This document shows, one piece after another, positions 1 to 64,000 of a DNA stretch of 64,000 bases. The stretch spans positions 186,001-250,000 of the forward strand of contig NZ_BLAD01000039.1 in the NCBI RefSeq assembly GCF_009687845.1, given 5' to 3'. This DNA is from Acrocarpospora corrugata (GTDB lineage Bacteria; Actinomycetota; Actinomycetes; Streptosporangiales; Streptosporangiaceae). The translations under genes were made by a program, and so were the position numbers. The notes under the pieces are model-generated. The model was given only the letters and a program-made list of their open reading frames with translations, ran no database searches and had not been told where the DNA came from. Within the stretch, counting starts at the first letter, position 1; every line of letters begins with the position of its first letter.

Positions 1-513
1 CGACACGATCGGAATGCCCGACCAAGCCGAAATATGCTCTGCCATCGTCTCCCCGACCACCTTCGACAGCGCGTAGGTCGACAGCGGATACGGATAGTGG
101 TCCTCGTCCACCGGCAGGTAACGCGGCGGCGCGTCCGGACCGAACGGGAACCCCAGCGCGGTCTCGCTGGACGCCCACACGACCCGGCCGACGCCGAGTT
201 TGGCCGCGGCCAGGAAGACGTTGCCGTTCATGGCGTTGTTGGTGTTGAGCGTGCGGGCGTCGGTGAAGTACCCCGGCGCGGGTATCGCCGCCAGATGAAC
301 CACGCCGTCCACGCCGGTCAGCGCGTCGACGGTGTCGCCGAAGTCGGTCAGGTCCGCGCGCAGCAGCGGCGTGCCGAGCTGTTCCCACAGCTCACCGCGG
401 TCGCCGGGCGCTCCGGCCACGTCGACGGCCCGCACTTCGTGCCCGTGGGCGAGCAGGTCCTGGAGCACGGCCCGTCCGGCCTTGCCGCTCGCTCCTGTTA
501 CCGCGATCTTCAC
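1..513 (-). CDS. NAD-dependent epimerase/dehydratase, partial at the window edge
   Basis: The first 171 residues are inside the window; the C-terminus lies beyond base 1. The chosen start is the GTG at 511-513 (reverse), because it is followed directly by the Rossmann nucleotide-binding motif KIAVTGASGKAG. The catalytic serine sits in WASSET and the YxxxK pair in YALSK, so this is an extended short-chain dehydrogenase. The start of the fold and the HLAAIPAP segment resemble uronate dehydrogenases and related sugar-oxidising epimerase-family enzymes; the exact substrate cannot be read. It is divergent from the tautomerase operon and shares a 230-bp intergenic region carrying operator-like repeats, which places it in the same sugar regulon. 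Confidence 0.85.
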   Translation of the reverse strand, partial: MKIAVTGASGKAGRAVLQDLLAHGHEVRAVDVAGAPGDRGELWEQLGTPLLRADLTDFGDTVDALTGVDGVVHLAAIPAPGYFTDARTLNTNNAMNGNVFLAAAKLGVGRVVWASSETALGFPFGPDAPPRYLPVDEDHYPYPLSTYALSKVVGETMAEHISAWSGIPIVS

Positions 514-560
514 GGCTGGCCTCGCTTTCGTTCGGAATCCATACGGTAGTAGATCAGGCA

Positions 561-583
561 CCGAAAGTTCGTCGAAACTATCG
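561..583. promoter_or_regulatory. Operator-like pair CGAAAGTTCG / CGAAACTATCG
   Basis: Two adjacent elements, at 562-571 and 573-583, lie about 50 bp upstream of the reverse epimerase. They resemble the CGAAAcTTTCG element known upstream of streptomycete xylan-utilisation genes that are controlled by LacI-family repressors. A LacI-family gene is present in this island at 10358-11395. Assignment as its operator is inferred from recurrence of the element. Confidence 0.5.
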
Positions 584-690
584 CACCCCGCCAGCGGGCC
601 CTGACAAGCAAAAACGCGGTCAATCGGGCCTGGCCGTTCGGTCCTGCACCTTGACGTCCGAGGTCGGTCGCTCTACTTTGTCAACGTACA

Positions 691-722
691 TCTGAAGTTT
701 CGGATAATTTCCGAAAGTTTCC
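691..722. promoter_or_regulatory. Operator-like pair GAAGTTTCGG / CCGAAAGTTTCC
   Basis: A degenerate copy (692-704) and a good copy (711-722) of the CGAAA/TTTCG element sit just upstream of the tautomerase ribosome binding site (GAAGGAG at 733-739). That location suits a repressor blocking transcription of the forward operon 746-6367. Confidence 0.5.
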
Positions 723-745
723 GCGCAATTCTGAAGGAGTCACCG

Positions 746-1111
746 GTGCCTCTGGTGCAGATCGACCTTGAGCGTTCCCTCGCCGAACGGCTGGGCGGGC
801 AGATCAGCGAAGGGATCCATCAAGCCCTGGTGGACGCGCTCGGGATGGACCCGACCGACAAGTTCCAGATCTTCCGCACGCACGCGCCGGGCGAGATCGT
901 CTTCGACCCGACGTACAACGGCGTCGACCGCCGTGACCTGGTCAGCATCCAGATCCAGATGGTCCACATGTACGACGTGACCACCAAGTGGGCGATGTTC
1001 GACCAGATCGCCAAGCGGCTGGCGGAGCTCGGCATCCGCAACGACGACCTGCTGATCAGCATCGTGGAGAACGGCTTCGAGGACTGGTACGCCGGCAAGT
1101 CCCGCAGCTGA
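746..1111 (+). CDS. Tautomerase family protein (4-oxalocrotonate tautomerase-like)
   Basis: This 121-aa protein starts at a GTG preceded by GAAGGAG. After removal of the initiator Met the N-terminus is Pro, the catalytic base of the tautomerase superfamily (MPLVQIDLERS). Length and the repeated beta-alpha-beta pattern fit the longer single-chain tautomerase family (Tautomerase_2-like) rather than the 62-aa 4-OT. It is the first gene of the forward operon. A role in isomerising a keto-acid or lactone intermediate of sugar breakdown is inferred from context only. Confidence 0.8.
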   Translation: MPLVQIDLERSLAERLGGQISEGIHQALVDALGMDPTDKFQIFRTHAPGEIVFDPTYNGVDRRDLVSIQIQMVHMYDVTTKWAMFDQIAKRLAELGIRNDDLLISIVENGFEDWYAGKSRS

Positions 1112-1140
1112 CCTCGATCCCCACAGAGCTGGAGTCCACC

Positions 1141-2157
1141 ATGAAAGTCCTCTACATCGGCGGCACCGGCACGATCAGCTCGTCGTGCGTGGCCGAATCC
1201 GTACGCCAGGGCCAGGACGTGTACGTCCTGAACCGCGGCCGCACCGCACGCCGCCCTCTGCCCGAGGGCGTCACCCCCATCACCGGCGACGTCCAGGACC
1301 CCGAATCCGTACGCGCGGCCCTGGACGGCACGGCGTTCGACAGCGTGGTCAACTTCCTCAGCTTCGGCGCCGACGACACCGAGACGGCGGTCGGCCTGCT
1401 CAACGGCCGCGTCGGCCAGTACGTCCACATCAGCTCCGCCTCCATCTACCACAAACCGGTACGGCAGTGGCCGATCACCGAGTCGACCACCCGGCGCAAC
1501 CCGTACCTGGCCTACGCCCGGGACAAGATCGCCGCCGAGGACGTGCTGCACCGCGCGTACCAGGAGCGCGACTTCCCGGTCACCGTCGTGCGCCCGTCGC
1601 ACACCTACGACGACGCCAACCCGCCGCTGCCCGGCGACTGGACGGCCTGGGACCGGATCGCGCGCGGCGACGAACTGGTCGTGCCCGGCGATGGCACCAG
1701 CCTGTGGACCCTGACGCACGCGCGCGACTTCGCCGTCGGCCTGGCCGGCCTGATCGGCAACTGGCAGGCCATCGGCGAGGACTTCCACATCACCTCCGAC
1801 GAGGCGCTGACCTGGAACGAGATCTACGGGATCATCGGCCGCACGGCCGGCTCCCCGGCCAGGCTGCTGCACCTGCCGTCGGAGTTCCTGCCGAAGGTGG
1901 CGCCGGACTGGTTCTGGTCCGACCTGATCCTCGGCGACCTGGCGCACAGCGCGGTGTTCGACAACAGCAAGATCAAGCGGTTCGTCCCCGCGTTCCGGCC
2001 CACCACCACCTGGTCGGAAGGGGCCCGGCGACTGCACGAGTGGCGGGCCGCGCACCCCGAGCAGACCCGCCCCGACGCCACCACGGACGCGGTGCTCGCC
2101 CGGCTGGTCGAGGGACACCGGGCCGCCGCCGCCGCGCTCGCGCCACTGGCCCCGTGA
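1141..2157 (+). CDS. NAD-dependent epimerase/dehydratase (extended SDR)
   Basis: This 338-aa protein starts at the ATG just before the Rossmann motif KVLYIGGTGTISSS; the frame stays open further upstream but nothing there resembles this family. HISSASIYHK carries the catalytic serine region, and YARDK supplies the YxxxK pair. TVVRPSHTYDD is typical of sugar-nucleotide-type and isoflavone-reductase-like SDRs. Its stop overlaps the next start (TGATG at 2155-2159), so it is translationally coupled to the lactonase. It probably oxidises or epimerises a sugar or sugar acid; the substrate is not determinable. Confidence 0.85.
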   Translation: MKVLYIGGTGTISSSCVAESVRQGQDVYVLNRGRTARRPLPEGVTPITGDVQDPESVRAALDGTAFDSVVNFLSFGADDTETAVGLLNGRVGQYVHISSASIYHKPVRQWPITESTTRRNPYLAYARDKIAAEDVLHRAYQERDFPVTVVRPSHTYDDANPPLPGDWTAWDRIARGDELVVPGDGTSLWTLTHARDFAVGLAGLIGNWQAIGEDFHITSDEALTWNEIYGIIGRTAGSPARLLHLPSEFLPKVAPDWFWSDLILGDLAHSAVFDNSKIKRFVPAFRPTTTWSEGARRLHEWRAAHPEQTRPDATTDAVLARLVEGHRAAAAALAPLAP

Positions 2158-3035
2158 TGTCCGGCGACCTGACCGCCGAGGTGTGGCTGGCGGTATCCGG
2201 CGTGCACCTGGAGGGCGTGACGTGGGACGACGTCGCGGGCCGCCTGCGGTTCGTGGACATCCCCCGGGGGCGGATCTTCGACGCCGCCCCCGGCGCCGAG
2301 GCCGGCTGGTTCGACCTGCCCGCCCCGATCACCGCCGTCCACCCGACCACCGACCCCGCCACCCTGCTGATCGCGGACGGCGACGGCATGGCGCTGACCT
2401 CCGGCGGCGTACTGACCGAGCGGCTGGCCGCGCCCCTCGCCGGGCGGCCGGAGATCCGCATGAACGACGGCAACGTCGACCCCGCCGGCCGCTATCTCGC
2501 CGGGAGCATGGCCTACGACTGCACGCCCGGCGCGGGGGCCCTGTACCGCCTGGACACCGACCGCTCACTGCACACCGTGCTGACCGACGTCACGATCAGC
2601 AACGGCGTGGACTGGTCCCCCGACGGCGCCCTCTGCTACTTCGTGGACAGCCCGACCCGCCGCGTCGACGTCTTCGACTACGACGTGACCTCCGGCGCCC
2701 TGTCCGGACGCCGCGCCTTCGCCGACACCTCCGACCTGCCCGGCATCCCCGACGGGCTGACCGTCGACGCCGACGGCGGGGTGTGGGTGGCGTTCTGGGG
2801 TGGCTCGCGCGTGGTCCGCTACGACCCCGGCGGCCAGGCGGAACGCACCGTCCGCCTGCCCGTCACGCAGGTCACCTCGTGCGCCTTCGGCGGCCCGGAC
2901 CTGGACCAGCTGTACATCTCCACCTCCACCGAGGAACTCACCCCCGACCAGCTCCGTGACCAGCCCGCCGCCGGCGCGATCTTCCGGGCCGAGCCCGGCC
3001 GCCACGGCCGACCCGCGAACAGGTTCGTGATCTGA
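2157..3035 (+). CDS. SMP-30/gluconolactonase/LRE family protein
   Basis: The 292-aa six-bladed propeller hydrolase begins at an ATG overlapping the previous stop. Metal-ligand regions of the family are visible: LEGVTWDD (Glu near the N-terminus), RMNDGNVDPAGR (Asn/Asp), NGVDWSPDG (Asn) and IPDGLTVDADGG (Asp). Members open sugar lactones produced by aldose dehydrogenases, giving aldonic acids. In this operon it would follow a dehydrogenase (Gfo/Idh/MocA at 6417, the aldo/keto reductase or an SDR) and feed the pentonate dehydratases at 8314 and 11530. Confidence 0.88.
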   Translation: MSGDLTAEVWLAVSGVHLEGVTWDDVAGRLRFVDIPRGRIFDAAPGAEAGWFDLPAPITAVHPTTDPATLLIADGDGMALTSGGVLTERLAAPLAGRPEIRMNDGNVDPAGRYLAGSMAYDCTPGAGALYRLDTDRSLHTVLTDVTISNGVDWSPDGALCYFVDSPTRRVDVFDYDVTSGALSGRRAFADTSDLPGIPDGLTVDADGGVWVAFWGGSRVVRYDPGGQAERTVRLPVTQVTSCAFGGPDLDQLYISTSTEELTPDQLRDQPAAGAIFRAEPGRHGRPANRFVI

Positions 3036-3036
3036 C

Positions 3037-4014
3037 ATGGCTTCTGACGTGGCCTCTGACCTGGCCGACGACCCGACGCACCGACGCCCGTTCGGCCGCA
3101 CCGGGCTCAGCGTCACGCCCATCTGCATCGGCACCAGCCCGCTGGCCAGCATGCCCGCCCTGTACGGCTACGCGGTGGGCGACGCCCGCGCCGAAGCCAC
3201 CGTGGACGCCGTCCTCGACGGCCCTTTCAACTTCCTGGACACCTCCAACAACTACGGCAACGGCAGCGCGGAACGCCGCGTCGGCGCCGTGGTCCGCCGC
3301 CGCGGCCTGCCGGACGGGTTCGTGCTGGCCACCAAGGCCGACGCCGACCCCGACACCGGCGACTTCTCCGGCGAACGGGTCCGCCGCTCGGTGGCGGAGA
3401 GCCTGGACCGCCTCGGCGTGGACTACGTGCCGGTCATGTACCTGCACGACCCCGAATACCACCTCACCTTCGAGGAGGCCATGGCCCCGGGCGGCGCGGT
3501 CGAGGCCCTGGTCGCGCTGCGCCACGAGGGCGTGGTCGGCCATCTCGGCATCGCGGGCGGCCCGGTGGAGCTGATGCGCCGTTTCGTCCAGACCGACGTG
3601 TTCGCGGCCGTGATCAACCACAACCGCTGGACCCTGGTCGACCGCGCCGCCGACCCGCTGATCGACGAAGCCGCGGCCCGCGGGGTCGCCTTCGTCAACG
3701 GCGCGCCGTACGGCGGCGGCATGCTCGTCAAGGGCCCCGACGCCCAGCCCCGGTACGCCTACCGCGACACCGACGAATCAGTGCGCACGGCCGTCCGCGC
3801 CATGCAGGACGCCTGCGCCGCCCACGACGTGCCCCTGTCGGCCGCCGCCCTCCAGTTCTCGCTCCGCGACCCCCGGGTGACCTCGACCATCGTCGGCGTC
3901 TCCGAACCCCAGCGGATCGCCGCCACCCTGGCGCTCGCGACCACCCCGATCCCCACCGACCTGTGGGACGAGCTCGACCGGCTGACGCCCCCACCGGGCG
4001 GGTGGCTGGAATGA
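3037..4014 (+). CDS. Aldo/keto reductase, aldose 1-dehydrogenase-like
   Basis: This 325-aa TIM-barrel oxidoreductase starts one base after the lactonase stop. The catalytic tetrad can be placed: Asp in NFLDTSNNYG, Tyr in the same motif, Lys in LATKAD and His in YLHDPE. NADP-binding features (TSTIVGVSEPQR) lie near the C-terminus. The architecture resembles D-threo-aldose/L-fucose 1-dehydrogenases, which oxidise sugars to lactones and would pair naturally with the adjacent lactonase. Substrate assignment is inference. Confidence 0.85.
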   Translation: MASDVASDLADDPTHRRPFGRTGLSVTPICIGTSPLASMPALYGYAVGDARAEATVDAVLDGPFNFLDTSNNYGNGSAERRVGAVVRRRGLPDGFVLATKADADPDTGDFSGERVRRSVAESLDRLGVDYVPVMYLHDPEYHLTFEEAMAPGGAVEALVALRHEGVVGHLGIAGGPVELMRRFVQTDVFAAVINHNRWTLVDRAADPLIDEAAARGVAFVNGAPYGGGMLVKGPDAQPRYAYRDTDESVRTAVRAMQDACAAHDVPLSAAALQFSLRDPRVTSTIVGVSEPQRIAATLALATTPIPTDLWDELDRLTPPPGGWLE

Positions 4015-4039
4015 CCTACCGCACCAAACGGAGTGACAC

Positions 4040-6367
4040 ATGACCATCGTGACGGACACCGCCCAGGATGTGTGGAGGGACCCGCACCGGTCCCCCGAGG
4101 AGCGGGTCGAGGCGCTGATGGCGCGGATGAACCTGCCCGAGAAGATCGCCCAGCTGTACGGCGTCTGGGTGGGCATCGACAACACCGACGGCGAGATGGC
4201 CCCGCACCAGCACGAGTTCACCTCGCTGCCGGTCGCCTGGGACGAACTGGTCAAGGACGGGATGGGGCAGCTGACCCGGCCGTTCGGCACCGCGCCGGTC
4301 GACGCCGCCAAGGGCGCGGCCACCCTCGCCGCCGCCCAGCGCTCCATCATGTCGGCCGGCCGGTGGGGCATCCCCGCGGTCGTGCACGAGGAGATCCTGA
4401 CCGGCCTGGCCGCCTGGCAGGCCGGCGTCTACCCGTCGCCGCTGTGCTGGGGCGCGACCTTCGATCCCGAGCTGGTCGAGCGGATGGGCGCCCAGATCGG
4501 CGCCACCATGCGCCGCCTCGGCATCCACCAGGGCCTCGCCCCCGTCCTGGACGTCGCCCGCGACCTGCGGTGGGGCCGGGTCGAGGAGACCATCAGCGAG
4601 GACCCCCTGCTGGTCGGCATGATCGGCAGCGCCTACGTCCGCGGCGTGCAGTCCGCGGGCGTCATCGCCACGCTGAAGCACTTCGTGGGCTATTCGGCGT
4701 CCAAGGGCGGCCGGAACCTGGCCCCGGTGTCGGCGGGCCGCCGCGAGATCGCCGACGTGCTGCTGCCGCCGTTCGAGATGGCGCTGCGCGCGGGCGCCGG
4801 CTCGGTGATGAACTCCTACGCCGACATCGACGGCACCCCGGTGGCGGCCGACCCCGCCCTCCTCACCGACCAGCTGCGCGACCACTACGGCTTCACCGGC
4901 ACGGTGGTGGCCGACTACTTCTCCGTCGCGTTCCTGCAGACCCTGCACCACGTGGCGGAGTCCCCGGCGGACGCGGCCCGGCTGGCGCTCACCGCCGGCA
5001 TCGACGTCGAACTGCCCACGGTGAACTGCTTCGGGCCGCCGCTGGTCGACGCGGTCGAGCGCGGCGAGGTGGATATCGCGCTGATCGACCGGGCGCTGCG
5101 CCGGGTGCTGCTGCAGAAGTGCGAACTCGGCCTGCTCGACGAAGGCTGGACACCCGAGCCGCCCGTGCTGAGTGAGGACGGCGAGGTCGTGCTGGACGAC
5201 GCCGACGTGCGGGCCCTGGCCGGTGAGCTGGCCCGCCGCTCCGTCGTGCTGCTGCGCAACACCGCGGGGACGCTGCCGCTGGCGCCGGGCCTGAAGCTGG
5301 CCGTGGTGGGGCCGCGCGCCGACACCCCGCAGGCCATGCTGGGCTGCTACTCCTTCCCGATGCACGTCGGCGTGCACCACCCGGACACCGGGATGGGCAT
5401 CGAGGTGCCCACGCTGGTGGAGGCGCTGCGCGCCGACCCCGCCGGCTACGAAGTGCGCTACACCCAGGGCGTTCCGGTGCTCGGCGGCGACGACGAGGGC
5501 ATCGCCGCGGCCGTGGCCGCCGCGGCGGACGCCGACGTCTGCGTGGCGGTCCTGGGCGACCAGGCCGGACTGTTCGGGCGCGGCACCTCCGGTGAGGGCT
5601 GCGACGCGAGCGGCCTGGGCCTGCCCGGCCGCCAGGAGGAACTGCTGGAGGCCGTGCTGGCCACCGGCACCCCGGTCGTGCTGGTCCTGCTGGTCGGCCG
5701 TCCCTACGAGCTCGGCCGGCAGATCGACCGGCTGGCCGCCGTGGTGTGCGGGTTCTTCCCCGGCGAGGAGGGCGCGGCGGCACTGGCCGACGTGCTGTCC
5801 GGCCGGGCCGACCCGTCGGGCCGGCTGCCGGTGAGCTTCCCCCGGGACGGCGGCAACCAGCCGGCGACCTACCTGGGTGCGCCTCTCGCCCTGCGCAGCG
5901 AGGTCAGCAACGTGGACCCGACCGCGCTGTTCGCCTTCGGCCACGGGCTGTCCTACCACCCGGTCACCTGGGGCGGGATCACCGGGGACACCTCGTGGAC
6001 CACCGCGGGCACCTTCGACGTGCGGGTCACCCTGCGCAACGAGACCGAGCGGACGGCGTGCGAAGTGGTGCAGGTCTATCTGCACGACCCGGTCGCCGAG
6101 GTCGCCAGGCCCGTGCAGGCGCTGCTCGCCGCGCACCGCGTCGACCTGGCCCCCGGTGAGACGCGCGAGGTCACCCTCACGCTGCACGCCGACCAGACCT
6201 CCTACACGGGGGCGTCCTGGCTGCGGCAGGTCGACCCCGGCGCGGTGGAGCTGCGGGTGGGCGCGTCCAGCGCCGACATCCGGGAGACCATCGCCGTCAC
6301 GATGACCGGCCCTCGGCGGCACGTCGGCTTCGACCGGGTCATGCAGGCGACCGTCACCAGCGTGTGA
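4040..6367 (+). CDS. Glycoside hydrolase family 3 protein (beta-xylosidase/beta-glucosidase)
   Basis: This 775-aa protein has the full GH3 layout: a TIM-barrel domain (about residues 30-330), an alpha/beta sandwich (about 380-600) and a C-terminal fibronectin III-like domain (about 655-760). LKHFVGY matches the conserved KHF motif, and Asp292 in TVVADYFS is at the catalytic nucleophile position. No signal peptide is seen, so it probably acts in the cytoplasm on imported oligosaccharides. An ACGGAG ribosome site precedes the ATG. It is the last gene of the operon and ends at a bidirectional terminator. Xylosidase activity is favoured by the pentonate context, but glucosidase is possible. Confidence 0.9.
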   Translation: MTIVTDTAQDVWRDPHRSPEERVEALMARMNLPEKIAQLYGVWVGIDNTDGEMAPHQHEFTSLPVAWDELVKDGMGQLTRPFGTAPVDAAKGAATLAAAQRSIMSAGRWGIPAVVHEEILTGLAAWQAGVYPSPLCWGATFDPELVERMGAQIGATMRRLGIHQGLAPVLDVARDLRWGRVEETISEDPLLVGMIGSAYVRGVQSAGVIATLKHFVGYSASKGGRNLAPVSAGRREIADVLLPPFEMALRAGAGSVMNSYADIDGTPVAADPALLTDQLRDHYGFTGTVVADYFSVAFLQTLHHVAESPADAARLALTAGIDVELPTVNCFGPPLVDAVERGEVDIALIDRALRRVLLQKCELGLLDEGWTPEPPVLSEDGEVVLDDADVRALAGELARRSVVLLRNTAGTLPLAPGLKLAVVGPRADTPQAMLGCYSFPMHVGVHHPDTGMGIEVPTLVEALRADPAGYEVRYTQGVPVLGGDDEGIAAAVAAAADADVCVAVLGDQAGLFGRGTSGEGCDASGLGLPGRQEELLEAVLATGTPVVLVLLVGRPYELGRQIDRLAAVVCGFFPGEEGAAALADVLSGRADPSGRLPVSFPRDGGNQPATYLGAPLALRSEVSNVDPTALFAFGHGLSYHPVTWGGITGDTSWTTAGTFDVRVTLRNETERTACEVVQVYLHDPVAEVARPVQALLAAHRVDLAPGETREVTLTLHADQTSYTGASWLRQVDPGAVELRVGASSADIRETIAVTMTGPRRHVGFDRVMQATVTSV

Positions 6368-6374
6368 CGGCGAG

Positions 6375-6414
6375 AAAGACGGTGGCCCCGCGCGGCGGCG
6401 GGACCACCGTCTTT
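6375..6414. terminator. Bidirectional terminator between convergent operons
   Basis: AAAGACGGTGG (6375-6385) pairs with CCACCGTCTTT (6404-6414). The loop is GC-rich and a T-rich stretch follows on the plus side. The hairpin lies between the stops of the GH3 gene (forward) and the Gfo/Idh/MocA gene (reverse). Confidence 0.8.
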
Positions 6415-6416
6415 TC

Positions 6417-7412
6417 TCACTCGCCCGGGTAGCGCAGGCCGACCTGGGCCCGGACCTCGTCCATCGTGCCCATGATCTGGCAGGACTCGTCCAGGGTGAG
6501 GATCGGGCTCTCCAGCAGGCCCGCGCGCACGCAGCGCGCGACCTCCTCGGTCTGGAAGCGCAATCCGTTGCCCGGCACGGGGAACTCGTACCGCTCCACC
6601 GCGCCGGTGCGCGCGGTCAGCGTGAACGACGTCGGCCGGTACCACCAGGCGTCGATGTCGATGCGCGCGTCCGTCCCGGCGATGGTCGCCCGGTTGGGCA
6701 GGAACGCCTCCATGCTGCTGGTCGCCACGCCCTGGCGGCCGCCGCCGTACCCCATGATCATCGTGGTCTGGCCGTCCACGCCGGTGTCGCCGAACTGCGT
6801 GGCGGCGAGCACTGAGGCGGGGGCGCCGAGCACCATGGACAGGAACGACACCGGGTAGACGCCGAGATCGAGCAGCGCGCCGCCGCCCAGGTGCGGGTCG
6901 AACATGCGGTGCGCGGGGTCGCGGTGGAACCAGACGCCGTGCTCCGCGGTCACCATCCGCAGGTCGCCGAGACGGCCCTCGGCGAGCAGTTCGCGCAGCC
7001 GGACCATGTGCGGCAGGAAGCGGGTCCACATCGCCTCCATCAGGAACACCCCGCGGGCCCTGGCCGCCTTGACCAGGTCCTCGGCCTCGCCGCGGTTGAT
7101 GGTGAAGGGCTTCTCGACCAGTACGGCCTTGCCCGCCTCGATGGCGGCCAGGGCGGCGTCCCGGTGCGCGGGGTGCGGCGTCGCCACGTACACCGCGTCG
7201 ATGTCCTCGGCGGCCAGCAGTTCGGCCTGGTCGCCGTAGGAGCGGGGAGCGCCCACCTGGGCGGCGAACGCCTCGGCGCGGGCGGCGGTGCGCGAGCCGA
7301 CCGCCACCAGCCGGCCGGCGTCGGACAGCCGCAGATCCTCGGCGAAGTCCTTGGCGATGCCGCCGGTGCCGATGACGGCCCAGCGCAGGGGTTCGGGGGT
7401 CGGGGTGGTCAT
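6417..7412 (-). CDS. Gfo/Idh/MocA family oxidoreductase
   Basis: This 331-aa NAD(P)-dependent sugar dehydrogenase has the N-terminal Rossmann motif WAVIGTGGIAKDFAEDL, the family signature VEKPFTIN, and the segment FLMEAMWTRFLPHM. That segment is characteristic of the dimeric dihydrodiol dehydrogenase / D-xylose 1-dehydrogenase (NADP) branch. Its start overlaps the end of the upstream FAH-family gene by 4 bp. Xylose (or another pentose) oxidation to the lactone is the favoured role, given pentonate dehydratases in the same island. Confidence 0.85.
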   Translation of the reverse strand: MTTPTPEPLRWAVIGTGGIAKDFAEDLRLSDAGRLVAVGSRTAARAEAFAAQVGAPRSYGDQAELLAAEDIDAVYVATPHPAHRDAALAAIEAGKAVLVEKPFTINRGEAEDLVKAARARGVFLMEAMWTRFLPHMVRLRELLAEGRLGDLRMVTAEHGVWFHRDPAHRMFDPHLGGGALLDLGVYPVSFLSMVLGAPASVLAATQFGDTGVDGQTTMIMGYGGGRQGVATSSMEAFLPNRATIAGTDARIDIDAWWYRPTSFTLTARTGAVERYEFPVPGNGLRFQTEEVARCVRAGLLESPILTLDESCQIMGTMDEVRAQVGLRYPGE

Positions 7413-8305
7413 CGCAGCGAGCTCTCCAGAGTCAGGGCGGATTCGCCGGGCTTGCCGCGCGTGACGGGGTTGCGCAGCACGCCGACGCCACCGATGCCGA
7501 TCTCGACCACGTCGCCGGGGGCGAGGGTGAACGGCGACGGCGGCACCAGGCAGGTCCCGGTGGACAGCACCACGCCGTCAGGGTGCACGTCGCCGAACAT
7601 CAGATAGTCCACCAGGCCGTCCAGCCGCCTGCGCAGCTGCCCGGTGCCCGCCTCACCGTGCCACACCGATTCGCCGTCGCGGTGGATCGTCATCTCGATG
7701 GGCAGGTCATAGGGGTCCTCGACCTCCCACACCGGAGTGACCCAGGGGCCCAGACCGCAGGCGCCGTAGAAGATCTTGGCCTGGGGCAGGTAGAGCGGGT
7801 TCTCGCCCTCGATGCTGCGCGAGGACATGTCATTGCACACCGTGTACCCGACGATCTCGCCGAGGTTGTTCACCACCAGGGCCAGCTCGGGCTCGGGCAC
7901 GTCCACCACCGAATCCGGGCGGATGGACAGCTCTCCCCCGGTGCCCACCGCCCGCCAGCCGACCGACTTGAAGAACAGCTCGGGCCGCTCGGCGTCGTAG
8001 ACCTGCTCGTAGACGGTCGCGGACCGCTCGCTCTCCTCGACCCTGGCCTCCCGCGAGGTCCGGTACGTGACACCCGCCCCCCACACCTCGGTACGGCCGT
8101 CCACCGGCGCCAGCAGCTCGGCCTCCGCCAGCGGCACCCGCTCACCGAACGGACCCTCTGCCAGCCTGGCGCGCAGCGCGTCCAGCGGCAGCGTCCACAG
8201 CTGCGCGAGGGACGCGACACCGAGCAGCTCGGCGACGACGCCGTCGTCGTGCAGGCCGATCCGGGGTTCGGCGGATTGTCGCGTTCGATACCTGACGATG
8301 TTCAC
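7409..8305 (-). CDS. FAH-family 2-keto-3-deoxy-pentonate dehydratase-like enzyme
   Basis: This 298-aa fumarylacetoacetate hydrolase-fold protein starts at a GTG preceded by AAGGAG. VPEPELALVVN carries the ExE metal-binding pair, and YTVCNDMSSRSIEG followed by LPQAKIFYGACGLGP matches 2-dehydro-3-deoxy-D-arabinonate dehydratases more closely than true FAH. That enzyme converts 2-keto-3-deoxy-pentonate to alpha-ketoglutarate semialdehyde in Weimberg-type pathways. It sits between the sugar dehydrogenase and a sugar-acid dehydratase, as the pathway requires. The last enzyme, a semialdehyde dehydrogenase, is not in this window. Confidence 0.8.
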   Translation of the reverse strand: MNIVRYRTRQSAEPRIGLHDDGVVAELLGVASLAQLWTLPLDALRARLAEGPFGERVPLAEAELLAPVDGRTEVWGAGVTYRTSREARVEESERSATVYEQVYDAERPELFFKSVGWRAVGTGGELSIRPDSVVDVPEPELALVVNNLGEIVGYTVCNDMSSRSIEGENPLYLPQAKIFYGACGLGPWVTPVWEVEDPYDLPIEMTIHRDGESVWHGEAGTGQLRRRLDGLVDYLMFGDVHPDGVVLSTGTCLVPPSPFTLAPGDVVEIGIGGVGVLRNPVTRGKPGESALTLESSLR

Positions 8306-8313
8306 CTGACTCC

Positions 8314-9462
8314 TTAAATTTCCTGCGCGTGGGCCCGCAGGTAGTCCATGTCGAAATCGAGCCCGAGGCCGGGGCCCGGCGGCAGTCTCAGCCGTCCGTC
8401 GCGGTTGTCCAGCGGGGTGCGCAGGAACTGGTTGTACGCGCCGAGGTCGTGGCTGCTCGACTCCAGGCGGTAGAAGTTCGGCACGGTCAGCATCACGTGG
8501 CCGCCCGCGACGAGGTTGACGGGACCACTCGCGTCGTGCGGGGAAACCGGGACGTAGTACGCCTCGGCCATTGTGGCGATCTTCTTCAGTTCGCTGATGC
8601 CGCCGGTCCAGGTCACGTCCGGCATCACGAAGTCGGCGAGCCGGTTCTCCAGCACGGGGACGAAGTCCCAGCGGGTGTGCAGGCGTTCGCCCACCGAGAT
8701 GGGCACGCGCACACGGTCCCGTACCTGCTGGAGGGCGTGGCGGCTCTCGGGGGGCACGGGCTCTTCGTACCAGTGGATGCCGCCCACGTCATCCAGTGCC
8801 TGGCCCAATCGGATGGCGGTGGGGACGTCGAATCGGCCGTGCGCGTCGACGAGTAGTTCGACGTCGGGCCCGGCGAACTCGCGGATCCATTCGGTCAGCT
8901 CGATCGCCTGGCGCTCCAGCGCCCGGCTGAGCCGGCCGTCGAGGTAGCGGTCGTTGGCCGGCGGCTGGCCGGGTTCGTGCGGGAACGGGTCGAACTTGAT
9001 GGCGGTATGCCCGGAATCGACGATCTTCCCGATCTCCTCCGCGACTCCGTCCCTGGTGCCGAACCGGGACTGGTCGGGGTGGGTGTACAGCAGCAGATCG
9101 TCGCGGACCGCGCCGCCGAGCAGGTCGTACACCGGCACGCCGAGCACCTTGCCGCGGATGTCCCACAGCGCGATGTCGATGGCGCTGACCACGTTCGTGC
9201 CCGCCCCGCGACTGCCCAGGTAGGTGAACGCCCGGAACATCTTGTGCCAGATGTCCTCGATCCTGGCGGGGTCGTCCCCCGCGAGCAGCTCACCCGCCTG
9301 CCGCAACAGGGCGGCGACGCCGCGATTGGCCGCGCGGGTCGTGGTGGTGACCTCGCCCCAGCCGTCCACGCCCTGGTCAGTCCGTACCTGCAAAAACAGG
9401 AACTCGCCCCAGTAGGAGCCGCCCGACCGCACCAGCCACGGCACCAGCTCGACGATCTTCAC
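8314..9462 (-). CDS. Enolase-superfamily sugar-acid dehydratase (mandelate racemase/galactonate dehydratase type)
   Basis: The 382-aa protein begins at the GTG at 9460-9462, preceded by AGAGGAG; the much longer open frame upstream is the antisense-style shadow of the RraA gene. Metal ligands are at LLVDAHGR (Asp), WYEEPV (Glu) and SVGERL (Glu). VDAHGR has the Asp-X-His arrangement of D-galactonate dehydratase, whose His acts as general acid, and SPHDASGP supplies the barrel-end His/Asp. It therefore probably dehydrates an aldonic acid to a 2-keto-3-deoxy acid. Its TAA stop overlaps the ribosome site of the next gene. Confidence 0.85.
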   Translation of the reverse strand: MKIVELVPWLVRSGGSYWGEFLFLQVRTDQGVDGWGEVTTTTRAANRGVAALLRQAGELLAGDDPARIEDIWHKMFRAFTYLGSRGAGTNVVSAIDIALWDIRGKVLGVPVYDLLGGAVRDDLLLYTHPDQSRFGTRDGVAEEIGKIVDSGHTAIKFDPFPHEPGQPPANDRYLDGRLSRALERQAIELTEWIREFAGPDVELLVDAHGRFDVPTAIRLGQALDDVGGIHWYEEPVPPESRHALQQVRDRVRVPISVGERLHTRWDFVPVLENRLADFVMPDVTWTGGISELKKIATMAEAYYVPVSPHDASGPVNLVAGGHVMLTVPNFYRLESSSHDLGAYNQFLRTPLDNRDGRLRLPPGPGLGLDFDMDYLRAHAQEI

Positions 9463-9488
9463 GCCACCCGCTCCTCTCCGGCCCGACG

Positions 9489-10229
9489 TCACGCGCCGTG
9501 CCGGGCCTGCCGCCACCGCTCGTACTCGGGCGTGACCTGCTCCGCCAGCGGATAGTACGTTTTCAGGTCGCCGCCCTCGGACAGCCGCGTGCGGGAGAAC
9601 TCCTCCCATTCGGCATGCCGGCTCGCCTCGGCCAGCAGGGCGGGGGCCAGCTTGATCGGGACGACCACCGCGCCGTCGTCGTCGGCGACGATGATGTCGC
9701 CCGGCACGACGACGGTGTTGCCGCAGGCCACCGGCACATTGACGGCGGTGGGGAAGATGTCGGTCTGGGAGTGGAAGTTCGGGGTCGCGCCGCGCACCCA
9801 CAGGCCGAGGCCGAGTTCCCGCACCTTGCCGAGGTCGCGCACGCAGCCGTCCACGACGACGCCGAGGCCGCCGCGGTTCTTGAAATAGAGCATCATCATC
9901 TCGCCGAACACGCCGCTGCCCATGTCGCCGCGCGCGTCCACCACCACGATGTCGCCCGGCCGGGTGTGGTAGAGCACGTGCCTGTGCAGCTGCTTCTCCG
10001 GCTCGGCGTACTCGTCGACCGGGTAGAGGTCCTCGCGCTTCGGCATGAACTGCAGGGTCAGCGCCGGGCCTGCGACGCAGACGCCGGGCGTGTGCGAGAC
10101 CGGGCCGCGGATGTGCGCGCTGCGGATCCCGAGGCGGTTGAGCTCGCTGCTCGCGGTGGCGCTGCCGATGGCCTGTAATCCGGCCACGAGTTCGGCCGCC
10201 GGGCGAACGATGTCGTGCGTCTCGAACAC
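9489..10229 (-). CDS. RraA-like family protein (probable pyruvate-type class II aldolase)
   Basis: This 246-aa protein starts with GTG at 10227-10229. GVVVDGCVRDLGKV contains the Asp and Arg that bind metal and substrate in 4-hydroxy-4-methyl-2-oxoglutarate/4-carboxy-4-hydroxy-2-oxoadipate aldolases, and DIVVVDARGDMGSGVFGE is the other conserved segment. Such proteins are often misnamed menaquinone methyltransferases. As first gene of the reverse operon with two sugar-acid dehydratase-type enzymes, an aldol cleavage of a keto-deoxy sugar acid (Dahms-like branch) is a reasonable inference. Confidence 0.8.
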   Translation of the reverse strand: MFETHDIVRPAAELVAGLQAIGSATASSELNRLGIRSAHIRGPVSHTPGVCVAGPALTLQFMPKREDLYPVDEYAEPEKQLHRHVLYHTRPGDIVVVDARGDMGSGVFGEMMMLYFKNRGGLGVVVDGCVRDLGKVRELGLGLWVRGATPNFHSQTDIFPTAVNVPVACGNTVVVPGDIIVADDDGAVVVPIKLAPALLAEASRHAEWEEFSRTRLSEGGDLKTYYPLAEQVTPEYERWRQARHGA

Positions 10230-10271
10230 GTCGGTCTCTCTTTCGCCCGGAGATCATCGGCCAGCGAGTTT

Positions 10272-10356
10272 CGAAGGAATTTCGTAAACGTTCGCTGATG
10301 TAATCGTAGCGTCCGGGCGACGTCCAGGTCACACCGCCGAAACATCGAAACTCAGG
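10272..10356. promoter_or_regulatory. Operator-like elements before the RraA operon
   Basis: CGAAGGAATTTCG (10272-10284) and the overlapping pair CGAAACATCG / CGAAACTCAGG (10338-10356) lie in the gap between the LacI gene end and the RraA start. They repeat the CGAAA/TTTCG theme seen upstream of the other operons of the island. Confidence 0.45.
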
Positions 10357-10357
10357 T

Positions 10358-11395
10358 TCAGCGGGCCAGCGGAGCCGTACTGCCGCGCACCACCAGCTTG
10401 GTGGACAGTTCGACCCGGCCCTCGGGCATCTCGCTGCCGTCCTGGTGCACCAGCAGGGTGCGGACGGCCAGGGCGGCCAGCTCCGCGATGGGCTGCCGCA
10501 CCGTGGTCAGCGGCGGGGTCACCCACTGCGCCATCGGCACGTCGTCGAAACCCACCACGCTCAGGTCGGCGGGCACCCGCAGGCCGCGCTGCTGGATCGC
10601 GGCGTAGACGCCGAGCGCCTGCTCGTCGTTGGCCGCGAAGATGGCCGTGGGCGGTTCCGGCCGGTCCAGCAGGGCCTGCGCCAGCGTGAAGCCGGAGGAG
10701 TAGTGGAAGTCGCCGTGCTCGACGAGCCCGTCGTCGGCCACGATCCTGGCCCGCTCCAGCGTCGCGCGGTACCCGGCCAGCCGCGCCTGGCTGCACAGGA
10801 AGCGCATCGGCCCGGTGATCATGCCGATCCGCCGGTGCCCGAGGTCGATGAGGTGCTGGGTGGCGGCCATCCCGCCGCCCCAGTTGCCCGCGCCGATCGA
10901 CGGGATGTCGGTCTCGGAGTCGCCGACCGGGTCGACCAGGATGGCCGGCACGCCGAGCTTGGCGATCCGGGTGTGGTCGGCCGCCGTCAGCTCCGATAAC
11001 GCCAGGATGATGCCGCGCGGCGACCGGTCGGCGATGTCCTCCAGCCACTGCTGCCCGCGCCCCGGGCCGCTGTCCAGCGCCGACACCACGATGCCGACCC
11101 TGGCGGCCCTGGCCGCCGCCTCGGCGCCGCGGATCATCTCGGCGGCCCACGGCGTGCTCGGGTCGTTGAACAGCATCTCCATCAGGCCGCCGCGGCGTTC
11201 CGCGACCACCGGGCGCTTGGTGCGCTTGGTGGGCACGTAGCCGCGGGTGACGAGCATGGCCTCGATCTGCACCCGGGTGGCCGGCGCCACATCCGAACGG
11301 CCGTTGAGGACCTTGGACACGGTCGCCCGGGACACCCCGGCCTCGGCGGCGATGTCGGCGACGGTGACGCGCGGTTCGATCGAGTCGGACACCAA
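10358..11395 (-). CDS. LacI-family transcriptional regulator
   Basis: This 345-aa repressor has an N-terminal helix-turn-helix (VTVADIAAEAGVSRATVSKVL, residues about 10-30) and a periplasmic-binding-protein-like effector domain with typical segments IGMITGP and VVGFDD. The start is either TTG at 11393-11395 or the adjacent GTG; GATGGAG lies at good distance from the TTG. It lies between the two reverse operons it probably controls and carries an operator-like element just upstream, suggesting autoregulation. A sugar or sugar-acid inducer is assumed. Confidence 0.9.
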   Translation of the reverse strand: MVSDSIEPRVTVADIAAEAGVSRATVSKVLNGRSDVAPATRVQIEAMLVTRGYVPTKRTKRPVVAERRGGLMEMLFNDPSTPWAAEMIRGAEAAARAARVGIVVSALDSGPGRGQQWLEDIADRSPRGIILALSELTAADHTRIAKLGVPAILVDPVGDSETDIPSIGAGNWGGGMAATQHLIDLGHRRIGMITGPMRFLCSQARLAGYRATLERARIVADDGLVEHGDFHYSSGFTLAQALLDRPEPPTAIFAANDEQALGVYAAIQQRGLRVPADLSVVGFDDVPMAQWVTPPLTTVRQPIAELAALAVRTLLVHQDGSEMPEGRVELSTKLVVRGSTAPLAR

Positions 11396-11409
11396 CCGTT
11401 ACTCCATCA

Positions 11410-11420
11410 CCGAAACTTGG
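11410..11420. promoter_or_regulatory. Operator-like element upstream of the LacI gene
   Basis: CCGAAACTTGG lies about 15 bp upstream of the regulator start. It matches the left half of the recurring CGAAACTTTCG-like motif, consistent with autoregulation. Confidence 0.4.
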
Positions 11421-11529
11421 CTTCACTGTCTAGTAAGCATCGTACGGGCCAGCGGTCATTCGGGCCTAATGCTTGGTCGTATGCGCTGTCTGTCCCGATA
11501 TTGACGTCACTCGAACAGAACCGACCATG

Positions 11530-13272
11530 TCAGTGCGAGTCGCGTGGCACCTCGCTCCCGCGACCGCCCCGCAGGAACCCGAAGTCCGCCCCGCCGTCCG
11601 CCTGCAGCACATGCTCCCGGTACAGCCACCGGTAGCCGCTGTCCTCCTCGGCCTTGGGCGGCAGCCACTCGGCCCGCCTGCGCGCCAACTCCTCGTCCGG
11701 CACCAGCAGGGTCAGCCGCCGGGCGGGCACGTCCAGTTCGACGCTGTCCCCCGTACACACCAAAGCGAGCGGGCCGCCGACGGCCGCCTCCGGCGTGACG
11801 TGCAGCACCACCGTGCCGAAACCGGTGCCGCTCATCCGCCCGTCGCTGATCCGCACCATGTCGGTCACCCCGGCGCGCAGCAGCTTGGCGGGCAGCGGCA
11901 CGTTCGCCACCTCCGGCATGCCCGGATAGCCCTTCGGCCCGGCGCCCCGGATGACCAGGATATCGCCGGCGTTCACGTCCAGGTCGTCGTCGTCGCAGAC
12001 CGCGTGGTAGTCCTCCGGCGAGTCGAACACCAGGGCCCGGCCCACGTGGCGCATCAGCGTGGGCGACGCCGCCGACTGCTTGATCACCGCGCCGTCCGGG
12101 GCCAGGTTGCCGCGCAGGACCGCGGTGCCGGTGCCCGCGGGCAGCAGCGGCTCGGCCAGCGGGCGGATCACCTCGGTGTTCCAGCAGACCGCGTCCGCGA
12201 CGTTCTCCCCCATGGCGCGGCCGGTCACCGTCACCGCGTCCGCGTTCAGCAGGCCCGCCTCGTCCAGCTGGCGCAGCACCACCGGCAGGCCGCCGGCGTA
12301 GCAGAAGTCCTCCATCAGGAAACGGCCCGACGGCATCAGGTCGACGATGGTCGGCACGTCCCGGACCAGCTCGTCGAAGTCGTCCAGGGCCAGGTCGACG
12401 CCGAGCCGGCCCGCCAGCGCGGTCAGATGGATGATGGCGTTGGTGGAGCCGCCGATCGCGGCGTTGGCGCGGATGGCGTTCTCGAACGCCGCCCTGGTCA
12501 TGATCGCGCTCGGCCGCAGGTCCTCCTCGACCATGGCCACGATCCGCTGGCCGGCCGCCTGCGCGACCTCCATCCGGCGCGAGTCCACCGCGGGCCAGGC
12601 CGCCGAACCGGGCAGCTGCATGCCGAGCGCCTCGGCCAGGCACGCCATCGTCGAGGCCGTGCCCATCGTCATGCAGTGGCCGTTCGACCGGGCCATGCAG
12701 CCCTCGGCGACGTGGCCCTCCTCCACCGACATGCGGCCGGCCTTGATCTCGGCCTCGAACTTCCACACGTGGGTGCCGGAGCCGACGTCCTGGCCCCGGT
12801 ACTTGCCGTTCAGCATCGGGCCGCCGGTCACCATCACGGCCGGCAGGTCCACGCTGGCCGCGCCCATGAGCAGGCCAGGCGTCGTCTTGTCGCAGCCGGA
12901 CAGCAGCACCACGCCGTCCAGCGGGTTCGCCCGGATCAGCTCCTCTGCCTGCATCGCCAGCATGTTGCGGTACAGCATCGCGGTCGGCCGCAGCAGCGTC
13001 TCACCGGTCGCCATCACCGGGAACACCAGCGGGAACCCGCCCGCCATCCAGACGCCGCGCTTGACCGCGTCGGCCACCCGGTCCAGGTGCGCGTTGCACG
13101 GAGCCAGCTCCGACCACGTGCTCGCGATCCCGATGACCGGGCGGCCGTCGAAGACCTCCGCGCCGAATCCCTGGTTGCGCATCCAGGACCGGTACAGCAT
13201 GCCGGAGCGGCCCTCGGCCGCGAACCAGTGCGCGCTGCGCCGTCCGGTGCCGCTGGTCTCGTTGTGTGCCAT
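11530..13272 (-). CDS. IlvD/Edd family pentonate dehydratase (arabinonate/xylonate type)
   Basis: The 580-aa iron-sulfur dehydratase starts at the ATG at 13270-13272, preceded by CGGAG. Cluster and metal cysteines are visible in APCNAHLD, LLSGCDKTTPG and NGHCMTMGTASTMA. The last motif is the signature that separates L-arabinonate/D-xylonate dehydratases from dihydroxy-acid dehydratases of branched-chain amino-acid synthesis. It makes 2-keto-3-deoxy-pentonate, the substrate expected for the FAH-family enzyme at 7409. It is the last gene of the ADH-SDR-IlvD operon; the SDR stop lies 11 bp upstream of its start. Confidence 0.9.
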   Translation of the reverse strand: MAHNETSGTGRRSAHWFAAEGRSGMLYRSWMRNQGFGAEVFDGRPVIGIASTWSELAPCNAHLDRVADAVKRGVWMAGGFPLVFPVMATGETLLRPTAMLYRNMLAMQAEELIRANPLDGVVLLSGCDKTTPGLLMGAASVDLPAVMVTGGPMLNGKYRGQDVGSGTHVWKFEAEIKAGRMSVEEGHVAEGCMARSNGHCMTMGTASTMACLAEALGMQLPGSAAWPAVDSRRMEVAQAAGQRIVAMVEEDLRPSAIMTRAAFENAIRANAAIGGSTNAIIHLTALAGRLGVDLALDDFDELVRDVPTIVDLMPSGRFLMEDFCYAGGLPVVLRQLDEAGLLNADAVTVTGRAMGENVADAVCWNTEVIRPLAEPLLPAGTGTAVLRGNLAPDGAVIKQSAASPTLMRHVGRALVFDSPEDYHAVCDDDDLDVNAGDILVIRGAGPKGYPGMPEVANVPLPAKLLRAGVTDMVRISDGRMSGTGFGTVVLHVTPEAAVGGPLALVCTGDSVELDVPARRLTLLVPDEELARRRAEWLPPKAEEDSGYRWLYREHVLQADGGADFGFLRGGRGSEVPRDSH

Positions 13273-13283
13273 GGGGGCTCCGT

Positions 13284-14060
13284 TCACATCCATCCGCCGT
13301 CGACGATCCACTTCTGGCCGGTGCACATGGCGCTGTCGTCGGCCGCCAGCCACAGCACCAGCCGCGCCACGTCGGCCGGCATGACGTTGTCCGGCAACGA
13401 CTGCACCTGCGCGAGTTTCTCCCGCACCTCGGGCGTGACCCAGTGGGTGAGCTGCCGCTCGGTGAAGACCCAGCCCGGGATGACGCAGTTGACCCGGATG
13501 CGGTCCGGCCCGAGCTCCCTGGCCAGGGTCCTGGTCAGGCCCTCGATGGCGGCCTTGGCGGCGATGTACATCGGCAGGCCGACGAAGTCCACGTGCGCGC
13601 TGACCGAGCCGAGGTTGACGATGGAGCCGCCACCGAGTGTACGCATGCCCGCCATCACGGCCTGGATGGCGAAGAAGTGGTGGCGCAGGTTCACCGCGAT
13701 GCCGCGGTCCCAGTCGGCCGTGTCCACGGTTTCGATGTCCGTACGGACGTCGTTGGCGGCGTTGTTGACCAGGATCGAGATCGGGCCGAGCCCGTGTTCC
13801 ACCGCCGCGACCGCCGCGCGCAGCTGGTCGATGTCGCAGACGTCGGCGTGCACGTACAGGGGTTCGGGGCAGCCGGTGCCGGTCAGGCGATCCAGCAGCC
13901 GCCCGGCTCCGGTGTCGTCGACGTCGACGAAGGCGACCCGCGCGCCCTGCTCCGCCAGCGAGGCGACGAACTCCGAGCCCAGGCCGGTCGCGCCGCCGGT
14001 GACGAGGGCGACCTTTCCCCGCAGGCTGGGGTAGACGGCGTAGGGGGACTCACTGGTCAT
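13284..14060 (-). CDS. SDR-family NAD(P)-dependent oxidoreductase
   Basis: This 258-aa classical short-chain dehydrogenase has cofactor motif VTGGATGLGSEF, the structural NNAA motif, catalytic Ser in LGSVSAHVD and YIAAK as YxxxK. The C-terminal KWIVDGGWM is typical of 3-oxoacyl-reductase-like and sugar dehydrogenase SDRs. The ATG at 14060 preceded by GGGAG is chosen; an upstream ATG at 14093 would add 11 residues derived from a local duplication of the neighbouring gene's 3' end. It probably oxidises an aldose or aldonic-acid derivative. Confidence 0.85.
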   Translation of the reverse strand: MTSESPYAVYPSLRGKVALVTGGATGLGSEFVASLAEQGARVAFVDVDDTGAGRLLDRLTGTGCPEPLYVHADVCDIDQLRAAVAAVEHGLGPISILVNNAANDVRTDIETVDTADWDRGIAVNLRHHFFAIQAVMAGMRTLGGGSIVNLGSVSAHVDFVGLPMYIAAKAAIEGLTRTLARELGPDRIRVNCVIPGWVFTERQLTHWVTPEVREKLAQVQSLPDNVMPADVARLVLWLAADDSAMCTGQKWIVDGGWM

Positions 14061-14130
14061 GGTGTCTCCCACTGCTCGTTTCTCCCACGGCATCGTGTCG
14101 CCCGCTGGTCACGGTGTCTCCCATGGCATG
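14053..14130. repeat. Short tandem duplication at the SDR/alcohol dehydrogenase junction
   Basis: CTGGTCATGGTGTCTCCCA (14053-14071) recurs at 14105-14123 with one mismatch. A third partial copy (TCTCCCACGGCAT, 14081-14093) matches 14117-14129. The copies span the last codons of the alcohol dehydrogenase and the ribosome site of the SDR gene, so the SDR has two possible starts with near-identical leaders. Confidence 0.7.
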
Positions 14131-15215
14131 ATCACGCCTCGGCCGACGGAGCCGCCGGTCAGGTCGGCGAATGCTTCGTTGACGCGATCCAGCGGGTAGC
14201 GCTGGCCGATGAGCGTGTCGAGCGGCAGCCGGCCCGCGAGGTACAGCTCGAACAGTTTGGGCAGGTCGATGAGGGGGTTGGCCGAGCCGTACAGGCTGCC
14301 GATCACCCGCTTCTCGCGCTGGACCAGCATGTTCAGCGGCACATTGAAGGTCTGCCCGACCTTCCCGAGACCGACCGCGACCAGCGTGCCGCCAGGCCGC
14401 AGCGTCTCGATCGCCGTCTCCAGCGTCGCGGGCCGCCCGATGGCCTCGATGGCCCACTCGACCCCGCCCGGCCGGATGTCCTGGATCGCCGCGGCGACGT
14501 CCGTGCGCGACGCGTCGATGGTGTGCGTGGCCCCGAGCCGCTCCGCCATGGCGAGCCGCTCCGCGACCACATCCACGACGACGATCGGGTTGGCCCCCGC
14601 GAGCACCGCCCCCAGCACGGCCGACAGGCCCACCCCGCCCGCTCCGTAGATCACGATGGCTTCACCGGCGCACCGCCCGATGGCGTTGAGCACGGCCCCC
14701 ACCCCGGTGATGACCGCGCATCCCGCGATGGCCGCGATCTCCGCGGGCACCCCCTCGGGCACCGGCACCACCGCCCGCTCCGACACCACGCAGTACTCCG
14801 CGAAACAGGACACACCAAGCAGGTGATGCACCCGCGCCCCGTCCGCGTGCAGCCGCGTGGTCCCGTCCAGCAGCCCGCCGGACCCGGCCATGATCCCCGC
14901 GGCCTCGCACAGCGCGGGCCGCCCCACCAGGCAGTTCCGGCACTGCCCGCACCGCGGCCGCCACATCAGGCAGACCCGATCCCCCACCGCGAACCGCGTC
15001 ACCCCCGGCCCCACGGCCGCCACCACACCGGCGCCCTCGTGCCCCGGCACGACCGGCAGCGGACATCGCAGATCCCCCGCGAGGTAGTGCTGGTCACTGT
15101 GACAGACCCCAGCCGCCTCGACCTTGACCAGCACCTCTTCCGGCCCCGGCGCGTCGAGATCGACGTCTCGCACCACGAGAGGCGCCCCGAACCGTTCCAG
15201 CAGCGCAGCCCTCAT
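14109..15215 (-). CDS. Zinc-dependent alcohol dehydrogenase
   Basis: This 368-aa medium-chain dehydrogenase starts at the ATG at 15213-15215. The catalytic zinc Cys and His are in AAGVCHSDQHY and PGHEGAG; the structural zinc cysteines are in RCGQCRNCLVGRPALC. The nucleotide-binding glycine motif is YGAGGVGLSA. It heads the reverse operon with the SDR and pentonate dehydratase. Oxidation of a sugar alcohol or aldehyde intermediate is likely; the substrate is unknown. Confidence 0.88.
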   Translation of the reverse strand: MRAALLERFGAPLVVRDVDLDAPGPEEVLVKVEAAGVCHSDQHYLAGDLRCPLPVVPGHEGAGVVAAVGPGVTRFAVGDRVCLMWRPRCGQCRNCLVGRPALCEAAGIMAGSGGLLDGTTRLHADGARVHHLLGVSCFAEYCVVSERAVVPVPEGVPAEIAAIAGCAVITGVGAVLNAIGRCAGEAIVIYGAGGVGLSAVLGAVLAGANPIVVVDVVAERLAMAERLGATHTIDASRTDVAAAIQDIRPGGVEWAIEAIGRPATLETAIETLRPGGTLVAVGLGKVGQTFNVPLNMLVQREKRVIGSLYGSANPLIDLPKLFELYLAGRLPLDTLIGQRYPLDRVNEAFADLTGGSVGRGVIMPWETP

Positions 15216-15594
15216 CTGGCCCCGTTCTCTCTCTACCGCCCGCCGGCCTGCGGCCAAGCCGCTCCGACGCCACCGCACGGGCTCTGAATTCGATCGCTGT
15301 AACGCTAGATGTTACGAACACTGCCGTCAACAGTTTCGCAACTTTCCAATTCCCGCGTAGGCCGAGTCGACGTCGTCACTCCGTTCCCTATCGCCGGTTG
15401 AGCCAGGAAGCCCAGGTCAGGCCGCTTCTCCACTGCACACGCTGGGTATCGAACACCATCCGGATACGTGCGAAACTTTCCTAGACATAGCCGCATTCTT
15501 TCTGAGGAGCGATGCGATCTGCGCCGGTGCCGAGCGTGGGAGCACGGGCAGGCCGAGTGGTGGAGGCCCGCTACCGCCAGCCCTTCACGTGGGC
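15216..15594. other. 379-bp non-coding stretch with two operator-like elements
   Basis: No convincing gene is seen. GTTTCGCAACTTTCC (15333-15347) and CGAAACTTTCC (15471-15481) repeat the island's CGAAA/TTTCG element. The first sits where it could control the reverse alcohol dehydrogenase operon. The second is closer to the untranslated end of the sigma-factor operon and may be fortuitous. Confidence 0.45.
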
Positions 15595-16209
15595 CTAGCC
15601 GCTGGGATCGACGAGGCCCATGCGGCGGTTCTCTGGAAGGTCGACCGCCAATTGCCCGTCGGTGGCCAAGGAGCAGCTTCCGAGTTCCACCAGCAGCGTC
15701 GTGACGCCGTCGGCATGGACGAAGTGCCATATCTCCCAGCCGGGCGGCATCGGACAGCGGCGCCGCAGGTTCTCCGACACCCGACCGTCGCGGATCGCCG
15801 CCGCCAGGTCTCGCGCCTCTTCGCCATCGATACGCGCGGACCCGGTGAACGTGGCCCCCGTGGCGCCCGCCTCGTAACGGCAGGCAAGGATCTCCTGAAC
15901 GTCCGACGGTATCCCGCGGATATCGGCCGCCCCCGGGACCAGCGCGGGGAGCATAAAAGCACATTCCGGCTTGGGAAGACTGTCCGCACTGATGATGGAG
16001 TCCTTCGGTTCGCCCGCCCAGGCGAACACGGAGGAGATCGTGATGACCGTCAGGGCCGTGATCGCGAACCCGGCTAGAGCAGTCCTCCGGACCCGACGCT
16101 GCTCGCGTACTCGCTCCATCGACCGATCCAAGGAGTCGGGTCGTGGTCTCGCTTCAGTGGCCAGTTCTCGCAATTGTCCGCGCAACCGCGCGATTTCATC
16201 CTCGTCCAT
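15595..16209 (-). CDS. Membrane protein encoded with a SigE-family sigma factor
   Basis: This 204-aa protein starts at the ATG at 16207-16209, 8 bp after the sigma factor stop, with GAGGA as ribosome site. Residues about 1-45 are charged and cytoplasmic, one TM helix follows (RTALAGFAITALTVITISSV), and the rest is an extracytoplasmic domain with four Cys in two pairs (KPECAF, ILACRYE, RRRCPMP, LGSCSL), suggesting disulfides. There is no zinc anti-sigma HxxxCxxC motif. The position suggests it regulates the sigma factor or is its main partner; this is inference from gene order. Confidence 0.75.
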   Translation of the reverse strand: MDEDEIARLRGQLRELATEARPRPDSLDRSMERVREQRRVRRTALAGFAITALTVITISSVFAWAGEPKDSIISADSLPKPECAFMLPALVPGAADIRGIPSDVQEILACRYEAGATGATFTGSARIDGEEARDLAAAIRDGRVSENLRRRCPMPPGWEIWHFVHADGVTTLLVELGSCSLATDGQLAVDLPENRRMGLVDPSG

Positions 16210-16216
16210 CCGATCC

Positions 16217-16711
16217 TCATTCGGGTACGCGACTGATGTGCGATCGCAGCCGGGCCAGCGCCTTGTGATTCTGGCTCTTGACCGTGCCCACCGTGCAGCC
16301 CAGAAGCTCGGCCGTCTCCCGTTCGGACAGATCAAGGTAGTAACGCAGCACGACCACCGCCCGCTGATGCCTGGGCAAGACCGCCAGCCTGCGCCGAAAG
16401 TCATCGGCCGCCAGCGCCTGCTCCAGCCCGTCCGTGACCCCGGCAACGTCATGATCGTCGAAACTGGTGGGAATCTCCCCCCACCAACGCCGTCGCCGCC
16501 AGGACAGGTAGGTCGTGACGAGAATCCGATTGAGATAGGCGTCCGCGAACCTGCTCCCGCTCGCCTGCTTCCACTTCCGCCAAACCCGGATCAACGTGGC
16601 CTGAACCAGGTCCTCGGCCAGATGATGATCGCCGGTCAGCAGAAAGGCCACCCGGGTGAGCCGATCGATCCGCTCGGCCACGAATTCACGAAACCCCACC
16701 GGTTCGTCCAT
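16217..16711 (-). CDS. SigE-family RNA polymerase sigma factor
   Basis: This 164-aa sigma-70 family protein belongs to the actinobacterial SigE-type group of about 165-175 residues. Region 2 includes RVAFLLTGDHHLAEDLVQAT, and region 4 carries VVVLRYYLDLSERETAELL followed by the DNA-contacting helix GTVKSQNHKALARLRSH. The ATG at 16709-16711 is preferred over a GTG seven codons upstream because it lies right after GGGGGTGAG and gives the usual family N-terminus. It is co-transcribed with the membrane protein downstream. Confidence 0.85.
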   Translation of the reverse strand: MDEPVGFREFVAERIDRLTRVAFLLTGDHHLAEDLVQATLIRVWRKWKQASGSRFADAYLNRILVTTYLSWRRRRWWGEIPTSFDDHDVAGVTDGLEQALAADDFRRRLAVLPRHQRAVVVLRYYLDLSERETAELLGCTVGTVKSQNHKALARLRSHISRVPE

Positions 16712-16949
16712 CTCACCCCCGCCCGTCACCTCAATAACGACCTGCCTCCGCAGAAGGGTTGCCATGTTCGCCAGAGGAGCGACGTCTTCCTCATCCGAGA
16801 GCTAGACCCGATACTGATCGAGACGAACGCCATGGCTTCGGACACCCACGAAGCCCCGCCCTTGGCCAGTGAGTTCCCCGGCATCGTGCGGGCAGCCGGT
16901 GGCCTTCTTAATCTTCGCTGGACGTCGTGACGGAATGGATCAGTGAGAC

Positions 16950-17762
16950 ATGGGCACCGGGAGCAGCGTCAGTTGCGCGCTCGTCTATGAGATCGCCACC
17001 CCGACCACCATGGTGATCCAGGTCGCGGCCACTCCCGATCCCGGCACCCGGCTCAGCGAACGCCTCGACGTCACCAACAACGCCGCCCCACTCCTCGCTC
17101 ACGAGATCGCGGACACACACGGAGGACGTCAACATCTCCTACACGCCGAACCCGGCGTCCTCACCCTCGCCTACCAGGCCAGCATCGACCCCAGTTCACA
17201 ACCACCCGAGCGCGTCACCGAACTGGCGCGGGTGATCGCCCTCCGCCCCAGCCGTTACTGCCCGTCCGACCGAATAGCCGGCTTCGCCCAGAGCCATTTC
17301 GGCTCCCTGCCAACCGCCCTCGATCGCGTACGGGCAATCTGCGACTACGTCTGGGAACACATCACCTACCAGACCGCCACAAGCGGCCCCACCACCGACG
17401 CCATCGACACACTCCTGACCGGACACGGCGTCTGCCGCGACTTCGCCCACCTGGTCACAACCCTGTGCCGAGCCGTCGACGTACCAGCCCGCGTGGCAGC
17501 CGTATACGCACCGGGCCTGTCCCCCATGGACTTCCACCTCGTGGTGGAAACGGAGATCCAGCACTACTGGCAGGTCTGGGACGCGACCCGACTGGCCCCA
17601 CGTCCCACCCTGACCCGCATCGCCACCGGCCGAGACGCAGCCGACGTGGCCTTCGTCACGACCATCTCCGGCACCGCCGAACTACAGAACCTCGAAATCA
17701 CCGCAGTCGCCAACGGCGACCTACCCCTAGACGATCACCAACAACTCGTCACCCTGAGCTGA
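16950..17762 (+). CDS. Transglutaminase-like domain protein
   Basis: This 270-aa protein has an N-terminal beta domain with no recognisable function (1-140) and a transglutaminase/cysteine-protease-like core. The catalytic triad is visible: Cys in GHGVCRDFAHL, His in PMDFHLVVE, Asp in WQVWDATRLAPR. No signal peptide or TM segment is seen, so it is probably cytoplasmic; such proteins may act as peptidases or amidases. It is divergent from the sigma factor gene across 238 bp. Confidence 0.85.
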   Translation: MGTGSSVSCALVYEIATPTTMVIQVAATPDPGTRLSERLDVTNNAAPLLAHEIADTHGGRQHLLHAEPGVLTLAYQASIDPSSQPPERVTELARVIALRPSRYCPSDRIAGFAQSHFGSLPTALDRVRAICDYVWEHITYQTATSGPTTDAIDTLLTGHGVCRDFAHLVTTLCRAVDVPARVAAVYAPGLSPMDFHLVVETEIQHYWQVWDATRLAPRPTLTRIATGRDAADVAFVTTISGTAELQNLEITAVANGDLPLDDHQQLVTLS

Positions 17763-17764
17763 CC

Positions 17765-17789
17765 TGTGGGGGCACCAGGTGCCCGCACA
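17765..17789 (+). terminator. GC-rich hairpin after the transglutaminase-like gene
   Basis: TGTGGGGGCACC (17765-17776) pairs with GGTGCCCGCACA (17778-17789) with one mismatch. No T-run follows, as is common for actinobacterial hairpins. Confidence 0.5.
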
Positions 17790-17913
17790 CGGCGACCGGA
17801 CGGCGAGGCGATGCCAGCAATCCCACCGCCGAGGCCGAAAGCGAAAGCCGGCGTGGAACCCCAGTGAGCGCCCGCCGAAGTTTGCCGACCCCAGTGGCCA
17901 GACGGATGCGCTT

Positions 17914-17945
17914 CCTTGAATCAAGAAGGTATCCTTGATTCAAGG
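17914..17945. promoter_or_regulatory. Twin palindromic operator CTTGAATCAAG / CTTGATTCAAG
   Basis: Two 11-bp palindromes (17915-17925 and 17934-17944) lie just upstream of the XRE gene start. They are themselves arranged as an inverted repeat around an 8-bp spacer. Their position and symmetry indicate autorepression by the dimeric XRE protein. Confidence 0.75.
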
Positions 17946-17950
17946 GAGCC

Positions 17951-18439
17951 ATGGACATCCACGCCATCGGGGAACGCGTCCGCAGCGAACGCGAGCGGGC
18001 CGGCCTCACCCAACGGGACCTGGCCAAGTTGGCCGCCCTGTCCCAGCCCACCCTGGCCCGAATCGAGCTGGGCACCCGGGCGCGGCTCACTATCGCCGAA
18101 CTCGACCGTATCGCCACCACCTTGCGCATCCCACTCGCCGACCTCACCCGCGGCAACCCGGTCCGCGAACGCGTCCGCGTTGCCGCCATGCCACAACGTG
18201 ATCAGCTCTCATCGTCCTGGGGCGGCGGCGATCTCAGAGTTTCTGGTGGGCCGACAACCAGGACAGGCCGTCGCTGGGGCCGTCGGGGCGCCAGGAGATG
18301 GGGAGTTGGACCAAGACCGACAAACCCGTTCCTGGGCGGGATGGGGGTTCGATTCTCACCTGGCCGCCGTGTAGGACGACCTGTTGGTGGATCAAGGTCA
18401 GGCCCAGGCCCGAGCCCGGGCTGCCGACGCGGCGGCTGA
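17951..18439 (+). CDS. XRE-family HTH regulator, apparently truncated
   Basis: Residues 1-70 are a standard XRE helix-turn-helix (LTQRDLAKLAALSQPTLARIE), starting right after the twin palindrome. After about residue 80 (near base 18190) the sequence becomes low-complexity Gly/Arg-rich and runs across the 3' end of the opposite-strand kinase gene. The native C-terminus therefore seems lost, and only the DNA-binding half is likely functional. Relatives commonly precede metallopeptidase or toxin genes; none is present here, suggesting a deletion. Confidence 0.65.
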   Translation: MDIHAIGERVRSERERAGLTQRDLAKLAALSQPTLARIELGTRARLTIAELDRIATTLRIPLADLTRGNPVRERVRVAAMPQRDQLSSSWGGGDLRVSGGPTTRTGRRWGRRGARRWGVGPRPTNPFLGGMGVRFSPGRRVGRPVGGSRSGPGPSPGCRRGG

Positions 18440-19652
18440 AGCGGTTGAAGGCCGCCTGGTGGAGTTCCAGGGGCATGCCGGGGCCGTCGTCGGCGACGCG
18501 CAGGAGGGCGAAGGCGCCTTCCTGCTTCACGGTCAGGTCGATGCGGACGGTGCCCCGCGGGCCGACACCGTGGACGGCCGCGTTGTCCAGGAGGTTGTCG
18601 ACGATCATGCGCAGGCCCTCGGCCCAGCCTCGGACGATCACCGTGTCGGGGAGGTGGGCGACGATTCGCGCGTGGGGGTGGCGGCGGGTGGCCTCGTCCA
18701 CGGCCCCTCCGCTGAGGCTCGCCAGGTCGACCTCTTTCAGGGAGTCGGGATTCATCAGCTCGCCCCTGGCCAGTTGCCGCAGCATCGTGATCAGCCGTTC
18801 CACCCTGGCCTGTTCGCCGGCCAGGTCGCGGATGACCTCCTCGCGGTCCTCCGGCGGCAGGGTCGGATAACCCAGCAGGGAGATGTTGGCGCCCATGCTC
18901 GTCAACGGGGTGCGCAGCTCGTGCGCGGCGGTCGCGGCGAAAGCGCGGGCCGTCTCTAGGGCCTCGGCGGTCCGGTGCACGGCCTCGTCGCGGCGATCCA
19001 GGATGCCGTTCACCACGCCCGCCAGCTCGGCGATCTCCGGCACGCGCGAACCACGCGTCAGGCGGCCTTCTCCGACCTGTACGTCTACCGCCGCCGCGTT
19101 CTTCGTCAGCCGCGCGAGCGGACGCAACACGAAACGACCGAGCACCAGGCCCGACACCGCCCCGACCACCAGGGCGATCAGCGTCACGATCAGGTGCTGA
19201 CGGTACAACTGGGAGATCCGGACGCTCAGCGGAGCCTCCTGCTCGAAGACCCAGAGCCGGCCCCTCCTGCCGTTGACGCCCAGCTCGGTGCTCGCAAAAC
19301 GCCAGACACCGTCCGCCGAGGTCACGGGGCCGGACGCCGGCGTGGGCAGAGACGCCGGCACCATACCCATGATCAGCGGGACGCCCTTGGCAGGAGCCAC
19401 ATAGACACCCTCCGCCGTCTGGCCGAGGTCCATCGGCGTCAGGCGGATCCTGGCCGCGCGACTCATGGCGGCCTCACGCTGCGCGTACGTCAAGGCGAGG
19501 GGTTTGAAGGACTGCATCCGCTGGGTCAGCCGCAGGTCGCGCTCGGCGTACAGGTCGTCGATCGACAGGCGGACGACCAGCAGGCCCGGCAGGCCGACCA
19601 GCAGCGGAACCAGGACGGCCAGGCACAGTGCGAACCGGGTCGACAACCTCAT
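18234..19652 (-). CDS. Sensor histidine kinase (HAMP/HisKA/HATPase)
   Basis: This 472-aa membrane kinase has TM1 at about residues 7-29, an extracytoplasmic sensor of about 125 residues, TM2 at about 153-175 (LIVTLIALVVGAVSGLVLG), HAMP, and the phosphoacceptor His in ATAAHELRTPLTSM. The ATP domain shows NLLDNAAVH, VADDGPGMP and GSGLGLTL. Its ATG overlaps the response regulator stop by 4 bp, making a coupled pair. The signal is unknown. Confidence 0.9.
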   Translation of the reverse strand: MRLSTRFALCLAVLVPLLVGLPGLLVVRLSIDDLYAERDLRLTQRMQSFKPLALTYAQREAAMSRAARIRLTPMDLGQTAEGVYVAPAKGVPLIMGMVPASLPTPASGPVTSADGVWRFASTELGVNGRRGRLWVFEQEAPLSVRISQLYRQHLIVTLIALVVGAVSGLVLGRFVLRPLARLTKNAAAVDVQVGEGRLTRGSRVPEIAELAGVVNGILDRRDEAVHRTAEALETARAFAATAAHELRTPLTSMGANISLLGYPTLPPEDREEVIRDLAGEQARVERLITMLRQLARGELMNPDSLKEVDLASLSGGAVDEATRRHPHARIVAHLPDTVIVRGWAEGLRMIVDNLLDNAAVHGVGPRGTVRIDLTVKQEGAFALLRVADDGPGMPLELHQAAFNRFSRRVGSPGSGLGLTLIHQQVVLHGGQVRIEPPSRPGTGLSVLVQLPISWRPDGPSDGLSWLSAHQKL

Positions 19653-20335
19653 GACGGACGGCCCCGCAGGACGTAACCCACTCCCCTGACCGTCTCCAGG
19701 ATGCGCGGCTCGCCGACGGCCTCCAGTTTGCGGCGCAGGTAGCCGATGAACGTCTCGACCGCGTTGTGGGTGACGGCGAAGTCGTACCCCCAGACCCGTT
19801 CCAGCAGGACCTCGCGGGACAGGACGATGTTGGCGTTCCTGGCCAGCACCTCAAGCAGGTCGAATTCGCGCCTGGTCAGAGTCAGCGGCCTGCCGCCGAA
19901 GACGGCGTCGCGGCCGGCCGTGTCCAGCACCAGGTCACCGACCCGCAGGGCGGAGCCGCCGCCGGTCGTGGCGCCGGACCTGCGCAGCAGCGCCCGCAGC
20001 CGCAGCGCCAGCTCGGTCAGGTCGAAGGGCTTGACCATGTAGTCGTCGGCCCCGGCCGACAGACCGGCCACCCGGTCGGCCACCTCGTCCAGTGCCGACA
20101 GCATCAGAATCGGCACCTCGGAACCGCGGTGACGCAGTTCGGCGCACACCTCGATGCCCGACAAACCGAGCATCGAGACGTCCAGGACGATGGCGTCGAC
20201 CCGATCGGCTATCTCCAGCGCGGCATGGCCGCTCCCGGCGGGTTCCACGGAGAAACCCTCCAGTGTGAGCCCGCGCCGGAGCACCCGCAGGATCGCCGGG
20301 TCGTCGTCCACCACCAGGATCCGGTGTGCGCCCAT
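19649..20335 (-). CDS. OmpR/PrrA-type response regulator
   Basis: This 228-aa regulator starts at the ATG at 20333-20335, preceded by the strong site GGAGGAGG. The receiver domain has the acidic pocket VVDDD, phosphoacceptor Asp52 (IVLDVSM), and the Lys of DDYMVKPF. The C-terminal winged helix includes LTLTRREFDLLEVLARN and ends with VRGVGYVLR. It is the partner of the downstream kinase. Confidence 0.92.
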   Translation of the reverse strand: MGAHRILVVDDDPAILRVLRRGLTLEGFSVEPAGSGHAALEIADRVDAIVLDVSMLGLSGIEVCAELRHRGSEVPILMLSALDEVADRVAGLSAGADDYMVKPFDLTELALRLRALLRRSGATTGGGSALRVGDLVLDTAGRDAVFGGRPLTLTRREFDLLEVLARNANIVLSREVLLERVWGYDFAVTHNAVETFIGYLRRKLEAVGEPRILETVRGVGYVLRGRPS

Positions 20336-20395
20336 CTGCTTCCTCCTCCGGCCGTGGCCCGGCATCGTACGGGACCAACGGCCGGACCTGGCATA

Positions 20396-20920
20396 TTAGG
20401 CCTTACGGTGCACCGTGAACGGAATCGAGACCGGGTGCTGGCGGTACTTGCCCAGGTAGACCTTGCCGGTGGGCAGCGTGTTGCCGTTGATCTTCAGGTC
20501 GCCGACCGTGAGGCTGTCGGCGCAGCTGGTCTTGAAGTCGAAGCCGTCGATCAGGCCGTGGTTCACGACCGTGAAGGTGATCGAGAGCTTGTCCGCGGAG
20601 AGTGCGATCTTGTCCTGCTTCTCCAGCTTGACCCACTTGAAGCCGACGATCGGGGTGTTCGAGGTGATCGTGCCCGAGTAGGACTGGGCCTTGCTGCGCT
20701 TCTGGGTGACGCGCAGGTGGAAACCGTACTTGTCGTGCCAGAAGTAGTCGCCGCTGCGGGAGCCGGGGCCGAGGCCGGTCGGTCTGCCCTGGACCTGGCC
20801 GACCCAGGCGGCCTTTTCGCAGGTGCCGCTGGTCGTGGCGGAGGCGGGGGAGGCGCTGATCAGCGTCGCGCCGATCAGAGTCGCGCCCAGGACAGCGGGG
20901 ATGAGGGTGCTTCGCCGCAT
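20396..20920 (-). CDS. Secreted protein of unknown function
   Basis: This 174-aa protein starts at the ATG at 20918-20920 with AAAGGG upstream. It has a clear Sec signal peptide (MRRSTLIPAVLGATLIGA, probable cleavage after SPASA). The mature part of about 145 residues is rich in beta-forming residues, with two Cys (GTCEKA and TSCADS) that could form a disulfide. No family was recognised. It lies directly upstream (in transcription order) of the two-component genes, separated by about 60 bp. Confidence 0.75.
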   Translation of the reverse strand: MRRSTLIPAVLGATLIGATLISASPASATTSGTCEKAAWVGQVQGRPTGLGPGSRSGDYFWHDKYGFHLRVTQKRSKAQSYSGTITSNTPIVGFKWVKLEKQDKIALSADKLSITFTVVNHGLIDGFDFKTSCADSLTVGDLKINGNTLPTGKVYLGKYRQHPVSIPFTVHRKA

Positions 20921-21030
20921 GGGAAACCCTTTCGTGTGAGCGAACGTGGCGCGCAGGACGATAGGGATGCTTCTTGGCAAGAACCTGAGATTCCGGCGAA
21001 TGCCACGATCGACTCCCGCTGCTTCGCGGG

Positions 21031-21249
21031 TCAGCCGCGTCTCATGCTGAGGATCTCGCGTCCCCGTTCCGGTGTTATCAACCGAGCGGTGCGGGGATCG
21101 GCCAGCAGGGTGATCGGTGCCAGATGGTCGTCGCTCATCGGCCGCCACGTCGACAGTGCGTCGCGTAAGAACGGCCAGGCGTCGTCCCGGGCGAGGGCGG
21201 CACACACGGCGCTGTCGAACTCCGGGTTGCCGAAGCGGGGCTCGGCCGG
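21031..21249 (-). pseudogene. C-terminal gene remnant
   Basis: A reading frame with normal codon bias runs from just after an in-frame TGA near 21250 to a TGA at 21031-21033. Its product would contain FGNPEFDSAVCAALARDDAW and end ITPERGREILSMRRG. There is no start codon in a sensible place and no ribosome site, so it looks like the last 70 or so codons of a lost gene. It occupies about half of the 450-bp gap 20921-21370; nothing else is seen in that gap apart from upstream sequence of the two flanking genes. Confidence 0.45.
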
Positions 21250-21370
21250 TCATGTCACGGGTCATCTCAGCAGAGGCCACTGGCATTTAGCGGGTCGCCC
21301 GCTCACGGGCCTCAGGGGCGTGAACCTGATTGGTTGCCCGTCCGACTGTGCTGGGTGACGGGAGAGTGAG

Positions 21371-21895
21371 ATGACCGATGAGTTGCTGGTGGTACGGGCC
21401 CAGCTGGGTGAGCGGGCGGCGGTGGCCGAACTGGTGGCGCGCTGGCGGATCCCGGTGTGGACGTATGTGCGGCGGATGCTGGATGCCGAGCGGGCCGACG
21501 ACGTGAGCCAGGAGGTCTGGCTGGCCGTGGTCCGCGGCCTGCCCCGGCTGCGGGAACCCGACCGGTTCGCGCCCTGGCTGTTCACCATCGCCCGGCGATC
21601 GGTGGCCGATCGGCTGCGGAGCGAGTACGCCTCTGAGAAGGAAGGGTTCGCGGCGAGCGATGCGGTTGCCGAGGATCCGGTCGGGGCGATGGTGGATCGC
21701 GCCGAAATGGTGAGCGTCCTGTCGGGGCTGCCCGTGCTGGAGCGGGAGATCCTCGTCCTGTTCTACCTGGAGGACCTGTCGGTGGAGGACTGCGCGCAGA
21801 TCTGCCAGGTCCCGGCCGGCACGGTCAAGTCCCGGCTCAACCGGGCCCGTCGAATGCTGCGTACGCACCTGGAGGAGAAGGGATTCCGGCCATGA
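21371..21895 (+). CDS. ECF RNA polymerase sigma factor
   Basis: This 174-aa sigma factor has region 2 from residue 10 to 75 (ERADDVSQEVWLAVVRGL, FAPWLFTIARRSVADRL) and region 4 from 115 to 170 (LPVLEREILVLFYLEDLS, PAGTVKSRLNRARRML). GGGAGAGTGAG precedes the ATG. The stop overlaps the next start by 4 bp, so it is coupled to a small membrane protein that may be its regulator. An ABC-2 exporter and two-component genes follow in the same direction. Confidence 0.9.
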   Translation: MTDELLVVRAQLGERAAVAELVARWRIPVWTYVRRMLDAERADDVSQEVWLAVVRGLPRLREPDRFAPWLFTIARRSVADRLRSEYASEKEGFAASDAVAEDPVGAMVDRAEMVSVLSGLPVLEREILVLFYLEDLSVEDCAQICQVPAGTVKSRLNRARRMLRTHLEEKGFRP

Positions 21896-22386
21896 CCGAG
21901 GAACCGCGCCTGTCGGCGCAGGAGATGATCGAGCAGCTCGAACCGTCGTTCTCGTTGAAGAGGCGCATCCGGGCGGTGGTGGCGCTGTCGGCCGGGCTGG
22001 CCGGCGCGGTGTTCGTGACCGCGCTGTGGCTGGGCGAGTCTGGTCTGCCTGGCCGTACCGGCCTGGCGTTCGGCTTGTTCATCGTGATCTGCCTGACTTG
22101 GGCCGGCTACGGCGGGTGGCTGCTGACCCGCAGGGTGCCGCTGTTCGCCACCGATCAGGTGATCGCCGCCTGGATCGGACTGACCGCCTCCGTCGCCACC
22201 ACCGCGGTCGTGGCCGCCATCGCCGTCCAGCGCGGCAGGGGCCTGGCGCTCGCGCTCGTGGTCGGGGGGCTGTTCGTCGCGACCGCACTGACGCTGGCTG
22301 TGCGAGCCCACGGCCGCCGGGCCGCGCTGCTGCGCCGCGTACGCGAGTTGACCGACGGGGACGCGGGAAAACCCTGGGAATCCTGA
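21892..22386 (+). CDS. Four-TM membrane protein coupled to the ECF sigma factor
   Basis: This 164-aa protein starts with ATGA overlapping the sigma stop. After a 25-residue cytoplasmic head it has four hydrophobic segments (AVVALSAGLAGAVFVTALWL; AFGLFIVICLTWAGYGGWLL; AWIGLTASVATTAVVAAIAV; LALALVVGGLFVATALTLAV). No catalytic motif is visible. Such genes often accompany ECF factors as putative anti-sigma or sensory partners; that role is inferred. Confidence 0.75.
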   Translation: MTEEPRLSAQEMIEQLEPSFSLKRRIRAVVALSAGLAGAVFVTALWLGESGLPGRTGLAFGLFIVICLTWAGYGGWLLTRRVPLFATDQVIAAWIGLTASVATTAVVAAIAVQRGRGLALALVVGGLFVATALTLAVRAHGRRAALLRRVRELTDGDAGKPWES

Positions 22387-22518
22387 CCACGACTCCGCCG
22401 GATCCGGGCGTTCGATGCCTTGGGAGCCGTCTGCTCACAGATTTCTCCCAGAACCGCTCAGCAACCCTGCAGCGAGATCGCGGAGGCTCTGCGTCATGAG
22501 ACGACAGAGAGAGGCCCG

Positions 22519-23424
22519 ATGATCGAAGTGGAAGGTCTGAGCAAGCGCTACGGCCCGGTCACGGCGGTCGACGACCTGACGTTCGACGTCGCGCCCGGGT
22601 CGGTGACCGGCTTCCTCGGCCCCAATGGAGCCGGCAAAACCACCACGATGCGGATGATCCTCGGGCTTGACGCGCCCAGCGCGGGGCAGGCTCGGGTGCT
22701 CGGATCACCGTTCGCCGACCTGGCCGCGCCGATGCGGGCGGTGGGTGCGCTGCTGGACGCGGGAGCCGTACACCCGCAGCGCACGGCCAGGGACCACCTG
22801 CGGTGCCTGGCGTCGAGCAACCGGCTGTCGCCGCGCCGCGTGGACGAGGTCCTCGACCTGGTCGGGCTGACGGCCGTGGCGCACCGGCGCGCGGGCGCCT
22901 TCTCGCTCGGCATGAGCCAGCGGCTGGGCCTCGCCGCCGCCCTTCTGGGGGACCCCGAGGTGCTGCTCCTGGACGAACCCGTCAACGGGCTCGACCCGGA
23001 GGGCATCGTGTGGATTCGTACGCTGATGCGCCAGCTCGCCGCCGAGGGGCGGACGGTGCTGGTGTCCAGCCATCTGATGGCGGAGATGGCGCTGACCGCC
23101 GACCGGCTGATCGTCGTGGCCCGCGGCCGGCTGATCGCCGACACCACCGTCGAGGCGTTCGCCCGCCCGGACGGCGTGCTGGTGCGCACCCCGGACGCGC
23201 GGACGTTCGCCGGCACGCTGGTGGCCTACGGCGCCTCCGCCGTACGGCACGGAGAACAGGACGGCGAGGAGCTGATCGTGACCGGAGTGACCGCGCCCGA
23301 GGTCGGGCGGCTGGCCGCGGCCGAGGGGATCGTGCTGCACGAGCTGACCCCGCGCCGCGCCTCGCTGGAGGCGGCGTTCATGGCGCTGACCAGGGAGTCC
23401 GTCGAGTTCGAGGCCGCCAGATGA
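22519..23424 (+). CDS. ABC-2 type exporter ATP-binding protein
   Basis: This 301-aa ATPase starts at the ATG before IEVEGLSKRYG. It has Walker A GPNGAGKTTT, signature FSLGMSQRLG and Walker B LLLDEPVNGLDPEG. The C-terminal 80 residues are the regulatory extension of DrrA/CcmA-like exporters. It overlaps the permease start by 4 bp. A close paralogue is encoded at 52222-53139. Confidence 0.93.
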   Translation: MIEVEGLSKRYGPVTAVDDLTFDVAPGSVTGFLGPNGAGKTTTMRMILGLDAPSAGQARVLGSPFADLAAPMRAVGALLDAGAVHPQRTARDHLRCLASSNRLSPRRVDEVLDLVGLTAVAHRRAGAFSLGMSQRLGLAAALLGDPEVLLLDEPVNGLDPEGIVWIRTLMRQLAAEGRTVLVSSHLMAEMALTADRLIVVARGRLIADTTVEAFARPDGVLVRTPDARTFAGTLVAYGASAVRHGEQDGEELIVTGVTAPEVGRLAAAEGIVLHELTPRRASLEAAFMALTRESVEFEAAR

Positions 23425-24200
23425 CCACGACGCTCGCCGACACGATCCGCTCGGAATGGTGCAAGGCGTGGACGATGAGGTCGACCTGGATCACTGTGCT
23501 CGGCATCGTCGTGCTCGGCACTCTCTTCGCGCTGCTGTTCGGCTTCGCGAGAGCGACCGAGTACGCCAGGTTCACGATCGCCGAACGCGCCGCCTACCAG
23601 CCTGACCCGGACTTCCGCGCCCTGCTCTTCGCACAGATCGTCGTCGGCTATCTGGGGCTGCGGGCCTTCACCGTCGAGTACGCCACCCGGACGATGCCGC
23701 TGACCCTGACCACGACCCCACGCCGGGGCCGGGTGCTCGCGGCCAAGGCCCTGGTCTGCGCCGCCGTCACGCTGGTGACGGGTACAGTGACGGGGCTCGC
23801 GGCGTTCTTCGTCAGCCGCGCGGTGCTGATCGCCAGAGACGTGCCCGTCAATTCCCTGGACCAGCCAGGCATGACGCGCGTCATGGCCGGAGCCGGGCTG
23901 CTGCTTGCGCTGGTGAGCCTGATCGGGCTGGCCATCGGCTGCCTGATCCGCAGCACGGCGGGCGCGCTCAGCATCGTCATCGTGATCGGCATCCTGGTCC
24001 CGGCGATGTCGTCGCTGTATCCGGAGTGGCTGGCGCGGCTCATCCTGAGCTACTGGCCGATCACGGCGGGGCTGCGGCTGCTCAGCCTGGACGCCGACCC
24101 CACGCTCCCCGGGCCGTGGGCCGGGATCGCCGTGACGTGCGGCTGGGCGGCCGTCCTGCTGGCCGCCGCCTTCGCGGCCTTCCGCGTTCGGGACGCATGA
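23421..24200 (+). CDS. ABC-2 type exporter permease
   Basis: This 259-aa protein has six hydrophobic segments and the ABC-2 pattern: the N-terminal LADTIRSEWCKAWTMRST amphipathic start, FTVEYATRTMPLTLTTTPRRG coupling segment, and a C-terminal FRVRDA tail. It is translationally coupled to the ATPase. The substrate is unknown; neighbouring regulators suggest an envelope-stress or antibiotic response. Confidence 0.9.
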   Translation: MTTTLADTIRSEWCKAWTMRSTWITVLGIVVLGTLFALLFGFARATEYARFTIAERAAYQPDPDFRALLFAQIVVGYLGLRAFTVEYATRTMPLTLTTTPRRGRVLAAKALVCAAVTLVTGTVTGLAAFFVSRAVLIARDVPVNSLDQPGMTRVMAGAGLLLALVSLIGLAIGCLIRSTAGALSIVIVIGILVPAMSSLYPEWLARLILSYWPITAGLRLLSLDADPTLPGPWAGIAVTCGWAAVLLAAAFAAFRVRDA

Positions 24201-24219
24201 TGATGACAGGGAGGTGACG

Positions 24220-24897
24220 ATGGAACGGCTGCTGGTGGTGGACGACGAGCCCACCGTGCGGGAACTGCTGTCGGCGACCCTGCGCTTCGCCGGCTTCGCC
24301 GTCGACTCCGCCGCCACCGGCGCCGAGGCCGTCGAGTCGGTCCTCGACCGGCGGCCCGACCTGATTCTGCTCGACGTGATGCTCCCCGACCTGGACGGCT
24401 TCCAGGTGGTACGCAAACTGCGCGAACTGGCCCGCCCGCCGGTGCCGGTGCTCTTCCTCACCGCCCGCGACTCCCCGGCGGACAAGGTCACCGGGCTGAC
24501 CCTCGGCGGCGACGACTACGTGACCAAGCCGTTCGACCTCGCCGAACTGCTGGCCAGAATCAGGGCGATCCTGCGCCGCACCGGCTTCCCGCACGCGCAC
24601 GCCCTGGTCGTGGGCGACCTGGAGGTCGACGTCGAGGGCCACCACGTGCAGCGCGCCGGCATCCCGGTAAGGCTCTCGCCGACCGAGTTCCGCCTGCTCT
24701 GCTACCTGGCGGACCACGCGGGCCGGGTCGTGTCCAAGACCCGGATCATCCAGGACGTCTGGCAGTACGACTTCGCCGGGGACACCAGCATCGTCGACAC
24801 CTACGTCAGCTACCTGCGCAGGAAGCTGGAGCCGACCGGCCCCCGGCTGATCCACACGGTGCACGGCGTCGGCTACGTGCTCCGCGAGCCCCGGTGA
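24220..24897 (+). CDS. OmpR-family response regulator
   Basis: This 225-aa regulator is assigned to the ATG at 24220, which has AGGGAGG at optimal distance; a GTG six bases upstream is possible. The receiver has VVDDE, Asp52 in LILLDVMLP and Lys in DDYVTKPF; the winged helix ends with VHGVGYVLREP. It overlaps the kinase start by 4 bp. Confidence 0.92.
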   Translation: MERLLVVDDEPTVRELLSATLRFAGFAVDSAATGAEAVESVLDRRPDLILLDVMLPDLDGFQVVRKLRELARPPVPVLFLTARDSPADKVTGLTLGGDDYVTKPFDLAELLARIRAILRRTGFPHAHALVVGDLEVDVEGHHVQRAGIPVRLSPTEFRLLCYLADHAGRVVSKTRIIQDVWQYDFAGDTSIVDTYVSYLRRKLEPTGPRLIHTVHGVGYVLREPR

Positions 24898-26441
24898 CGG
24901 ACCGGCTGCGCCGGATGTCGCTGCGCGCCCGGCTGCTCCTGATCACCTGCGCGCTGCTGACAGCGGGGCTGGTGCTGAGCGGGTCCATCGTCATCGGGCT
25001 GCTCCGGGCCAGTCTGGTGGACCGGGTGGACACCCAGCTCCGCGTGTTCGGCGGGCTGATCTCCGTCCTGCCGTCCGGCCTCACGGAGCAGGTGCCACCG
25101 GACCGGCTCGCCGGGAGAGCCCTGGCCACCAACCTCGACCTGATCAACCGGCTGTACATCGTCAATCTCACCCCGGCGGGCGCGACCGGGCCGGAGCTCC
25201 GCATTCCGCCGGGGTCCGGCGGCCCGGCGCTGCCGCGACTCGACGCCGCGGCGGTCGCCCGCCTGAACGGCCGACCGTTCGACGCGCGGGACACGGCAGG
25301 CTCGGGGTCCTGGCGGGTGCTCGTCCTGCCGCGCGGCCCCAGGCCACTGCCCATCGGCACGGTCCGGCCTCCCGGGAGCGGCGTCGTGGCAGCTCAGCCG
25401 CCCGGGAGCGGCCTCGTCACCGCAGCTCAGCCGCCCGGGGGTGGCGTGGTCGTGGCGGCCTCGCTCGACGCGGTCGGCGCGACGATCGGGCGGCTGCGTG
25501 TCACCTACCTCGTCACCGGGGTCGCTCTGCTGTCCCTGCTCACGCTGGCCGGTTGGTTCGCGATCCGGGGCGGCCTGCGCCCGCTGCGGCGCATCGAGGA
25601 AACCGCCGCGGCGATCGCCTCGGGTGACCTGGGCCGCAGGGTGCCCGGCCCGGAGACCCCGGACACCGAGGTCGGGCGCCTCTCGGCCGCGCTCAACGGC
25701 ATGCTCGGCCAGATCGAGCAGGCGTTCGCCGCGCGCACCGAGTCGCAGGCGCGGCTGCGGCGGTTCGTGGCCGATGTCGGTCACGAGCTGCGTACCCCGC
25801 TGGTCGGCATCAAGGGCTTCTCCGAGCTGTATCGGATGGGCGGTTTGACCGACGTGGGGCCGGCGATGGCCCGGATCGAGAGTGAGGCGGGGCGGCTGAC
25901 CCGGCTGGTCGAGGATCTGCTGTTGCTCGCCCGGCTGGATGAGGGCGGCGACGCGCTGCCGCTGGATTTCGCGCCGATGGACCTGCGCACCCTGGCCGCG
26001 GACGCCCGCCTGGATCTGCGGGCGCTCGCTCCCGGGCGTCCCGTCGAGTTGACCGGCCCAGAGGGGGGTCCGCCCGCTTCGGCGCCGGTGCTGGGGGACG
26101 AGGCCCGGCTGCGCCAGGTGGTGACCAATCTGGTGGGAAATGTGGTGGCGCACACCCCGGACGGCAGCCCCGTACGCATCGGCGTCGGGACGAGGGGTGC
26201 CGAGGCGGTCCTGGTGATTCAGGACGACGGCCCCGGACTCACCCCCGAGCAGGCGCGCCGGGCGTTCGACCGGTTCTACCGCGCCGACCCCTCCCGGAGC
26301 AGGTCCGGGCCGGGCGGAGCGGGCCTCGGGCTCGCGATCGCGCGCTCACTGGCGGTGGCGCACGGCGGCCGACTCGATCTGCGTACCTCCCCCGGCCGTG
26401 GTGCCACTTTCACGCTGTCGGTTCCCGTTCAGGGCGCTTGA
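24894..26441 (+). CDS. Sensor histidine kinase with Pro-Gly repeat insertion in the sensor domain
   Basis: This 515-aa kinase starts with GTG overlapping the regulator stop. TM1 lies at about residues 14-35 and TM2 at about 203-225, with HAMP, His in DVGHELRTPLVGI, NLVGNVVAHT, QDDGPGLTP and GAGLGLAI following. The extracytoplasmic domain contains three tandem 10-11-residue repeats beginning PPGSG/PPGGG (residues 159-189), directly before TM2. These are unusual for this family and may act as a flexible spacer. Confidence 0.9.
   Translation: MTDRLRRMSLRARLLLITCALLTAGLVLSGSIVIGLLRASLVDRVDTQLRVFGGLISVLPSGLTEQVPPDRLAGRALATNLDLINRLYIVNLTPAGATGPELRIPPGSGGPALPRLDAAAVARLNGRPFDARDTAGSGSWRVLVLPRGPRPLPIGTVRPPGSGVVAAQPPGSGLVTAAQPPGGGVVVAASLDAVGATIGRLRVTYLVTGVALLSLLTLAGWFAIRGGLRPLRRIEETAAAIASGDLGRRVPGPETPDTEVGRLSAALNGMLGQIEQAFAARTESQARLRRFVADVGHELRTPLVGIKGFSELYRMGGLTDVGPAMARIESEAGRLTRLVEDLLLLARLDEGGDALPLDFAPMDLRTLAADARLDLRALAPGRPVELTGPEGGPPASAPVLGDEARLRQVVTNLVGNVVAHTPDGSPVRIGVGTRGAEAVLVIQDDGPGLTPEQARRAFDRFYRADPSRSRSGPGGAGLGLAIARSLAVAHGGRLDLRTSPGRGATFTLSVPVQGA
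25368..25460 (+). repeat. Three in-frame tandem repeats (30/33/30 bp)
   Basis: Units at 25368-25397, 25398-25430 and 25431-25460 encode PPGSGVVAAQ, PPGSGLVTAAQ and PPGGGVVVAA. All stay in frame within the kinase sensor domain. The unit number is probably variable between strains. Confidence 0.8.
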
Positions 26442-26463
26442 CGCCGAATACACCCTCGCTTCA

Positions 26464-26497
26464 TTATGAACAAGCATTCATGAACGTGCGTTCATAA
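26464..26497. promoter_or_regulatory. 34-bp three-part palindrome upstream of the methyltransferase
   Basis: TTATGAAC (26464-26471) and GTTCATAA (26490-26497) flank the central palindrome TTCATGAA (26477-26484). All parts are symmetric about 26480/26481. This is a probable operator for the TetR-type regulator encoded at 27328, and it overlaps the region just upstream of the ribosome site. Confidence 0.75.
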
Positions 26498-26509
26498 CGG
26501 AGGATCAAG

Positions 26510-27310
26510 TTGAATGAGATCGCCAACCTTCATCAGGCCGAGGCGTGGAACGGCTACGAGGGGAACCACTGGGCCGACAACCACGACCGCTACGACGCCG
26601 TCAACAGCGGCTTCAACGACTACGTGCTCGCCGCTATCGACGTACAAGATCGGGTCCTGGACGTCGGCTGCGGCAACGGCCAGCTGACCCGGCTGGCCGC
26701 GCGACGAGCGGCCGGCGCCCACGGCATCGACCTCTCCGAGCCGATGCTGCGCCGAGCCCGCACCAACGCGGAAGGCATCGCCAACCTGACCTTCGAGCAG
26801 GGCGACGCCCAGATCCACCCCTTCCCGGAAGCCGCGTTCGACATCGCGGTCAGCCGCTTCGGCATCATGTTCTTCGCCGACCCGGTCGCCGGCTTCGCCA
26901 ACATCGCCCGCGCACTCCGACCAGGTGGCCGCATCGCCTTCCTGAGCATGCGCGCCCTCAACGACAGCGACCTGGGACTCATATTCGCCGCCGTCGCCGA
27001 ACACCTGCCCGCCGGCGACGGTTCCGGACCCCTTTCGCTGTCGGACCCGGCGGTCATCGCCAAAGTCTTCACCAAAGCGGGCCTCACCGACATCACCGCC
27101 ACCCCCGTCGAAGCCACCGGAATATGGGGACGCGACGCCCCCGACGCCGCCGCCTTCCTCAGCGCCTGGGGCCCGGTGCGCTACGCCCTCGGCCAGGCCG
27201 ACACCTCAATCCGCGAAGCACTCCAAAGCGCACTCAGGCCCCACGAACACCCCGACGGTGTACGGCTACGCGGCGCCGCCTGGCTCATCACCGCCACCAA
27301 GCCCACCTGA
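26510..27310 (+). CDS. Class I SAM-dependent methyltransferase
   Basis: This 266-aa protein starts at TTG with GGAGGA five bases upstream; no in-frame ATG is better placed. Motif I is VLDVGCGNGQLTRLAA, with the acidic residue of motif II in AHGIDLSEPM and the post-motif LRPGGRIAFLS. It resembles UbiE/arsenite-type small-molecule methyltransferases. Co-transcribed with a TetR regulator whose likely operator lies in front, so it may modify or detoxify the regulator's ligand. Confidence 0.88.
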   Translation: MNEIANLHQAEAWNGYEGNHWADNHDRYDAVNSGFNDYVLAAIDVQDRVLDVGCGNGQLTRLAARRAAGAHGIDLSEPMLRRARTNAEGIANLTFEQGDAQIHPFPEAAFDIAVSRFGIMFFADPVAGFANIARALRPGGRIAFLSMRALNDSDLGLIFAAVAEHLPAGDGSGPLSLSDPAVIAKVFTKAGLTDITATPVEATGIWGRDAPDAAAFLSAWGPVRYALGQADTSIREALQSALRPHEHPDGVRLRGAAWLITATKPT

Positions 27311-27327
27311 CCATAAACTCTCTCCCG

Positions 27328-27954
27328 ATGTCACCCAGAAAAGCAGCCGCACTCCGCGACGACCAGAGCCTGCGCGACCACCTCATCGCCACCTGCGAAC
27401 ACCTGATGGCCGAACGCGGCGCCGCCGGCTTCACCGTGCGCGACATCGCCAGAAACGCCCAGGTCGCCGACGGCGTGCTCTACAACCACTTCACCGACAA
27501 GGAGGAACTCCTCGCGGTCGCCCTGCACGCCCACGTCCGCAACACCGAACGCGCGCTCGGCGAACGCCCCGGCACCCCCGGCCAGGACACCCTGGAAGCC
27601 AACCTGCGCGCCTACCTGGACTACGCGCTCCGGCTGCACATGGCGATCATGCCCGCTTTCGCCGGACTCGTCTCCCAGCCCAAAGTCCTGGCCCGCTTCG
27701 CCGAACTGTCCAATCCGATGGCCGACGGCCAGGGCCTCCAGGCGAACCTGGCCGCCTACCTCCGAGCCGAACAGCGACTCGGCCGCCTCCGCTCCACCGC
27801 GAACCCCGACGCGGCCGCGACCATCCTCATCGGGGCGTGCCACGAACTGATCCTCCCCCGGCTGTATGTCCAGGGCGCCCAACCGTCCCCGAACGACATC
27901 CCGCCCGGATACATCGACGGCATCGTCACGACCCTCATCAACGGCATCGTCTGA
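27328..27954 (+). CDS. TetR-family transcriptional regulator
   Basis: This 208-aa repressor has an N-terminal HTH (GFTVRDIARNAQVADGVLYN) followed by HFTDKEELLAVAL, the standard TetR signature. The ATG follows the methyltransferase stop by 17 bp, so the pair form an operon that is probably autoregulated through the palindrome at 26464-26497. The ligand-binding helices give no clue to the effector. Confidence 0.9.
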   Translation: MSPRKAAALRDDQSLRDHLIATCEHLMAERGAAGFTVRDIARNAQVADGVLYNHFTDKEELLAVALHAHVRNTERALGERPGTPGQDTLEANLRAYLDYALRLHMAIMPAFAGLVSQPKVLARFAELSNPMADGQGLQANLAAYLRAEQRLGRLRSTANPDAAATILIGACHELILPRLYVQGAQPSPNDIPPGYIDGIVTTLINGIV

Positions 27955-28080
27955 CCACGTCCGCAGAAGGGTCTGTCTCGGTACTTCTACGCAGACTCGC
28001 GGGCGTGACTGGCTGGACCCTGTGCCTAAGCGGCCCGATTCAGAGGGCGTCGGCTATAGAGATCGGCTTGGGGACAGCTC

Positions 28081-28986
28081 ATGGGAGCCATTCGATGGTT
28101 ACACGTCGCCGCGCTCCTTGGCGCGGTCGTCTTGATCGCACTGTCCGGTCGGCCTTTGGCCGTACAGACGGCCACGGCCATTCCTGTTTATGAGGCGGTG
28201 GCCGCTCCCGCCATCTATCGAGGGGCCGCCGTCGACGGCACCCGGGTCTGGTTTTCGACCACCGAAGCCTTCCCGGGAACCGGTGACACCGACTGGGCTG
28301 AGGATATTTACGAGCGGAGGCCCGACGGAAAGGTCCGGTTGATCTCGACGGGCGGGCGGAATATCGGAACGACTTTCCTGCGCGGCCACGGCGGCAAGGG
28401 TCCCGTCTGGTTCGCCACCCATGAGACGATCCCAGGCACCGGCGACACCGACACCGCTTCGGACATCTATGAGCGGACCAACGGAAACGTCCTCCGGCTG
28501 GTTTCCCCGGGCAGCGCCGACGAGCCCGCGCAGTTTCTCGGCGCGTCCGTGGACGGAAAGCGGCTCTGGTTCGGAACCGCCGAAGCCATTCCCCGCACCG
28601 GCGACACCGACTACGCCTACGACATCTACCAGCGAACGACGCACCGCGCGATCACCCTGGTCTCCCTGGGTGTCTCCGATATCCCCGCGACGTTCGTCGG
28701 CGCCTCCGCTGACGGCTCGCGCGTCTGGTTCCGTACCGACGAGGCGATCCCCGGGACCGGGGACACCGACCTGACCCGCGACATCTACGAAGCCACGGCC
28801 GGTCGCGTACGGCTGATCACCCCCGGCACCGCCAACCTCGACGCCCACTTCGTCGCGGCGTCCGCCGTCGGCGCCCGGGTCTGGTTCAGAACCCGCGAAG
28901 CCCTCCCCGGCACCGGCGACACCGACCAATCCCACGACATCTACGAGGCGAAATCCGGTGCCATACGAATTACGGTCAGGAACTAA
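28081..28986 (+). CDS. Secreted protein with five GTGDTDxxxDIYE repeats
   Basis: This 301-aa protein has an N-terminal signal-type hydrophobic segment (residues 6-22) and then five repeats of about 53 residues. Each has the core P(G/R)TGDTDxxxDIY followed by RLIS/TLVS-type strands and a GASxDGxRVWF hairpin. Cores lie at residues 65-77, 118-130, 171-183, 223-236 and 275-288. The spacing and DG turns suggest a beta-propeller-like fold; the acidic GTGDTD loop might bind calcium. Function unknown. It is monocistronic, followed by a perfect hairpin. Confidence 0.75.
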   Translation: MGAIRWLHVAALLGAVVLIALSGRPLAVQTATAIPVYEAVAAPAIYRGAAVDGTRVWFSTTEAFPGTGDTDWAEDIYERRPDGKVRLISTGGRNIGTTFLRGHGGKGPVWFATHETIPGTGDTDTASDIYERTNGNVLRLVSPGSADEPAQFLGASVDGKRLWFGTAEAIPRTGDTDYAYDIYQRTTHRAITLVSLGVSDIPATFVGASADGSRVWFRTDEAIPGTGDTDLTRDIYEATAGRVRLITPGTANLDAHFVAASAVGARVWFRTREALPGTGDTDQSHDIYEAKSGAIRITVRN

Positions 28987-29000
28987 AACCGCAAGGACAG

Positions 29001-29035
29001 ATTGAGTAGGGGGTACTCAATCATATTTATTCATT
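29001..29035 (+). terminator. Terminator after the repeat protein gene
   Basis: ATTGAGTA (29001-29008) pairs perfectly with TACTCAAT (29014-29021) around a GGGGG loop, followed by an A/T-rich stretch. Confidence 0.75.
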
Positions 29036-29107
29036 TGCCGCTAGCTTCGGTAGTTGGATAGATTTTCGGGGAGAGCCACGCACCTTTCGCGAGAAAGGGA
29101 GGCAGCA

Positions 29108-29995
29108 ATGAGCGCTTTCGTAAGGATCGCCGTCGGCCTCTGCGCCGCCGTCCTACTGACCGCCTGTTCCCCTGACGAAGCCCAGATCGTCAGCGGGGAC
29201 GCGCCACTGTCGACACCGTCGCCGGGAACGTACACGGCCGCCGCCGAAAGCGCGTCGCCATTCTCCGCCTCGCCGACACCGGTCACCCGGGCGAAGCCCT
29301 CGAAGAAACCGGAACCGGAACCGACGCCTACCAAAGCGACCGTCCTCCCCAGGCCCACCCCGACGAAGGCGACGCCCACGAAGAAGCCGGCGGTCAAACC
29401 GACCCCAACGGTCAAACCGACTCCGACAGTGAAGCCCACCCCCGTCGTGAAGCCGAGCCCGTCGCCCGCGCGGCCGTCTCCGTCACCGTGGAAGACCCCG
29501 ACCGTGCAGGTCCCCGGCGGCGCCTCGCTGCAGAACCGCACGCCCAGGGAGACGTGCGTAACCGTCGTACTCCCCGGCGACAAGGACACCGTGATCACGA
29601 GCGTGTCGATGGGCAGCGGCGGCCTGGTGACGCCGGACCCGCAGGCCGCCCCCGAGACCGAGAACGCCCCCGAGGGCAACGTGAGCCTCAGCGCCGGCCC
29701 CTGCGCCGACGAACCGCCCTGCGCCGAAGGACTGAACGCCCAGGGCCAGTGCGGGATCGAGGCCACAATGCGGGCATCGATCGACGACCCGGTCAAACCC
29801 GGCGTCTACCGCGCGACCGCCGCGTTCAAGTTCGCCACCCTGTGCGTCGACCGCTCCGGCCCGTGCGCCGCCCTCGGCGACTCCCACTCCCCAAGCCCCG
29901 ACAAACCCGTACGCGCAGTATGGAACGCCACCACCGAGGTCTGCGCGACCGTCGACGCGAACGGCGACCGATACCTTGCGTCGCGCTGCGGCTAG
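29108..29995 (+). CDS. Putative lipoprotein with Pro/Thr/Lys-rich stalk
   Basis: This 295-aa protein starts at the ATG at 29108 with GGGAGG upstream. It has a lipoprotein signal peptide ending in the lipobox LTAC, then about 95 residues of PxP repeats (KPTPTVKPTP-type, about residues 60-150), which should form an extended wall-spanning stalk. A C-terminal globular domain of about 140 residues contains eight Cys (e.g. RETCVTV, PCADEPPCAE, GQCGIE), implying disulfides. No family recognised. Its end overlaps the next gene. Confidence 0.75.
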   Translation: MSAFVRIAVGLCAAVLLTACSPDEAQIVSGDAPLSTPSPGTYTAAAESASPFSASPTPVTRAKPSKKPEPEPTPTKATVLPRPTPTKATPTKKPAVKPTPTVKPTPTVKPTPVVKPSPSPARPSPSPWKTPTVQVPGGASLQNRTPRETCVTVVLPGDKDTVITSVSMGSGGLVTPDPQAAPETENAPEGNVSLSAGPCADEPPCAEGLNAQGQCGIEATMRASIDDPVKPGVYRATAAFKFATLCVDRSGPCAALGDSHSPSPDKPVRAVWNATTEVCATVDANGDRYLASRCG

Positions 29996-30917
29996 GCAGG
30001 CGCGGCAGGAACGCCGCGCCCCGCCTCCCGTCGCCGCCGAACCACCCCCGCCCGAAACCCCGCCGGAGAAGAGCTGGGCCGACCGGCTGAACACCCTCAC
30101 CACCTTCGGCCCGCCGATAACGATCATCACCGGCCTCCTCATCTGGTACGGCTACGTCGCCACCTACCAGCGGTTCCGCTTCTTCGGCGTCTACCTGGAA
30201 CTGGCCGACCTGTCCAACCAGGACCTGATCCTGTTCGGCGTGGAGACCATCTACCCCGCGGCGGCGCTGCTGCTCTTCGGCTTCCTGCTGATCCTCCTGG
30301 TGCACGCCGTCGTCACCCGCCAGCTCGCCGCCGGCCGGAACCGGACCATGCGCGTGGTCGCGGCCCTGTCCATGGCGGGCGGCGCGGCGCTGACCGTACG
30401 CGGCCTGATCGGCCTGGTGAACGCCCGCGTCTCAGCCGACGAATCCCCCGGCGTCACGCCGTTGTCGCTGGCCTTCGGCGCGCCCCTGCTGGTCTACGGG
30501 CTGTGGATCCTCTCCCGTACCGGCCGCGACTTCCTGTCCGCAGGGGCCACGCGCACGGCCAGGATCATCGCGGCCGGAATCGCCGTGGTCGGCCTGTTCT
30601 GGGGCGGCGGCAGCCTGGCCGCCGAGGTCGGCGTGGCCCGCGGCCTGGAGGACGCGAAAACCCTGGCCACCCGCCCCGCGGTCGTCCTGTACTGCAAGGA
30701 ACCCATCATCGACGTCCCCCCGGAGATCCAGTACGACGACTTCGGCGAAGCCTTCCCGCACCGCCACCGTTACCAGGGCTTCCGGCTCCTGCTCGAATCC
30801 CACGACCGCCTCTTCCTGGTCCCCCTGACCTGGCAGCCCACCGATACCACGGTGGCCATCTCGACGTTCGTCCTCCCGTACGACGACGGCATCAGACTCC
30901 AGCTGATGGCCCCCTGA
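29976..30917 (+). CDS. Polytopic membrane protein of unknown function
   Basis: This 313-aa protein begins at TTG inside the last codons of the lipoprotein gene (20-bp overlap), so the two are probably coupled. After a Pro-rich cytoplasmic head there are about four to five TM segments (for example TIITGLLIWYGYVA, ALLLFGFLLILLVHAV, AAGIAVVGLFWGGGSLAAE) and a C-terminal soluble domain of about 95 residues. No motif ties it to a known family. Gene order suggests it works with the lipoprotein. Confidence 0.7.
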   Translation: MRRAAARQARQERRAPPPVAAEPPPPETPPEKSWADRLNTLTTFGPPITIITGLLIWYGYVATYQRFRFFGVYLELADLSNQDLILFGVETIYPAAALLLFGFLLILLVHAVVTRQLAAGRNRTMRVVAALSMAGGAALTVRGLIGLVNARVSADESPGVTPLSLAFGAPLLVYGLWILSRTGRDFLSAGATRTARIIAAGIAVVGLFWGGGSLAAEVGVARGLEDAKTLATRPAVVLYCKEPIIDVPPEIQYDDFGEAFPHRHRYQGFRLLLESHDRLFLVPLTWQPTDTTVAISTFVLPYDDGIRLQLMAP

Positions 30918-31002
30918 GAAGCCGAACAATCGCCAATCGCATATGCGCACCGACCCAACAAGGTCACATTTCCCCACATGGCCGACCCCGTGATCGACAG
31001 AC

Positions 31003-31024
31003 GTTGTCAATTCGTTCTAATTCA
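31003..31024 (+). promoter_or_regulatory. Possible PHO-box-like direct repeat
   Basis: GTTGTCAATTC (31003-31013) and GTTCTAATTCA (31014-31024) form two adjacent 11-bp units starting GTT, upstream of the secreted nuclease gene. Streptomycete PhoP sites are 11-bp direct repeats of GTTCA type, but the match here is loose. Confidence 0.3.
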
Positions 31025-31082
31025 TCATTAATCAACCGTCAGGACAGCATTTCTACCCATCCATGGCTTTACTCTCCCAGCC

Positions 31083-33464
31083 ATGCGTCCCATGCCCCGG
31101 GCCCTCGCGATGCTCGTGACTTTCGGCGTCACCGCCGGGTCCTTCGCCGCCCTCCCCTCCGCTCCCGCCGCCGCGACGCCGGGAACAGTAGTCATCAGCC
31201 AGGTCTACGGAGGGGGCGGAAACCTCGGCGCCCCCCTGACCAACGACTACGTCGAAGTCTTCAACCGCAGCGGCGCCTCCATCTCGCTGACCGGCTGGTC
31301 GGTGCAGTACACCAGCGCCACCGGCACGGGGAACTTCGCCGCCAACAAGACCAACCTCACCGGCACCCTCGCCCCCGGCCAGTACCACCTGGTCCAGCTG
31401 GCTGCGGGCGCCACCCCGAGCGGCTCGCTCCCCACCCCCGACGACATCGGCAACATCAGCGTCAGCGGCACCGCGGGCAAGATGGCGCTGGTCCACTCCA
31501 CCGACGGCCTGGCCTGCAACGGCTCCACCGTCGTCTGCACCCCCGACCAGCTCGCGCTCATCGCCGACCTGGTCGGTTTCGGTACGGCGAACTTCTTCGA
31601 AGGCACCGCCGCCACCCCCGCGCTCAGCAACACCACCGCCGCGATCCGCAAGACCGCCGGCTGCGCCGACACCGACGACAACGCCGCCGACTTCGAGACC
31701 GGCGCCCCCGCCCCGCGCAACAGCGCGACCACGGCGGCCCCCTGCGGCGGCGTCCAGCCGTCCCCCTCTCCGTCGCCGACGCCGTCGCCCTCGGTCAGCC
31801 CGTCTCCCTCCCCGAGCCCGAGCGTCCCACCGACCACCTCGTGCGACACCCCGGTCACGCACCGGATCGCGCAGGTCCAGGGCAGCGGCGACGCCAGCCC
31901 GATCGCCGGCACGGACGTCCGCGTCGAGGGCGTCGTCACCGGCGACTTCCAGGCGTCCGGCCAGCTCGGCGGCTTCTACATCCAGGACACCAAGCCGGAC
32001 AACGACGCTGCCACCTCCGAGGGCCTGTTCGTGTTCTCCAACGCCCCCGTCACGGTCGGCGACCGCGTGCTCGTCTCCGGCAAGGTGATCGAGTTCAGCG
32101 GCCTCACCGAGATCTCCCCGGCCACCTCGGTCGACATCTGCGGCACCGGCACCGTCAAGCCGGTCGACCTGGAACTGCCGATCAAGAGCGGCACCTCCTT
32201 CGAGCGGTACGAGAACATGCTCGTCACCTTCGACGACAAGATGGTCGCCTCGGAGATCTACAACCTCGGCCGGTTCGGCGAGGTCACCATCTCGGCGGAG
32301 GAGCGGCTCTGGCAGCCCACCGACCGCGAGGACGTGGACACCGAGAAGGACGCCCGGCGCACCATCCTGCTCGACGACGGCTCCAACGTGCAGAACCCGG
32401 CCACTCTCCCGTACCACACCGAAGGATTGACCACGGTCCGCCTCGGCGACGAGCTGAAGAAGCTGACCGGCGTCATTACCTACGGCTTCAACCTCTACCG
32501 GGTCCAGCCGACCCAGCCGACCGTCTTCCGGTCGCAGAACCCGCGCTCCGCCGAGCCCGACCGCGTCGGCGGCAACACCCGCGTGGCCAGCCTCAACACC
32601 CTCAACTGGTTCACCACCCTCGGCTCCCGCGGCGCCACCACGGCCATCGAGCGCGACCGCCAGCTCGCCAAGCTGGTCGCCAACATCCTCAGCCTCGACC
32701 CCGACGTGGCCGGCCTGATGGAGGTCGAGCGCAACAACGACGTGGCCCTCAGCGCCCTGGTCAACGCCCTCAACGCCACGGCCGGCGCGGGCACGTACAA
32801 GGCGATCACCCACCCCAACCCGGGCACCGACCTCATCCAGACCGCACTGATCTACAAGCCCGCCAAGGTCACCCCGATCGGCGCCGCCCAGTCCTCGGCC
32901 GATCCGATCTTCAACCGCCCCCCGCTGGTCCAGGCCTTCCGCCGCGCCGACGGCAAGGGCGAACTCTTCACCATCCTGGTCAACCACTTCAAGTCCAAGG
33001 GCTGCACCGACGTGGACGGCCCCGCCACCGGCCCCGACGCCGACCAGGGCGACGGCCAGAGCTGCTACAACGCCAAGCGCGTCAAGCAGGCACAGGCTCT
33101 GCTGACCCTGCGCGACAGCCTCAACCTGCAGAACGTCCTGGTCGTCGGTGACATCAACGCCTACGGCGAAGAAGACCCCATGCACGTCTTCGAGAACGCC
33201 GGCCTGACCAGCCTGAGCAAGAAGCACATCGCCAAACAAGACCGCTACAGCTACGTCTTCGAAGGCCTGTCCGGCGAACTCGACCACGTCCTGGCCGACA
33301 AGAAGCTGAACAAACTGGTAACCGGCGCCACCATCTGGCACATCAACTCCGACGAGGGCCGGTTCATGGACTACAACACCGAGTTCAACCCGCCCTACCT
33401 GTACGCCCCTGACGCCTACCGCTCCTCCGACCACGACCCACTGCTGGTCGGCCTCAAGCTGTAA
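31083..33464 (+). CDS. Secreted multidomain nuclease (lamin-tail domain, OB-fold, endonuclease/exonuclease/phosphatase domain)
   Basis: This 793-aa protein has a signal peptide (cleavage near residue 31, APAAA), then an N-terminal lamin-tail-like beta domain (VISQVYGGGGN, DYVEVFNRSG, SLTGWSVQY; about 35-180). A PSPSP linker (about 225-250) leads to a NucH/ExeM OB-type domain (about 260-460) and a C-terminal EEP nuclease (about 490-793). Catalytic motifs are visible: Glu in GLMEVERNND, Asp/Asn in VVGDINAYG, and SSDHDPLLV. Extracellular DNA degradation for phosphate or nucleoside supply is the family role. It is monocistronic. Confidence 0.9.
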   Translation: MRPMPRALAMLVTFGVTAGSFAALPSAPAAATPGTVVISQVYGGGGNLGAPLTNDYVEVFNRSGASISLTGWSVQYTSATGTGNFAANKTNLTGTLAPGQYHLVQLAAGATPSGSLPTPDDIGNISVSGTAGKMALVHSTDGLACNGSTVVCTPDQLALIADLVGFGTANFFEGTAATPALSNTTAAIRKTAGCADTDDNAADFETGAPAPRNSATTAAPCGGVQPSPSPSPTPSPSVSPSPSPSPSVPPTTSCDTPVTHRIAQVQGSGDASPIAGTDVRVEGVVTGDFQASGQLGGFYIQDTKPDNDAATSEGLFVFSNAPVTVGDRVLVSGKVIEFSGLTEISPATSVDICGTGTVKPVDLELPIKSGTSFERYENMLVTFDDKMVASEIYNLGRFGEVTISAEERLWQPTDREDVDTEKDARRTILLDDGSNVQNPATLPYHTEGLTTVRLGDELKKLTGVITYGFNLYRVQPTQPTVFRSQNPRSAEPDRVGGNTRVASLNTLNWFTTLGSRGATTAIERDRQLAKLVANILSLDPDVAGLMEVERNNDVALSALVNALNATAGAGTYKAITHPNPGTDLIQTALIYKPAKVTPIGAAQSSADPIFNRPPLVQAFRRADGKGELFTILVNHFKSKGCTDVDGPATGPDADQGDGQSCYNAKRVKQAQALLTLRDSLNLQNVLVVGDINAYGEEDPMHVFENAGLTSLSKKHIAKQDRYSYVFEGLSGELDHVLADKKLNKLVTGATIWHINSDEGRFMDYNTEFNPPYLYAPDAYRSSDHDPLLVGLKL

Positions 33465-33483
33465 CCGAATCCGCTAGGTAGTC

Positions 33484-33520
33484 AATGGGCGTCTCCGGTC
33501 TACCGGGGACGCCCATTCAT
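33484..33520 (+). terminator. Terminator after the secreted nuclease
   Basis: ATGGGCGTC (33485-33493) pairs with GACGCCCAT (33508-33516), with a further inner CCGG/CCGG pairing in the loop, followed by TCATCTCTT. Confidence 0.75.
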
Positions 33521-33667
33521 CTCTTATGAGCCCTGCGCGAGCATCGGAAAGTCCCCGCCCGCAAAGTCCAGAAAGGGCGAAGGTCCTTGACTCTCCGACG
33601 CTTTCCGTTCAGGCTCGCGTCCGGGCATGTTCGTGCCGCACTTTCCTCGCACCAAGATGGAGGACAC

Positions 33668-33922
33668 GTGGCGATACGGTACATCGGCAAGTGGAAGGAG
33701 TCTCCCGACGGGGACTCACCTACGCTATGGATGGATGACGAGACCGACCTCTGCTACATGCAGGGCTACGTGGTCGCGGACCTTTCCGTACAGGCCGACC
33801 TACTGGCTGCTTCGGGTCGCGACAACATCCCAGCGGGTGAGACACTCATCAGCTTCCATCGCGACATGGCGGATCTCCTCGCGGAGGTAAAGCGTGACGA
33901 TACCGGGTCCGAGTCCGGCTGA
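33668..33922 (+). CDS. Small hypothetical protein (84 aa)
   Basis: It starts at GTG with GGAGG seven bases upstream (after ATGGAGGACAC). The sequence is acidic, with WMDDETDLCYMQGYVV and a C-terminal FHRDMADLLAEVKRD. No family was recognised with certainty; such small acidic proteins are common next to XRE/DUF6879-type genes of actinomycetes. It overlaps the next gene by 29 bp, whose strong ribosome site lies inside it. Confidence 0.7.
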   Translation: MAIRYIGKWKESPDGDSPTLWMDDETDLCYMQGYVVADLSVQADLLAASGRDNIPAGETLISFHRDMADLLAEVKRDDTGSESG

Positions 33923-34190
33923 TCTCGTCCAGGCGGCCCAGCGCTCCGCGTACCACCTTGAGATGCGGGATGCATACATGCGGTCCGACCCGTGGTTCCA
34001 GGCGTGGCAGAACGGCCAGGCAGACGAAGGCCAGGTGGACTCCGAATTCGTGTCCGGATGGCTGAGGATCACTACGCCGAGCGAGATCGCGTTGTACGCC
34101 CAAGCATTCCGGTTACTCGCTTCACAAGGCGTCTACGGCGAGGCCGCCCGAGCACTCATGCGGGCTTCGCTGGAGTCGCTGGAATCTTAG
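33894..34190 (+). CDS. Small hypothetical protein (98 aa), HLEMRDAY motif
   Basis: It starts at GTG with GGAGGTAAAG directly upstream, within the previous gene. The N-terminal segment SAYHLEMRDAYMRSDPWFQA resembles the HLExRDxY...W pattern of DUF6879-type proteins; that match is from memory and tentative. The rest is helical (EIALYAQAFRLLASQGVYG). Coupled to the 84-aa gene and followed by a DNA glycosylase-like gene. Confidence 0.65.
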   Translation: MTIPGPSPADLVQAAQRSAYHLEMRDAYMRSDPWFQAWQNGQADEGQVDSEFVSGWLRITTPSEIALYAQAFRLLASQGVYGEAARALMRASLESLES

Positions 34191-34297
34191 CTGCTGCATC
34201 TTTTTGCACACTCGTCGCGTGGTGCGTGCGCCCCTTCATACCGTCTGAGGGCGACGCCGTCGCGGGCGCTGAAAGGAGAACTGCCACGTCCTGGCTG

Positions 34298-35089
34298 ATG
34301 CTCGACCACCCCGCCTGGGACACCCATCAGGGACGCCCCGTCCGCGCCACCCGCACCGCCTCGGGTCCTTGGCTGGTTTCCGCTCTCCCGTACGAGGCGA
34401 CTCCGCTGGCGGACGCAACCCACCCGCCCATTGTCGACCGTTATGACCCAGCGATCATCGTGGAACGGCCGCTGCCGAGCGGGCTCCGCACTGCGCTGGA
34501 AGCCCTCGGCCCGGTGACCCGGCTGCGCACGGCCGACCTGTGGGAGTCCTTGGCCACCGCGATCATCCGCCAGGTCATCCGCTCGGGCCAGGCCCGTGCC
34601 ATGCATCGCACCTTCCGCAGCGCCATCGGCCAGCAGGCCGGGCCAGCCTGGCTCATCCCCGCGCCCGAGCAGGTGATCGGCCTCGGTCGGGAGGTGTTCG
34701 CCAAGCTCGGTATGTCTTTCAAGTGCCGGCCGCTTCAGGCCGCCGCCGATGCCTACCTGCGCCATCGGGGCCACTGGGCAGAACTGCCGCCCGATGTGCT
34801 GGTCAAGGAGATACAGACCATCCCACGCATCGGGCCGTGGACCGCTGGGGCAGCCGTCGCCGACTACAGCGGCGACTTCGCCTTCTACCCGCACGCCGAT
34901 CTGGCCGTACGCACCTGGGCCAGCCGTGCCGACCCGCTCACGGACTGGCCGGACGAACGTGAGTTCGCCGCGTTGTGGTCCACGCTCGCTGGCCCGCATC
35001 TGTCCACCCTGACCGTGCTCACACTCGCCTGGGGAGACCACCATGCCCATCAGTCCGCACTCGCTGATCAAGGGAGCGCGCCCGACTGA
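34298..35089 (+). CDS. AlkA-like HhH-GPD DNA glycosylase
   Basis: From the ATG at 34298 this is a 263-aa protein. The HhH-GPD core contains WESLATAIIRQVIRSGQA (helical entry), the hairpin QTIPRIGPWTAGAA and the catalytic Asp in YPHADLAVRTW, as in 3-methyladenine DNA glycosylase II. An excellent ribosome site (AAGGAG, 34273-34278) lies 7 bases before an in-frame ACG at 34286, four codons upstream of this ATG, so the natural start may have been there. An in-frame GTG at 34226 is another option. Role: excision of alkylated or modified bases. Confidence 0.75.
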   Translation: MLDHPAWDTHQGRPVRATRTASGPWLVSALPYEATPLADATHPPIVDRYDPAIIVERPLPSGLRTALEALGPVTRLRTADLWESLATAIIRQVIRSGQARAMHRTFRSAIGQQAGPAWLIPAPEQVIGLGREVFAKLGMSFKCRPLQAAADAYLRHRGHWAELPPDVLVKEIQTIPRIGPWTAGAAVADYSGDFAFYPHADLAVRTWASRADPLTDWPDEREFAALWSTLAGPHLSTLTVLTLAWGDHHAHQSALADQGSAPD

Positions 35090-35435
35090 TCCACTCGATC
35101 TGCTGCTCGTCAACGCGCCACTGCGAGACTACGCACTACGGCCCCGCGTCAACGACTACACGCTGCCCGTCCTCGGAATGGCCTACATCGCCACCCACGC
35201 CGCCACCCAAGGCCACAACGTCGCCGTCCTGGACGCCGAGGCCCATGGCTTGCCCGTCGCCGTCACCATCAACGCGATCAACCAGCTCGCTCCCCGCTGG
35301 GTCGGGCTCAACCTGCTCGCCCCGACCTACGACATCAGCGCCGGCATAGCCGCCGCGCTCGACCCGGGCACCCGGCTCATGGCAGGCGTCGCACCTTACC
35401 TGGCGGGAAAATCGGTGGGCTTGCACGGCTGGTGA
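35043..35435 (+). pseudogene. Truncated B12-binding domain of a radical-SAM protein
   Basis: The 130-aa frame starts at an ATG with GGGGAG upstream, overlapping the glycosylase gene by 47 bp. It begins like cobalamin-binding radical-SAM proteins: LLLVNAPLRDYALRPRV, LPVLGMAYIATHAATQGHNV, LDAEAHGL, VGLNLLAPTYD. It then stops after about residue 115 where the fold should continue into the CxxxCxxC radical-SAM core. About three quarters of the protein is missing, so it is a remnant. It implies that the glycosylase once formed an operon with a B12-radical-SAM enzyme. Confidence 0.65.
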
Positions 35436-35452
35436 GGGAAGCCAGGGGCCCC

Positions 35453-35830
35453 TTAGTGGCCAGGTCGCAATTCCTCCGCGGCCTGTTCAACCGTCTCGTG
35501 AAAACCGAATACCCGCTCCACGCCGGTCCGGCGGCAGTGTGCCAGCAGATCAGCGGGGCTCGCCGCGACGGCGAACCCGCCACCGTTCGTCATAACGCGT
35601 TTCGCGGTTGAGATAATGGCCCCGATCGCCCAGCTGTCCCAAGAGGAAACCCCGGCCAGGTCCAAGACCAGGAATGGTGGGTCAGGCATGGGCAGGGCTG
35701 CCATCTCATCTCGAAGACGGGCTCCCAAATGCTCGTCCCCGCGGAACTCACCGCTCACATGCAGAACCGCGTACCAATCCGCGAGTGCCGCACGCACCTC
35801 CAGAGCGGTACCAGGATACTCACCTGTCAT
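35453..35830 (-). CDS. STAS-domain protein (anti-anti-sigma-like)
   Basis: This 125-aa protein starts at the ATG at 35828-35830; an in-frame TTG nine bases upstream abuts the ribosome site and is less likely. A single STAS domain is present: LVLDLAGVSSWDSWAIGAII is the strand-loop-helix with the Ser that is phosphorylated in SpoIIAA-type antagonists. No adjacent kinase or sigma factor is seen, so its partner must be elsewhere. Confidence 0.75.
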   Translation of the reverse strand: MTGEYPGTALEVRAALADWYAVLHVSGEFRGDEHLGARLRDEMAALPMPDPPFLVLDLAGVSSWDSWAIGAIISTAKRVMTNGGGFAVAASPADLLAHCRRTGVERVFGFHETVEQAAEELRPGH

Positions 35831-35940
35831 GCGCCACAACCTTTCGTCTCGGCCGCAGCCTCGCTCTGCGCTCGGTCAGCTCCTCGGTGAAAGTTCCGGT
35901 TGCTCTTCAGTCTGCCTCTCGTAAGGCAGGGCGTGACCGG

Positions 35941-36738
35941 CTATCTCTGGCTCGCATAGCGGGCGGGGCTGACGCCGAGGATTCGTTTGAAGTGGCGGGT
36001 CAGATGGGATTGGTCGTAGAAGCCGGAATCGATGGCGGCGGTGCTGGGGGGTAGGCCCTGGAGTAGCAGGTGGCGGGCTTGGTCTACTCGGCGGGAGGTC
36101 AGGTATTGGTGGGGGGCCATGGCGTAGGCGCGGGTGAAGGCGCGGATGAGGTGGGTGGGGTGGCGGTGCAGGTGTCTGGCGGCCTCGTCGAGGGAGATGC
36201 CCTCGTTTATGTGCGAGTCCAGTAGGTCACGTAGGTCGCGGGCCAGGCGGGGATCGGGTGGGGCGGGGTTGTCGTCTGTTGTGCGGAGGAGGTGGGTGTG
36301 GAGGCGTTCGTGGATTAGCTTCAGGCGGGTTTCGGCTTCCAGTTCTTCGCCGGGGGACAGCAGGGCGGTGTGCAGGCGGTCGATGGATTGGCGTAGTTGG
36401 GGGTCGCCCAGGGCTGGGTGGTCGACCGCGGGGCCGATCAGGTCTTCGCCTAGTTCGGCTTGGTCGAGGTAGAGGACTCGTTTTCTGAAGCCCTGGGAGT
36501 TGGCGGCCCGTCCGTTGTGCGGGACGTAGGGCGGGAGCAGGGTCACGAGTTTGGTGAGGGCGCCGTGTTCGTGACGGTCCAGGTCGTAGCGGACCATTCC
36601 GTCGTCGATGATGAGAACCGTCCAGGAGTCGTGGACGTGCATGGGATACGCATGCTCGACGAATCGTGCGTGGAGGACTTCGGTGATTCCCTTGATGGGG
36701 GGTCGCCACGCCTTGACGAGCTCGCGGTCGGCCGCCAT
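35941..36738 (-). CDS. AraC-family transcriptional regulator
   Basis: This 265-aa regulator has an N-terminal cupin-like sensing domain (HAYPMHVHDSWTVLIIDDG) and two C-terminal HTH motifs (ISLDEAARHLHRHPTHLIRA and STAAIDSGFYDQSHLTRHFK). The ATG at 36736-36738 is used; a TTG at 36753 is possible. Its codons are less strictly G/C-ending than those of its neighbours. It is divergent from the DUF2000 gene, a pairing that suggests direct control. Confidence 0.9.
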   Translation of the reverse strand: MAADRELVKAWRPPIKGITEVLHARFVEHAYPMHVHDSWTVLIIDDGMVRYDLDRHEHGALTKLVTLLPPYVPHNGRAANSQGFRKRVLYLDQAELGEDLIGPAVDHPALGDPQLRQSIDRLHTALLSPGEELEAETRLKLIHERLHTHLLRTTDDNPAPPDPRLARDLRDLLDSHINEGISLDEAARHLHRHPTHLIRAFTRAYAMAPHQYLTSRRVDQARHLLLQGLPPSTAAIDSGFYDQSHLTRHFKRILGVSPARYASQR

Positions 36739-36788
36739 GTCAGGATCGTACAAGACTGGTCGTCGGTGGGACCGGCAGTGTCTCAGCC

Positions 36789-37220
36789 ATGGAACAGCGA
36801 CCTCAGCCCGTCCGCTTCGACACCAAAATCGCCGTCCTGCTTCGGGACGACCTCGCGGTGTGGCAGCGGCTGAACGTGACGGCCTTCCTGGTCAGCGGGG
36901 TGGGTTTCGTCGCCCCGGAAGTGATCGGCGAGCCTTATCAGGACGCGGACGGCACCGCGTATCTGCCGATGTTCCGTCAGCCTGTGCTCGTTTTCGAGGG
37001 GTCGAAGGAGCAGGTGACCGCGGCGTATGGCAGAGCTCTGGCCCGCGACCTCAAGCTGTCGGTCTTCACGTCTGATCTGTTCGGCACCGGCAACGACCAC
37101 GACAACCGGGCTGCGGTACGCGCGGTCACGAGCGACGCCCTCGATCTGGTCGGGATCGCCGTCTATGGTGCGCGCAACGCCGTCGATCGAGTGACCAAAG
37201 GCGCACGAATGCACCCGTGA
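36789..37220 (+). CDS. DUF2000 family protein
   Basis: This 143-aa protein matches the DUF2000 pattern from end to end: KIAVLLRDDLAVWQRLNVTA, YLPMFRQPVLVF, TGNDHDNRAAVRAV and LDLVGIAVYGARNAVDRVTK. The fold is related to peptidyl-tRNA hydrolase 2, but activity is unknown. It is separated by 50 bp from the divergent AraC gene. Confidence 0.85.
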   Translation: MEQRPQPVRFDTKIAVLLRDDLAVWQRLNVTAFLVSGVGFVAPEVIGEPYQDADGTAYLPMFRQPVLVFEGSKEQVTAAYGRALARDLKLSVFTSDLFGTGNDHDNRAAVRAVTSDALDLVGIAVYGARNAVDRVTKGARMHP

Positions 37221-37395
37221 GGCACGCCCGTGGGGTCCGGTGGTTTCGGCGGCCCTGGCGGAAGGAACCCGCGAAGCGCCCATACTGGTCGCGGACCTCT
37301 GGAGGTGTCAGGCACGCTGGATCGCCTGCTCACTCGTGAGGCAGAAACGGCGTAATGGCCTGACGATGAATGGCGAGCACACCAGGAGGTGCGCG

Positions 37396-37452
37396 ATGAG
37401 CCGTACAGACAGGCGGTCCTTCCAGTCGTTGACCGTGAGATCCCTTTCGTGA
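37396..37452 (+). CDS. 18-aa leader ORF ahead of the glycosyltransferase operon
   Basis: A short ORF (MSRTDRRSFQSLTVRSLS) starts at an ATG with the consensus site AGGAGG five to six bases upstream. This is the strongest ribosome site in the neighbourhood. Its stop TGA (37450-37452) overlaps the GTG start of the glycosyltransferase (37449-37451). The glycosyltransferase itself has no good site, so translation is probably coupled through this leader. Confidence 0.55.
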   Translation: MSRTDRRSFQSLTVRSLS

Positions 37453-38456
37453 AGGTCGCCCTTCTGGGGCCGGTCGCGTGGCGTACGCCTCCGCTTCACT
37501 ACGGGCCCTGGGAGCAGGTCACGAGTCTGCTGGCCGAAGGGCTCGTCGCGCGTGGCGTCGATGTGACGTTGTTCGCCACCCTGGACTCGGTCACCGCCGG
37601 CACGCTGGACGGGGTGTGCCCGCGCGGATACGCGGATGATCCGTCCGTCGATGGGCGGGTATGGGAAGCCATGCACGTCGCGCACGCGTTCAGCCGCTCA
37701 GGTGAGTTCGATCTCGTGCACAGTCATCTCGACTGGCTGCCGCTGGCCTTCGCCGACCACTGCCGTGTCCCGATGCTGACCACAGTGCACGGATTCTCCG
37801 GAGCGGGCATCCTGCCCGCCTACGTCCGGGCCAGGTCCGCCTACGTGTCGATCTCGGACTCGGACCGCGCGCCGGAGCTGGACTACGTCGCCACCGTCCA
37901 CCACGGCATCGACGTCGACGCGTTCCCGTTCTCCCCCACGGGCGGCGAACACCTGATCAGCTTCGGCCGGGTCCATCCCGACAAGGGCACCCACACGGCG
38001 ATCGAGATCGCCCGGCGGGCCGGGATGCCGCTGACCATCTGCGGGATCGTCCAGGACGAGCGGTACTTCAAGGAGGAGATCGAGCCGAAGATCGACGGGG
38101 ATCGGGTCAGATTCCTCGGATCGGTCGGGCCGGAGCGACGCGGCGAGATCCTCGGCGGCGGCGCCGCTCTGCTGCATCCGATCGCCTTCGACGAGCCCTT
38201 CGGCCTGTCGGTGGTCGAATCGATGGCCTGCGGCACGCCCGTCATCGCCTACCGGCGCGGATCCATGACCGAAGTCGTGGACGAGGGCGTGACCGGCTTC
38301 CTGGTGGACTCGCTCGACGAGGCCGTCGCCGCGGTGAAACAAATCGCGACGATCGATCGCGCGGGCTGCCGCGCACAGGCGGAACGCCGATTCAGCGTCG
38401 ACCAAATGGTCACCCACTACCTGCGCATATATCGCCAAATGTCAGGACAAAGTTAG
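37449..38456 (+). CDS. GT4-family glycosyltransferase
   Basis: This 335-aa GT-B enzyme starts at the GTG before KVALLGPVAWRTPP; a longer GTG start at 37389 is possible but would ignore the leader ORF. The N-terminal glycine-rich acceptor loop is WRTPPLHYGPWE. The C-terminal donor domain carries FGRVHPDKGTHTAIEIARRA and the EX7E motif in DEPFGLSVVESMACGTPVIA. It opens a four-gene operon with a second glycosyltransferase, an alpha-helical toroid-like protein and a GH130 enzyme. Confidence 0.88.
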   Translation: MKVALLGPVAWRTPPLHYGPWEQVTSLLAEGLVARGVDVTLFATLDSVTAGTLDGVCPRGYADDPSVDGRVWEAMHVAHAFSRSGEFDLVHSHLDWLPLAFADHCRVPMLTTVHGFSGAGILPAYVRARSAYVSISDSDRAPELDYVATVHHGIDVDAFPFSPTGGEHLISFGRVHPDKGTHTAIEIARRAGMPLTICGIVQDERYFKEEIEPKIDGDRVRFLGSVGPERRGEILGGGAALLHPIAFDEPFGLSVVESMACGTPVIAYRRGSMTEVVDEGVTGFLVDSLDEAVAAVKQIATIDRAGCRAQAERRFSVDQMVTHYLRIYRQMSGQS

Positions 38457-38638
38457 CGCCTGATAGTATTCGATCGTGCAGACCCCGCCATCGGCTGAGG
38501 GTTGCCACAGCCGGGCCCCCGTACGAGGACGGGCCCCCGGCGACAGGCTCAGGATTCCATCGCACCAATAGACGGTCAGCCGTCTACGCGAGCCCGCATG
38601 GCGCGCATTCCCGCCACGGGCACCCAATGGAAGGCATC

Positions 38639-39769
38639 ATGTTGGCCTGCACGTACGGCTTTCTCAGCACCCATCCGCCCACTCTCTGCGGACTGGCCAC
38701 ATTCAACTCCGCCCTCGCCGCCCATCTCACCGAAGGCGGCCTGTACGGCGGCATCGTCCGGGTCACCGCCGACGGCGACGACGAACGCCCCCGCCCGGGG
38801 GTCGTGCACACCTGGTCCCCCACCGACTCCGGCGGCTGGCGCGCCGCGGCCTCCGCCCTGGACGACTTCGACGTCGCCGTCATCCAGCACGAGTACGGCA
38901 TCTACCCCGGCTCGGACGGCCAGGACGTCCTCCCCCTGCTGCAGAGCCTCCGCGTCCCCAGCATCGTGGTCCTGCACACCGTCCTGACCAGGCCCACCAC
39001 CCGGCAGAAAGCCCTGCTCGAAGCGATCGCCGCCACCGCCGACGTGGTCGTGACCATGACCGGCACCGCCCGGGACCGGTTGCTCACCGGCTACCGCGTC
39101 GACCCCGGCAAGATCTTCGTCATCCCGCACGGCACCGCCGACCACCAGCGGATCCCGGCCCACCGGCACGCCCGTCCGCACCTGCTCACCTGGGGCCTGA
39201 TCGGCCCCGGCAAGGGCATCGAGTGGGCGTTGCGCGCGCTCGCCCAGCTGAAAGACCTGGCCCCGGTCTACACCATCGCCGGCGCGACCCACCCCAAGGT
39301 GCTGGAGTTCCAGGGCGAGGCGTACCGCGACGGCCTGCACGAACTCGCCGCTCAGCTCGGGGTGTCCGCGTCGGTGCGGCACGATCCGGTCTACCGGGAT
39401 CAGGAGTCGCTGAGCCGCCTGGTCCGCTCGGCCGACATCGTCGTGCTGCCGTACGACTCGGCGGAGCAGGTCACCTCCGGGGTGCTGATCGAGGCCGTGG
39501 CGGCGGGCGTGCCCGTGGTCGCCACCTCGTTCCCGCACGCCGTGGAGTTACTGGCGGGCGGTCCCGGGCTGCTGGTTCCGCACGGCGACCCTGGCTCGCT
39601 CGCCGCCGCCGTACGCCGCATTCTCACCGAACCCGGGCTGGCCGACGAGCTCTCCGGCCGGACCCGCGCGCTGGTGCCGACCATGCTGTGGCCTGCGGTC
39701 GCGGCCCGATACGCCGGTCTCGCCCGGTCGCTTCTGGCCGCGCGGCCGGCTGTGGCAGCGCTGCGATGA
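38639..39769 (+). CDS. GT4-family glycosyltransferase
   Basis: This 376-aa protein is assigned to the ATG at 38639 (GGAAGG upstream); an ATG at 38627 would add four residues. STHPPTLCGLATFNSALA is the acceptor-side glycine loop; GLIGPGKGIEWALRALAQL and EQVTSGVLIEAVAAGVPVVA form the donor-binding half. Its stop overlaps the next start by 4 bp. It probably builds a mannan-like or other oligosaccharide with its neighbours. Confidence 0.88.
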   Translation: MLACTYGFLSTHPPTLCGLATFNSALAAHLTEGGLYGGIVRVTADGDDERPRPGVVHTWSPTDSGGWRAAASALDDFDVAVIQHEYGIYPGSDGQDVLPLLQSLRVPSIVVLHTVLTRPTTRQKALLEAIAATADVVVTMTGTARDRLLTGYRVDPGKIFVIPHGTADHQRIPAHRHARPHLLTWGLIGPGKGIEWALRALAQLKDLAPVYTIAGATHPKVLEFQGEAYRDGLHELAAQLGVSASVRHDPVYRDQESLSRLVRSADIVVLPYDSAEQVTSGVLIEAVAAGVPVVATSFPHAVELLAGGPGLLVPHGDPGSLAAAVRRILTEPGLADELSGRTRALVPTMLWPAVAARYAGLARSLLAARPAVAALR

Positions 39770-40770
39770 GCTCCGCCACGCCCGGTTTCGCGCACCTGAT
39801 CCGGTTGAGCGATGACACCGGGCTGTTCGAGCACGCGCGGCACGCCGTCGTCCGCCGCGAGCACGGGTACTGCACCGACGACGTGGCCCGCGGGCTCGTC
39901 GTCGTCTGCCGGGAACCGCGCCCGTCGCATCGGCTGACCCGGCTGGCCGAGAGCTACCTGGGCTTTCTCACCCACGCCCAGGGTCCCTCCGGCGCGTTCC
40001 GGAACAGGCTCACCTTCGACCGGCGTTGGCGCGACGAGCCTGGCGCCGGCGACTGGTGGGGGCGGGCGCTCTGGGGGTTGGGCACCGCGGCGGGCCGCCA
40101 CTCCGCGCCCTGGATCAGGGACGAGGCGCTGACCGCGTTCACGCTCGGCGCCGAGCAGCGTTCCCCGCATCGGCGCGCCATGGCGTTCGCCGGGCTCGGC
40201 GCGGCGGAGGTCCTGCGGGCCAGCCCGGACAGCGGCGTGGCGGCCACGCTGCTGACCGACGCCGTCGCGGCGATCGGCGCGCTCCCGGAGGATCCGTCCT
40301 GGCCGTGGCCTGAGCCGTACCTGAGCTATGCCAACGCCGCGCTGGCCGAGGTGCTCATCTCCGCCGGGGACCTGAGCGACGACCGGCAGGTGCTCAACAC
40401 CGGCCTGCAGATGCTCACCTGGCTGTGCGACATCCAGACCAAGAACGGCAGGCTCTCCGTCGTCCCCGCCACCGGCTGGCGGCCGGGCGAGCCCCGGGCC
40501 CAGTTCGACCAGCAGCCGATCGAGGTGGCCGCGCTCGCCGACGCCTGCGCCGTCGCCTCCCTGGTCACCGGCGATCCGTCCTGGCAGCAGGGGGTACGGC
40601 GGGCGGTGTCCTGGTTCCAGGGCGCCAACGACGCCAGCGCCCTGATGTGGGATCCGGCCACCGGCGGCGGCTTCGACGGCCTGACCGAGCAGGGCCCCAA
40701 CCTCAACCAGGGCGCGGAGTCGACTCTCGCGCTGATCTCCACCATGCAGCACGCCAGGGAACTCTCATGA
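39766..40770 (+). CDS. Alpha/alpha-toroid-like protein of a glycan operon
   Basis: This 334-aa protein starts with ATGA overlapping the GT stop. It consists of repeated helical pairs with aromatic-rich loops (EHGYCTDDVARGLVV, GDWWGRALWGLGTA, WPWPEPYLSYANAALAEVL, FDQQPIEVAALADA), the pattern of six-hairpin glycosidases. Asp pairs in YCTDDVAR could be catalytic. It could be a glycoside hydrolase of an unassigned family. Position between glycosyltransferases and GH130 supports a carbohydrate role. Confidence 0.7.
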   Translation: MSSATPGFAHLIRLSDDTGLFEHARHAVVRREHGYCTDDVARGLVVVCREPRPSHRLTRLAESYLGFLTHAQGPSGAFRNRLTFDRRWRDEPGAGDWWGRALWGLGTAAGRHSAPWIRDEALTAFTLGAEQRSPHRRAMAFAGLGAAEVLRASPDSGVAATLLTDAVAAIGALPEDPSWPWPEPYLSYANAALAEVLISAGDLSDDRQVLNTGLQMLTWLCDIQTKNGRLSVVPATGWRPGEPRAQFDQQPIEVAALADACAVASLVTGDPSWQQGVRRAVSWFQGANDASALMWDPATGGGFDGLTEQGPNLNQGAESTLALISTMQHARELS

Positions 40771-42245
40771 CCAGCGACGATCTGGCCGTACGGCTCGGCC
40801 CGGCGATCACTCCCGACCCGCGCAGAGTGATCGTCAAGCTCTTCGTGCCCGGCGAGGACGCGGCGCTCACCCGGACCAGGGCCGCCGCGCTCATCGACCG
40901 GATCATGCTCCTGGACGAGGACACGACGGCGGGCATGCTCAAGGAGACGCTCCGGCGGTTCGGCTGGCGGCACCAGGACCTCGAAGCGACCTTCGCCCAC
41001 CACCACGACCTGGTCCGCCATCGGGTTCCGCGCGACGCCGACCTGTCCATGGCCGCCCGCCTGCTGGTGGGCGCGTACTTCAGCCACGAGTACGCGGTCG
41101 AGGCCGCGGCGGTGTGCAACCCGTCGATGGTCCCGCACCCCGACCAGTCCGGGCTGCTCCCCGGGCAGCTCCGCGCGGCGATCAGCCTGCGGCAGATCGG
41201 TGAGGGGCACCTGTCCTCCATCGGCTTCGCCACGGCGGTGCTCGGGCCCGGCGCCCAGTTGGAACTGGCCGACCGTTCCGGGGCGCTGTCGGTCGGCAGC
41301 ACCCAGCCGATCCGCCATCGGCGCGACCTGCTCGCCGCCGGGCTGTCCGGTGACGCCTTGGACAACGAGGTGTCGGCGACCATGCTGGAAGCCCTGCCGG
41401 AACGCTTCGACGACGACGAGTTCGAGCGGACGATCTCGCGGCTGCCCGCCGACCTGCACACCCGTACCACCACGCAGCGGACCCTGGAGGAGATGCGCCG
41501 CGCGACGCGCTCCGACTACGCCGTGACCTTCGACGCCGGGCTTCCGCTGCATCGGCGGGTGCTCTGGCCGGCGACCGCGGACGAGAGCAACGGCATGGAG
41601 GACGCGCGGTTCGTCCGGGTCGTCGACGCGGACGGCGGTTCGTCGTATCGCGCCACCTACACCGCCTACGACGGACGGCACATCAGGTCCCACCTGATCG
41701 CCAGCGATGACCTGCGCCGTTTCGAGATCACCCCGATGCGTGGCCCGGCCGCCGCCAACAAGGGGATGGCGCTGTTCCCGCGACCGGTGGGCGGGCGCAG
41801 TCTGGCGCTGTGCCGCTCCGACGGGGAGACCATCGGGCTGACCACGCTCGACCGGGACAGCACGTGGCAGCCGCCGGTGCCGTTGCACGCCCCCCGCCGC
41901 AGCTGGGAACTGATCCAGGTGGGCAACTGCGGCTCACCCATCGAGACCGAATTCGGGTGGATCGTTCTGATCCATGGTGTCGGTCCGATGCGTGACTACG
42001 CCATGAGCGCACTGCTGCTCGACGCCGACCAGCCGGAGCGCGTCATCGCGGAGCTCCCCGGCCCGCTCCTCACCGCCGGCGACAGTGAACGCGAGGGCTA
42101 CGTCCCTAACGTCGTGTACTCCTGCGGCGGGCTGCTACACGATGACGCCGTGTGGCTGCCGTACGGGGCGAGTGACCACCGCATCGGGTTCGCCCGGATC
42201 CCGCTCGCCACCCTCATCGAGGCGATGGTTCCCACCCGTCACTGA
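40767..42245 (+). CDS. GH130-family glycoside phosphorylase-like protein
   Basis: This 492-aa protein starts with ATGA coupled to the previous gene. After an N-terminal extension of about 200 residues comes a five-bladed propeller. SNGMEDARFVRV corresponds to the GH130 (E)D-x-R active-site segment, and VGNCGSPIETEFGWIVLIHG plus GPMRDYAMSALLLD are family hallmarks. GH130 enzymes phosphorolyse or hydrolyse beta-mannosides (beta-1,2 or beta-1,4). The operon thus seems able both to make and to remodel a mannoside. Its 3' end overlaps the next gene by 7 bp on the opposite strand. Confidence 0.85.
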   Translation: MTSDDLAVRLGPAITPDPRRVIVKLFVPGEDAALTRTRAAALIDRIMLLDEDTTAGMLKETLRRFGWRHQDLEATFAHHHDLVRHRVPRDADLSMAARLLVGAYFSHEYAVEAAAVCNPSMVPHPDQSGLLPGQLRAAISLRQIGEGHLSSIGFATAVLGPGAQLELADRSGALSVGSTQPIRHRRDLLAAGLSGDALDNEVSATMLEALPERFDDDEFERTISRLPADLHTRTTTQRTLEEMRRATRSDYAVTFDAGLPLHRRVLWPATADESNGMEDARFVRVVDADGGSSYRATYTAYDGRHIRSHLIASDDLRRFEITPMRGPAAANKGMALFPRPVGGRSLALCRSDGETIGLTTLDRDSTWQPPVPLHAPRRSWELIQVGNCGSPIETEFGWIVLIHGVGPMRDYAMSALLLDADQPERVIAELPGPLLTAGDSEREGYVPNVVYSCGGLLHDDAVWLPYGASDHRIGFARIPLATLIEAMVPTRH

Positions 42246-42556
42246 GTGCTGGCGCGCGCGGCGGCGTCGAGGATGTGCGCGCCGGCGTCGTGCAGGGTGA
42301 TGCCGTAGCCGTCCGGCGTCCCGCCCGTCGGCATCCACTCGCTGGCGACGACGACCGCCTTGAAGCGGGTGTCCCTGGTCGCGCCGTTGCCGACGAGATG
42401 CCCGCACAGCCGGCCGAACCGGTCGTACACGGCCCAGCGGCCCGCGCTCACCTGCGGCATCGCGTCCGGGTTGTCCTTGAGCCACTGCGCGTTGGCCGCA
42501 TGCCCGGCCTGCTCGTCGAGTTTTTCTTGATCATCAGATATGCGAGCACTACTCAT
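42239..42556 (-). CDS. Small hypothetical protein (105 aa)
   Basis: It starts at the ATG at 42554-42556. After a charged N-terminus (SDDQEKLDEQAGHAANAQWL) comes a beta-rich part (RWAVYDRFGRLCGHLVGNG) and a C-terminal PDGYGITLHDAGAHILDAA. No family was recognised. It is convergent with, and overlaps, the GH130 gene. Confidence 0.65.
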   Translation of the reverse strand: MSSARISDDQEKLDEQAGHAANAQWLKDNPDAMPQVSAGRWAVYDRFGRLCGHLVGNGATRDTRFKAVVVASEWMPTGGTPDGYGITLHDAGAHILDAAARASTQ

Positions 42557-42739
42557 GTCGCGTCTCGCTCTCGGTAGTGGCTGACGCCCTCTCGAAGAGG
42601 AAGACACTCAGCTCATAGGCCGATGGTATCGGAACGCCTCACCCACTCACCTGAACTGGATCTTCAGAACTCGCCGAAGATCCGCTCCAGGCGGTAATCA
42701 AATCATTTGTTTACGATTCCCGTCTCCCGCGTTCGCCGG

Positions 42740-43250
42740 GTCGGCCGCGGCGTTACGCAAGCGCCTCGGACTCCCGCCGATCAGTTCCCGCTCCGCCTAC
42801 CGCCGCCGCGAAGACGAGCGCCAACCGGTGTTTCACGGCTTCAGCCCGAAAGTCCTGCCACGCCCGGCGGACTGGCGCGACGGCCTGGAGGTGACCGGGT
42901 ACTGGTGGCCGGAACTCGACCCGGCCTGGCTGCCCCCGGCCTAACTGGTCGATTTCCTCGACGCGGGTGCCCGACCGGCGTACATCGGATTCGGCAGCCT
43001 GGGCTCCCGGGAGCGGGAGACGGAGATCGCGGTGGCGGCGCTGCGTAAGGCGGGGCTTCGCGGGATCCTGCAGACGGGGGTGCCGGTGAAGAGTGACGAC
43101 GTCATCAGTGTGGGCGATGTCCCGCATGAATGGCTGTTTCCCCGGATGGCGGTGCTGGCGCATCATGCGGGCGCGGGCACGACAGGCGCGGGCGTCCCGT
43201 CGATCGGGCTGCCCGCGGTGGTCGACCAGCGCCTGTGGGCGAAGCGGTGA
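42740..43250 (+). pseudogene. Decayed UDP-glycosyltransferase (MGT/sterol-glucosyltransferase type)
   Basis: One frame encodes LGLPPISSRSAYRRRE, PVFHGFSPKVLPRPADW, TGYWWPELDPAWLPPA, then an in-frame TAA (42942-42944). It continues LVDFLDAGARPAYIGFGSLG and DVPHEWLFPRMAVLAHHAGAG, ending TTGAGVPSIGLP...WAKR. This is the C-terminal half of an MGT-type glycosyltransferase. The N-terminal half is missing, a few residues are lost at the HHAGAGTT loop, and the C-terminus is cut. It also accounts for the gap between 42557 and 43280. Confidence 0.75.
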
Positions 43251-43279
43251 ACCGTCTCGCGGCACGATAGGCCCGGCCC

Positions 43280-44212
43280 TCAGCGGACGGTGGTGGGGAG
43301 GGCGACGTTGGTGAGGTGTTCGGCGACGGTCCACAGGCGGGCGTTGACGACGGGGTCGAGGGCGCGGCGGGGTGCGCGGGCCGTGACGGTGGGGCCGACG
43401 AGGCCGAAGCTCCCGCCGGGGCCGTAGTAGCCGCCGGGGACCACGTCGGAGCTGGTGGCGGCGTGCAGGAGGGGCTCGGTGCCGGGTTCGACGTCCTGGG
43501 ACGGGAGGAAGTTGAGGGAGTAGAGCATGCTGCTGAGGCGGCCGGGCTTGTCGCGGCCGAGGCTCGCGCCGGCCGTCTGCAGGTTCGTACGGGTGTAACC
43601 GGGATGGGCACCGGTGCTGAGAAGGTTCCACCCGCGCTGGACCGCGATGACGGCCAGGTGCTTGGTCAGCATCAGGTCGGCCAGCTTGGACTGCGCGTAC
43701 GCGCGATTGGGCCCATACCGGCGGCGTTCCCAGTTGAGATCGTCGAAGTCGATCCGCCCATAGTGGGCGGTGCCGCTGCTCATGGTGGCCACGCGTGACG
43801 CGGTGGCGGCGAGCAGCAGCGGCAGGAGCCGTACGGTCAGGGCGAACGGGCCGAGAAAGTTGGTGCCCAACTGGAGTTCGAAGGCGTCGGCCGTGGCCAT
43901 CCGGGTCGGCGGAGCCATCACGCCGGCGTTGTTGACCAGCAGGTCGAGGGGGACGCCGTCGGCGAGGAGCCGGTCCGCGAACTCCCGGACGGAGGCGAGG
44001 TCGGCCAGGTCGAGGCGGCGCACGTCGAGCTGGGCGTGCGGGTGCCGCGCCAGGATCTCGGCGCGGGCCTGCTCCCCCTTGGCCGGGGTGCGCACGGCCA
44101 GCACGACCCGCGCCCCCGCGTCGGCGAGCCGGCGGGCGGCCTCTTTGCCCGTGCCGCTGTTGGCGCCGGTGACGACGGCGAGTTTCCCGGTCTGATCAGG
44201 GACGATGTACAT
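43280..44212 (-). CDS. SDR-family oxidoreductase (retinol dehydrogenase-like)
   Basis: This 310-aa protein has [20 protein letters not shown] as cofactor site, LLVNNAGVM, Ser in [11 protein letters not shown] and YAQSK as the catalytic pair. AAGGAG precedes the ATG. It is divergent from a TetR gene across about 90 bp holding twin operator-like palindromes, so it is probably the regulator's target. Confidence 0.88.
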
Positions 44213-44256
44213 GACTCTCCTTAGAGACTGGCGGTCCGTTATGACGCGAAGCTATC

Positions 44257-44291
44257 AGACCCCCGGTCTTTAATCAATAGACCACCGGTCT
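44257..44291. promoter_or_regulatory. Twin TetR-type operators AGACCNNCGGTCT
   Basis: AGACCCCCGGTCT (44257-44269) and AGACCACCGGTCT (44279-44291) are near-perfect palindromes, 22 bp apart centre to centre, in the SDR/TetR intergenic region. A weaker copy lies near 44225-44238. The spacing suits two dimers on one DNA face. Confidence 0.8.
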
Positions 44292-44305
44292 GTACACTGA
44301 GCCGC

Positions 44306-44977
44306 ATGATGACGTTCCAGCGCGCGCGCAGCGAAGAGCAGCGGGCCGTGCGCAGGCAGGCGATCCTGGCCACCGCCGCCGCGATGCTGACCGAGATGCC
44401 GGTGGCCGAGCTGAGCCTCAACGAGCTGAGCCGCCGCGTCTGCCTGGCCAAGTCGAACGTGCTGCGCTATTTCGAGTCCCGCGAGGCCGTGCTGCTGGAG
44501 CTCCTGGACGTCGCGTTACGGGAGTGGCTTGAGGATTTCGACCAGGCCCTCACCGCGGCCATCGACCCCGACCTGCCACCGGCCGGGCGCGCCGACCAGC
44601 TGGCCGCCGTAATCGCGACGTCCCTGACCGCCCACCCGGTGCTGTGCGACCTGGTCAGCGCCCAGGCTGCGGTCCTGGAACGGAACGTGTCCCCGCGGAT
44701 CGCCGCCGAGTACAAGCACGCCGCCCTCGCGAACGTCGCCGTCCTGGTCCGGCTACTCCGCCGCCACCTGCCCGAACTCGACGACCAGGCGATGTTCCGG
44801 TTCGCCGGAGCCGCGGTCATGGTCACCGGCGCGATCTGGAGCCACTCCCAGCCCTCGGCCGCGATGCTGGCCGCCTACGAGGCGGATCCGTCGCTGGCGG
44901 CCATGCGGCTCGACTTCACCGCCATGATCCGCGAGACGCTGGAAGTGCTGTTCTCGGGGCTGCTCGCCCGTTCGTGA
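44306..44977 (+). CDS. TetR-family transcriptional regulator
   Basis: This 223-aa protein has HTH LSLNELSRRVCLAKSNVLRYF followed by ESREAVLLELL, the TetR N-terminal signature, and a TetR C-terminal domain of the TetR_C_17/YcdC-like kind by overall feel (uncertain). It is divergent from the SDR gene and probably binds the twin palindromes in between. Confidence 0.9.
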   Translation: MMTFQRARSEEQRAVRRQAILATAAAMLTEMPVAELSLNELSRRVCLAKSNVLRYFESREAVLLELLDVALREWLEDFDQALTAAIDPDLPPAGRADQLAAVIATSLTAHPVLCDLVSAQAAVLERNVSPRIAAEYKHAALANVAVLVRLLRRHLPELDDQAMFRFAGAAVMVTGAIWSHSQPSAAMLAAYEADPSLAAMRLDFTAMIRETLEVLFSGLLARS

Positions 44978-45018
44978 AGCAGGATTTGCCGATGTAAGAG
45001 GTATTTGTGCAGATATGT

Positions 45019-45062
45019 CGGGCACGACTCGCGGGTGGAGGAAGAAGCCCGGCTCGTGCCCG
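45019..45062 (+). terminator. Hairpin between the TetR and Zn-dehydrogenase genes
   Basis: CGGGCACGA (45019-45027) pairs with TCGTGCCCG (45054-45062), and the loop can form an inner CGGG/CCCG stem. There is no T-run, so termination is plausible but unproven. Confidence 0.4.
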
Positions 45063-45125
45063 GTGAACGCTCCACCGGATTGACGCCGCGGGCGGGCTGA
45101 TCAGCGAACAATCGGAGGACTGATC

Positions 45126-46274
45126 ATGCAAGCACTGGTGTTCAACGGCACCCGCGACGTGGTCGTGACGGAAGTGCCCGACGCTCGCGTCGAACGGCCG
45201 ACGGACGTCCTGGTACGGGTCACCAGCACCAACATCTGCGGCTCCGACCTGCACATGTACGAGGGCCGTACCACCCTCGAACCCGGCAGGGTGCTCGGCC
45301 ACGAGAACCTCGGCGAGGTGATCGAGATCGGTTCCGCCGTGGACCGGATCCGGGTCGGCGACATGGTCTGCCTCCCGTTCAACATCGCCTGCGGCCACTG
45401 CAAGAACTGCGAGGCCCAGCTGACCGGCTTCTGCCTCACCGTCAACCCCGGCACCGCAGGAGCCGCGTACGGCTTCGCCGGCATGGGCCCGTACAACGGC
45501 GGCCAGGCCGAACTCCTGCGCGTCCCGTACGGCGACTTCAACTGCCTCCGGCTGCCGGCCGACGCCAAGGAGAAGGAGAACGACTACGTGATGCTGTCGG
45601 ACATCTTCCCGACCGGCTGGCACGCCACCGAACTGGCGGGCATGCGGCCGGGCGAGTCGGTCGTCGTGTACGGCGCCGGCCCGGTCGGCCTGATGTGCGC
45701 CTACTCCGCGATGATCAAGGGCGCCAGCAAGGTGATGGTCGTCGACCGCCACCCCGACCGCCTCCGCCTGGCGGAGAAGATCGGCTGCATCCCGATCGAC
45801 GACTCCAAGGGCTCCCCGGTCGAGCAGGTGCTGGACCGCACCGCCGGCGAGGGCGCCGACCGCGGCTGCGAGTGCGTGGGCTACCAGGCGCACGACGCGC
45901 AGGGCCAGGAACGCCCCAACCTGACGATGAACAACCTGGTCATGTCGGTACGGCCGACCGGCGGCATCGGCGTGGTCGGCGTCTTCCTGCCCGACGACCC
46001 CGGCGCCGCCGACGACATGACCAGAAGGGGCGAGTTCCCCTTCGACATGGGCCACTTCTGGTTCAAGGGCCAGAAGATCGGCACCGGCCAGGCCAACGTC
46101 AAGACCTACAACCGCCGGCTGCGCAACCTCATCCACACCGGGCGGGCCAAGCCGTCCTTCATCGTCTCGCACGAACTGCCGCTGAACGAGGCCCCGGAGG
46201 GCTACCGCCACTTCGACGCCCGCGACGAGGGCTGGACCAAGGTCGTCCTGCACCCTGACGGCCGCCGGAACTGA
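45126..46274 (+). CDS. Zinc-dependent alcohol dehydrogenase, glutathione-independent formaldehyde dehydrogenase-like
   Basis: This 382-aa enzyme starts at an ATG with GGAGGACTGATC upstream. The zinc site Cys/His are in TNICGSDLHMY and LGHENLGEV; structural-zinc-type residues are in NIACGHCKNCEAQLTGFC. The cofactor motif is YGAGPVGLMCAYSA. The AAYGFAGMGPYNGGQAEL insertion and long C-terminus are typical of the PFDH-like group, which dismutates or oxidises aldehydes with tightly bound NAD. Monocistronic. Confidence 0.88.
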   Translation: MQALVFNGTRDVVVTEVPDARVERPTDVLVRVTSTNICGSDLHMYEGRTTLEPGRVLGHENLGEVIEIGSAVDRIRVGDMVCLPFNIACGHCKNCEAQLTGFCLTVNPGTAGAAYGFAGMGPYNGGQAELLRVPYGDFNCLRLPADAKEKENDYVMLSDIFPTGWHATELAGMRPGESVVVYGAGPVGLMCAYSAMIKGASKVMVVDRHPDRLRLAEKIGCIPIDDSKGSPVEQVLDRTAGEGADRGCECVGYQAHDAQGQERPNLTMNNLVMSVRPTGGIGVVGVFLPDDPGAADDMTRRGEFPFDMGHFWFKGQKIGTGQANVKTYNRRLRNLIHTGRAKPSFIVSHELPLNEAPEGYRHFDARDEGWTKVVLHPDGRRN

Positions 46275-46285
46275 ACCGGCCGTGT

Positions 46286-46315
46286 CCCGGCGTCGGTCAG
46301 CCGGCCGACGCCGGG
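46286..46315. terminator. Strong hairpin between convergent genes
   Basis: CCCGGCGTCGG (46286-46296) pairs perfectly with CCGACGCCGGG (46305-46315) around an 8-base loop. It lies between the Zn-dehydrogenase stop and the LLM gene stop (46297-46299 is in the loop), so it serves both directions. Confidence 0.75.
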
Positions 46316-47343
46316 GTCTGGGCCAGGAGCTTCTTCACGCGCGGCACGACCTCCTCGCCGTACAGCCGGATGGAGGTCATCAGCTTCTCGTGGGCGAGCG
46401 TCCCCGAGCTGTACTTGAGCTCGAACCGATCGACGCCGAGCCCGCCCACCGTCTTGGCGATCTTCGCGGCCACCGTCTCCGGCGACCCCACGTAGAGCGC
46501 CCCTTCGTCGGCCTCCGACTCGAACCGGCCGCGGTTGGTCGGGCCCCAGCCCCGCTCGCGCCCGATGCGGTCGTGCATGGCCTGGTAGTGCGGCCACAGT
46601 TCGTCCCGCGCCTGCTGGTCGCTGGCGGCGATGTGTCCCGGCGAGTGCACCCCGACCGGCAGCCGCTCGACCTCGAACTGCGCCAGCGCCCGGTGATACA
46701 GCTCGACATACGGCGCGAACCGCTCCGGCGGCCCGCCGATGATCGCCAGCATCAGCGGCATCTGGTAGCGCGCCGCCCTGACCACCGACTCCGGACTGCC
46801 CCCGACTCCGATCCAGGTCCGCAGCCGCCCCGACTCGGTCTTCGGATAGACCTGCTGATCCTTCAGCCCGGGACGCAGCCGTCCCTCCCACGTCACCGGC
46901 CCTTCGTCCAGCAGGTGGAAGAGCAGGTCCAGCTTCTCCTCGAAGAGTTCCTCGTACCGCCCGAGATCGAACCCGAACAGCGGGAACGACTCGGTGAACG
47001 ACCCCCGGCCCAGGATGATCTCCGCCCGCCCGCGCGACACCGCGTCCAGGGTGGCGAACTTCTCGAACACCCGCACCGGATCGTCCGAGCTCAGCACGGT
47101 CACCGCCGTCCCCAGCCGAATCCGCTCGGTCCGCCCCGCGATCGCCGCCAGCACGATCTCCGGCGCGGAGACCGCGAAGTCGTCCCGGTGATGCTCCCCG
47201 ATCCCGATCGCGTCGATCCCGACCTGGTCTGCGAGCACCGCCTCCTCGACCACGTTGCGGATCACCTCCGCGTACGACAGCCGCTTCCCGTCCTCACCGA
47301 CGGTCACGTCCCCGAACGTGTCGACCGCGAACTCAACTGACAT
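46297..47343 (-). CDS. LLM-class flavin-dependent oxidoreductase
   Basis: This 348-aa luciferase-fold protein has GIDAIGIGEHHRDDF, RIRLGTAVTVLSSDDPVRV and RAEIILGRGSFTESFPLFG, which place it in the bacterial luciferase-like/F420- or FMN-dependent group. The substrate is unknown. It is convergent with the Zn-dehydrogenase gene. Confidence 0.88.
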   Translation of the reverse strand: MSVEFAVDTFGDVTVGEDGKRLSYAEVIRNVVEEAVLADQVGIDAIGIGEHHRDDFAVSAPEIVLAAIAGRTERIRLGTAVTVLSSDDPVRVFEKFATLDAVSRGRAEIILGRGSFTESFPLFGFDLGRYEELFEEKLDLLFHLLDEGPVTWEGRLRPGLKDQQVYPKTESGRLRTWIGVGGSPESVVRAARYQMPLMLAIIGGPPERFAPYVELYHRALAQFEVERLPVGVHSPGHIAASDQQARDELWPHYQAMHDRIGRERGWGPTNRGRFESEADEGALYVGSPETVAAKIAKTVGGLGVDRFELKYSSGTLAHEKLMTSIRLYGEEVVPRVKKLLAQTPASAG

Positions 47344-47407
47344 CGTCGTCTCTTTCTCTCCAGCGGAAGCCCAAGACGGGAACCACCACGCCGTGGCGAG
47401 AATTCCG

Positions 47408-48538
47408 TTATGGGAACAGCTTCAGGCTGAGCAGGGATTTCAGCAGGCCGTCGAAGGTGCGCGGGTCCCAGCCGGTGAGCTGGTGCCAGCGGTCGAGTCG
47501 GTAGGAGACCGTGTTGGCGTGCACGTGCAGGACGCGGGCCGCGGCCGAGACGGAGAAGCCGTGGTCGGCGTAGGCGCGGACGGCTTCGGACAGGTGCGGC
47601 GGCAGGGCCGTGGCGTCCTGGTCGGGCTGGAGCAGCAGGGCGAGCCGGCCGCGGTGGGCCAGCAGAGTGGCGTGCAGCCATTCGTCGCGGAAGTCGACGA
47701 TGCCGCCCCCGGAGGCCAGGGCGAGGGCGCGTTCTGCGTCCACAATGGCGGCTTCGGCGCCGATCAAGGCCGGGCGGGGGAGGCTGAGGCCGAGGGGCAG
47801 GCGCGGGCGGTGGTCGTGGATGACGTCGGCGACCGTACGGGCGGGGACGTGCTGGCAGACGATGATGGTGACGGTGCCTTCTGTGGCGGCGTGGACGGTG
47901 CCGGTGAGGCGCTGGCGCAGGCGGGTGAGGTCTTCCGCGGACCAGGAGGACGGGGTGCAGATGACCTGGAATGTGCCGCCGGGGTCGAAGGTGAGGGCGC
48001 GGGCGAGTTCGGTGGCTTCGTCGGAGTTGGCCTGGCCGCTGCGCAGGAGCTGGATGAAGCGGCGGGTCAGGTTGATCTGAGCGGCCTGCTGGACGCGGCT
48101 GATCTCGTTGTGGGCGTCGGCGGCGGCGCCGCTGACGATGCGCAGCCACGTCCACAGCAGGTTGACGAGCTGCACGAGGGCTGCGGTGAGCTCCTGGTCG
48201 TCGGCCTTGTCGAGCAGGGTGTTCCAGACGTCGCGATAGCCGATGTGGTAGGAGTGCAGGACCACTTCGAGAGGGATGCACTGCCTGGCTCTGCGGGCGC
48301 CCAGGTCTCTGGCCAGGAGGGCTTGTTCGGGGCTGGGCGGCAGGCGGGCGGCCAGTCCGGTGAGCAGGGCTTCGGCCTGGTCGCGGACGAAGCGGATGTG
48401 CTCCGGCCGGGGAACGATGTCGTAGACGTCGAGCTCGGCCCGGATGTGGTCGGTGAACTGGGCGGCGAGTTCGGGGAGCTCGTCCTGGACCGCCTGGCAC
48501 AGCTCGGTGAGGCGTCGCCAGTCGGTGCCGGGCCCCAT
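47408..48538 (-). CDS. PucR/CdaR-type transcriptional regulator
   Basis: This 376-aa protein starts at the ATG at 48536-48538 with AGAGGATC upstream. The N-terminal helical region resembles the RsbRD-like sensor of this family (FVRDQAEALLTGLAARL). A GGDEF-like middle region follows, and the C-terminal PucR HTH is LSEAVRAYADHGFSVSAAAR followed by VLHVHANTVSYRLDR. The regulated genes are unclear; the upstream LLM gene and Zn-dehydrogenase are candidates. Confidence 0.85.
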   Translation of the reverse strand: MGPGTDWRRLTELCQAVQDELPELAAQFTDHIRAELDVYDIVPRPEHIRFVRDQAEALLTGLAARLPPSPEQALLARDLGARRARQCIPLEVVLHSYHIGYRDVWNTLLDKADDQELTAALVQLVNLLWTWLRIVSGAAADAHNEISRVQQAAQINLTRRFIQLLRSGQANSDEATELARALTFDPGGTFQVICTPSSWSAEDLTRLRQRLTGTVHAATEGTVTIIVCQHVPARTVADVIHDHRPRLPLGLSLPRPALIGAEAAIVDAERALALASGGGIVDFRDEWLHATLLAHRGRLALLLQPDQDATALPPHLSEAVRAYADHGFSVSAAARVLHVHANTVSYRLDRWHQLTGWDPRTFDGLLKSLLSLKLFP

Positions 48539-48719
48539 CGCGATCCTCTCTTGTGGATACCGCAAGTTCCGCTCTGGGTTATTTGTGAATATATGTCTGG
48601 TTTTCGTGGGAGGAAAGACGCAGTCTGGAGCACGTAGCCGCAAGCATCAGGGGGTTGACCATGGAAATGATCATCGATAGTCGCGGTGATGTCGCCGACT
48701 TTGACTACGGGGAGTCACG

Positions 48720-49499
48720 GTGAACGCCGCCGGCTGCCCGTCACGGGTATCGCCGTCAGTCGCGGCGGCCGTGGTCGCCACCGTCTCCCACGACCTGAGG
48801 TCGCCGCTCAGCGCACTGCGCATCCAACTGGAAGAGGCTCTCCGCTATCCCGCCGAGATCGACCCGCATGACACGATCCTGCGGGCGCTCGCTGCCACCG
48901 ACCGGCTGGAGGCGGTCGTCGCCGACGCCCTGCGATCCGCCCAGCCGCGCCGCGATCCGACCCCGGGCGAACCGATGGACCTCGCCAGTCTCATCACCGA
49001 TGAACTCACCCGCTCCGGCCGGGTGCCCGTACGGATCCGAATGCCCTACGAAGTGTGGGTACGCGCCTCCCAAATCAAGCTCTTCCGCGTCCTCGGCAAC
49101 CTGGTCGACAACGCCCAGCGGCACGCCGACGCCCTCGTCACCGTCGACATCCGCGCCGTGGGAGCCCAGGCGGTGGTCACGGTGAGCGACGACGGTCCCG
49201 GCATCGCGCCGGCCGATCGGGAACGGGTGTTCGAGCGGTTCACCCGGCTGGACGACGCCCGCCGCCGCGATCCGTCCGGCAGCGGTCTCGGCCTGGCCAT
49301 CTCCCGCGAGATCGCGCACGCCCACCACGGCACGCTACGGGTCGAAGACTCACCCCGCGGCACCCGGTTCGTGCTCCGGCTCCCGTTGCTCGACACCGGC
49401 GAGCCCCGGCCCCGGACAACCGAGTCGTACGAGATCGGGATTCGGACCCCTATTCCCGGGTTTCTGGCCGGGGACATCGCATCAGACATTTACCCGTAG
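48720..49499 (+). CDS. Soluble orphan histidine kinase
   Basis: This 259-aa protein begins at GTG after GGGGAG and has only the kinase core: His in VSHDLRSPLSAL, NLVDNAQRHA, VSDDGPGIAPAD and GSGLGLAIS. There is no TM segment or sensor domain, unlike most relatives, and no response regulator follows it directly. It may be a truncated kinase or an intracellular one working with a distant partner. A 30-residue unstructured tail ends the protein. Confidence 0.75.
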   Translation: MNAAGCPSRVSPSVAAAVVATVSHDLRSPLSALRIQLEEALRYPAEIDPHDTILRALAATDRLEAVVADALRSAQPRRDPTPGEPMDLASLITDELTRSGRVPVRIRMPYEVWVRASQIKLFRVLGNLVDNAQRHADALVTVDIRAVGAQAVVTVSDDGPGIAPADRERVFERFTRLDDARRRDPSGSGLGLAISREIAHAHHGTLRVEDSPRGTRFVLRLPLLDTGEPRPRTTESYEIGIRTPIPGFLAGDIASDIYP

Positions 49500-49567
49500 A
49501 CCCGGGCTCACGTCGCCCTTCTCCCTCATCCCCACTCAACCCGGAAACGGCCGGTACAGTCATCGAC

Positions 49568-50788
49568 ATGGTTTGGTCCCGGCCGGGAATGCCGGACATC
49601 AGGGCGGCCGTCATCATTCTGTTCGTCGTGGTCGCGGATGCTCTGCTGTTGTTTCCGGTGGGGTTTCGCGGGTGGGCCGCGGCTGCCCAGGTAGTGGCCG
49701 TCGCCGTACTGGCGGTGCTGGCGGTTCGGTTGCCGGTGGTCGCCTTTCTGGCGGCGCTGGGGCTGGCGCTGCCCGGTGGGGCGACCGCGCTCCTCATGTG
49801 GGCGAGCTACCAGGCGGGACGGCAGGTCGTGTCGCGGACGGGAGCCGTCGCCGTCGCGGGCGGCATCGTCGCCTGCCTCGGTGCACAGGTGCTCGTCCTC
49901 GCCACGGCACCGGGCCTGGTGGTGGCCAGGTATGCCGTTTTCGTGGCGCTGCCGATGGTGCTCGGCCGGTATCTGGCGCAGAGTTCGGGGCTTCAGTCGG
50001 CCCGTGAGGCCCACAAACGGCAGCAGAGCGCGCTACTCGCCACCCAGGAGCGCCTGCGAATCGCCAGAGATGTCCATGATTCCCTGGGCCACCGCCTCAG
50101 CCTGCTGTCCATCCAGGCGGCCGCGCTTGAGGTGACACACCTGCCAGAACCGCAGCGTGAGGCGGTGGGCCAACTCGCCGACACGGCCAGGCAGGCGCTG
50201 GACGAACTGCACGACCTGGTCGGTACGCTCCGCGAGAGCCGATCGCCCGAAGCCCGCTCGCTCAACGAGATCGACGTCCTGGCGGCCGAGTTCCTCGCCA
50301 CGGGCACGCCGGTGACCGTACGCCGCGAGGGCGCTCTGGGCTTGCTGGACACCTCCGCCGCGCACGCCGTCTACCGGGTGATCGAAGAGGGCCTGACCAA
50401 CGCCGCCAAACACGCGCCCGGCCACCACGTCACGGTCTCCCTGCAGACGGAGAACGGCGCCCTTCTGGTGAACATCCGCAACCCCCTCCCCGGGCAAACG
50501 GGCCTGGCCAGGCTGGAAGAAAGTGCCCGCACCCACCCATCCCCTGAATCCGGCCGCGCCGGGCATGGGCTGGCCGGGTTGGAGGAGCGGGTGCGGCTCG
50601 CCGGCGGTGTCTTCCAGGTCGCACGTTCGGAGAAGGAGTTCCGGCTCAGCGCCATGGTGCCACTCACCGGATCTGTCGAAGTTCCGGCAGTGGCTTCTGC
50701 GCGCAGTCGTCTCTGGGCGGTCGCGCTCGCTCTCACGCCGGCGGTCCTGTTGATTCTGGCCGGTCCCGCGAACGTCGTGGCTGGGTGA
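49568..50788 (+). CDS. NarL-type sensor histidine kinase
   Basis: From the ATG at 49568 this is a 406-aa protein with about four to five N-terminal TM helices (AVIILFVVVADALLLFPVGF onward), a HisKA_3 dimerisation domain (RIARDVHDSLGHRLSLL) and a HATPase (EEGLTNAAKHAPGHH, GRAGHGLAGLEERV). An extra hydrophobic helix near the C-terminus (LWAVALALTPAVLLILAG) is unusual. It overlaps the response regulator region and forms a two-component pair next to an ABC-2 exporter. Confidence 0.9.
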   Translation: MVWSRPGMPDIRAAVIILFVVVADALLLFPVGFRGWAAAAQVVAVAVLAVLAVRLPVVAFLAALGLALPGGATALLMWASYQAGRQVVSRTGAVAVAGGIVACLGAQVLVLATAPGLVVARYAVFVALPMVLGRYLAQSSGLQSAREAHKRQQSALLATQERLRIARDVHDSLGHRLSLLSIQAAALEVTHLPEPQREAVGQLADTARQALDELHDLVGTLRESRSPEARSLNEIDVLAAEFLATGTPVTVRREGALGLLDTSAAHAVYRVIEEGLTNAAKHAPGHHVTVSLQTENGALLVNIRNPLPGQTGLARLEESARTHPSPESGRAGHGLAGLEERVRLAGGVFQVARSEKEFRLSAMVPLTGSVEVPAVASARSRLWAVALALTPAVLLILAGPANVVAG

Positions 50789-50793
50789 TCCGA

Positions 50794-51441
50794 ATGATCC
50801 GGGTGCTCGTCGCCGACGACGAACCGCTCATCACAGCCGGTATCAGGACAGTGCTGGAGTCCGCACCGGACATCGAGGTCGTCGCCGAGGCGGAGAACGG
50901 CAGGATAGCCGTCGACAAGGCGCTCGCGCACCGGGTGGATGTGGCGCTGCTGGACATCAACATGCCGGTGCTGGACGGCCTGGGCGCCCTGGACGAACTG
51001 CGGCAGCTCGCACCGGACACCCGGGCAGTGATGTTGACGGCCTTCGGCGAGGAATCGAACGTCCGTCATGCGCTGCGCAGCGGTGTCGCCGGTTTCGTTC
51101 TCAAGAACTGCACCCCGGACGAGCTGATCCGGGCGGTCCGGGCCGCCGCCGAGGGAGACGCCTACCTCTCCCCGACGGTGACCCGGCTCGTGCTCGGGAT
51201 GGTCGCGCCGCTGGACGCGGGACGAGGACAGCAGGCACGGCGGCGGCTGGAAGGACTGACCTCCCGCGAATCCCAGGTTCTCGACCTGGTAGCCGAGGGC
51301 CTGTCCAACGCCGAGATCGGCCGCCGCCTGCACCTGAGCGAGACCAGCGTCAAAACCTACGTCAGCCGCGTCCTCGCCAAACTCGACTGCGCCAACCGCG
51401 TCCAGGCGGCACTACTCGTCCGGGACGCCAGCGCGGGCTGA
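50794..51441 (+). CDS. NarL/LuxR-family response regulator
   Basis: From the ATG at 50794 this is a 215-aa protein; a GTG at 50785 overlapping the kinase stop would add three residues. The receiver has VADDE, Asp54 (ALLDINMP) and FVLKNC. The LuxR HTH is LTSRESQVLDLVAEGLSNAE followed by IGRRLHLSETSVKTYVSRVL. It converges with the ABC-2 exporter genes, its likely targets. Confidence 0.92.
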   Translation: MIRVLVADDEPLITAGIRTVLESAPDIEVVAEAENGRIAVDKALAHRVDVALLDINMPVLDGLGALDELRQLAPDTRAVMLTAFGEESNVRHALRSGVAGFVLKNCTPDELIRAVRAAAEGDAYLSPTVTRLVLGMVAPLDAGRGQQARRRLEGLTSRESQVLDLVAEGLSNAEIGRRLHLSETSVKTYVSRVLAKLDCANRVQAALLVRDASAG

Positions 51442-51445
51442 CCGT

Positions 51446-52225
51446 TCAGGCGTCACGGCGGCGCAGTAGCAGGTAACCGCCGATGAGCGCGGCGGCGGCC
51501 CACAGCGCGAGAATGCCCACCCCCGTCCACGGCCCGTAGTCGCGGGCCCAGCGGGGATCATCCTGCGGCCCGACCAGATGCATGATCAGCATGCCTGCCT
51601 GGTCCGGCAGGTACTGGGTGAACGCCTTCACCGGCGGAGCGTTGCCGAGCCCCTGCGAGCCCAGGAAGAGCAGCGGCAGCAGAATCCCCAGCGAGCGCGT
51701 CGTGCTGCGCAGCATCGCCGCCATCCCCATCGCGAACAGGCAGATCAGGGGCAGGTACAGGCACGCGCCGACGACAGCGGCCGGCACGCCGTCCGCGGTC
51801 AGCGAGATCCCGTACGGACCCAGGCCCGCCTGCGTCGCGAAGAAGGTGGCCGGCACGGTGATCACTGACATCACCAGGACCGGCACCGTCGCGGCCAGCA
51901 TCTTGCCGCCATAGAAGAGGCCACGACGTGGCACCGCCAGCAGCGACGCCCGGATCGTCCCGGAACCGTACTCACCGCTCACCACGAGCACCCCGAACAC
52001 GACCAGGGCGAGCTGGCTCAGGGTGAGACTGTAGAAGGCGAGAAAGATCGGGTCGAAGTTGACCATCCGCTCCGGCGACGCCCCGGCTAGGGAACCGCGC
52101 GACAGGACCGACAGCAGATACCCGAGCCCGACGCTGAGCACGGAAGTCAGCACCAGCGTCCACACGGTCGAAGGAACCGTCCGAATCTTGGTCCATTCGG
52201 AGACGACCACACCTCCCCCGGTCAT
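51446..52225 (-). CDS. ABC-2 type exporter permease
   Basis: This 259-aa protein has six TM segments, the cytoplasmic start VVVSEWTKIRTVPSTVW, the coupling segment SGEYGSGTIRASLLAVPRR and the tail LLLRRRDA. It is the same length and layout as the permease at 23421-24200. The start overlaps the ATPase stop by 4 bp. The substrate is unknown. Confidence 0.9.
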   Translation of the reverse strand: MTGGGVVVSEWTKIRTVPSTVWTLVLTSVLSVGLGYLLSVLSRGSLAGASPERMVNFDPIFLAFYSLTLSQLALVVFGVLVVSGEYGSGTIRASLLAVPRRGLFYGGKMLAATVPVLVMSVITVPATFFATQAGLGPYGISLTADGVPAAVVGACLYLPLICLFAMGMAAMLRSTTRSLGILLPLLFLGSQGLGNAPPVKAFTQYLPDQAGMLIMHLVGPQDDPRWARDYGPWTGVGILALWAAAALIGGYLLLRRRDA

Positions 52226-53139
52226 CGCCCGGCCGCCCGGTAGTCGACGGCGTCCCTGGTCAGCCGCATGAACGCCTCCTCCAGCGAAGCCGACTGCACA
52301 CTGACCTCGTGCACCGTCAGCCCATTGGCCGCCACCACCTCCCCGACCGCCTCCGGCCCCGCCTCGTCGACTTCCAGCGCGCCGTCCGCGGCCTGCTTGA
52401 CCGAAAGCCCGGCCGCGGCCAGCGCGTCGCGCATCAGTTCAGGTTCCGGGGTCCGGATCCGCACGTACGAACGGGAGTTGGCCTGGATGAACTCCCGCAC
52501 CGTGGTGTCGGCGAGCAACCGCCCCCGGCCGATCACGACCAGATGCTGCGCCGTCAGAGCCGTCTCACCCATCAGATGACTGGACACGAGCACCGTCCTG
52601 CCCTCCCCGGCCAGCGCGTTCATCAGGTTCCTGATCCACAGGATGCCCTCGGGGTCCAGCCCGTTCACCGGCTCGTCCAGCAGCAGCACCGGCGGATCCC
52701 CCAGCAGCGCCGCCGCGATGCCGAGCCGCTGCGTCATCCCGAGCGAGAACCCACCCGCCCGCTTGCGCGCCACCCCGTCCAGACCGGTCAGCGCCAGCAC
52801 CGCACGCACCCGCGCCTTGGGAATCCGGTTGCTCTGCGCCAGCCACAGCAGATGCGCGTACGCGCTCCGCCGGGGATGCACCGCACCCGCCTCCAGCAAC
52901 GCCCCCACCCGCCGCAACGGTTCCCGCAACTGCCGGTAGCTCCCGCCCTCGATGCGAACCTGACCCCCGCTCGGATGATCGAGCCCCAGAATCATCCGCA
53001 TCGTGGTGGATTTGCCCGCGCCATTCGGCCCCAGAAACCCGGTCACCCGCCCAGGCCGCACCGTGAAGGACAGCCCGTCGACCGCGACCGTGTCCCCGTA
53101 TCTCTTGCTGAGGTTCTCCACTTCGATCACCCGGTTCAC
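52222..53139 (-). CDS. ABC-2 type exporter ATP-binding protein
   Basis: This 305-aa ATPase is assigned to the GTG at 53137-53139 (a GTG three codons later is also possible); the frame is open far upstream but that part is a shadow of the propeller kinase. Walker A is GPNGAGKSTT, signature FSLGMTQRLG and Walker B LLLDEPVNGLDPEG. It is clearly paralogous to the ATPase at 22519. Confidence 0.92.
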   Translation of the reverse strand: MNRVIEVENLSKRYGDTVAVDGLSFTVRPGRVTGFLGPNGAGKSTTMRMILGLDHPSGGQVRIEGGSYRQLREPLRRVGALLEAGAVHPRRSAYAHLLWLAQSNRIPKARVRAVLALTGLDGVARKRAGGFSLGMTQRLGIAAALLGDPPVLLLDEPVNGLDPEGILWIRNLMNALAGEGRTVLVSSHLMGETALTAQHLVVIGRGRLLADTTVREFIQANSRSYVRIRTPEPELMRDALAAAGLSVKQAADGALEVDEAGPEAVGEVVAANGLTVHEVSVQSASLEEAFMRLTRDAVDYRAAGR

Positions 53140-53210
53140 GTTAGGAACCAGACGAACTACCGGCAGTCCTCGAAAGTCCCCACTTGAGTGGACTGAAGTA
53201 CACAGCGTCC

Positions 53211-55277
53211 CTACTTGGTGGGAGTCGCTGCACTGTCCGGATCGATCACCGATTCGGTGGCGGTGTCGATCATCACAAGCCCGTAGGGGGTTCCGACATA
53301 GAGTCGCCTGCCGTCGGAGGCGACGGCGATGTACTCGGGCTCGGTGATCGGGATGGCGGCCGTGACCCTGTTCTTCTTGGGATCTATCACGCGTACTCCA
53401 GCCGTCGGGCCGCCCACCAAGGCGTAGAGATGTTTCCCGTCCGGGGCGGAGGCCAGAGCCAGGAGGCCGTCCACGGGGATCGACGCCAGCTGGGCATTGG
53501 TTTTGGTGTTGATCACGAGGATGCCGTTCGCCGTGCTGCCGATATAGAGGCGTTTGCCGTTCGGGCTCATCGCCAGGCCCCGGATGACACCGGGTTCGTC
53601 GGTCGGGACGCCGCGGACCCGCATCGTGCGCGTGTCGATCTCGACGGTCTCCGGGCCGGGGCCGGCGAATCTGGCGACGTAGACGCGCCGCTGATCCGGT
53701 GTGAGAGCGACATGGCTCGCATAGGGAACGGTGACTCGCTCCAGCACCTCCCCGTTCTTCACGTTGATCACGATGAACTGCGAATCGTCCCCTGCGTAGC
53801 TGGCCGCGTAGAGCCGCTTCTGGTCGTGGCTGAGCACCATATCGCCTGGTGGCGGCACTCGGATGAAGCGCGTCACGGTATCGGCTTTCCTGTCGATCAC
53901 GTGGATCCCGCCGTCTGCCGTGGCCGGGCACCGATTGGCGACATAGATGTACCGTCCGGCGGGCACGATCGCCATGGAGCCGTCCCCAAGGGCGGTTCGG
54001 TCGGGCTCGCCGCCGCAGGTGAGAGTGATCGTGGAGGTCACCCGTCCGGTCTGGGGGTCGACTACCTCGACATTCGTGGAGTTGCTGCTGACGTAGACAC
54101 GCTTGCCGTCCTGAGCCGCGGCGACACCCATCGGCCTGAGGATGTAAACGGCGGGGGTCCGCGAGAGTTTGGGCAGGACCAGCACGGCCAAAACGCCGCA
54201 GACCACCGCCAGGCCGGTGCAGAAGAAAAGAAGCGACCCCCGGCGATTCCGAGGCGCGGAAGCCACCTTGGACGGGGGCCGCACGGCCGGCTGGGGGGCG
54301 TTCACCACCCGTGGCGGGCGAAGCGATGTGGTGCCGGCATTCCTGCGGAATTCGTGTGCCCGGCGGTTCTTGTCGGCGTGATCGTCGAGGACCTTCACCT
54401 TCCGGGTGTCGTAGTTCCCGCGCGTCACGTAGGTGGACGACAGCGTGGACACCCACTCAGCAGGAGCCGGCCTCCTTTTGGCTTCGAGTGGCCGGCCAAG
54501 GGCGCGATCGAAGAGTGCTTTGATCTGGGTCGGCAGGGCGGCGGGCAAGGCCGCCGGTTTCGGCCAGATCGGGGATCCCGGGGGCTTCGCCAGATTGCCG
54601 GGGTTCAGCAGGAGCCCTCGATACATGACCAGCGCGAGGGCGTACCAGTCGCTGTAGTGATCATGAGCCGGGATGAGCCCGTCCCACCGGCGCGGATCAG
54701 TCCAGTCGGGGGTGATCAGCGCGTCCTTGCCGGACGCGGTCCGCTCTCGCAAACCGTCGCAGTCGATCAAGTAGGCACCCGCTTCCGGGCTTTCGCACCA
54801 CACCACGTTCCGGGCGGAGAGGTCTCCGTGCACCAACCCCTTCCCGTTCAGGAAGGCGAAGACTTCGGCGAGGCGTATGACCACCTCCAGCCTGATGACG
54901 GCACGCGGCGGGTCGGTCCGCGCCAGCAGCAGCCAATCCAGGGTGCACGGCTTTCCCGAGTTCCGGCGGAACCGGTGCGGGATCTCCGGCACGATGACGC
55001 CGCGAATCGAGGCACCCCCGGGTACCTCGATCGCGTCAATCGGCCAGTTGATCGAGTTGTATGGATTGGTCCCGAGCCGACTCTGCCCAACGACCGCAGG
55101 CCGCCCCAGATCGATCATCCGCCACAGCCGCGCGATGTCGGCCGGGTCGGATATCGGCCGGTGATACTGCTTGTACACCCATTCCCGCTGGGCACAGCGG
55201 AACAGCGTGGCCGCTCCTCCTGAGCCCATTTCTTCGTCGGTCACATCCCACTGGCCGAACCGTCCGCTGACTCTCAT
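53211..55277 (-). CDS. Transmembrane protein kinase with extracellular YVTN beta-propeller
   Basis: This 688-aa protein has an N-terminal kinase domain (glycine loop GSGGAATLF 18-26, Lys in VYKQY 34-38, catalytic loop HGDLSARN 150-157, metal site DCDG 172-175). A linker leads to one TM helix (348-369) and an extracytoplasmic propeller of about seven YVTN-type blades (376-675; e.g. GKRVYVSSNSTNVEVVD, GKRLYIGSTANGILVIN). HGDLSxRN with DCDG resembles kinases of TerY-linked triads rather than Hanks kinases with HRDLKxxN. It is the last gene after PP2C and vWA genes on this strand. The propeller probably senses a cell-surface ligand. Confidence 0.85.
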   Translation of the reverse strand: MRVSGRFGQWDVTDEEMGSGGAATLFRCAQREWVYKQYHRPISDPADIARLWRMIDLGRPAVVGQSRLGTNPYNSINWPIDAIEVPGGASIRGVIVPEIPHRFRRNSGKPCTLDWLLLARTDPPRAVIRLEVVIRLAEVFAFLNGKGLVHGDLSARNVVWCESPEAGAYLIDCDGLRERTASGKDALITPDWTDPRRWDGLIPAHDHYSDWYALALVMYRGLLLNPGNLAKPPGSPIWPKPAALPAALPTQIKALFDRALGRPLEAKRRPAPAEWVSTLSSTYVTRGNYDTRKVKVLDDHADKNRRAHEFRRNAGTTSLRPPRVVNAPQPAVRPPSKVASAPRNRRGSLLFFCTGLAVVCGVLAVLVLPKLSRTPAVYILRPMGVAAAQDGKRVYVSSNSTNVEVVDPQTGRVTSTITLTCGGEPDRTALGDGSMAIVPAGRYIYVANRCPATADGGIHVIDRKADTVTRFIRVPPPGDMVLSHDQKRLYAASYAGDDSQFIVINVKNGEVLERVTVPYASHVALTPDQRRVYVARFAGPGPETVEIDTRTMRVRGVPTDEPGVIRGLAMSPNGKRLYIGSTANGILVINTKTNAQLASIPVDGLLALASAPDGKHLYALVGGPTAGVRVIDPKKNRVTAAIPITEPEYIAVASDGRRLYVGTPYGLVMIDTATESVIDPDSAATPTK

Positions 55278-55286
55278 GGCCGGTCT

Positions 55287-56144
55287 TCAGGGCAGCCAGA
55301 CCACGACGGCCGTCCGGTCGTCGTGGGAACCTTTGCGCCGGTAGCGCAGGATGTCAGTCATCTGGTGCGGGCCACAGCGGACCGACCAGGATGCGGCCAG
55401 CCACTCTCGGATGGCGGGTGAGTTCTGGACGTCTTCCGCGAGTCCGTCGGTCATCAGGGAGAGCGCGTCCTCCCCGCCTAGGCGGAGGCTGACCAGTTCC
55501 AGCGCCTTGTCCGGCTCATCGCACGGAAGGGCGGCCTGAACGATGTTGAGCGGCCCGTCCCCATGCGGGAAGACGGGGCTGAGCTCGCGATTCGCGAGCG
55601 TGACGGCGGCGCAGTCACCCACCCGGCCGACGATCACCTCCTGACCCGGGCCGACCGGAATCCAGGCGAAGGCGAGCGTGGTGGCGAGGTCGCCGTCCGG
55701 CGCGCCCGGCATGATTTCGTCCCGGTACCAACGCACGTCGTCGTTGGCCGCACGCAACGCCGTCACCATCGCGTCCTCCGGCGCGGCGAGGACCTCGGGG
55801 GTGCTGAGCCCGGCGAGGCGAAGGCAGAGCAGCCGGGTCAGCAGCACCGCTCCGGCCTGGGCGGTCGCCGGGCGAGAACCCAGTCCGTCCGCTACCGCTA
55901 CGATCATGGCGGCGCCGTCAGCGGCGAGGGCGAAACTGTAACTGTCCTGCCCGGTCCGGCCGTGCTGGAGGTGCCCCAGCCCACTGAGGCTGGCGGCGGC
56001 GAGCCAGAAAGGGCCGACCGCTCCGGCGTCCGCGCACACGGCGGGCAACCGCCAGGCGTTCTCCGCGTCGAGGAGAAGCGAGAAGCCGTCCGTCACCTCC
56101 CCCACCGTCGGTGCCAGAGTCGACAGCTCGCGCAGTTCTCGCAT
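55287..56144 (-). CDS. PP2C-family protein phosphatase
   Basis: This 285-aa protein starts at the ATG at 56142-56144, two bases after the vWA stop. It has metal-binding PP2C motifs: RTGQDSY (63-69), VADGLGS (84-90), VGDC (175-178), MTDGLAED (231-238) and HDDRTA (274-279). It is soluble. With the kinase downstream and the vWA protein upstream it forms a reversible phosphorylation unit. Confidence 0.92.
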   Translation of the reverse strand: MRELRELSTLAPTVGEVTDGFSLLLDAENAWRLPAVCADAGAVGPFWLAAASLSGLGHLQHGRTGQDSYSFALAADGAAMIVAVADGLGSRPATAQAGAVLLTRLLCLRLAGLSTPEVLAAPEDAMVTALRAANDDVRWYRDEIMPGAPDGDLATTLAFAWIPVGPGQEVIVGRVGDCAAVTLANRELSPVFPHGDGPLNIVQAALPCDEPDKALELVSLRLGGEDALSLMTDGLAEDVQNSPAIREWLAASWSVRCGPHQMTDILRYRRKGSHDDRTAVVVWLP

Positions 56145-56146
56145 GC

Positions 56147-56854
56147 TCAATTGCTCCTGACCGGAAGCGCGATGAACTTGGTCGAGTCGATCGGCACTCC
56201 CAGCCCTCCCGCGGGGGCTTGGCCGGCGTCGGCCGCTCTGAGGGAACCAGAGGTGAACTTGATGCTGCCGATCACGGCCGCGATGATCTCCTTCAACTGT
56301 TCGGCGGGCGGGCGGCCGGAACGCGCGAGAAACGCGTGCGTCGTCGCGATCCGCTGCAGATCGTCCGGGTCGGCATCCCGGAATCCGAAGGCGACGATCT
56401 CCGGGCGGTACTTGTTCGACGCGCTGGTCAGTTCGCGCAGCGGCCCGGCCCATGGGTCCTGGGGCACGTTGTGCTCGCCGTCCGTCCAGAAGTAGAGCAC
56501 CGGGGTGTGGAAGGGCGCCTTGGGGCCGAGCTCACGGATCGCGGACTCGATCTCCAGCCGGACGATCCGGAACGCCTCCGCGAAATTGGTCTGCTGGCCT
56601 TCGATCTTCACTTCCGGCATCTCCATGTACTGGATGTCCGACAGCGGCAGGACTCTGGTGGCTCGCTGAGCGAAGGTGATGACAGCGAGCCTGGCCTTCT
56701 CACAGACGTCCGGCTCCTCCTTGAGCACTGTCCTGATCTCGCGGAGCGCGGTGTTCAGGGTCGGGAGTTCCCGGCTCATCGACGGGGAGACATCCACGAG
56801 GAGGAAGACGGGGAAGGTGGCGAACTGCTCTACCTCGCTGAACTGCTTGGGCAT
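56147..56854 (-). CDS. TerY-like von Willebrand factor A domain protein
   Basis: This 235-aa soluble vWA protein has a complete MIDAS: DVSPSMS (21-27), Thr89 in GQQTNFAEA and Asp in WTDGEHN (123-129). The opening FPVFLLVDVSPSMSRELPTL followed by LNTAL is characteristic of TerY-type proteins. It starts seven bases after the frame end of the membrane protein. It likely scaffolds kinase, phosphatase and substrate in a metal-dependent way. Confidence 0.9.
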   Translation of the reverse strand: MPKQFSEVEQFATFPVFLLVDVSPSMSRELPTLNTALREIRTVLKEEPDVCEKARLAVITFAQRATRVLPLSDIQYMEMPEVKIEGQQTNFAEAFRIVRLEIESAIRELGPKAPFHTPVLYFWTDGEHNVPQDPWAGPLRELTSASNKYRPEIVAFGFRDADPDDLQRIATTHAFLARSGRPPAEQLKEIIAAVIGSIKFTSGSLRAADAGQAPAGGLGVPIDSTKFIALPVRSN

Positions 56855-56860
56855 GTGTCC

Positions 56861-58344
56861 TCATCTCAGGAGAGCGGTGGAGTTCGTCTGGACCAGGTCG
56901 GTGCTGTCGGCAGGCGACGGGGTAAGACCGGCCATGATCAGTGCGGCCAGCAATGCGCACACGACCCCCGCCAACGGGAGCAGAACGGGAGCGACGACGT
57001 TCGGCCGGGATCGGGAGGTCCCTCGGCCAGGATCGCGGTGGGGCCGTCCTTGGGTCGGAGCGCCGGCACATTGCGCGGGGCAGGCGATTCGGTCAGTTCG
57101 GGCGAGTTCTGTACGCCGGCCACGGTGGAAACACCGCTGACCTTGCCCAGCTCCGCCATGAGGGAGGCCAGCTTGGTCTGGGCCTGCTTCAGTCGCTCGA
57201 TGCCGGCGTCCTGGTTGGGGAACGCGCGTCCTTCGATGTCGCCGGAGGTGACCGGAATCTCCCGAAGGCCCATCCAGGCTGACGCCCAGCCCATCGCCTC
57301 CTGGTATTTGACGGTCACCCACAGCCGGTCCTCGTAACCGTGGACGGCGGCCGTCTCCGCTTTGGCTCCAAGAGCCCGGGCCTGATCGCCGGAGGCTCTG
57401 GCCTGGTCGATCAACGAGCCGTACCGGTCCTCGACCTCAGCCACGACGCCTTTGCCGTTTCTGATCAGATCGCCCAGGAGACTGCCGCGGCACAGGGCGA
57501 CGAATCCCAGGGCGACGGCGAGTTGCCGATCGGCGGTCTCTATCTCGGCGGGCGTGGGGGCCGCCCAGGCCGGCGCCGCCTTCCTGCGGCGTCCACGGAT
57601 CCGGGTGGCGGCGTAGGAGTGATCACCCACAGCCGAGCGGCGGTCGTGGCAGGCGCGTTCCCTGGCCTTGTAGAGGGTGAGCGCCAGATGGATCGCGCCC
57701 GCCCAGATGAAGGCCAGGCAGGCCGCCGCACCCCACTTCAACGCGGCGGTCAAGGACTCCAGCGAGCCGAGATTGAAGATGAAGTCCCAGTAGAGGACGA
57801 CGTCGAGCAGGGCGATGCCGCATGCGGCCAGCGGAGTCCAGTACCCGGGGATGGGTGACTCGTCGTGCCGGGGATCGGGTCGCTCCCGCTCCCGGAGCAG
57901 GGCTCGCTGGTGATCGTTGATCACTTCGGCGCCCGCGACCCGCCCCCCGCCGGGAACTTCGTAGGACGCGCTGAGCACCTCCGGCAGTGTCGCCAGGTCG
58001 GCCAAGCCCTCGTCGGAGGCTGGCTCCATCTGCTGGGCGTAGCGCAGCAACGCGTCGTCGTGGGACCAGGCGACCTCGGAGGCGTCGTCCAGAAGCTTGT
58101 TGAGTATGGTCTTGAATGCGATGTGCTGGACGTCGTCCAGGACGGTCCCGGTCCGGTGCTCACCGGTGTCCGGGTCCCGGGTCGAGTCTCTGATCGCCAT
58201 GGCGATGCCCAGCACGGCCTCGTCGGATGGCCCTCCGGCGTACGGAATGGCAGAGGGCTCGATGTCCCAGCCCGCCAGCACGCGAGGGCGGCAGTCAGGG
58301 CAGGGGTTCGTGCGGATGCCCAGTTCCGATTGGTCGCGATTCAT
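56861..58344 (-). CDS. CxxC membrane protein with probable frameshift near its 3' end
   Basis: The ATG at 58342-58344 has GAAGGAG upstream. The N-terminus has CPDC (a possible zinc or redox site), then two TM segments at about residues 165-215 and a long helical region (about 290-400) of coiled-coil character. The main frame ends at 56938 with a Cys/Trp/Arg-rich junk tail. The -1 frame, entered at a GGG run (57020-57022), encodes a clear TM helix (NVVAPVLLPLAGVVCALLAA) and stops at 56861, seven bases before the vWA gene. The intact protein would therefore have three TM helices and about 493 residues. Confidence 0.7.
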
Positions 58345-58358
58345 GCTCGCGTGCTCCT

Positions 58359-59554
58359 TCAGCCCGATAACTCGATCTTGACGATGACGACCCGCTGCGC
58401 CTTATCCGTGACGGGTTCGACCAGGTCCGCGGGACGGTCCCAGCCGACGCCGTCGCCCGAATGAGCTGCTGTGGAAGACCGGCCTCGACCAACAGATCGG
58501 CGATCACCTCGGCACGTCGCCGGGCGAGCTCCCTGGCTCCTTCGCGGGTGCCGAAGCGGGCGCAGAATCCGGTCACGTGCACCAGCGAGCCCACAGGGGC
58601 CTGGTTGTACTGGGCGACGATCAGCTTGATCGAGCGCTGGACCGCCGCCCGGTCCAGCAGAGTGGCCTCGTCGGGGCGGAAATGGCCCGCGTCGATCCGG
58701 TCGGGAGGCGTCAGTCTCGCTTTGACGGTGGCGAATTCCACTACGGCGGAGGACCCCGGCCAGGGCGGGGCGATAGTCGAATCGATGATGGGCTGGTTGA
58801 CGTGGGCGCCGAGCGCTTTGCCGAGGTGGGTAATGAATTCCTCCCGCCAGGCGTCGTCGGCCACGCTCATCGGCTTCTGGCCGGGTCCGGTGGCGTTCAG
58901 CAACACCGGCTGAAGATCGACCCCGGACAGGTCGATCTTGGCGATCGCGGTCTTCATGACCTCCTCCACGGCCTTCTCGGGATCGGTCGCGGTCAGCCGG
59001 GGCAAGTCCAGCGGGACGACGGACGCGCTCATGACCGAGGTGGCGAGGACGACCTCACGGCGGCCGGCGCGGGACCCGTCCTCGGCGACCCGGAGGGCGG
59101 CGTAGAGGTCGAAGCCGGCCGTGCCGACCGGGGTGGCGGCGACTGACTTCGTCAGGGCACTCGTCCGGCGGCCTATCTCCTGGTCCCGGAGGAATACGTC
59201 GCGTTCCCGCTCGCCCTGCCGCAGCACTTCCAAGGAGATCCGGCCGACCGGAGCGGCGGCGCGGCCCACGGCGTACACTTCCAGGCCGCCATCGCCGGCC
59301 TTTGCGATCTCCGTAACCCGATCACGGACGTACTGGGGGATCCCGCCCTGGACCCGGTCGGTCTTCTCGGCTATCCAGAGGAGTTCGGTGCGGGATATCG
59401 GGGCCACGTCATGGTCTCGCGTGAGCACGAAGGCAACCACACCGATTGCCGCAACGACCGCCAGCCCCAGGGCGATGCCTGCCCCGCTCCGGTTCGGACG
59501 CCGCGGCGGTGGCAACCGTCGTGGCCGGTCATACGCTCGTCGTCGCGGTTTCAT
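58359..59554 (-). CDS. OmpA-family peptidoglycan-binding protein, with probable frameshift
   Basis: The ATG at 59552-59554 has GGAAGG upstream. A single TM helix (GIALGLAVVAAIGVVAFVLT, about residues 26-45) anchors an extracytoplasmic part. The C-terminal OmpA-like domain shows VEFATVKARLTP, VHVTGFCARFGT and ARELARRRAEVIADLLVEAG. The frame then derails at a GGG run (58456-58458). The -1 frame reads GDGVGWDRPADLVEPVTDK then AQRVVIVKIELSG, the normal end of an OmpA domain, and stops at 58359-58361. The intact protein is about 398 aa and should tether the system to the wall. Confidence 0.75.
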
Positions 59555-59628
59555 CGCCCGCCTTCCGCTACGCTCAGGTGACCAGGAAGCGCATTCGACT
59601 TGCGAAATTCCTAGAAGACAACCCATAT

Positions 59629-59646
59629 CCGTACAAAGTCGTACGG
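59629..59646. promoter_or_regulatory. Inverted repeat CCGTAC-N6-GTACGG in the divergent promoter region
   Basis: The perfect 6+6 repeat lies in the 154-bp gap between the reverse OmpA operon and the forward kinase-like gene. It could be a shared operator; no regulator is encoded nearby. Confidence 0.45.
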
Positions 59647-59708
59647 TCTGGTAATTCTGGATTTGACGACTCAACGGTGCGACAATCGGATCTCCGGCGG
59701 AGGCGATC

Positions 59709-61337
59709 GTGAACCCATTCCCGCTGGACGACGACCTGTGTGACGGCCTCGGCCCGGAGACGGCCGAATACCTGTCCACCTGGGCCGTGAACGCGCGGAC
59801 CAGTTATGCGCTGCGCAACTGGCTCACGGGCGGCCTGTCCGGAGCGAAAGTCTGTGTGGTCGACGAGATCGGCCGGGATCGCGTCATGCGGCGTCTCATT
59901 CTCAAAGTCGAGGAATTCCCGAAAGCGGCGATCGACGGAAGGCTCGGCGAGTACGGCCGGCATAGCGACGCCCTGCACGAGGCACCCAAGGGATTCGCAT
60001 GGGCCCATCTCACGGAACTGGTGTACGGCCCGATCCCCGTCGGCCTTCGCAGGCTGGCCCTGTTCCAGCAGGTCGTAGGAGCAGATGTCGGAGAGTTCGT
60101 GCTGCTGGGCGCGCTACTGGACGGCGCCCGAGCCAGCGAGGGAAGAGCGCACGCCGAGGATTTCACCGTCGCCTGCGAAACGGTCGTGCGATCGGTCCTC
60201 GCCGACTGGGCGGAGAAGCCACGCGCGCTGTCGGCGGAAGGCCGCGAACGATGGCGCGCGGGCAAGGACGGCCGCGTCCGGGTGAGCGACTTCCTCGACG
60301 TGTCGCTGGCAGAATGGCCAGCCGCGAAAGCCGTCACGACGAAACGGTCCGAAGCCATCCGCGGCAACTACATCGCCGTCGAGGGGGAACCGCGGAAGCT
60401 ACCCAACCCGCTCGCCGTCGTCGCCGGAGAGACGCTGATCGCCGGCCACGAGTTCCTGCCCCTGATGGGAAAGGCGCACGGCGATCTGCACATCAAGAAT
60501 ATTCTTCTCCCGGTCGACCCGGCCCGCTCCTCCGGAGCCGACCCCGCCGCCTACCGCCTCGTGGACCTGGCGAAATATCGCCAGGAACTGCCCCTCACCG
60601 GAGATCCCGTCTACCTGATTCTCTATGTGATCGCACGCGTCATGCCCGACCTGTCCCACTCGCAGCGAGACGCCCTGGTGGACCTGCTCACCAGACCGGC
60701 CTCTGGCGCCGCGCACCTGATTCCCGGCTGGCTGGCCGGTTTCATCACCCGAGTCATCGCCGTCGCGCGCGGGTGGGCAGGTGAGAGCAGGATGGCACGC
60801 GACTGGGACGAGCAGTCGCTGCTCTCCATGGTCGCTCACGGGCTGGTCTACTGGGCCCGCGGTTCCACCAGGCCGGAAGACCAGGAGTGGTTCCTCCGGC
60901 TGTCCGGCCGCGCGCTGGCGGAGTATCAGCGCGCCGTCCTCCCGATGGCGGCCGCGGCGGCACCCCCACGGGAGCCACCTACCTCCAAGCGCACCGCGGA
61001 CCCGAACTGGATCGCGCAGTTCTGCGGACTGCTGCCCGAGCTCCGGCGACGCGCCGCCGGGACCGAACTCGTCACCGAAGTCGAGGCCCTGGTGGCCGCA
61101 GCCCAGCTCGGAGACGATGCGACGGACCGGCTCGACGCCCTGATCCGCCGGATGGACGACCTGAACGGGGGAGGACTGCGGCACGTCCCGGGGCTCCGCG
61201 GCGGGTGGCCCCTCATGGAGGACGCCTTCGCCTGCCCCACCGGCTTCTGCCCGCGCCTCGACACCCGGCAGCCGACGCACGGCGTTCCGCTGTGCCACAT
61301 CCCTCAGGAGCGTCGTATGACGCTCCGCCGACGCTGA
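59709..61337 (+). CDS. Kinase-fold protein with Cys-rich C-terminal tail
   Basis: This 542-aa protein starts at GTG with GGAGG upstream. Residues 40-70 hold a glycine-containing loop (TGGLSGAKV) and Lys66 (LILKVEEF). HGDLHIKN (257-264) and LVDLAKY (Asp286) are the catalytic and metal sites of the aminoglycoside-phosphotransferase-like kinase fold, separated from the N-lobe by an unusually long insert. A helical region follows, then a C-terminal tail with CPTGFCPR (509-516) and Cys529. That tail resembles short Cys motifs at the ends of actinobacterial conflict/signalling proteins. Substrate unknown. Confidence 0.7.
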   Translation: MNPFPLDDDLCDGLGPETAEYLSTWAVNARTSYALRNWLTGGLSGAKVCVVDEIGRDRVMRRLILKVEEFPKAAIDGRLGEYGRHSDALHEAPKGFAWAHLTELVYGPIPVGLRRLALFQQVVGADVGEFVLLGALLDGARASEGRAHAEDFTVACETVVRSVLADWAEKPRALSAEGRERWRAGKDGRVRVSDFLDVSLAEWPAAKAVTTKRSEAIRGNYIAVEGEPRKLPNPLAVVAGETLIAGHEFLPLMGKAHGDLHIKNILLPVDPARSSGADPAAYRLVDLAKYRQELPLTGDPVYLILYVIARVMPDLSHSQRDALVDLLTRPASGAAHLIPGWLAGFITRVIAVARGWAGESRMARDWDEQSLLSMVAHGLVYWARGSTRPEDQEWFLRLSGRALAEYQRAVLPMAAAAAPPREPPTSKRTADPNWIAQFCGLLPELRRRAAGTELVTEVEALVAAAQLGDDATDRLDALIRRMDDLNGGGLRHVPGLRGGWPLMEDAFACPTGFCPRLDTRQPTHGVPLCHIPQERRMTLRRR

Positions 61338-61347
61338 GGTGGCTGTC

Positions 61348-62133
61348 GTGGGCCCCCACTTCCGCCTCCTGTACGGGATGCTCTGGCTGGTCGCGGTAGC
61401 AGCGGGAACGACGCTCGGCCATACACGCTGGGCCGACCTGTCCCGGCTCCGGCTGGAGCCGACGGTCACCACTGTCGTGGGCGCCCTGCTGGCCGCGACC
61501 GCCGTGGCCGTGATGGCACGCGCCCTCGGCGGCGTGGTGCTCGCGATCTGGACGAACGGTCCCAGCGGCCGGTGGGCAGCCGCTCTGACCGAGGCGAGAG
61601 CCCGGCGCTGGCAGCGGGCCGACGCCCTCGTCACAGCCGTGAACAAGGTGGCGGACCCGGCGGCCTACGCGAGAGCGATGGCGCGCCGGAACCGGATCTG
61701 CCTGGTCCCCCCGTCCTGCCCCACCTGGACGAGCGACGCGATCATCGCCCGGGAGACCCGGATCCGCACCGAGTACGGACTCGACCTCTATTTCGCCTGG
61801 CCGCACCTGCTTCTGGTCGCCCCCGAAGCCGCCCGCCGGGAATCCGCGCGGAGCCTCGCCGCTTGGACCTGGGCCGGCGAGGTCAGCGCCTGGGGTGTGC
61901 TCTTCCTGCTGCCGGGCTCGCGATGGTGGCCCGCTGCCGCGGCGGGGGCCATCATCTGCGTCGTCGGCTGGTGGCAAGGCCGCGCGGCGTGGACCAGCCA
62001 CACAGCGGTCACCGAGGCCGTCGCCGACCTGTACGGCCCGGCGCTCGCCACCCGGCTCCGGATCGACGCGAGCCAATGGCCGGACCTGGCGACCGGCCGG
62101 GAGATCACCGACCGCCTGCGCAAAGGAGCGTGA
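61348..62133 (+). CDS. Membrane protein of unknown function
   Basis: Assigned to the GTG at 61348, which has GAGGTGG at good distance; a GTG at 61339 is possible. The 261-aa protein has two N-terminal TM helices (LYGMLWLVAVAAGTTLG; TVVGALLAATAVAVMA) and two closer to the middle/C-terminus (SAWGVLFLLPG; AAAAGAIICVVGWW), with cytoplasmic helical regions. No family recognised. Eleven bases separate it from the kinase-like gene, so they form one operon. Confidence 0.7.
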   Translation: MGPHFRLLYGMLWLVAVAAGTTLGHTRWADLSRLRLEPTVTTVVGALLAATAVAVMARALGGVVLAIWTNGPSGRWAAALTEARARRWQRADALVTAVNKVADPAAYARAMARRNRICLVPPSCPTWTSDAIIARETRIRTEYGLDLYFAWPHLLLVAPEAARRESARSLAAWTWAGEVSAWGVLFLLPGSRWWPAAAAGAIICVVGWWQGRAAWTSHTAVTEAVADLYGPALATRLRIDASQWPDLATGREITDRLRKGA

Positions 62134-62138
62134 CCGGC

Positions 62139-64000
62139 TCACCGCTGGACGGCACGCAGCCGCTCCAGGGTGGCCCGAGTGTGCGGATGTTCGTCCCCCA
62201 GCACCTCCGACCGGATCGCCAGCACCTCGCTCATGATCTCCACCGCGCCCGCGACGTCCCCGCCGAGGTGCCGTAACTCGCCGAGCGACTGCCGGACCGT
62301 GAGCGCACGCGGATGCCGAACCCCGAGGACCCGGGCGCAGATCAGGGCCAGTTCGGTGAGCACGGCCTCGGCCCCGACCAGGTCTCCCCGGTCGCAGGCG
62401 ACCAGCGCCAGGTAGTGGCGGGTGATGAGGGTGGCGGGGAACTCCGCCCCCAGCAGCCGCGTGCGGGCGTGCAGAACCTCGGTCAGCATCCGCTCGGCCT
62501 CGTCGGCGTCCCCCCGGGATCGCAACAGGTCGGCGAGATTGTTCTTGCTGGTCAGAGTGTCAGAATGATCGGGTCCGAGCGACTCCGCGCGGGCCTGGAG
62601 GGTCCGGCGCAGCAGGTCCTCCGCCTCATCGAGACGGTCCAGGTCGCGGAGCACCCGGGCCAGGTAGTGCTGAGTCGTCAGCGTGTCCGGGTGGCGGGTG
62701 CCGAGCACCCGGCGCCGGGCGGGCAGGATCGAGCGGAAGCCCTGTTCAGCCTCCAGGTAACGGCCCAGCATGTGGCGCACGCGGTTGAAGTCGTGCCGCA
62801 GCATGAGCAGCCGGGGATGGTCCACAGAAAGGACATCCCGACCGGTGGCGATGACCGTCTCGTAAATCTCCTCGGCCTGTTCCAGACGCCCGGCCGACAG
62901 CAGGTAACGGGCGGCGAGCGTGGCTGGGCCGAGGACCCCGGGAGGGGGCGTCCGGCCGAGGCCGAGCGCGCCGATCAGGTCGAGCGGGGCCCGGCAGTGG
63001 TCGGCCAGCACCCGCCACTTCGCCCACGAGCGCGGGTTCTTGGGGTCCAGGCCGTCGGCCACCTCCGACAGCAGTTCGGTCAGCAGCGCGAGGTAGGCGT
63101 CGGCCTGGTCCTCGACCCGGTCGCGGCTGGTGTCCCGGACCAGCGGATGGATCACCAGCAGGTCGGCCACGTCGGGGTCGGCTTGGTCGTCCCTGACCAG
63201 ATCGACCAGGCCGACGTTGGCCAGGGCCAGCACGGTCTCGCGCAGCAGCACCGGGGTCAACCCGGGAAACAGCGCCGAGCGAGCCAGCACCGCGGGCTGG
63301 AGCAGCAGGCCGTACGGCACGGGGGCCGGGCGCAGGCACGACAGCGCCCGGAGCAGCGGCCGAGCGTACCGCAGGCCCAGAGTCTCCAGCAGGTCAAGCG
63401 ACAGTTCCCAGGTCCGGCCGACCTGACCGCGCGCCTGGCGGCCCACCGGTGAGCGCGCCGACTCGCCCAGCACCTCGCTGTGCCGCCCTTCTTCGAGCGC
63501 CCGCGCGAACTCGGCGAAACTGACGGGACCCGCGATGGAGCGGGGCAGCCGGTGCGCCTCGGCAAGATGCATACCCGCCAGCCGGAGCGCCAGCGGCAGG
63601 CCGCCGAGCCGCTCGGCCAGAGCTCTGGCATCGCCGACCGAGCCGGCCATCGGACCCGCCAGATCAAGCAGCACCTTGGCCCCATCGGCCGCGCTCAGCG
63701 GGTCCACCCGGTGCAAACGCAGCCAGGACGCGTGCCTGCCCCAGACCTCGGGAGCGCCGTCCCGCGAGGTGACCACGACCAGACCGAACCTGCCCTCTAC
63801 CGGCCGCAGCCAGCCGGTGGCATCGGTCACCGGCGCATCCCCGGGGCAGAGGTCGCGCCGGGGGTTGTCGGCGTCATCGATGACCAGCAGCCAGGGCTGG
63901 CGGTATTCGCGCAGGAGCCGCCAGACCACGTCGGGCTGGCTGCCGAACCGTAACAGCTGCGAACTCGCGCCGAGATCGGCGGTGAGCGCGCGCATTCCCT
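62139..64000 (-). CDS. STAND NTPase (NB-ARC-like) with TPR repeats, partial at the window edge
   Basis: At least 619 residues are inside the window; the N-terminus and Walker A lie beyond base 64000. Walker B is WLLVIDDADN, sensor 1 is VVVTSRDG, and GGLPLALRLAG is the GxP motif of NB-ARC-type STAND ATPases. A winged-helix-like region follows, then six or so kinesin-light-chain-type TPRs (about 40-residue units such as HPDTLTTQHYLARVLRDLDR). It converges on the membrane protein gene with 5 bp between stops. A signal-dependent oligomerising switch is the family role. Confidence 0.88.
   Translation of the reverse strand, partial: GMRALTADLGASSQLLRFGSQPDVVWRLLREYRQPWLLVIDDADNPRRDLCPGDAPVTDATGWLRPVEGRFGLVVVTSRDGAPEVWGRHASWLRLHRVDPLSAADGAKVLLDLAGPMAGSVGDARALAERLGGLPLALRLAGMHLAEAHRLPRSIAGPVSFAEFARALEEGRHSEVLGESARSPVGRQARGQVGRTWELSLDLLETLGLRYARPLLRALSCLRPAPVPYGLLLQPAVLARSALFPGLTPVLLRETVLALANVGLVDLVRDDQADPDVADLLVIHPLVRDTSRDRVEDQADAYLALLTELLSEVADGLDPKNPRSWAKWRVLADHCRAPLDLIGALGLGRTPPPGVLGPATLAARYLLSAGRLEQAEEIYETVIATGRDVLSVDHPRLLMLRHDFNRVRHMLGRYLEAEQGFRSILPARRRVLGTRHPDTLTTQHYLARVLRDLDRLDEAEDLLRRTLQARAESLGPDHSDTLTSKNNLADLLRSRGDADEAERMLTEVLHARTRLLGAEFPATLITRHYLALVACDRGDLVGAEAVLTELALICARVLGVRHPRALTVRQSLGELRHLGGDVAGAVEIMSEVLAIRSEVLGDEHPHTRATLERLRAVQR

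What the first reader, a model, noticed from the sequence alone, without database searches (positions are those of the whole stretch)
53211..59554. Transmembrane, wall-linked version of a TerY-P triad (propeller kinase + PP2C + vWA + membrane + OmpA proteins)
Seen: five tightly spaced same-strand genes encode an OmpA-like wall-binding protein, a CxxC multi-TM protein, a TerY-like vWA protein with full MIDAS, a PP2C phosphatase with all metal motifs, and a kinase whose catalytic loop is HGDLSARN plus DCDG. Known: vWA (TerY-type) + PP2C + kinase is the TerY-P triad described for Ter-dependent stress systems, where the components are mostly soluble. Inferred: here the kinase has gained a TM helix and an external YVTN propeller, and an OmpA protein anchors the assembly. 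It would be an outside-in phosphorylation system sensing the wall or a surface ligand. This combination seems undescribed.
Basis: partly seen in the sequence, partly recalled or inferred. Interest (0 to 1): 0.85.

Follow-up and report, generated by a model that had tools for sequence, protein, structure and literature searches.

The report
Membrane TerY-P-like kinase triad, propeller ectodomain
A soil actinobacterium carries a known kind of three-protein phosphorylation switch whose kinase spans the membrane and shows a propeller-shaped sensor outside; the switch and membrane-bound versions of it are already described, while the propeller and the (apparently damaged) wall-type neighbours are found only in this genome so far.

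Summary
The five genes are real and probably co-transcribed. The core is an intact vWA + PP2C + kinase triad. Its kinase has one TM helix and a predicted external seven-bladed YVTN propeller. The triad is not new: 26 of 29 distinct related kinases I collected lie within 5 kb of both a vWA and a PP2C gene, and 22 have TM helices. Membrane-linked triads are published (Kaur 2020), and all three proteins have relatives in E. coli YegI-PphC-YegL, where YegI is a membrane kinase. A TerY-P triad is an experimentally supported anti-phage system (Gao 2020, as cited). Kinase-TM-propeller is the PknD architecture. The "wall" half needs correcting. The OmpA-like and CxxC membrane genes are each frameshifted near the 3' end; the CxxC protein lacks about 49 residues present in an intact paralogue; the OmpA domain lacks the usual DAP-contact Asp. 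The pair was found only in this genome, twice. The second copy has no triad but lies beside a TPR-CHAT protein, and so does the window's pair (about 5 kb away); the two CHAT proteins are best paralogues. I read the pair as part of a separate CHAT-linked module that has met a TerY-P-like triad here: a new variant of a known kind, moderate interest.

The parts
53211..55277 (-). Kinase (1-300) + TM helix (349-367) + C-terminal seven-bladed YVTN-type beta-propeller
55287..56144 (-). PP2C-type Ser/Thr phosphatase, metal motifs intact
56147..56854 (-). Stand-alone TerY/YegL-type vWA protein with complete MIDAS
56938..58344 (-). CxxC membrane protein; frameshifted near the 3' end (about 56987-57028; the alternative frame continues to 56861 and encodes a TM helix) and missing about 49 aa relative to its paralogue
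58295..59554 (-). Single-TM protein with OmpA-like C-terminal domain; frameshifted near the 3' end (about 58437-58471; alternative frame stops at about 58359)
59709..61337 (+). Divergent neighbour gene: APH-like kinase (HGDLHIKN), weak match to TCAD9 (ternary complex associated domain 9), below the Pfam cut-off
61348..62133 (+). Neighbour gene: small membrane protein, no family
62139..64000 (-). Neighbour gene: HTH-STAND/NACHT-TPR protein (continues to 64601 in window numbering, beyond the window); next to it outside the window lies a 1301-aa TPR-CHAT protein at 64611-68516

Best explanation
The core is a membrane-linked TerY-P-like phosphorylation switch. The propeller outside the cell senses a ligand or the state of the cell surface; the signal passes through the single TM helix to the cytosolic kinase; PP2C resets the phosphorylation; the vWA protein acts as a Mg2+-dependent peptide-binding adaptor that brings kinase, phosphatase and substrate together. 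It most likely serves a conflict or stress (phage-defence-type) programme, because the locus lies in an island of STAND-TPR, APH/TCAD9-like and TPR-CHAT (caspase-like) genes, and the same triad in sister species lies next to caspase-NACHT genes. The OmpA-like and CxxC genes belong to a separate membrane module tied to a TPR-CHAT protein; they sit in the same apparent operon here and are probably impaired in this strain. Shown: gene content, motifs, kinase fold, repeat pattern, linkage, paralogy, frame breaks. Inferred: topology, sensing, phosphotransfer, biological role.
For: Motifs and domains intact. Kinase fold modelled with high confidence. Gaps of 2 and 9 bp within the triad. 29 of 33 related kinase hits (26 of 29 distinct ones) lie within 5 kb of both vWA and PP2C genes. 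Homology of all three proteins to E. coli YegI, YegL and PphC (hhalign 98.6%, 99.5%, 76.5%), where YegI is membrane-bound and autophosphorylates and PphC dephosphorylates it (PMC13232886). TerY-P acts against T7-like phages (PMC7699616 and PMC11090510). Caspase-NACHT neighbours of the triad in A. macrocephala and A. pleiomorpha. The OmpA/CxxC pair recurs at contig C75 with a TPR-CHAT protein that is the best paralogue of the one beside the window (714 bits, next 350).
Against: No PADLOC model hits the vWA or PP2C protein, and the kinase hits are weak and generic. The propeller's outside location rests on one predicted TM helix with only a slight charge bias (4 basic residues before, 3 after). 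The propeller was modelled with low confidence. The ABC transporter genes 71 bp downstream could belong to the operon and point to a transport or antibiotic-response role. TPR-CHAT genes are numerous in this genome (about eight), so their proximity could be partly chance. Genomes were sampled, not exhaustively searched.
Confidence: 0.55

Rival explanations
1. One reading: all five proteins form one wall-anchored complex in which the OmpA protein ties the kinase, phosphatase and vWA to peptidoglycan and the triad reads the state of the wall.
For: Same strand and tight spacing: 6 bp between the end of the CxxC alternative frame and vWA. The OmpA protein is predicted N-in with the OmpA domain outside. 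Kaur et al. report peptidoglycan-associating domains, OmpA included, in related conflict systems.
Against: The pair is absent from all other triads examined; samples of order, class and phylum gave no other full relative. The second copy has no triad. Both genes are frameshifted. The DAP-contact Asp is replaced.
Confidence: 0.15
2. A housekeeping-type receptor kinase of PknD style (osmotic, nutrient or developmental signalling, possibly through the adjacent ABC transporter), not a conflict system.
For: Kinase-TM-propeller is the PknD architecture; an ABC-type exporter follows 71 bp downstream on the same strand; several actinobacterial triads collected show no obvious defence genes around them.
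Against: The kinase belongs to the divergent YegI/TerY-P family rather than the canonical Hanks family of PknD. Patchy distribution: 24 of 297 class genomes. STAND, CHAT and caspase neighbours.
Confidence: 0.2
3. A decaying locus: the OmpA and CxxC genes are pseudogenes and the triad is a remnant without function.
For: Two frameshifts and an in-frame gap of about 147 bp within 1.6 kb.
Against: vWA, PP2C and kinase are full-length with every catalytic motif kept; the frameshifts may be assembly errors in a 170-contig draft.
Confidence: 0.1

Closest known systems
Actinobacterial kinase-PP2C-vWA triads in GAP1-N2 GTPase systems (Kaur et al. 2020, PMC7159879)
   Same: Same three components in adjacent genes, kinase often fused to TM helices, membrane-proximal conflict role proposed
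   Different: No propeller ectodomain or OmpA/CxxC genes mentioned for the triad; no GAP1 or GTPase partner identified here
TerY-P triad (Anantharaman 2012; Gao 2020, as cited in PMC11090510 and PMC7699616)
   Same: TerY-like vWA + PP2C + kinase; anti-phage activity shown for a member
   Different: Those kinases carry a C-terminal zinc ribbon or OB-fold; here a TM helix and propeller; no Ter genes found nearby
E. coli YegI-PphC-YegL
   Same: All three proteins homologous; YegI is a membrane kinase, autophosphorylates and is dephosphorylated by PphC
   Different: YegI has a different C-terminal region and altered catalytic motifs; no propeller; yegJ lies between in K-12
M. tuberculosis PknD
   Same: Cytosolic kinase, membrane anchor, external beta-propeller sensor
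   Different: Six-bladed propeller, different kinase family, no vWA/PP2C operon (own knowledge for the last point)
A. macrocephala / A. pleiomorpha triads (L083, L085)
   Same: Same gene order vWA-PP2C-kinase, about 40-50% identity, TM kinase, caspase-NACHT genes divergent
   Different: Different ectodomain (DCDDPHWGQ motif, septum-formation-like by eye), no OmpA/CxxC

Membership tests
TerY-P / YegIKL-type phosphorylation triad | Adjacent vWA, PP2C and kinase genes | tested here: met
   linkage repeated in 26 of 29 distinct relatives
TerY-P / YegIKL-type phosphorylation triad | vWA of TerY/YegL type with MIDAS | tested here: met
   (hhalign 99.5% with YegL)
TerY-P / YegIKL-type phosphorylation triad | Kinase of the same divergent family | tested here: met
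   profile built without YegI against YegI, 98.6%, E 6e-16
TerY-P (strict) | Kinase with C-terminal zinc ribbon (or OB-fold) | tested here: not met
   C-terminus is TM + propeller
TerY-P (strict) | Linkage to Ter (TerBCD) genes | tested here: inconclusive
   no Ter-type domain among genes scanned at about 51.4-70.3 kb; the rest of the window was not scanned, and many TerY-P triads lack Ter genes
TerY-P (Gao anti-phage system) | Protects against phage | not testable with these tools
   needs an infection assay
GAP1-N2 systems (Kaur theme 3) | Kinase, PP2C and vWA linked to GAP1 and DO-GTPase | tested here: not met
   no GAP1 or GTPase match among flanking genes
PknD-type receptor kinase | Kinase-TM-propeller architecture | tested here: met
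   outside location is inferred
PknD-type receptor kinase | Canonical Hanks kinase and six-bladed NHL propeller | tested here: not met
   canonical kinase models below cut-off; seven YVTN-type repeats
OmpA/Pal peptidoglycan-binding protein | OmpA-like domain | tested here: met
   Pfam 4.7e-9, though its last strand is lost by the frameshift
OmpA/Pal peptidoglycan-binding protein | DAP-contact Asp (GHTD) and Arg | tested here: not met
   GFCA replaces GHTD; Arg kept

The most novel reading that the evidence does not exclude
A composite immune-type system: a surface propeller kinase with its vWA/PP2C switch controls, by phosphorylation, an OmpA/CxxC membrane assembly and a STAND plus TPR-CHAT protease pair, linking an outside signal to caspase-like proteolysis.
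Probability: 0.13. Interest if true: 0.7.

Novelty: new variant of a known kind. Interest (0 to 1): 0.4.

Why it matters
It shows that the TerY-P-like switch swaps its sensing end freely (zinc ribbon, OB-fold, TM pairs, Cys-rich or helical ectodomains, and here a propeller), which makes it a modular input device for bacterial conflict and stress systems. If the link to CHAT proteases is functional, it would make phosphorylation control of a bacterial caspase-like protease testable.

Tried and rejected
Defence annotation by PADLOC: no useful hit. GAP1-N2/DO-GTPase partners near other triads: none found by Pfam. OmpA relatives on plasmids: none; OmpA/CxxC relatives in order, class and phylum samples: only two weak partial hits, E 5e-5 and 5e-9. 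The kinase on plasmids: two weak hits. The structure model of the OmpA protein was too poor to use, pLDDT 45, so no fold search was run with it. A propeller in other triad kinases: none. Promoter/terminator scan and repeat search: nothing above chance. The hhalign run of A3 against YegI was circular, because A3 contains YegI, and was replaced. The two primary papers on YegI and PphC and the TerY-P papers of 2012 and Gao 2020 were not held or not read; they are cited through papers that were read.

Full report
Setting. The window lies on contig C39 of a 9.27 Mb draft genome of 170 contigs. Two same-genus genomes carry close triads; the contig lengths (102249 and 165091) equal those of Acrocarpospora macrocephala NBRC 16266 and A. 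pleiomorpha NBRC 16267 in the named collection, so the genus is Acrocarpospora.

Observation. All five minus-strand genes exist at the stated coordinates. Pfam finds OmpA, vWA, PP2C and propeller domains; the kinase domain is too divergent to pass the Pfam cut-off, but its residues 1-310 are modelled with high confidence and match protein kinases by fold. GSGG, Lys36, HGDLSARN and DCDG are present, and Lys36, Asp152, Asn157 and Asp172 are invariant in 14 relatives, so ATP binding and catalysis are plausible. The TM helix is at 349-367. Seven YVTN-type repeats follow, about 41-50 residues apart, and the best solved relative is an archaeal surface-layer propeller (1l0q). The charge bias around the TM is small, so the outside location of the propeller is an inference.

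An intact paralogue pair at contig C75 (L023) exposes damage in the window's OmpA and CxxC genes. The OmpA frame changes near 58437-58471; the lost end, DKAQRVVIVKIEL, is present in another frame and matches the paralogue. The CxxC frame changes near 56987-57028, and a C-terminal TM helix continues in another frame. About 49 residues with two TM helices are absent from the CxxC protein. Codon-position GC confirms both breaks. I cannot tell assembly error from real mutation. The OmpA domain aligns to Pal with GFCA at GHTD, so the usual diaminopimelate contact is absent in both paralogues (the role of that Asp is my own knowledge).

Relatives. A profile of the kinase finds it in 24 of 297 sampled class genomes. 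In the neighbourhoods fetched, 29 of 33 kinase hits lie within 5 kb of both a vWA and a PP2C gene and 24 have predicted TM helices. Three of the 33 are the same loci fetched twice and two are fragments of one gene; counted once each, the figures are 26 and 22 of 29. The C-terminal parts differ widely: Cys-rich, helical, paired TM, or a DCDDPHWGQ domain. None has a propeller, and none is next to OmpA/CxxC genes. The three-gene core is therefore conserved and the five-gene set is not. OmpA/CxxC was found as a full relative only in this genome in samples of order, class and phylum.

A different grouping. In this genome the OmpA/CxxC pair occurs twice. At C75 it is followed by an M48 peptidase and a TPR-CHAT protein. 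Beside the window's pair, past a divergent APH/TCAD9-like gene and a STAND-TPR gene, lies another TPR-CHAT protein. The two CHAT proteins are 39% identical over 1265 alignment columns, and the C75 one is the best paralogue by a factor of two in score among about eight. The CHAT His and Cys motifs are present. This suggests that OmpA + CxxC + TPR-CHAT form one module and the triad another. In the two sister species the triad is next to divergent caspase-NACHT and caspase genes. Both lines point to a conflict-type setting, as proposed for related systems by Kaur et al. (PMC7159879).

Comparison with the known. The triad is homologous to YegI-PphC-YegL of E. coli. YegI is membrane-bound, autophosphorylates and is dephosphorylated by PphC (PMC13232886). 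Kaur et al. describe actinobacterial kinases with TM helices beside PP2C and vWA genes. TerY-P acts against T7-like phages, and kinases with an OB-fold in place of the zinc ribbon are known (PMC7699616, PMC11090510). PknD supplies the kinase-membrane-propeller precedent (PMC3322341). What remains new is the combination of this kinase family with a YVTN propeller, and the chance or functional meeting with the OmpA/CxxC module.

Verdict. Real and tidy, but a new variant of a known kind; the wall-anchoring idea is weakly supported and the two genes behind it look damaged.

Noticed in passing
L023 (G000:C75:3000-20000), 1532-10016: Second OmpA + CxxC-TM pair, intact, followed by an M48 peptidase and a TPR-CHAT protein, with no vWA/PP2C/kinase.
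   Followed up: partly
window 59709-61337 (+): APH-like kinase with HGDLHIKN and a weak TCAD9 match, divergent from the five-gene set.
   Followed up: no
L024, L064, L065 (and a similar arrangement in L067, where no vWA/PP2C was called): Triad genes are preceded by a coiled-coil TM protein (weak ZorA match in L024) and a small one-TM protein with the motif AGWLFADLLL; in L064 a BrxC/D-type ATPase and a DEAD helicase are adjacent (Pfam), and L067 has similar-looking genes. Looks like a Zorya/BREX-like composite.
   Followed up: partly
L024:7325-8929: vWA and PP2C read as one 534-aa open frame in the same genome's second triad; fusion or frame error not resolved.
   Followed up: no
L066:8062-9650: Kinase split over two overlapping frames, possible frameshift.
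   Followed up: no
L011/L012 (same loci as L083/L085): Caspase-NACHT protein and a separate caspase-domain protein divergent from the triad in A. macrocephala and A. pleiomorpha.
   Followed up: partly
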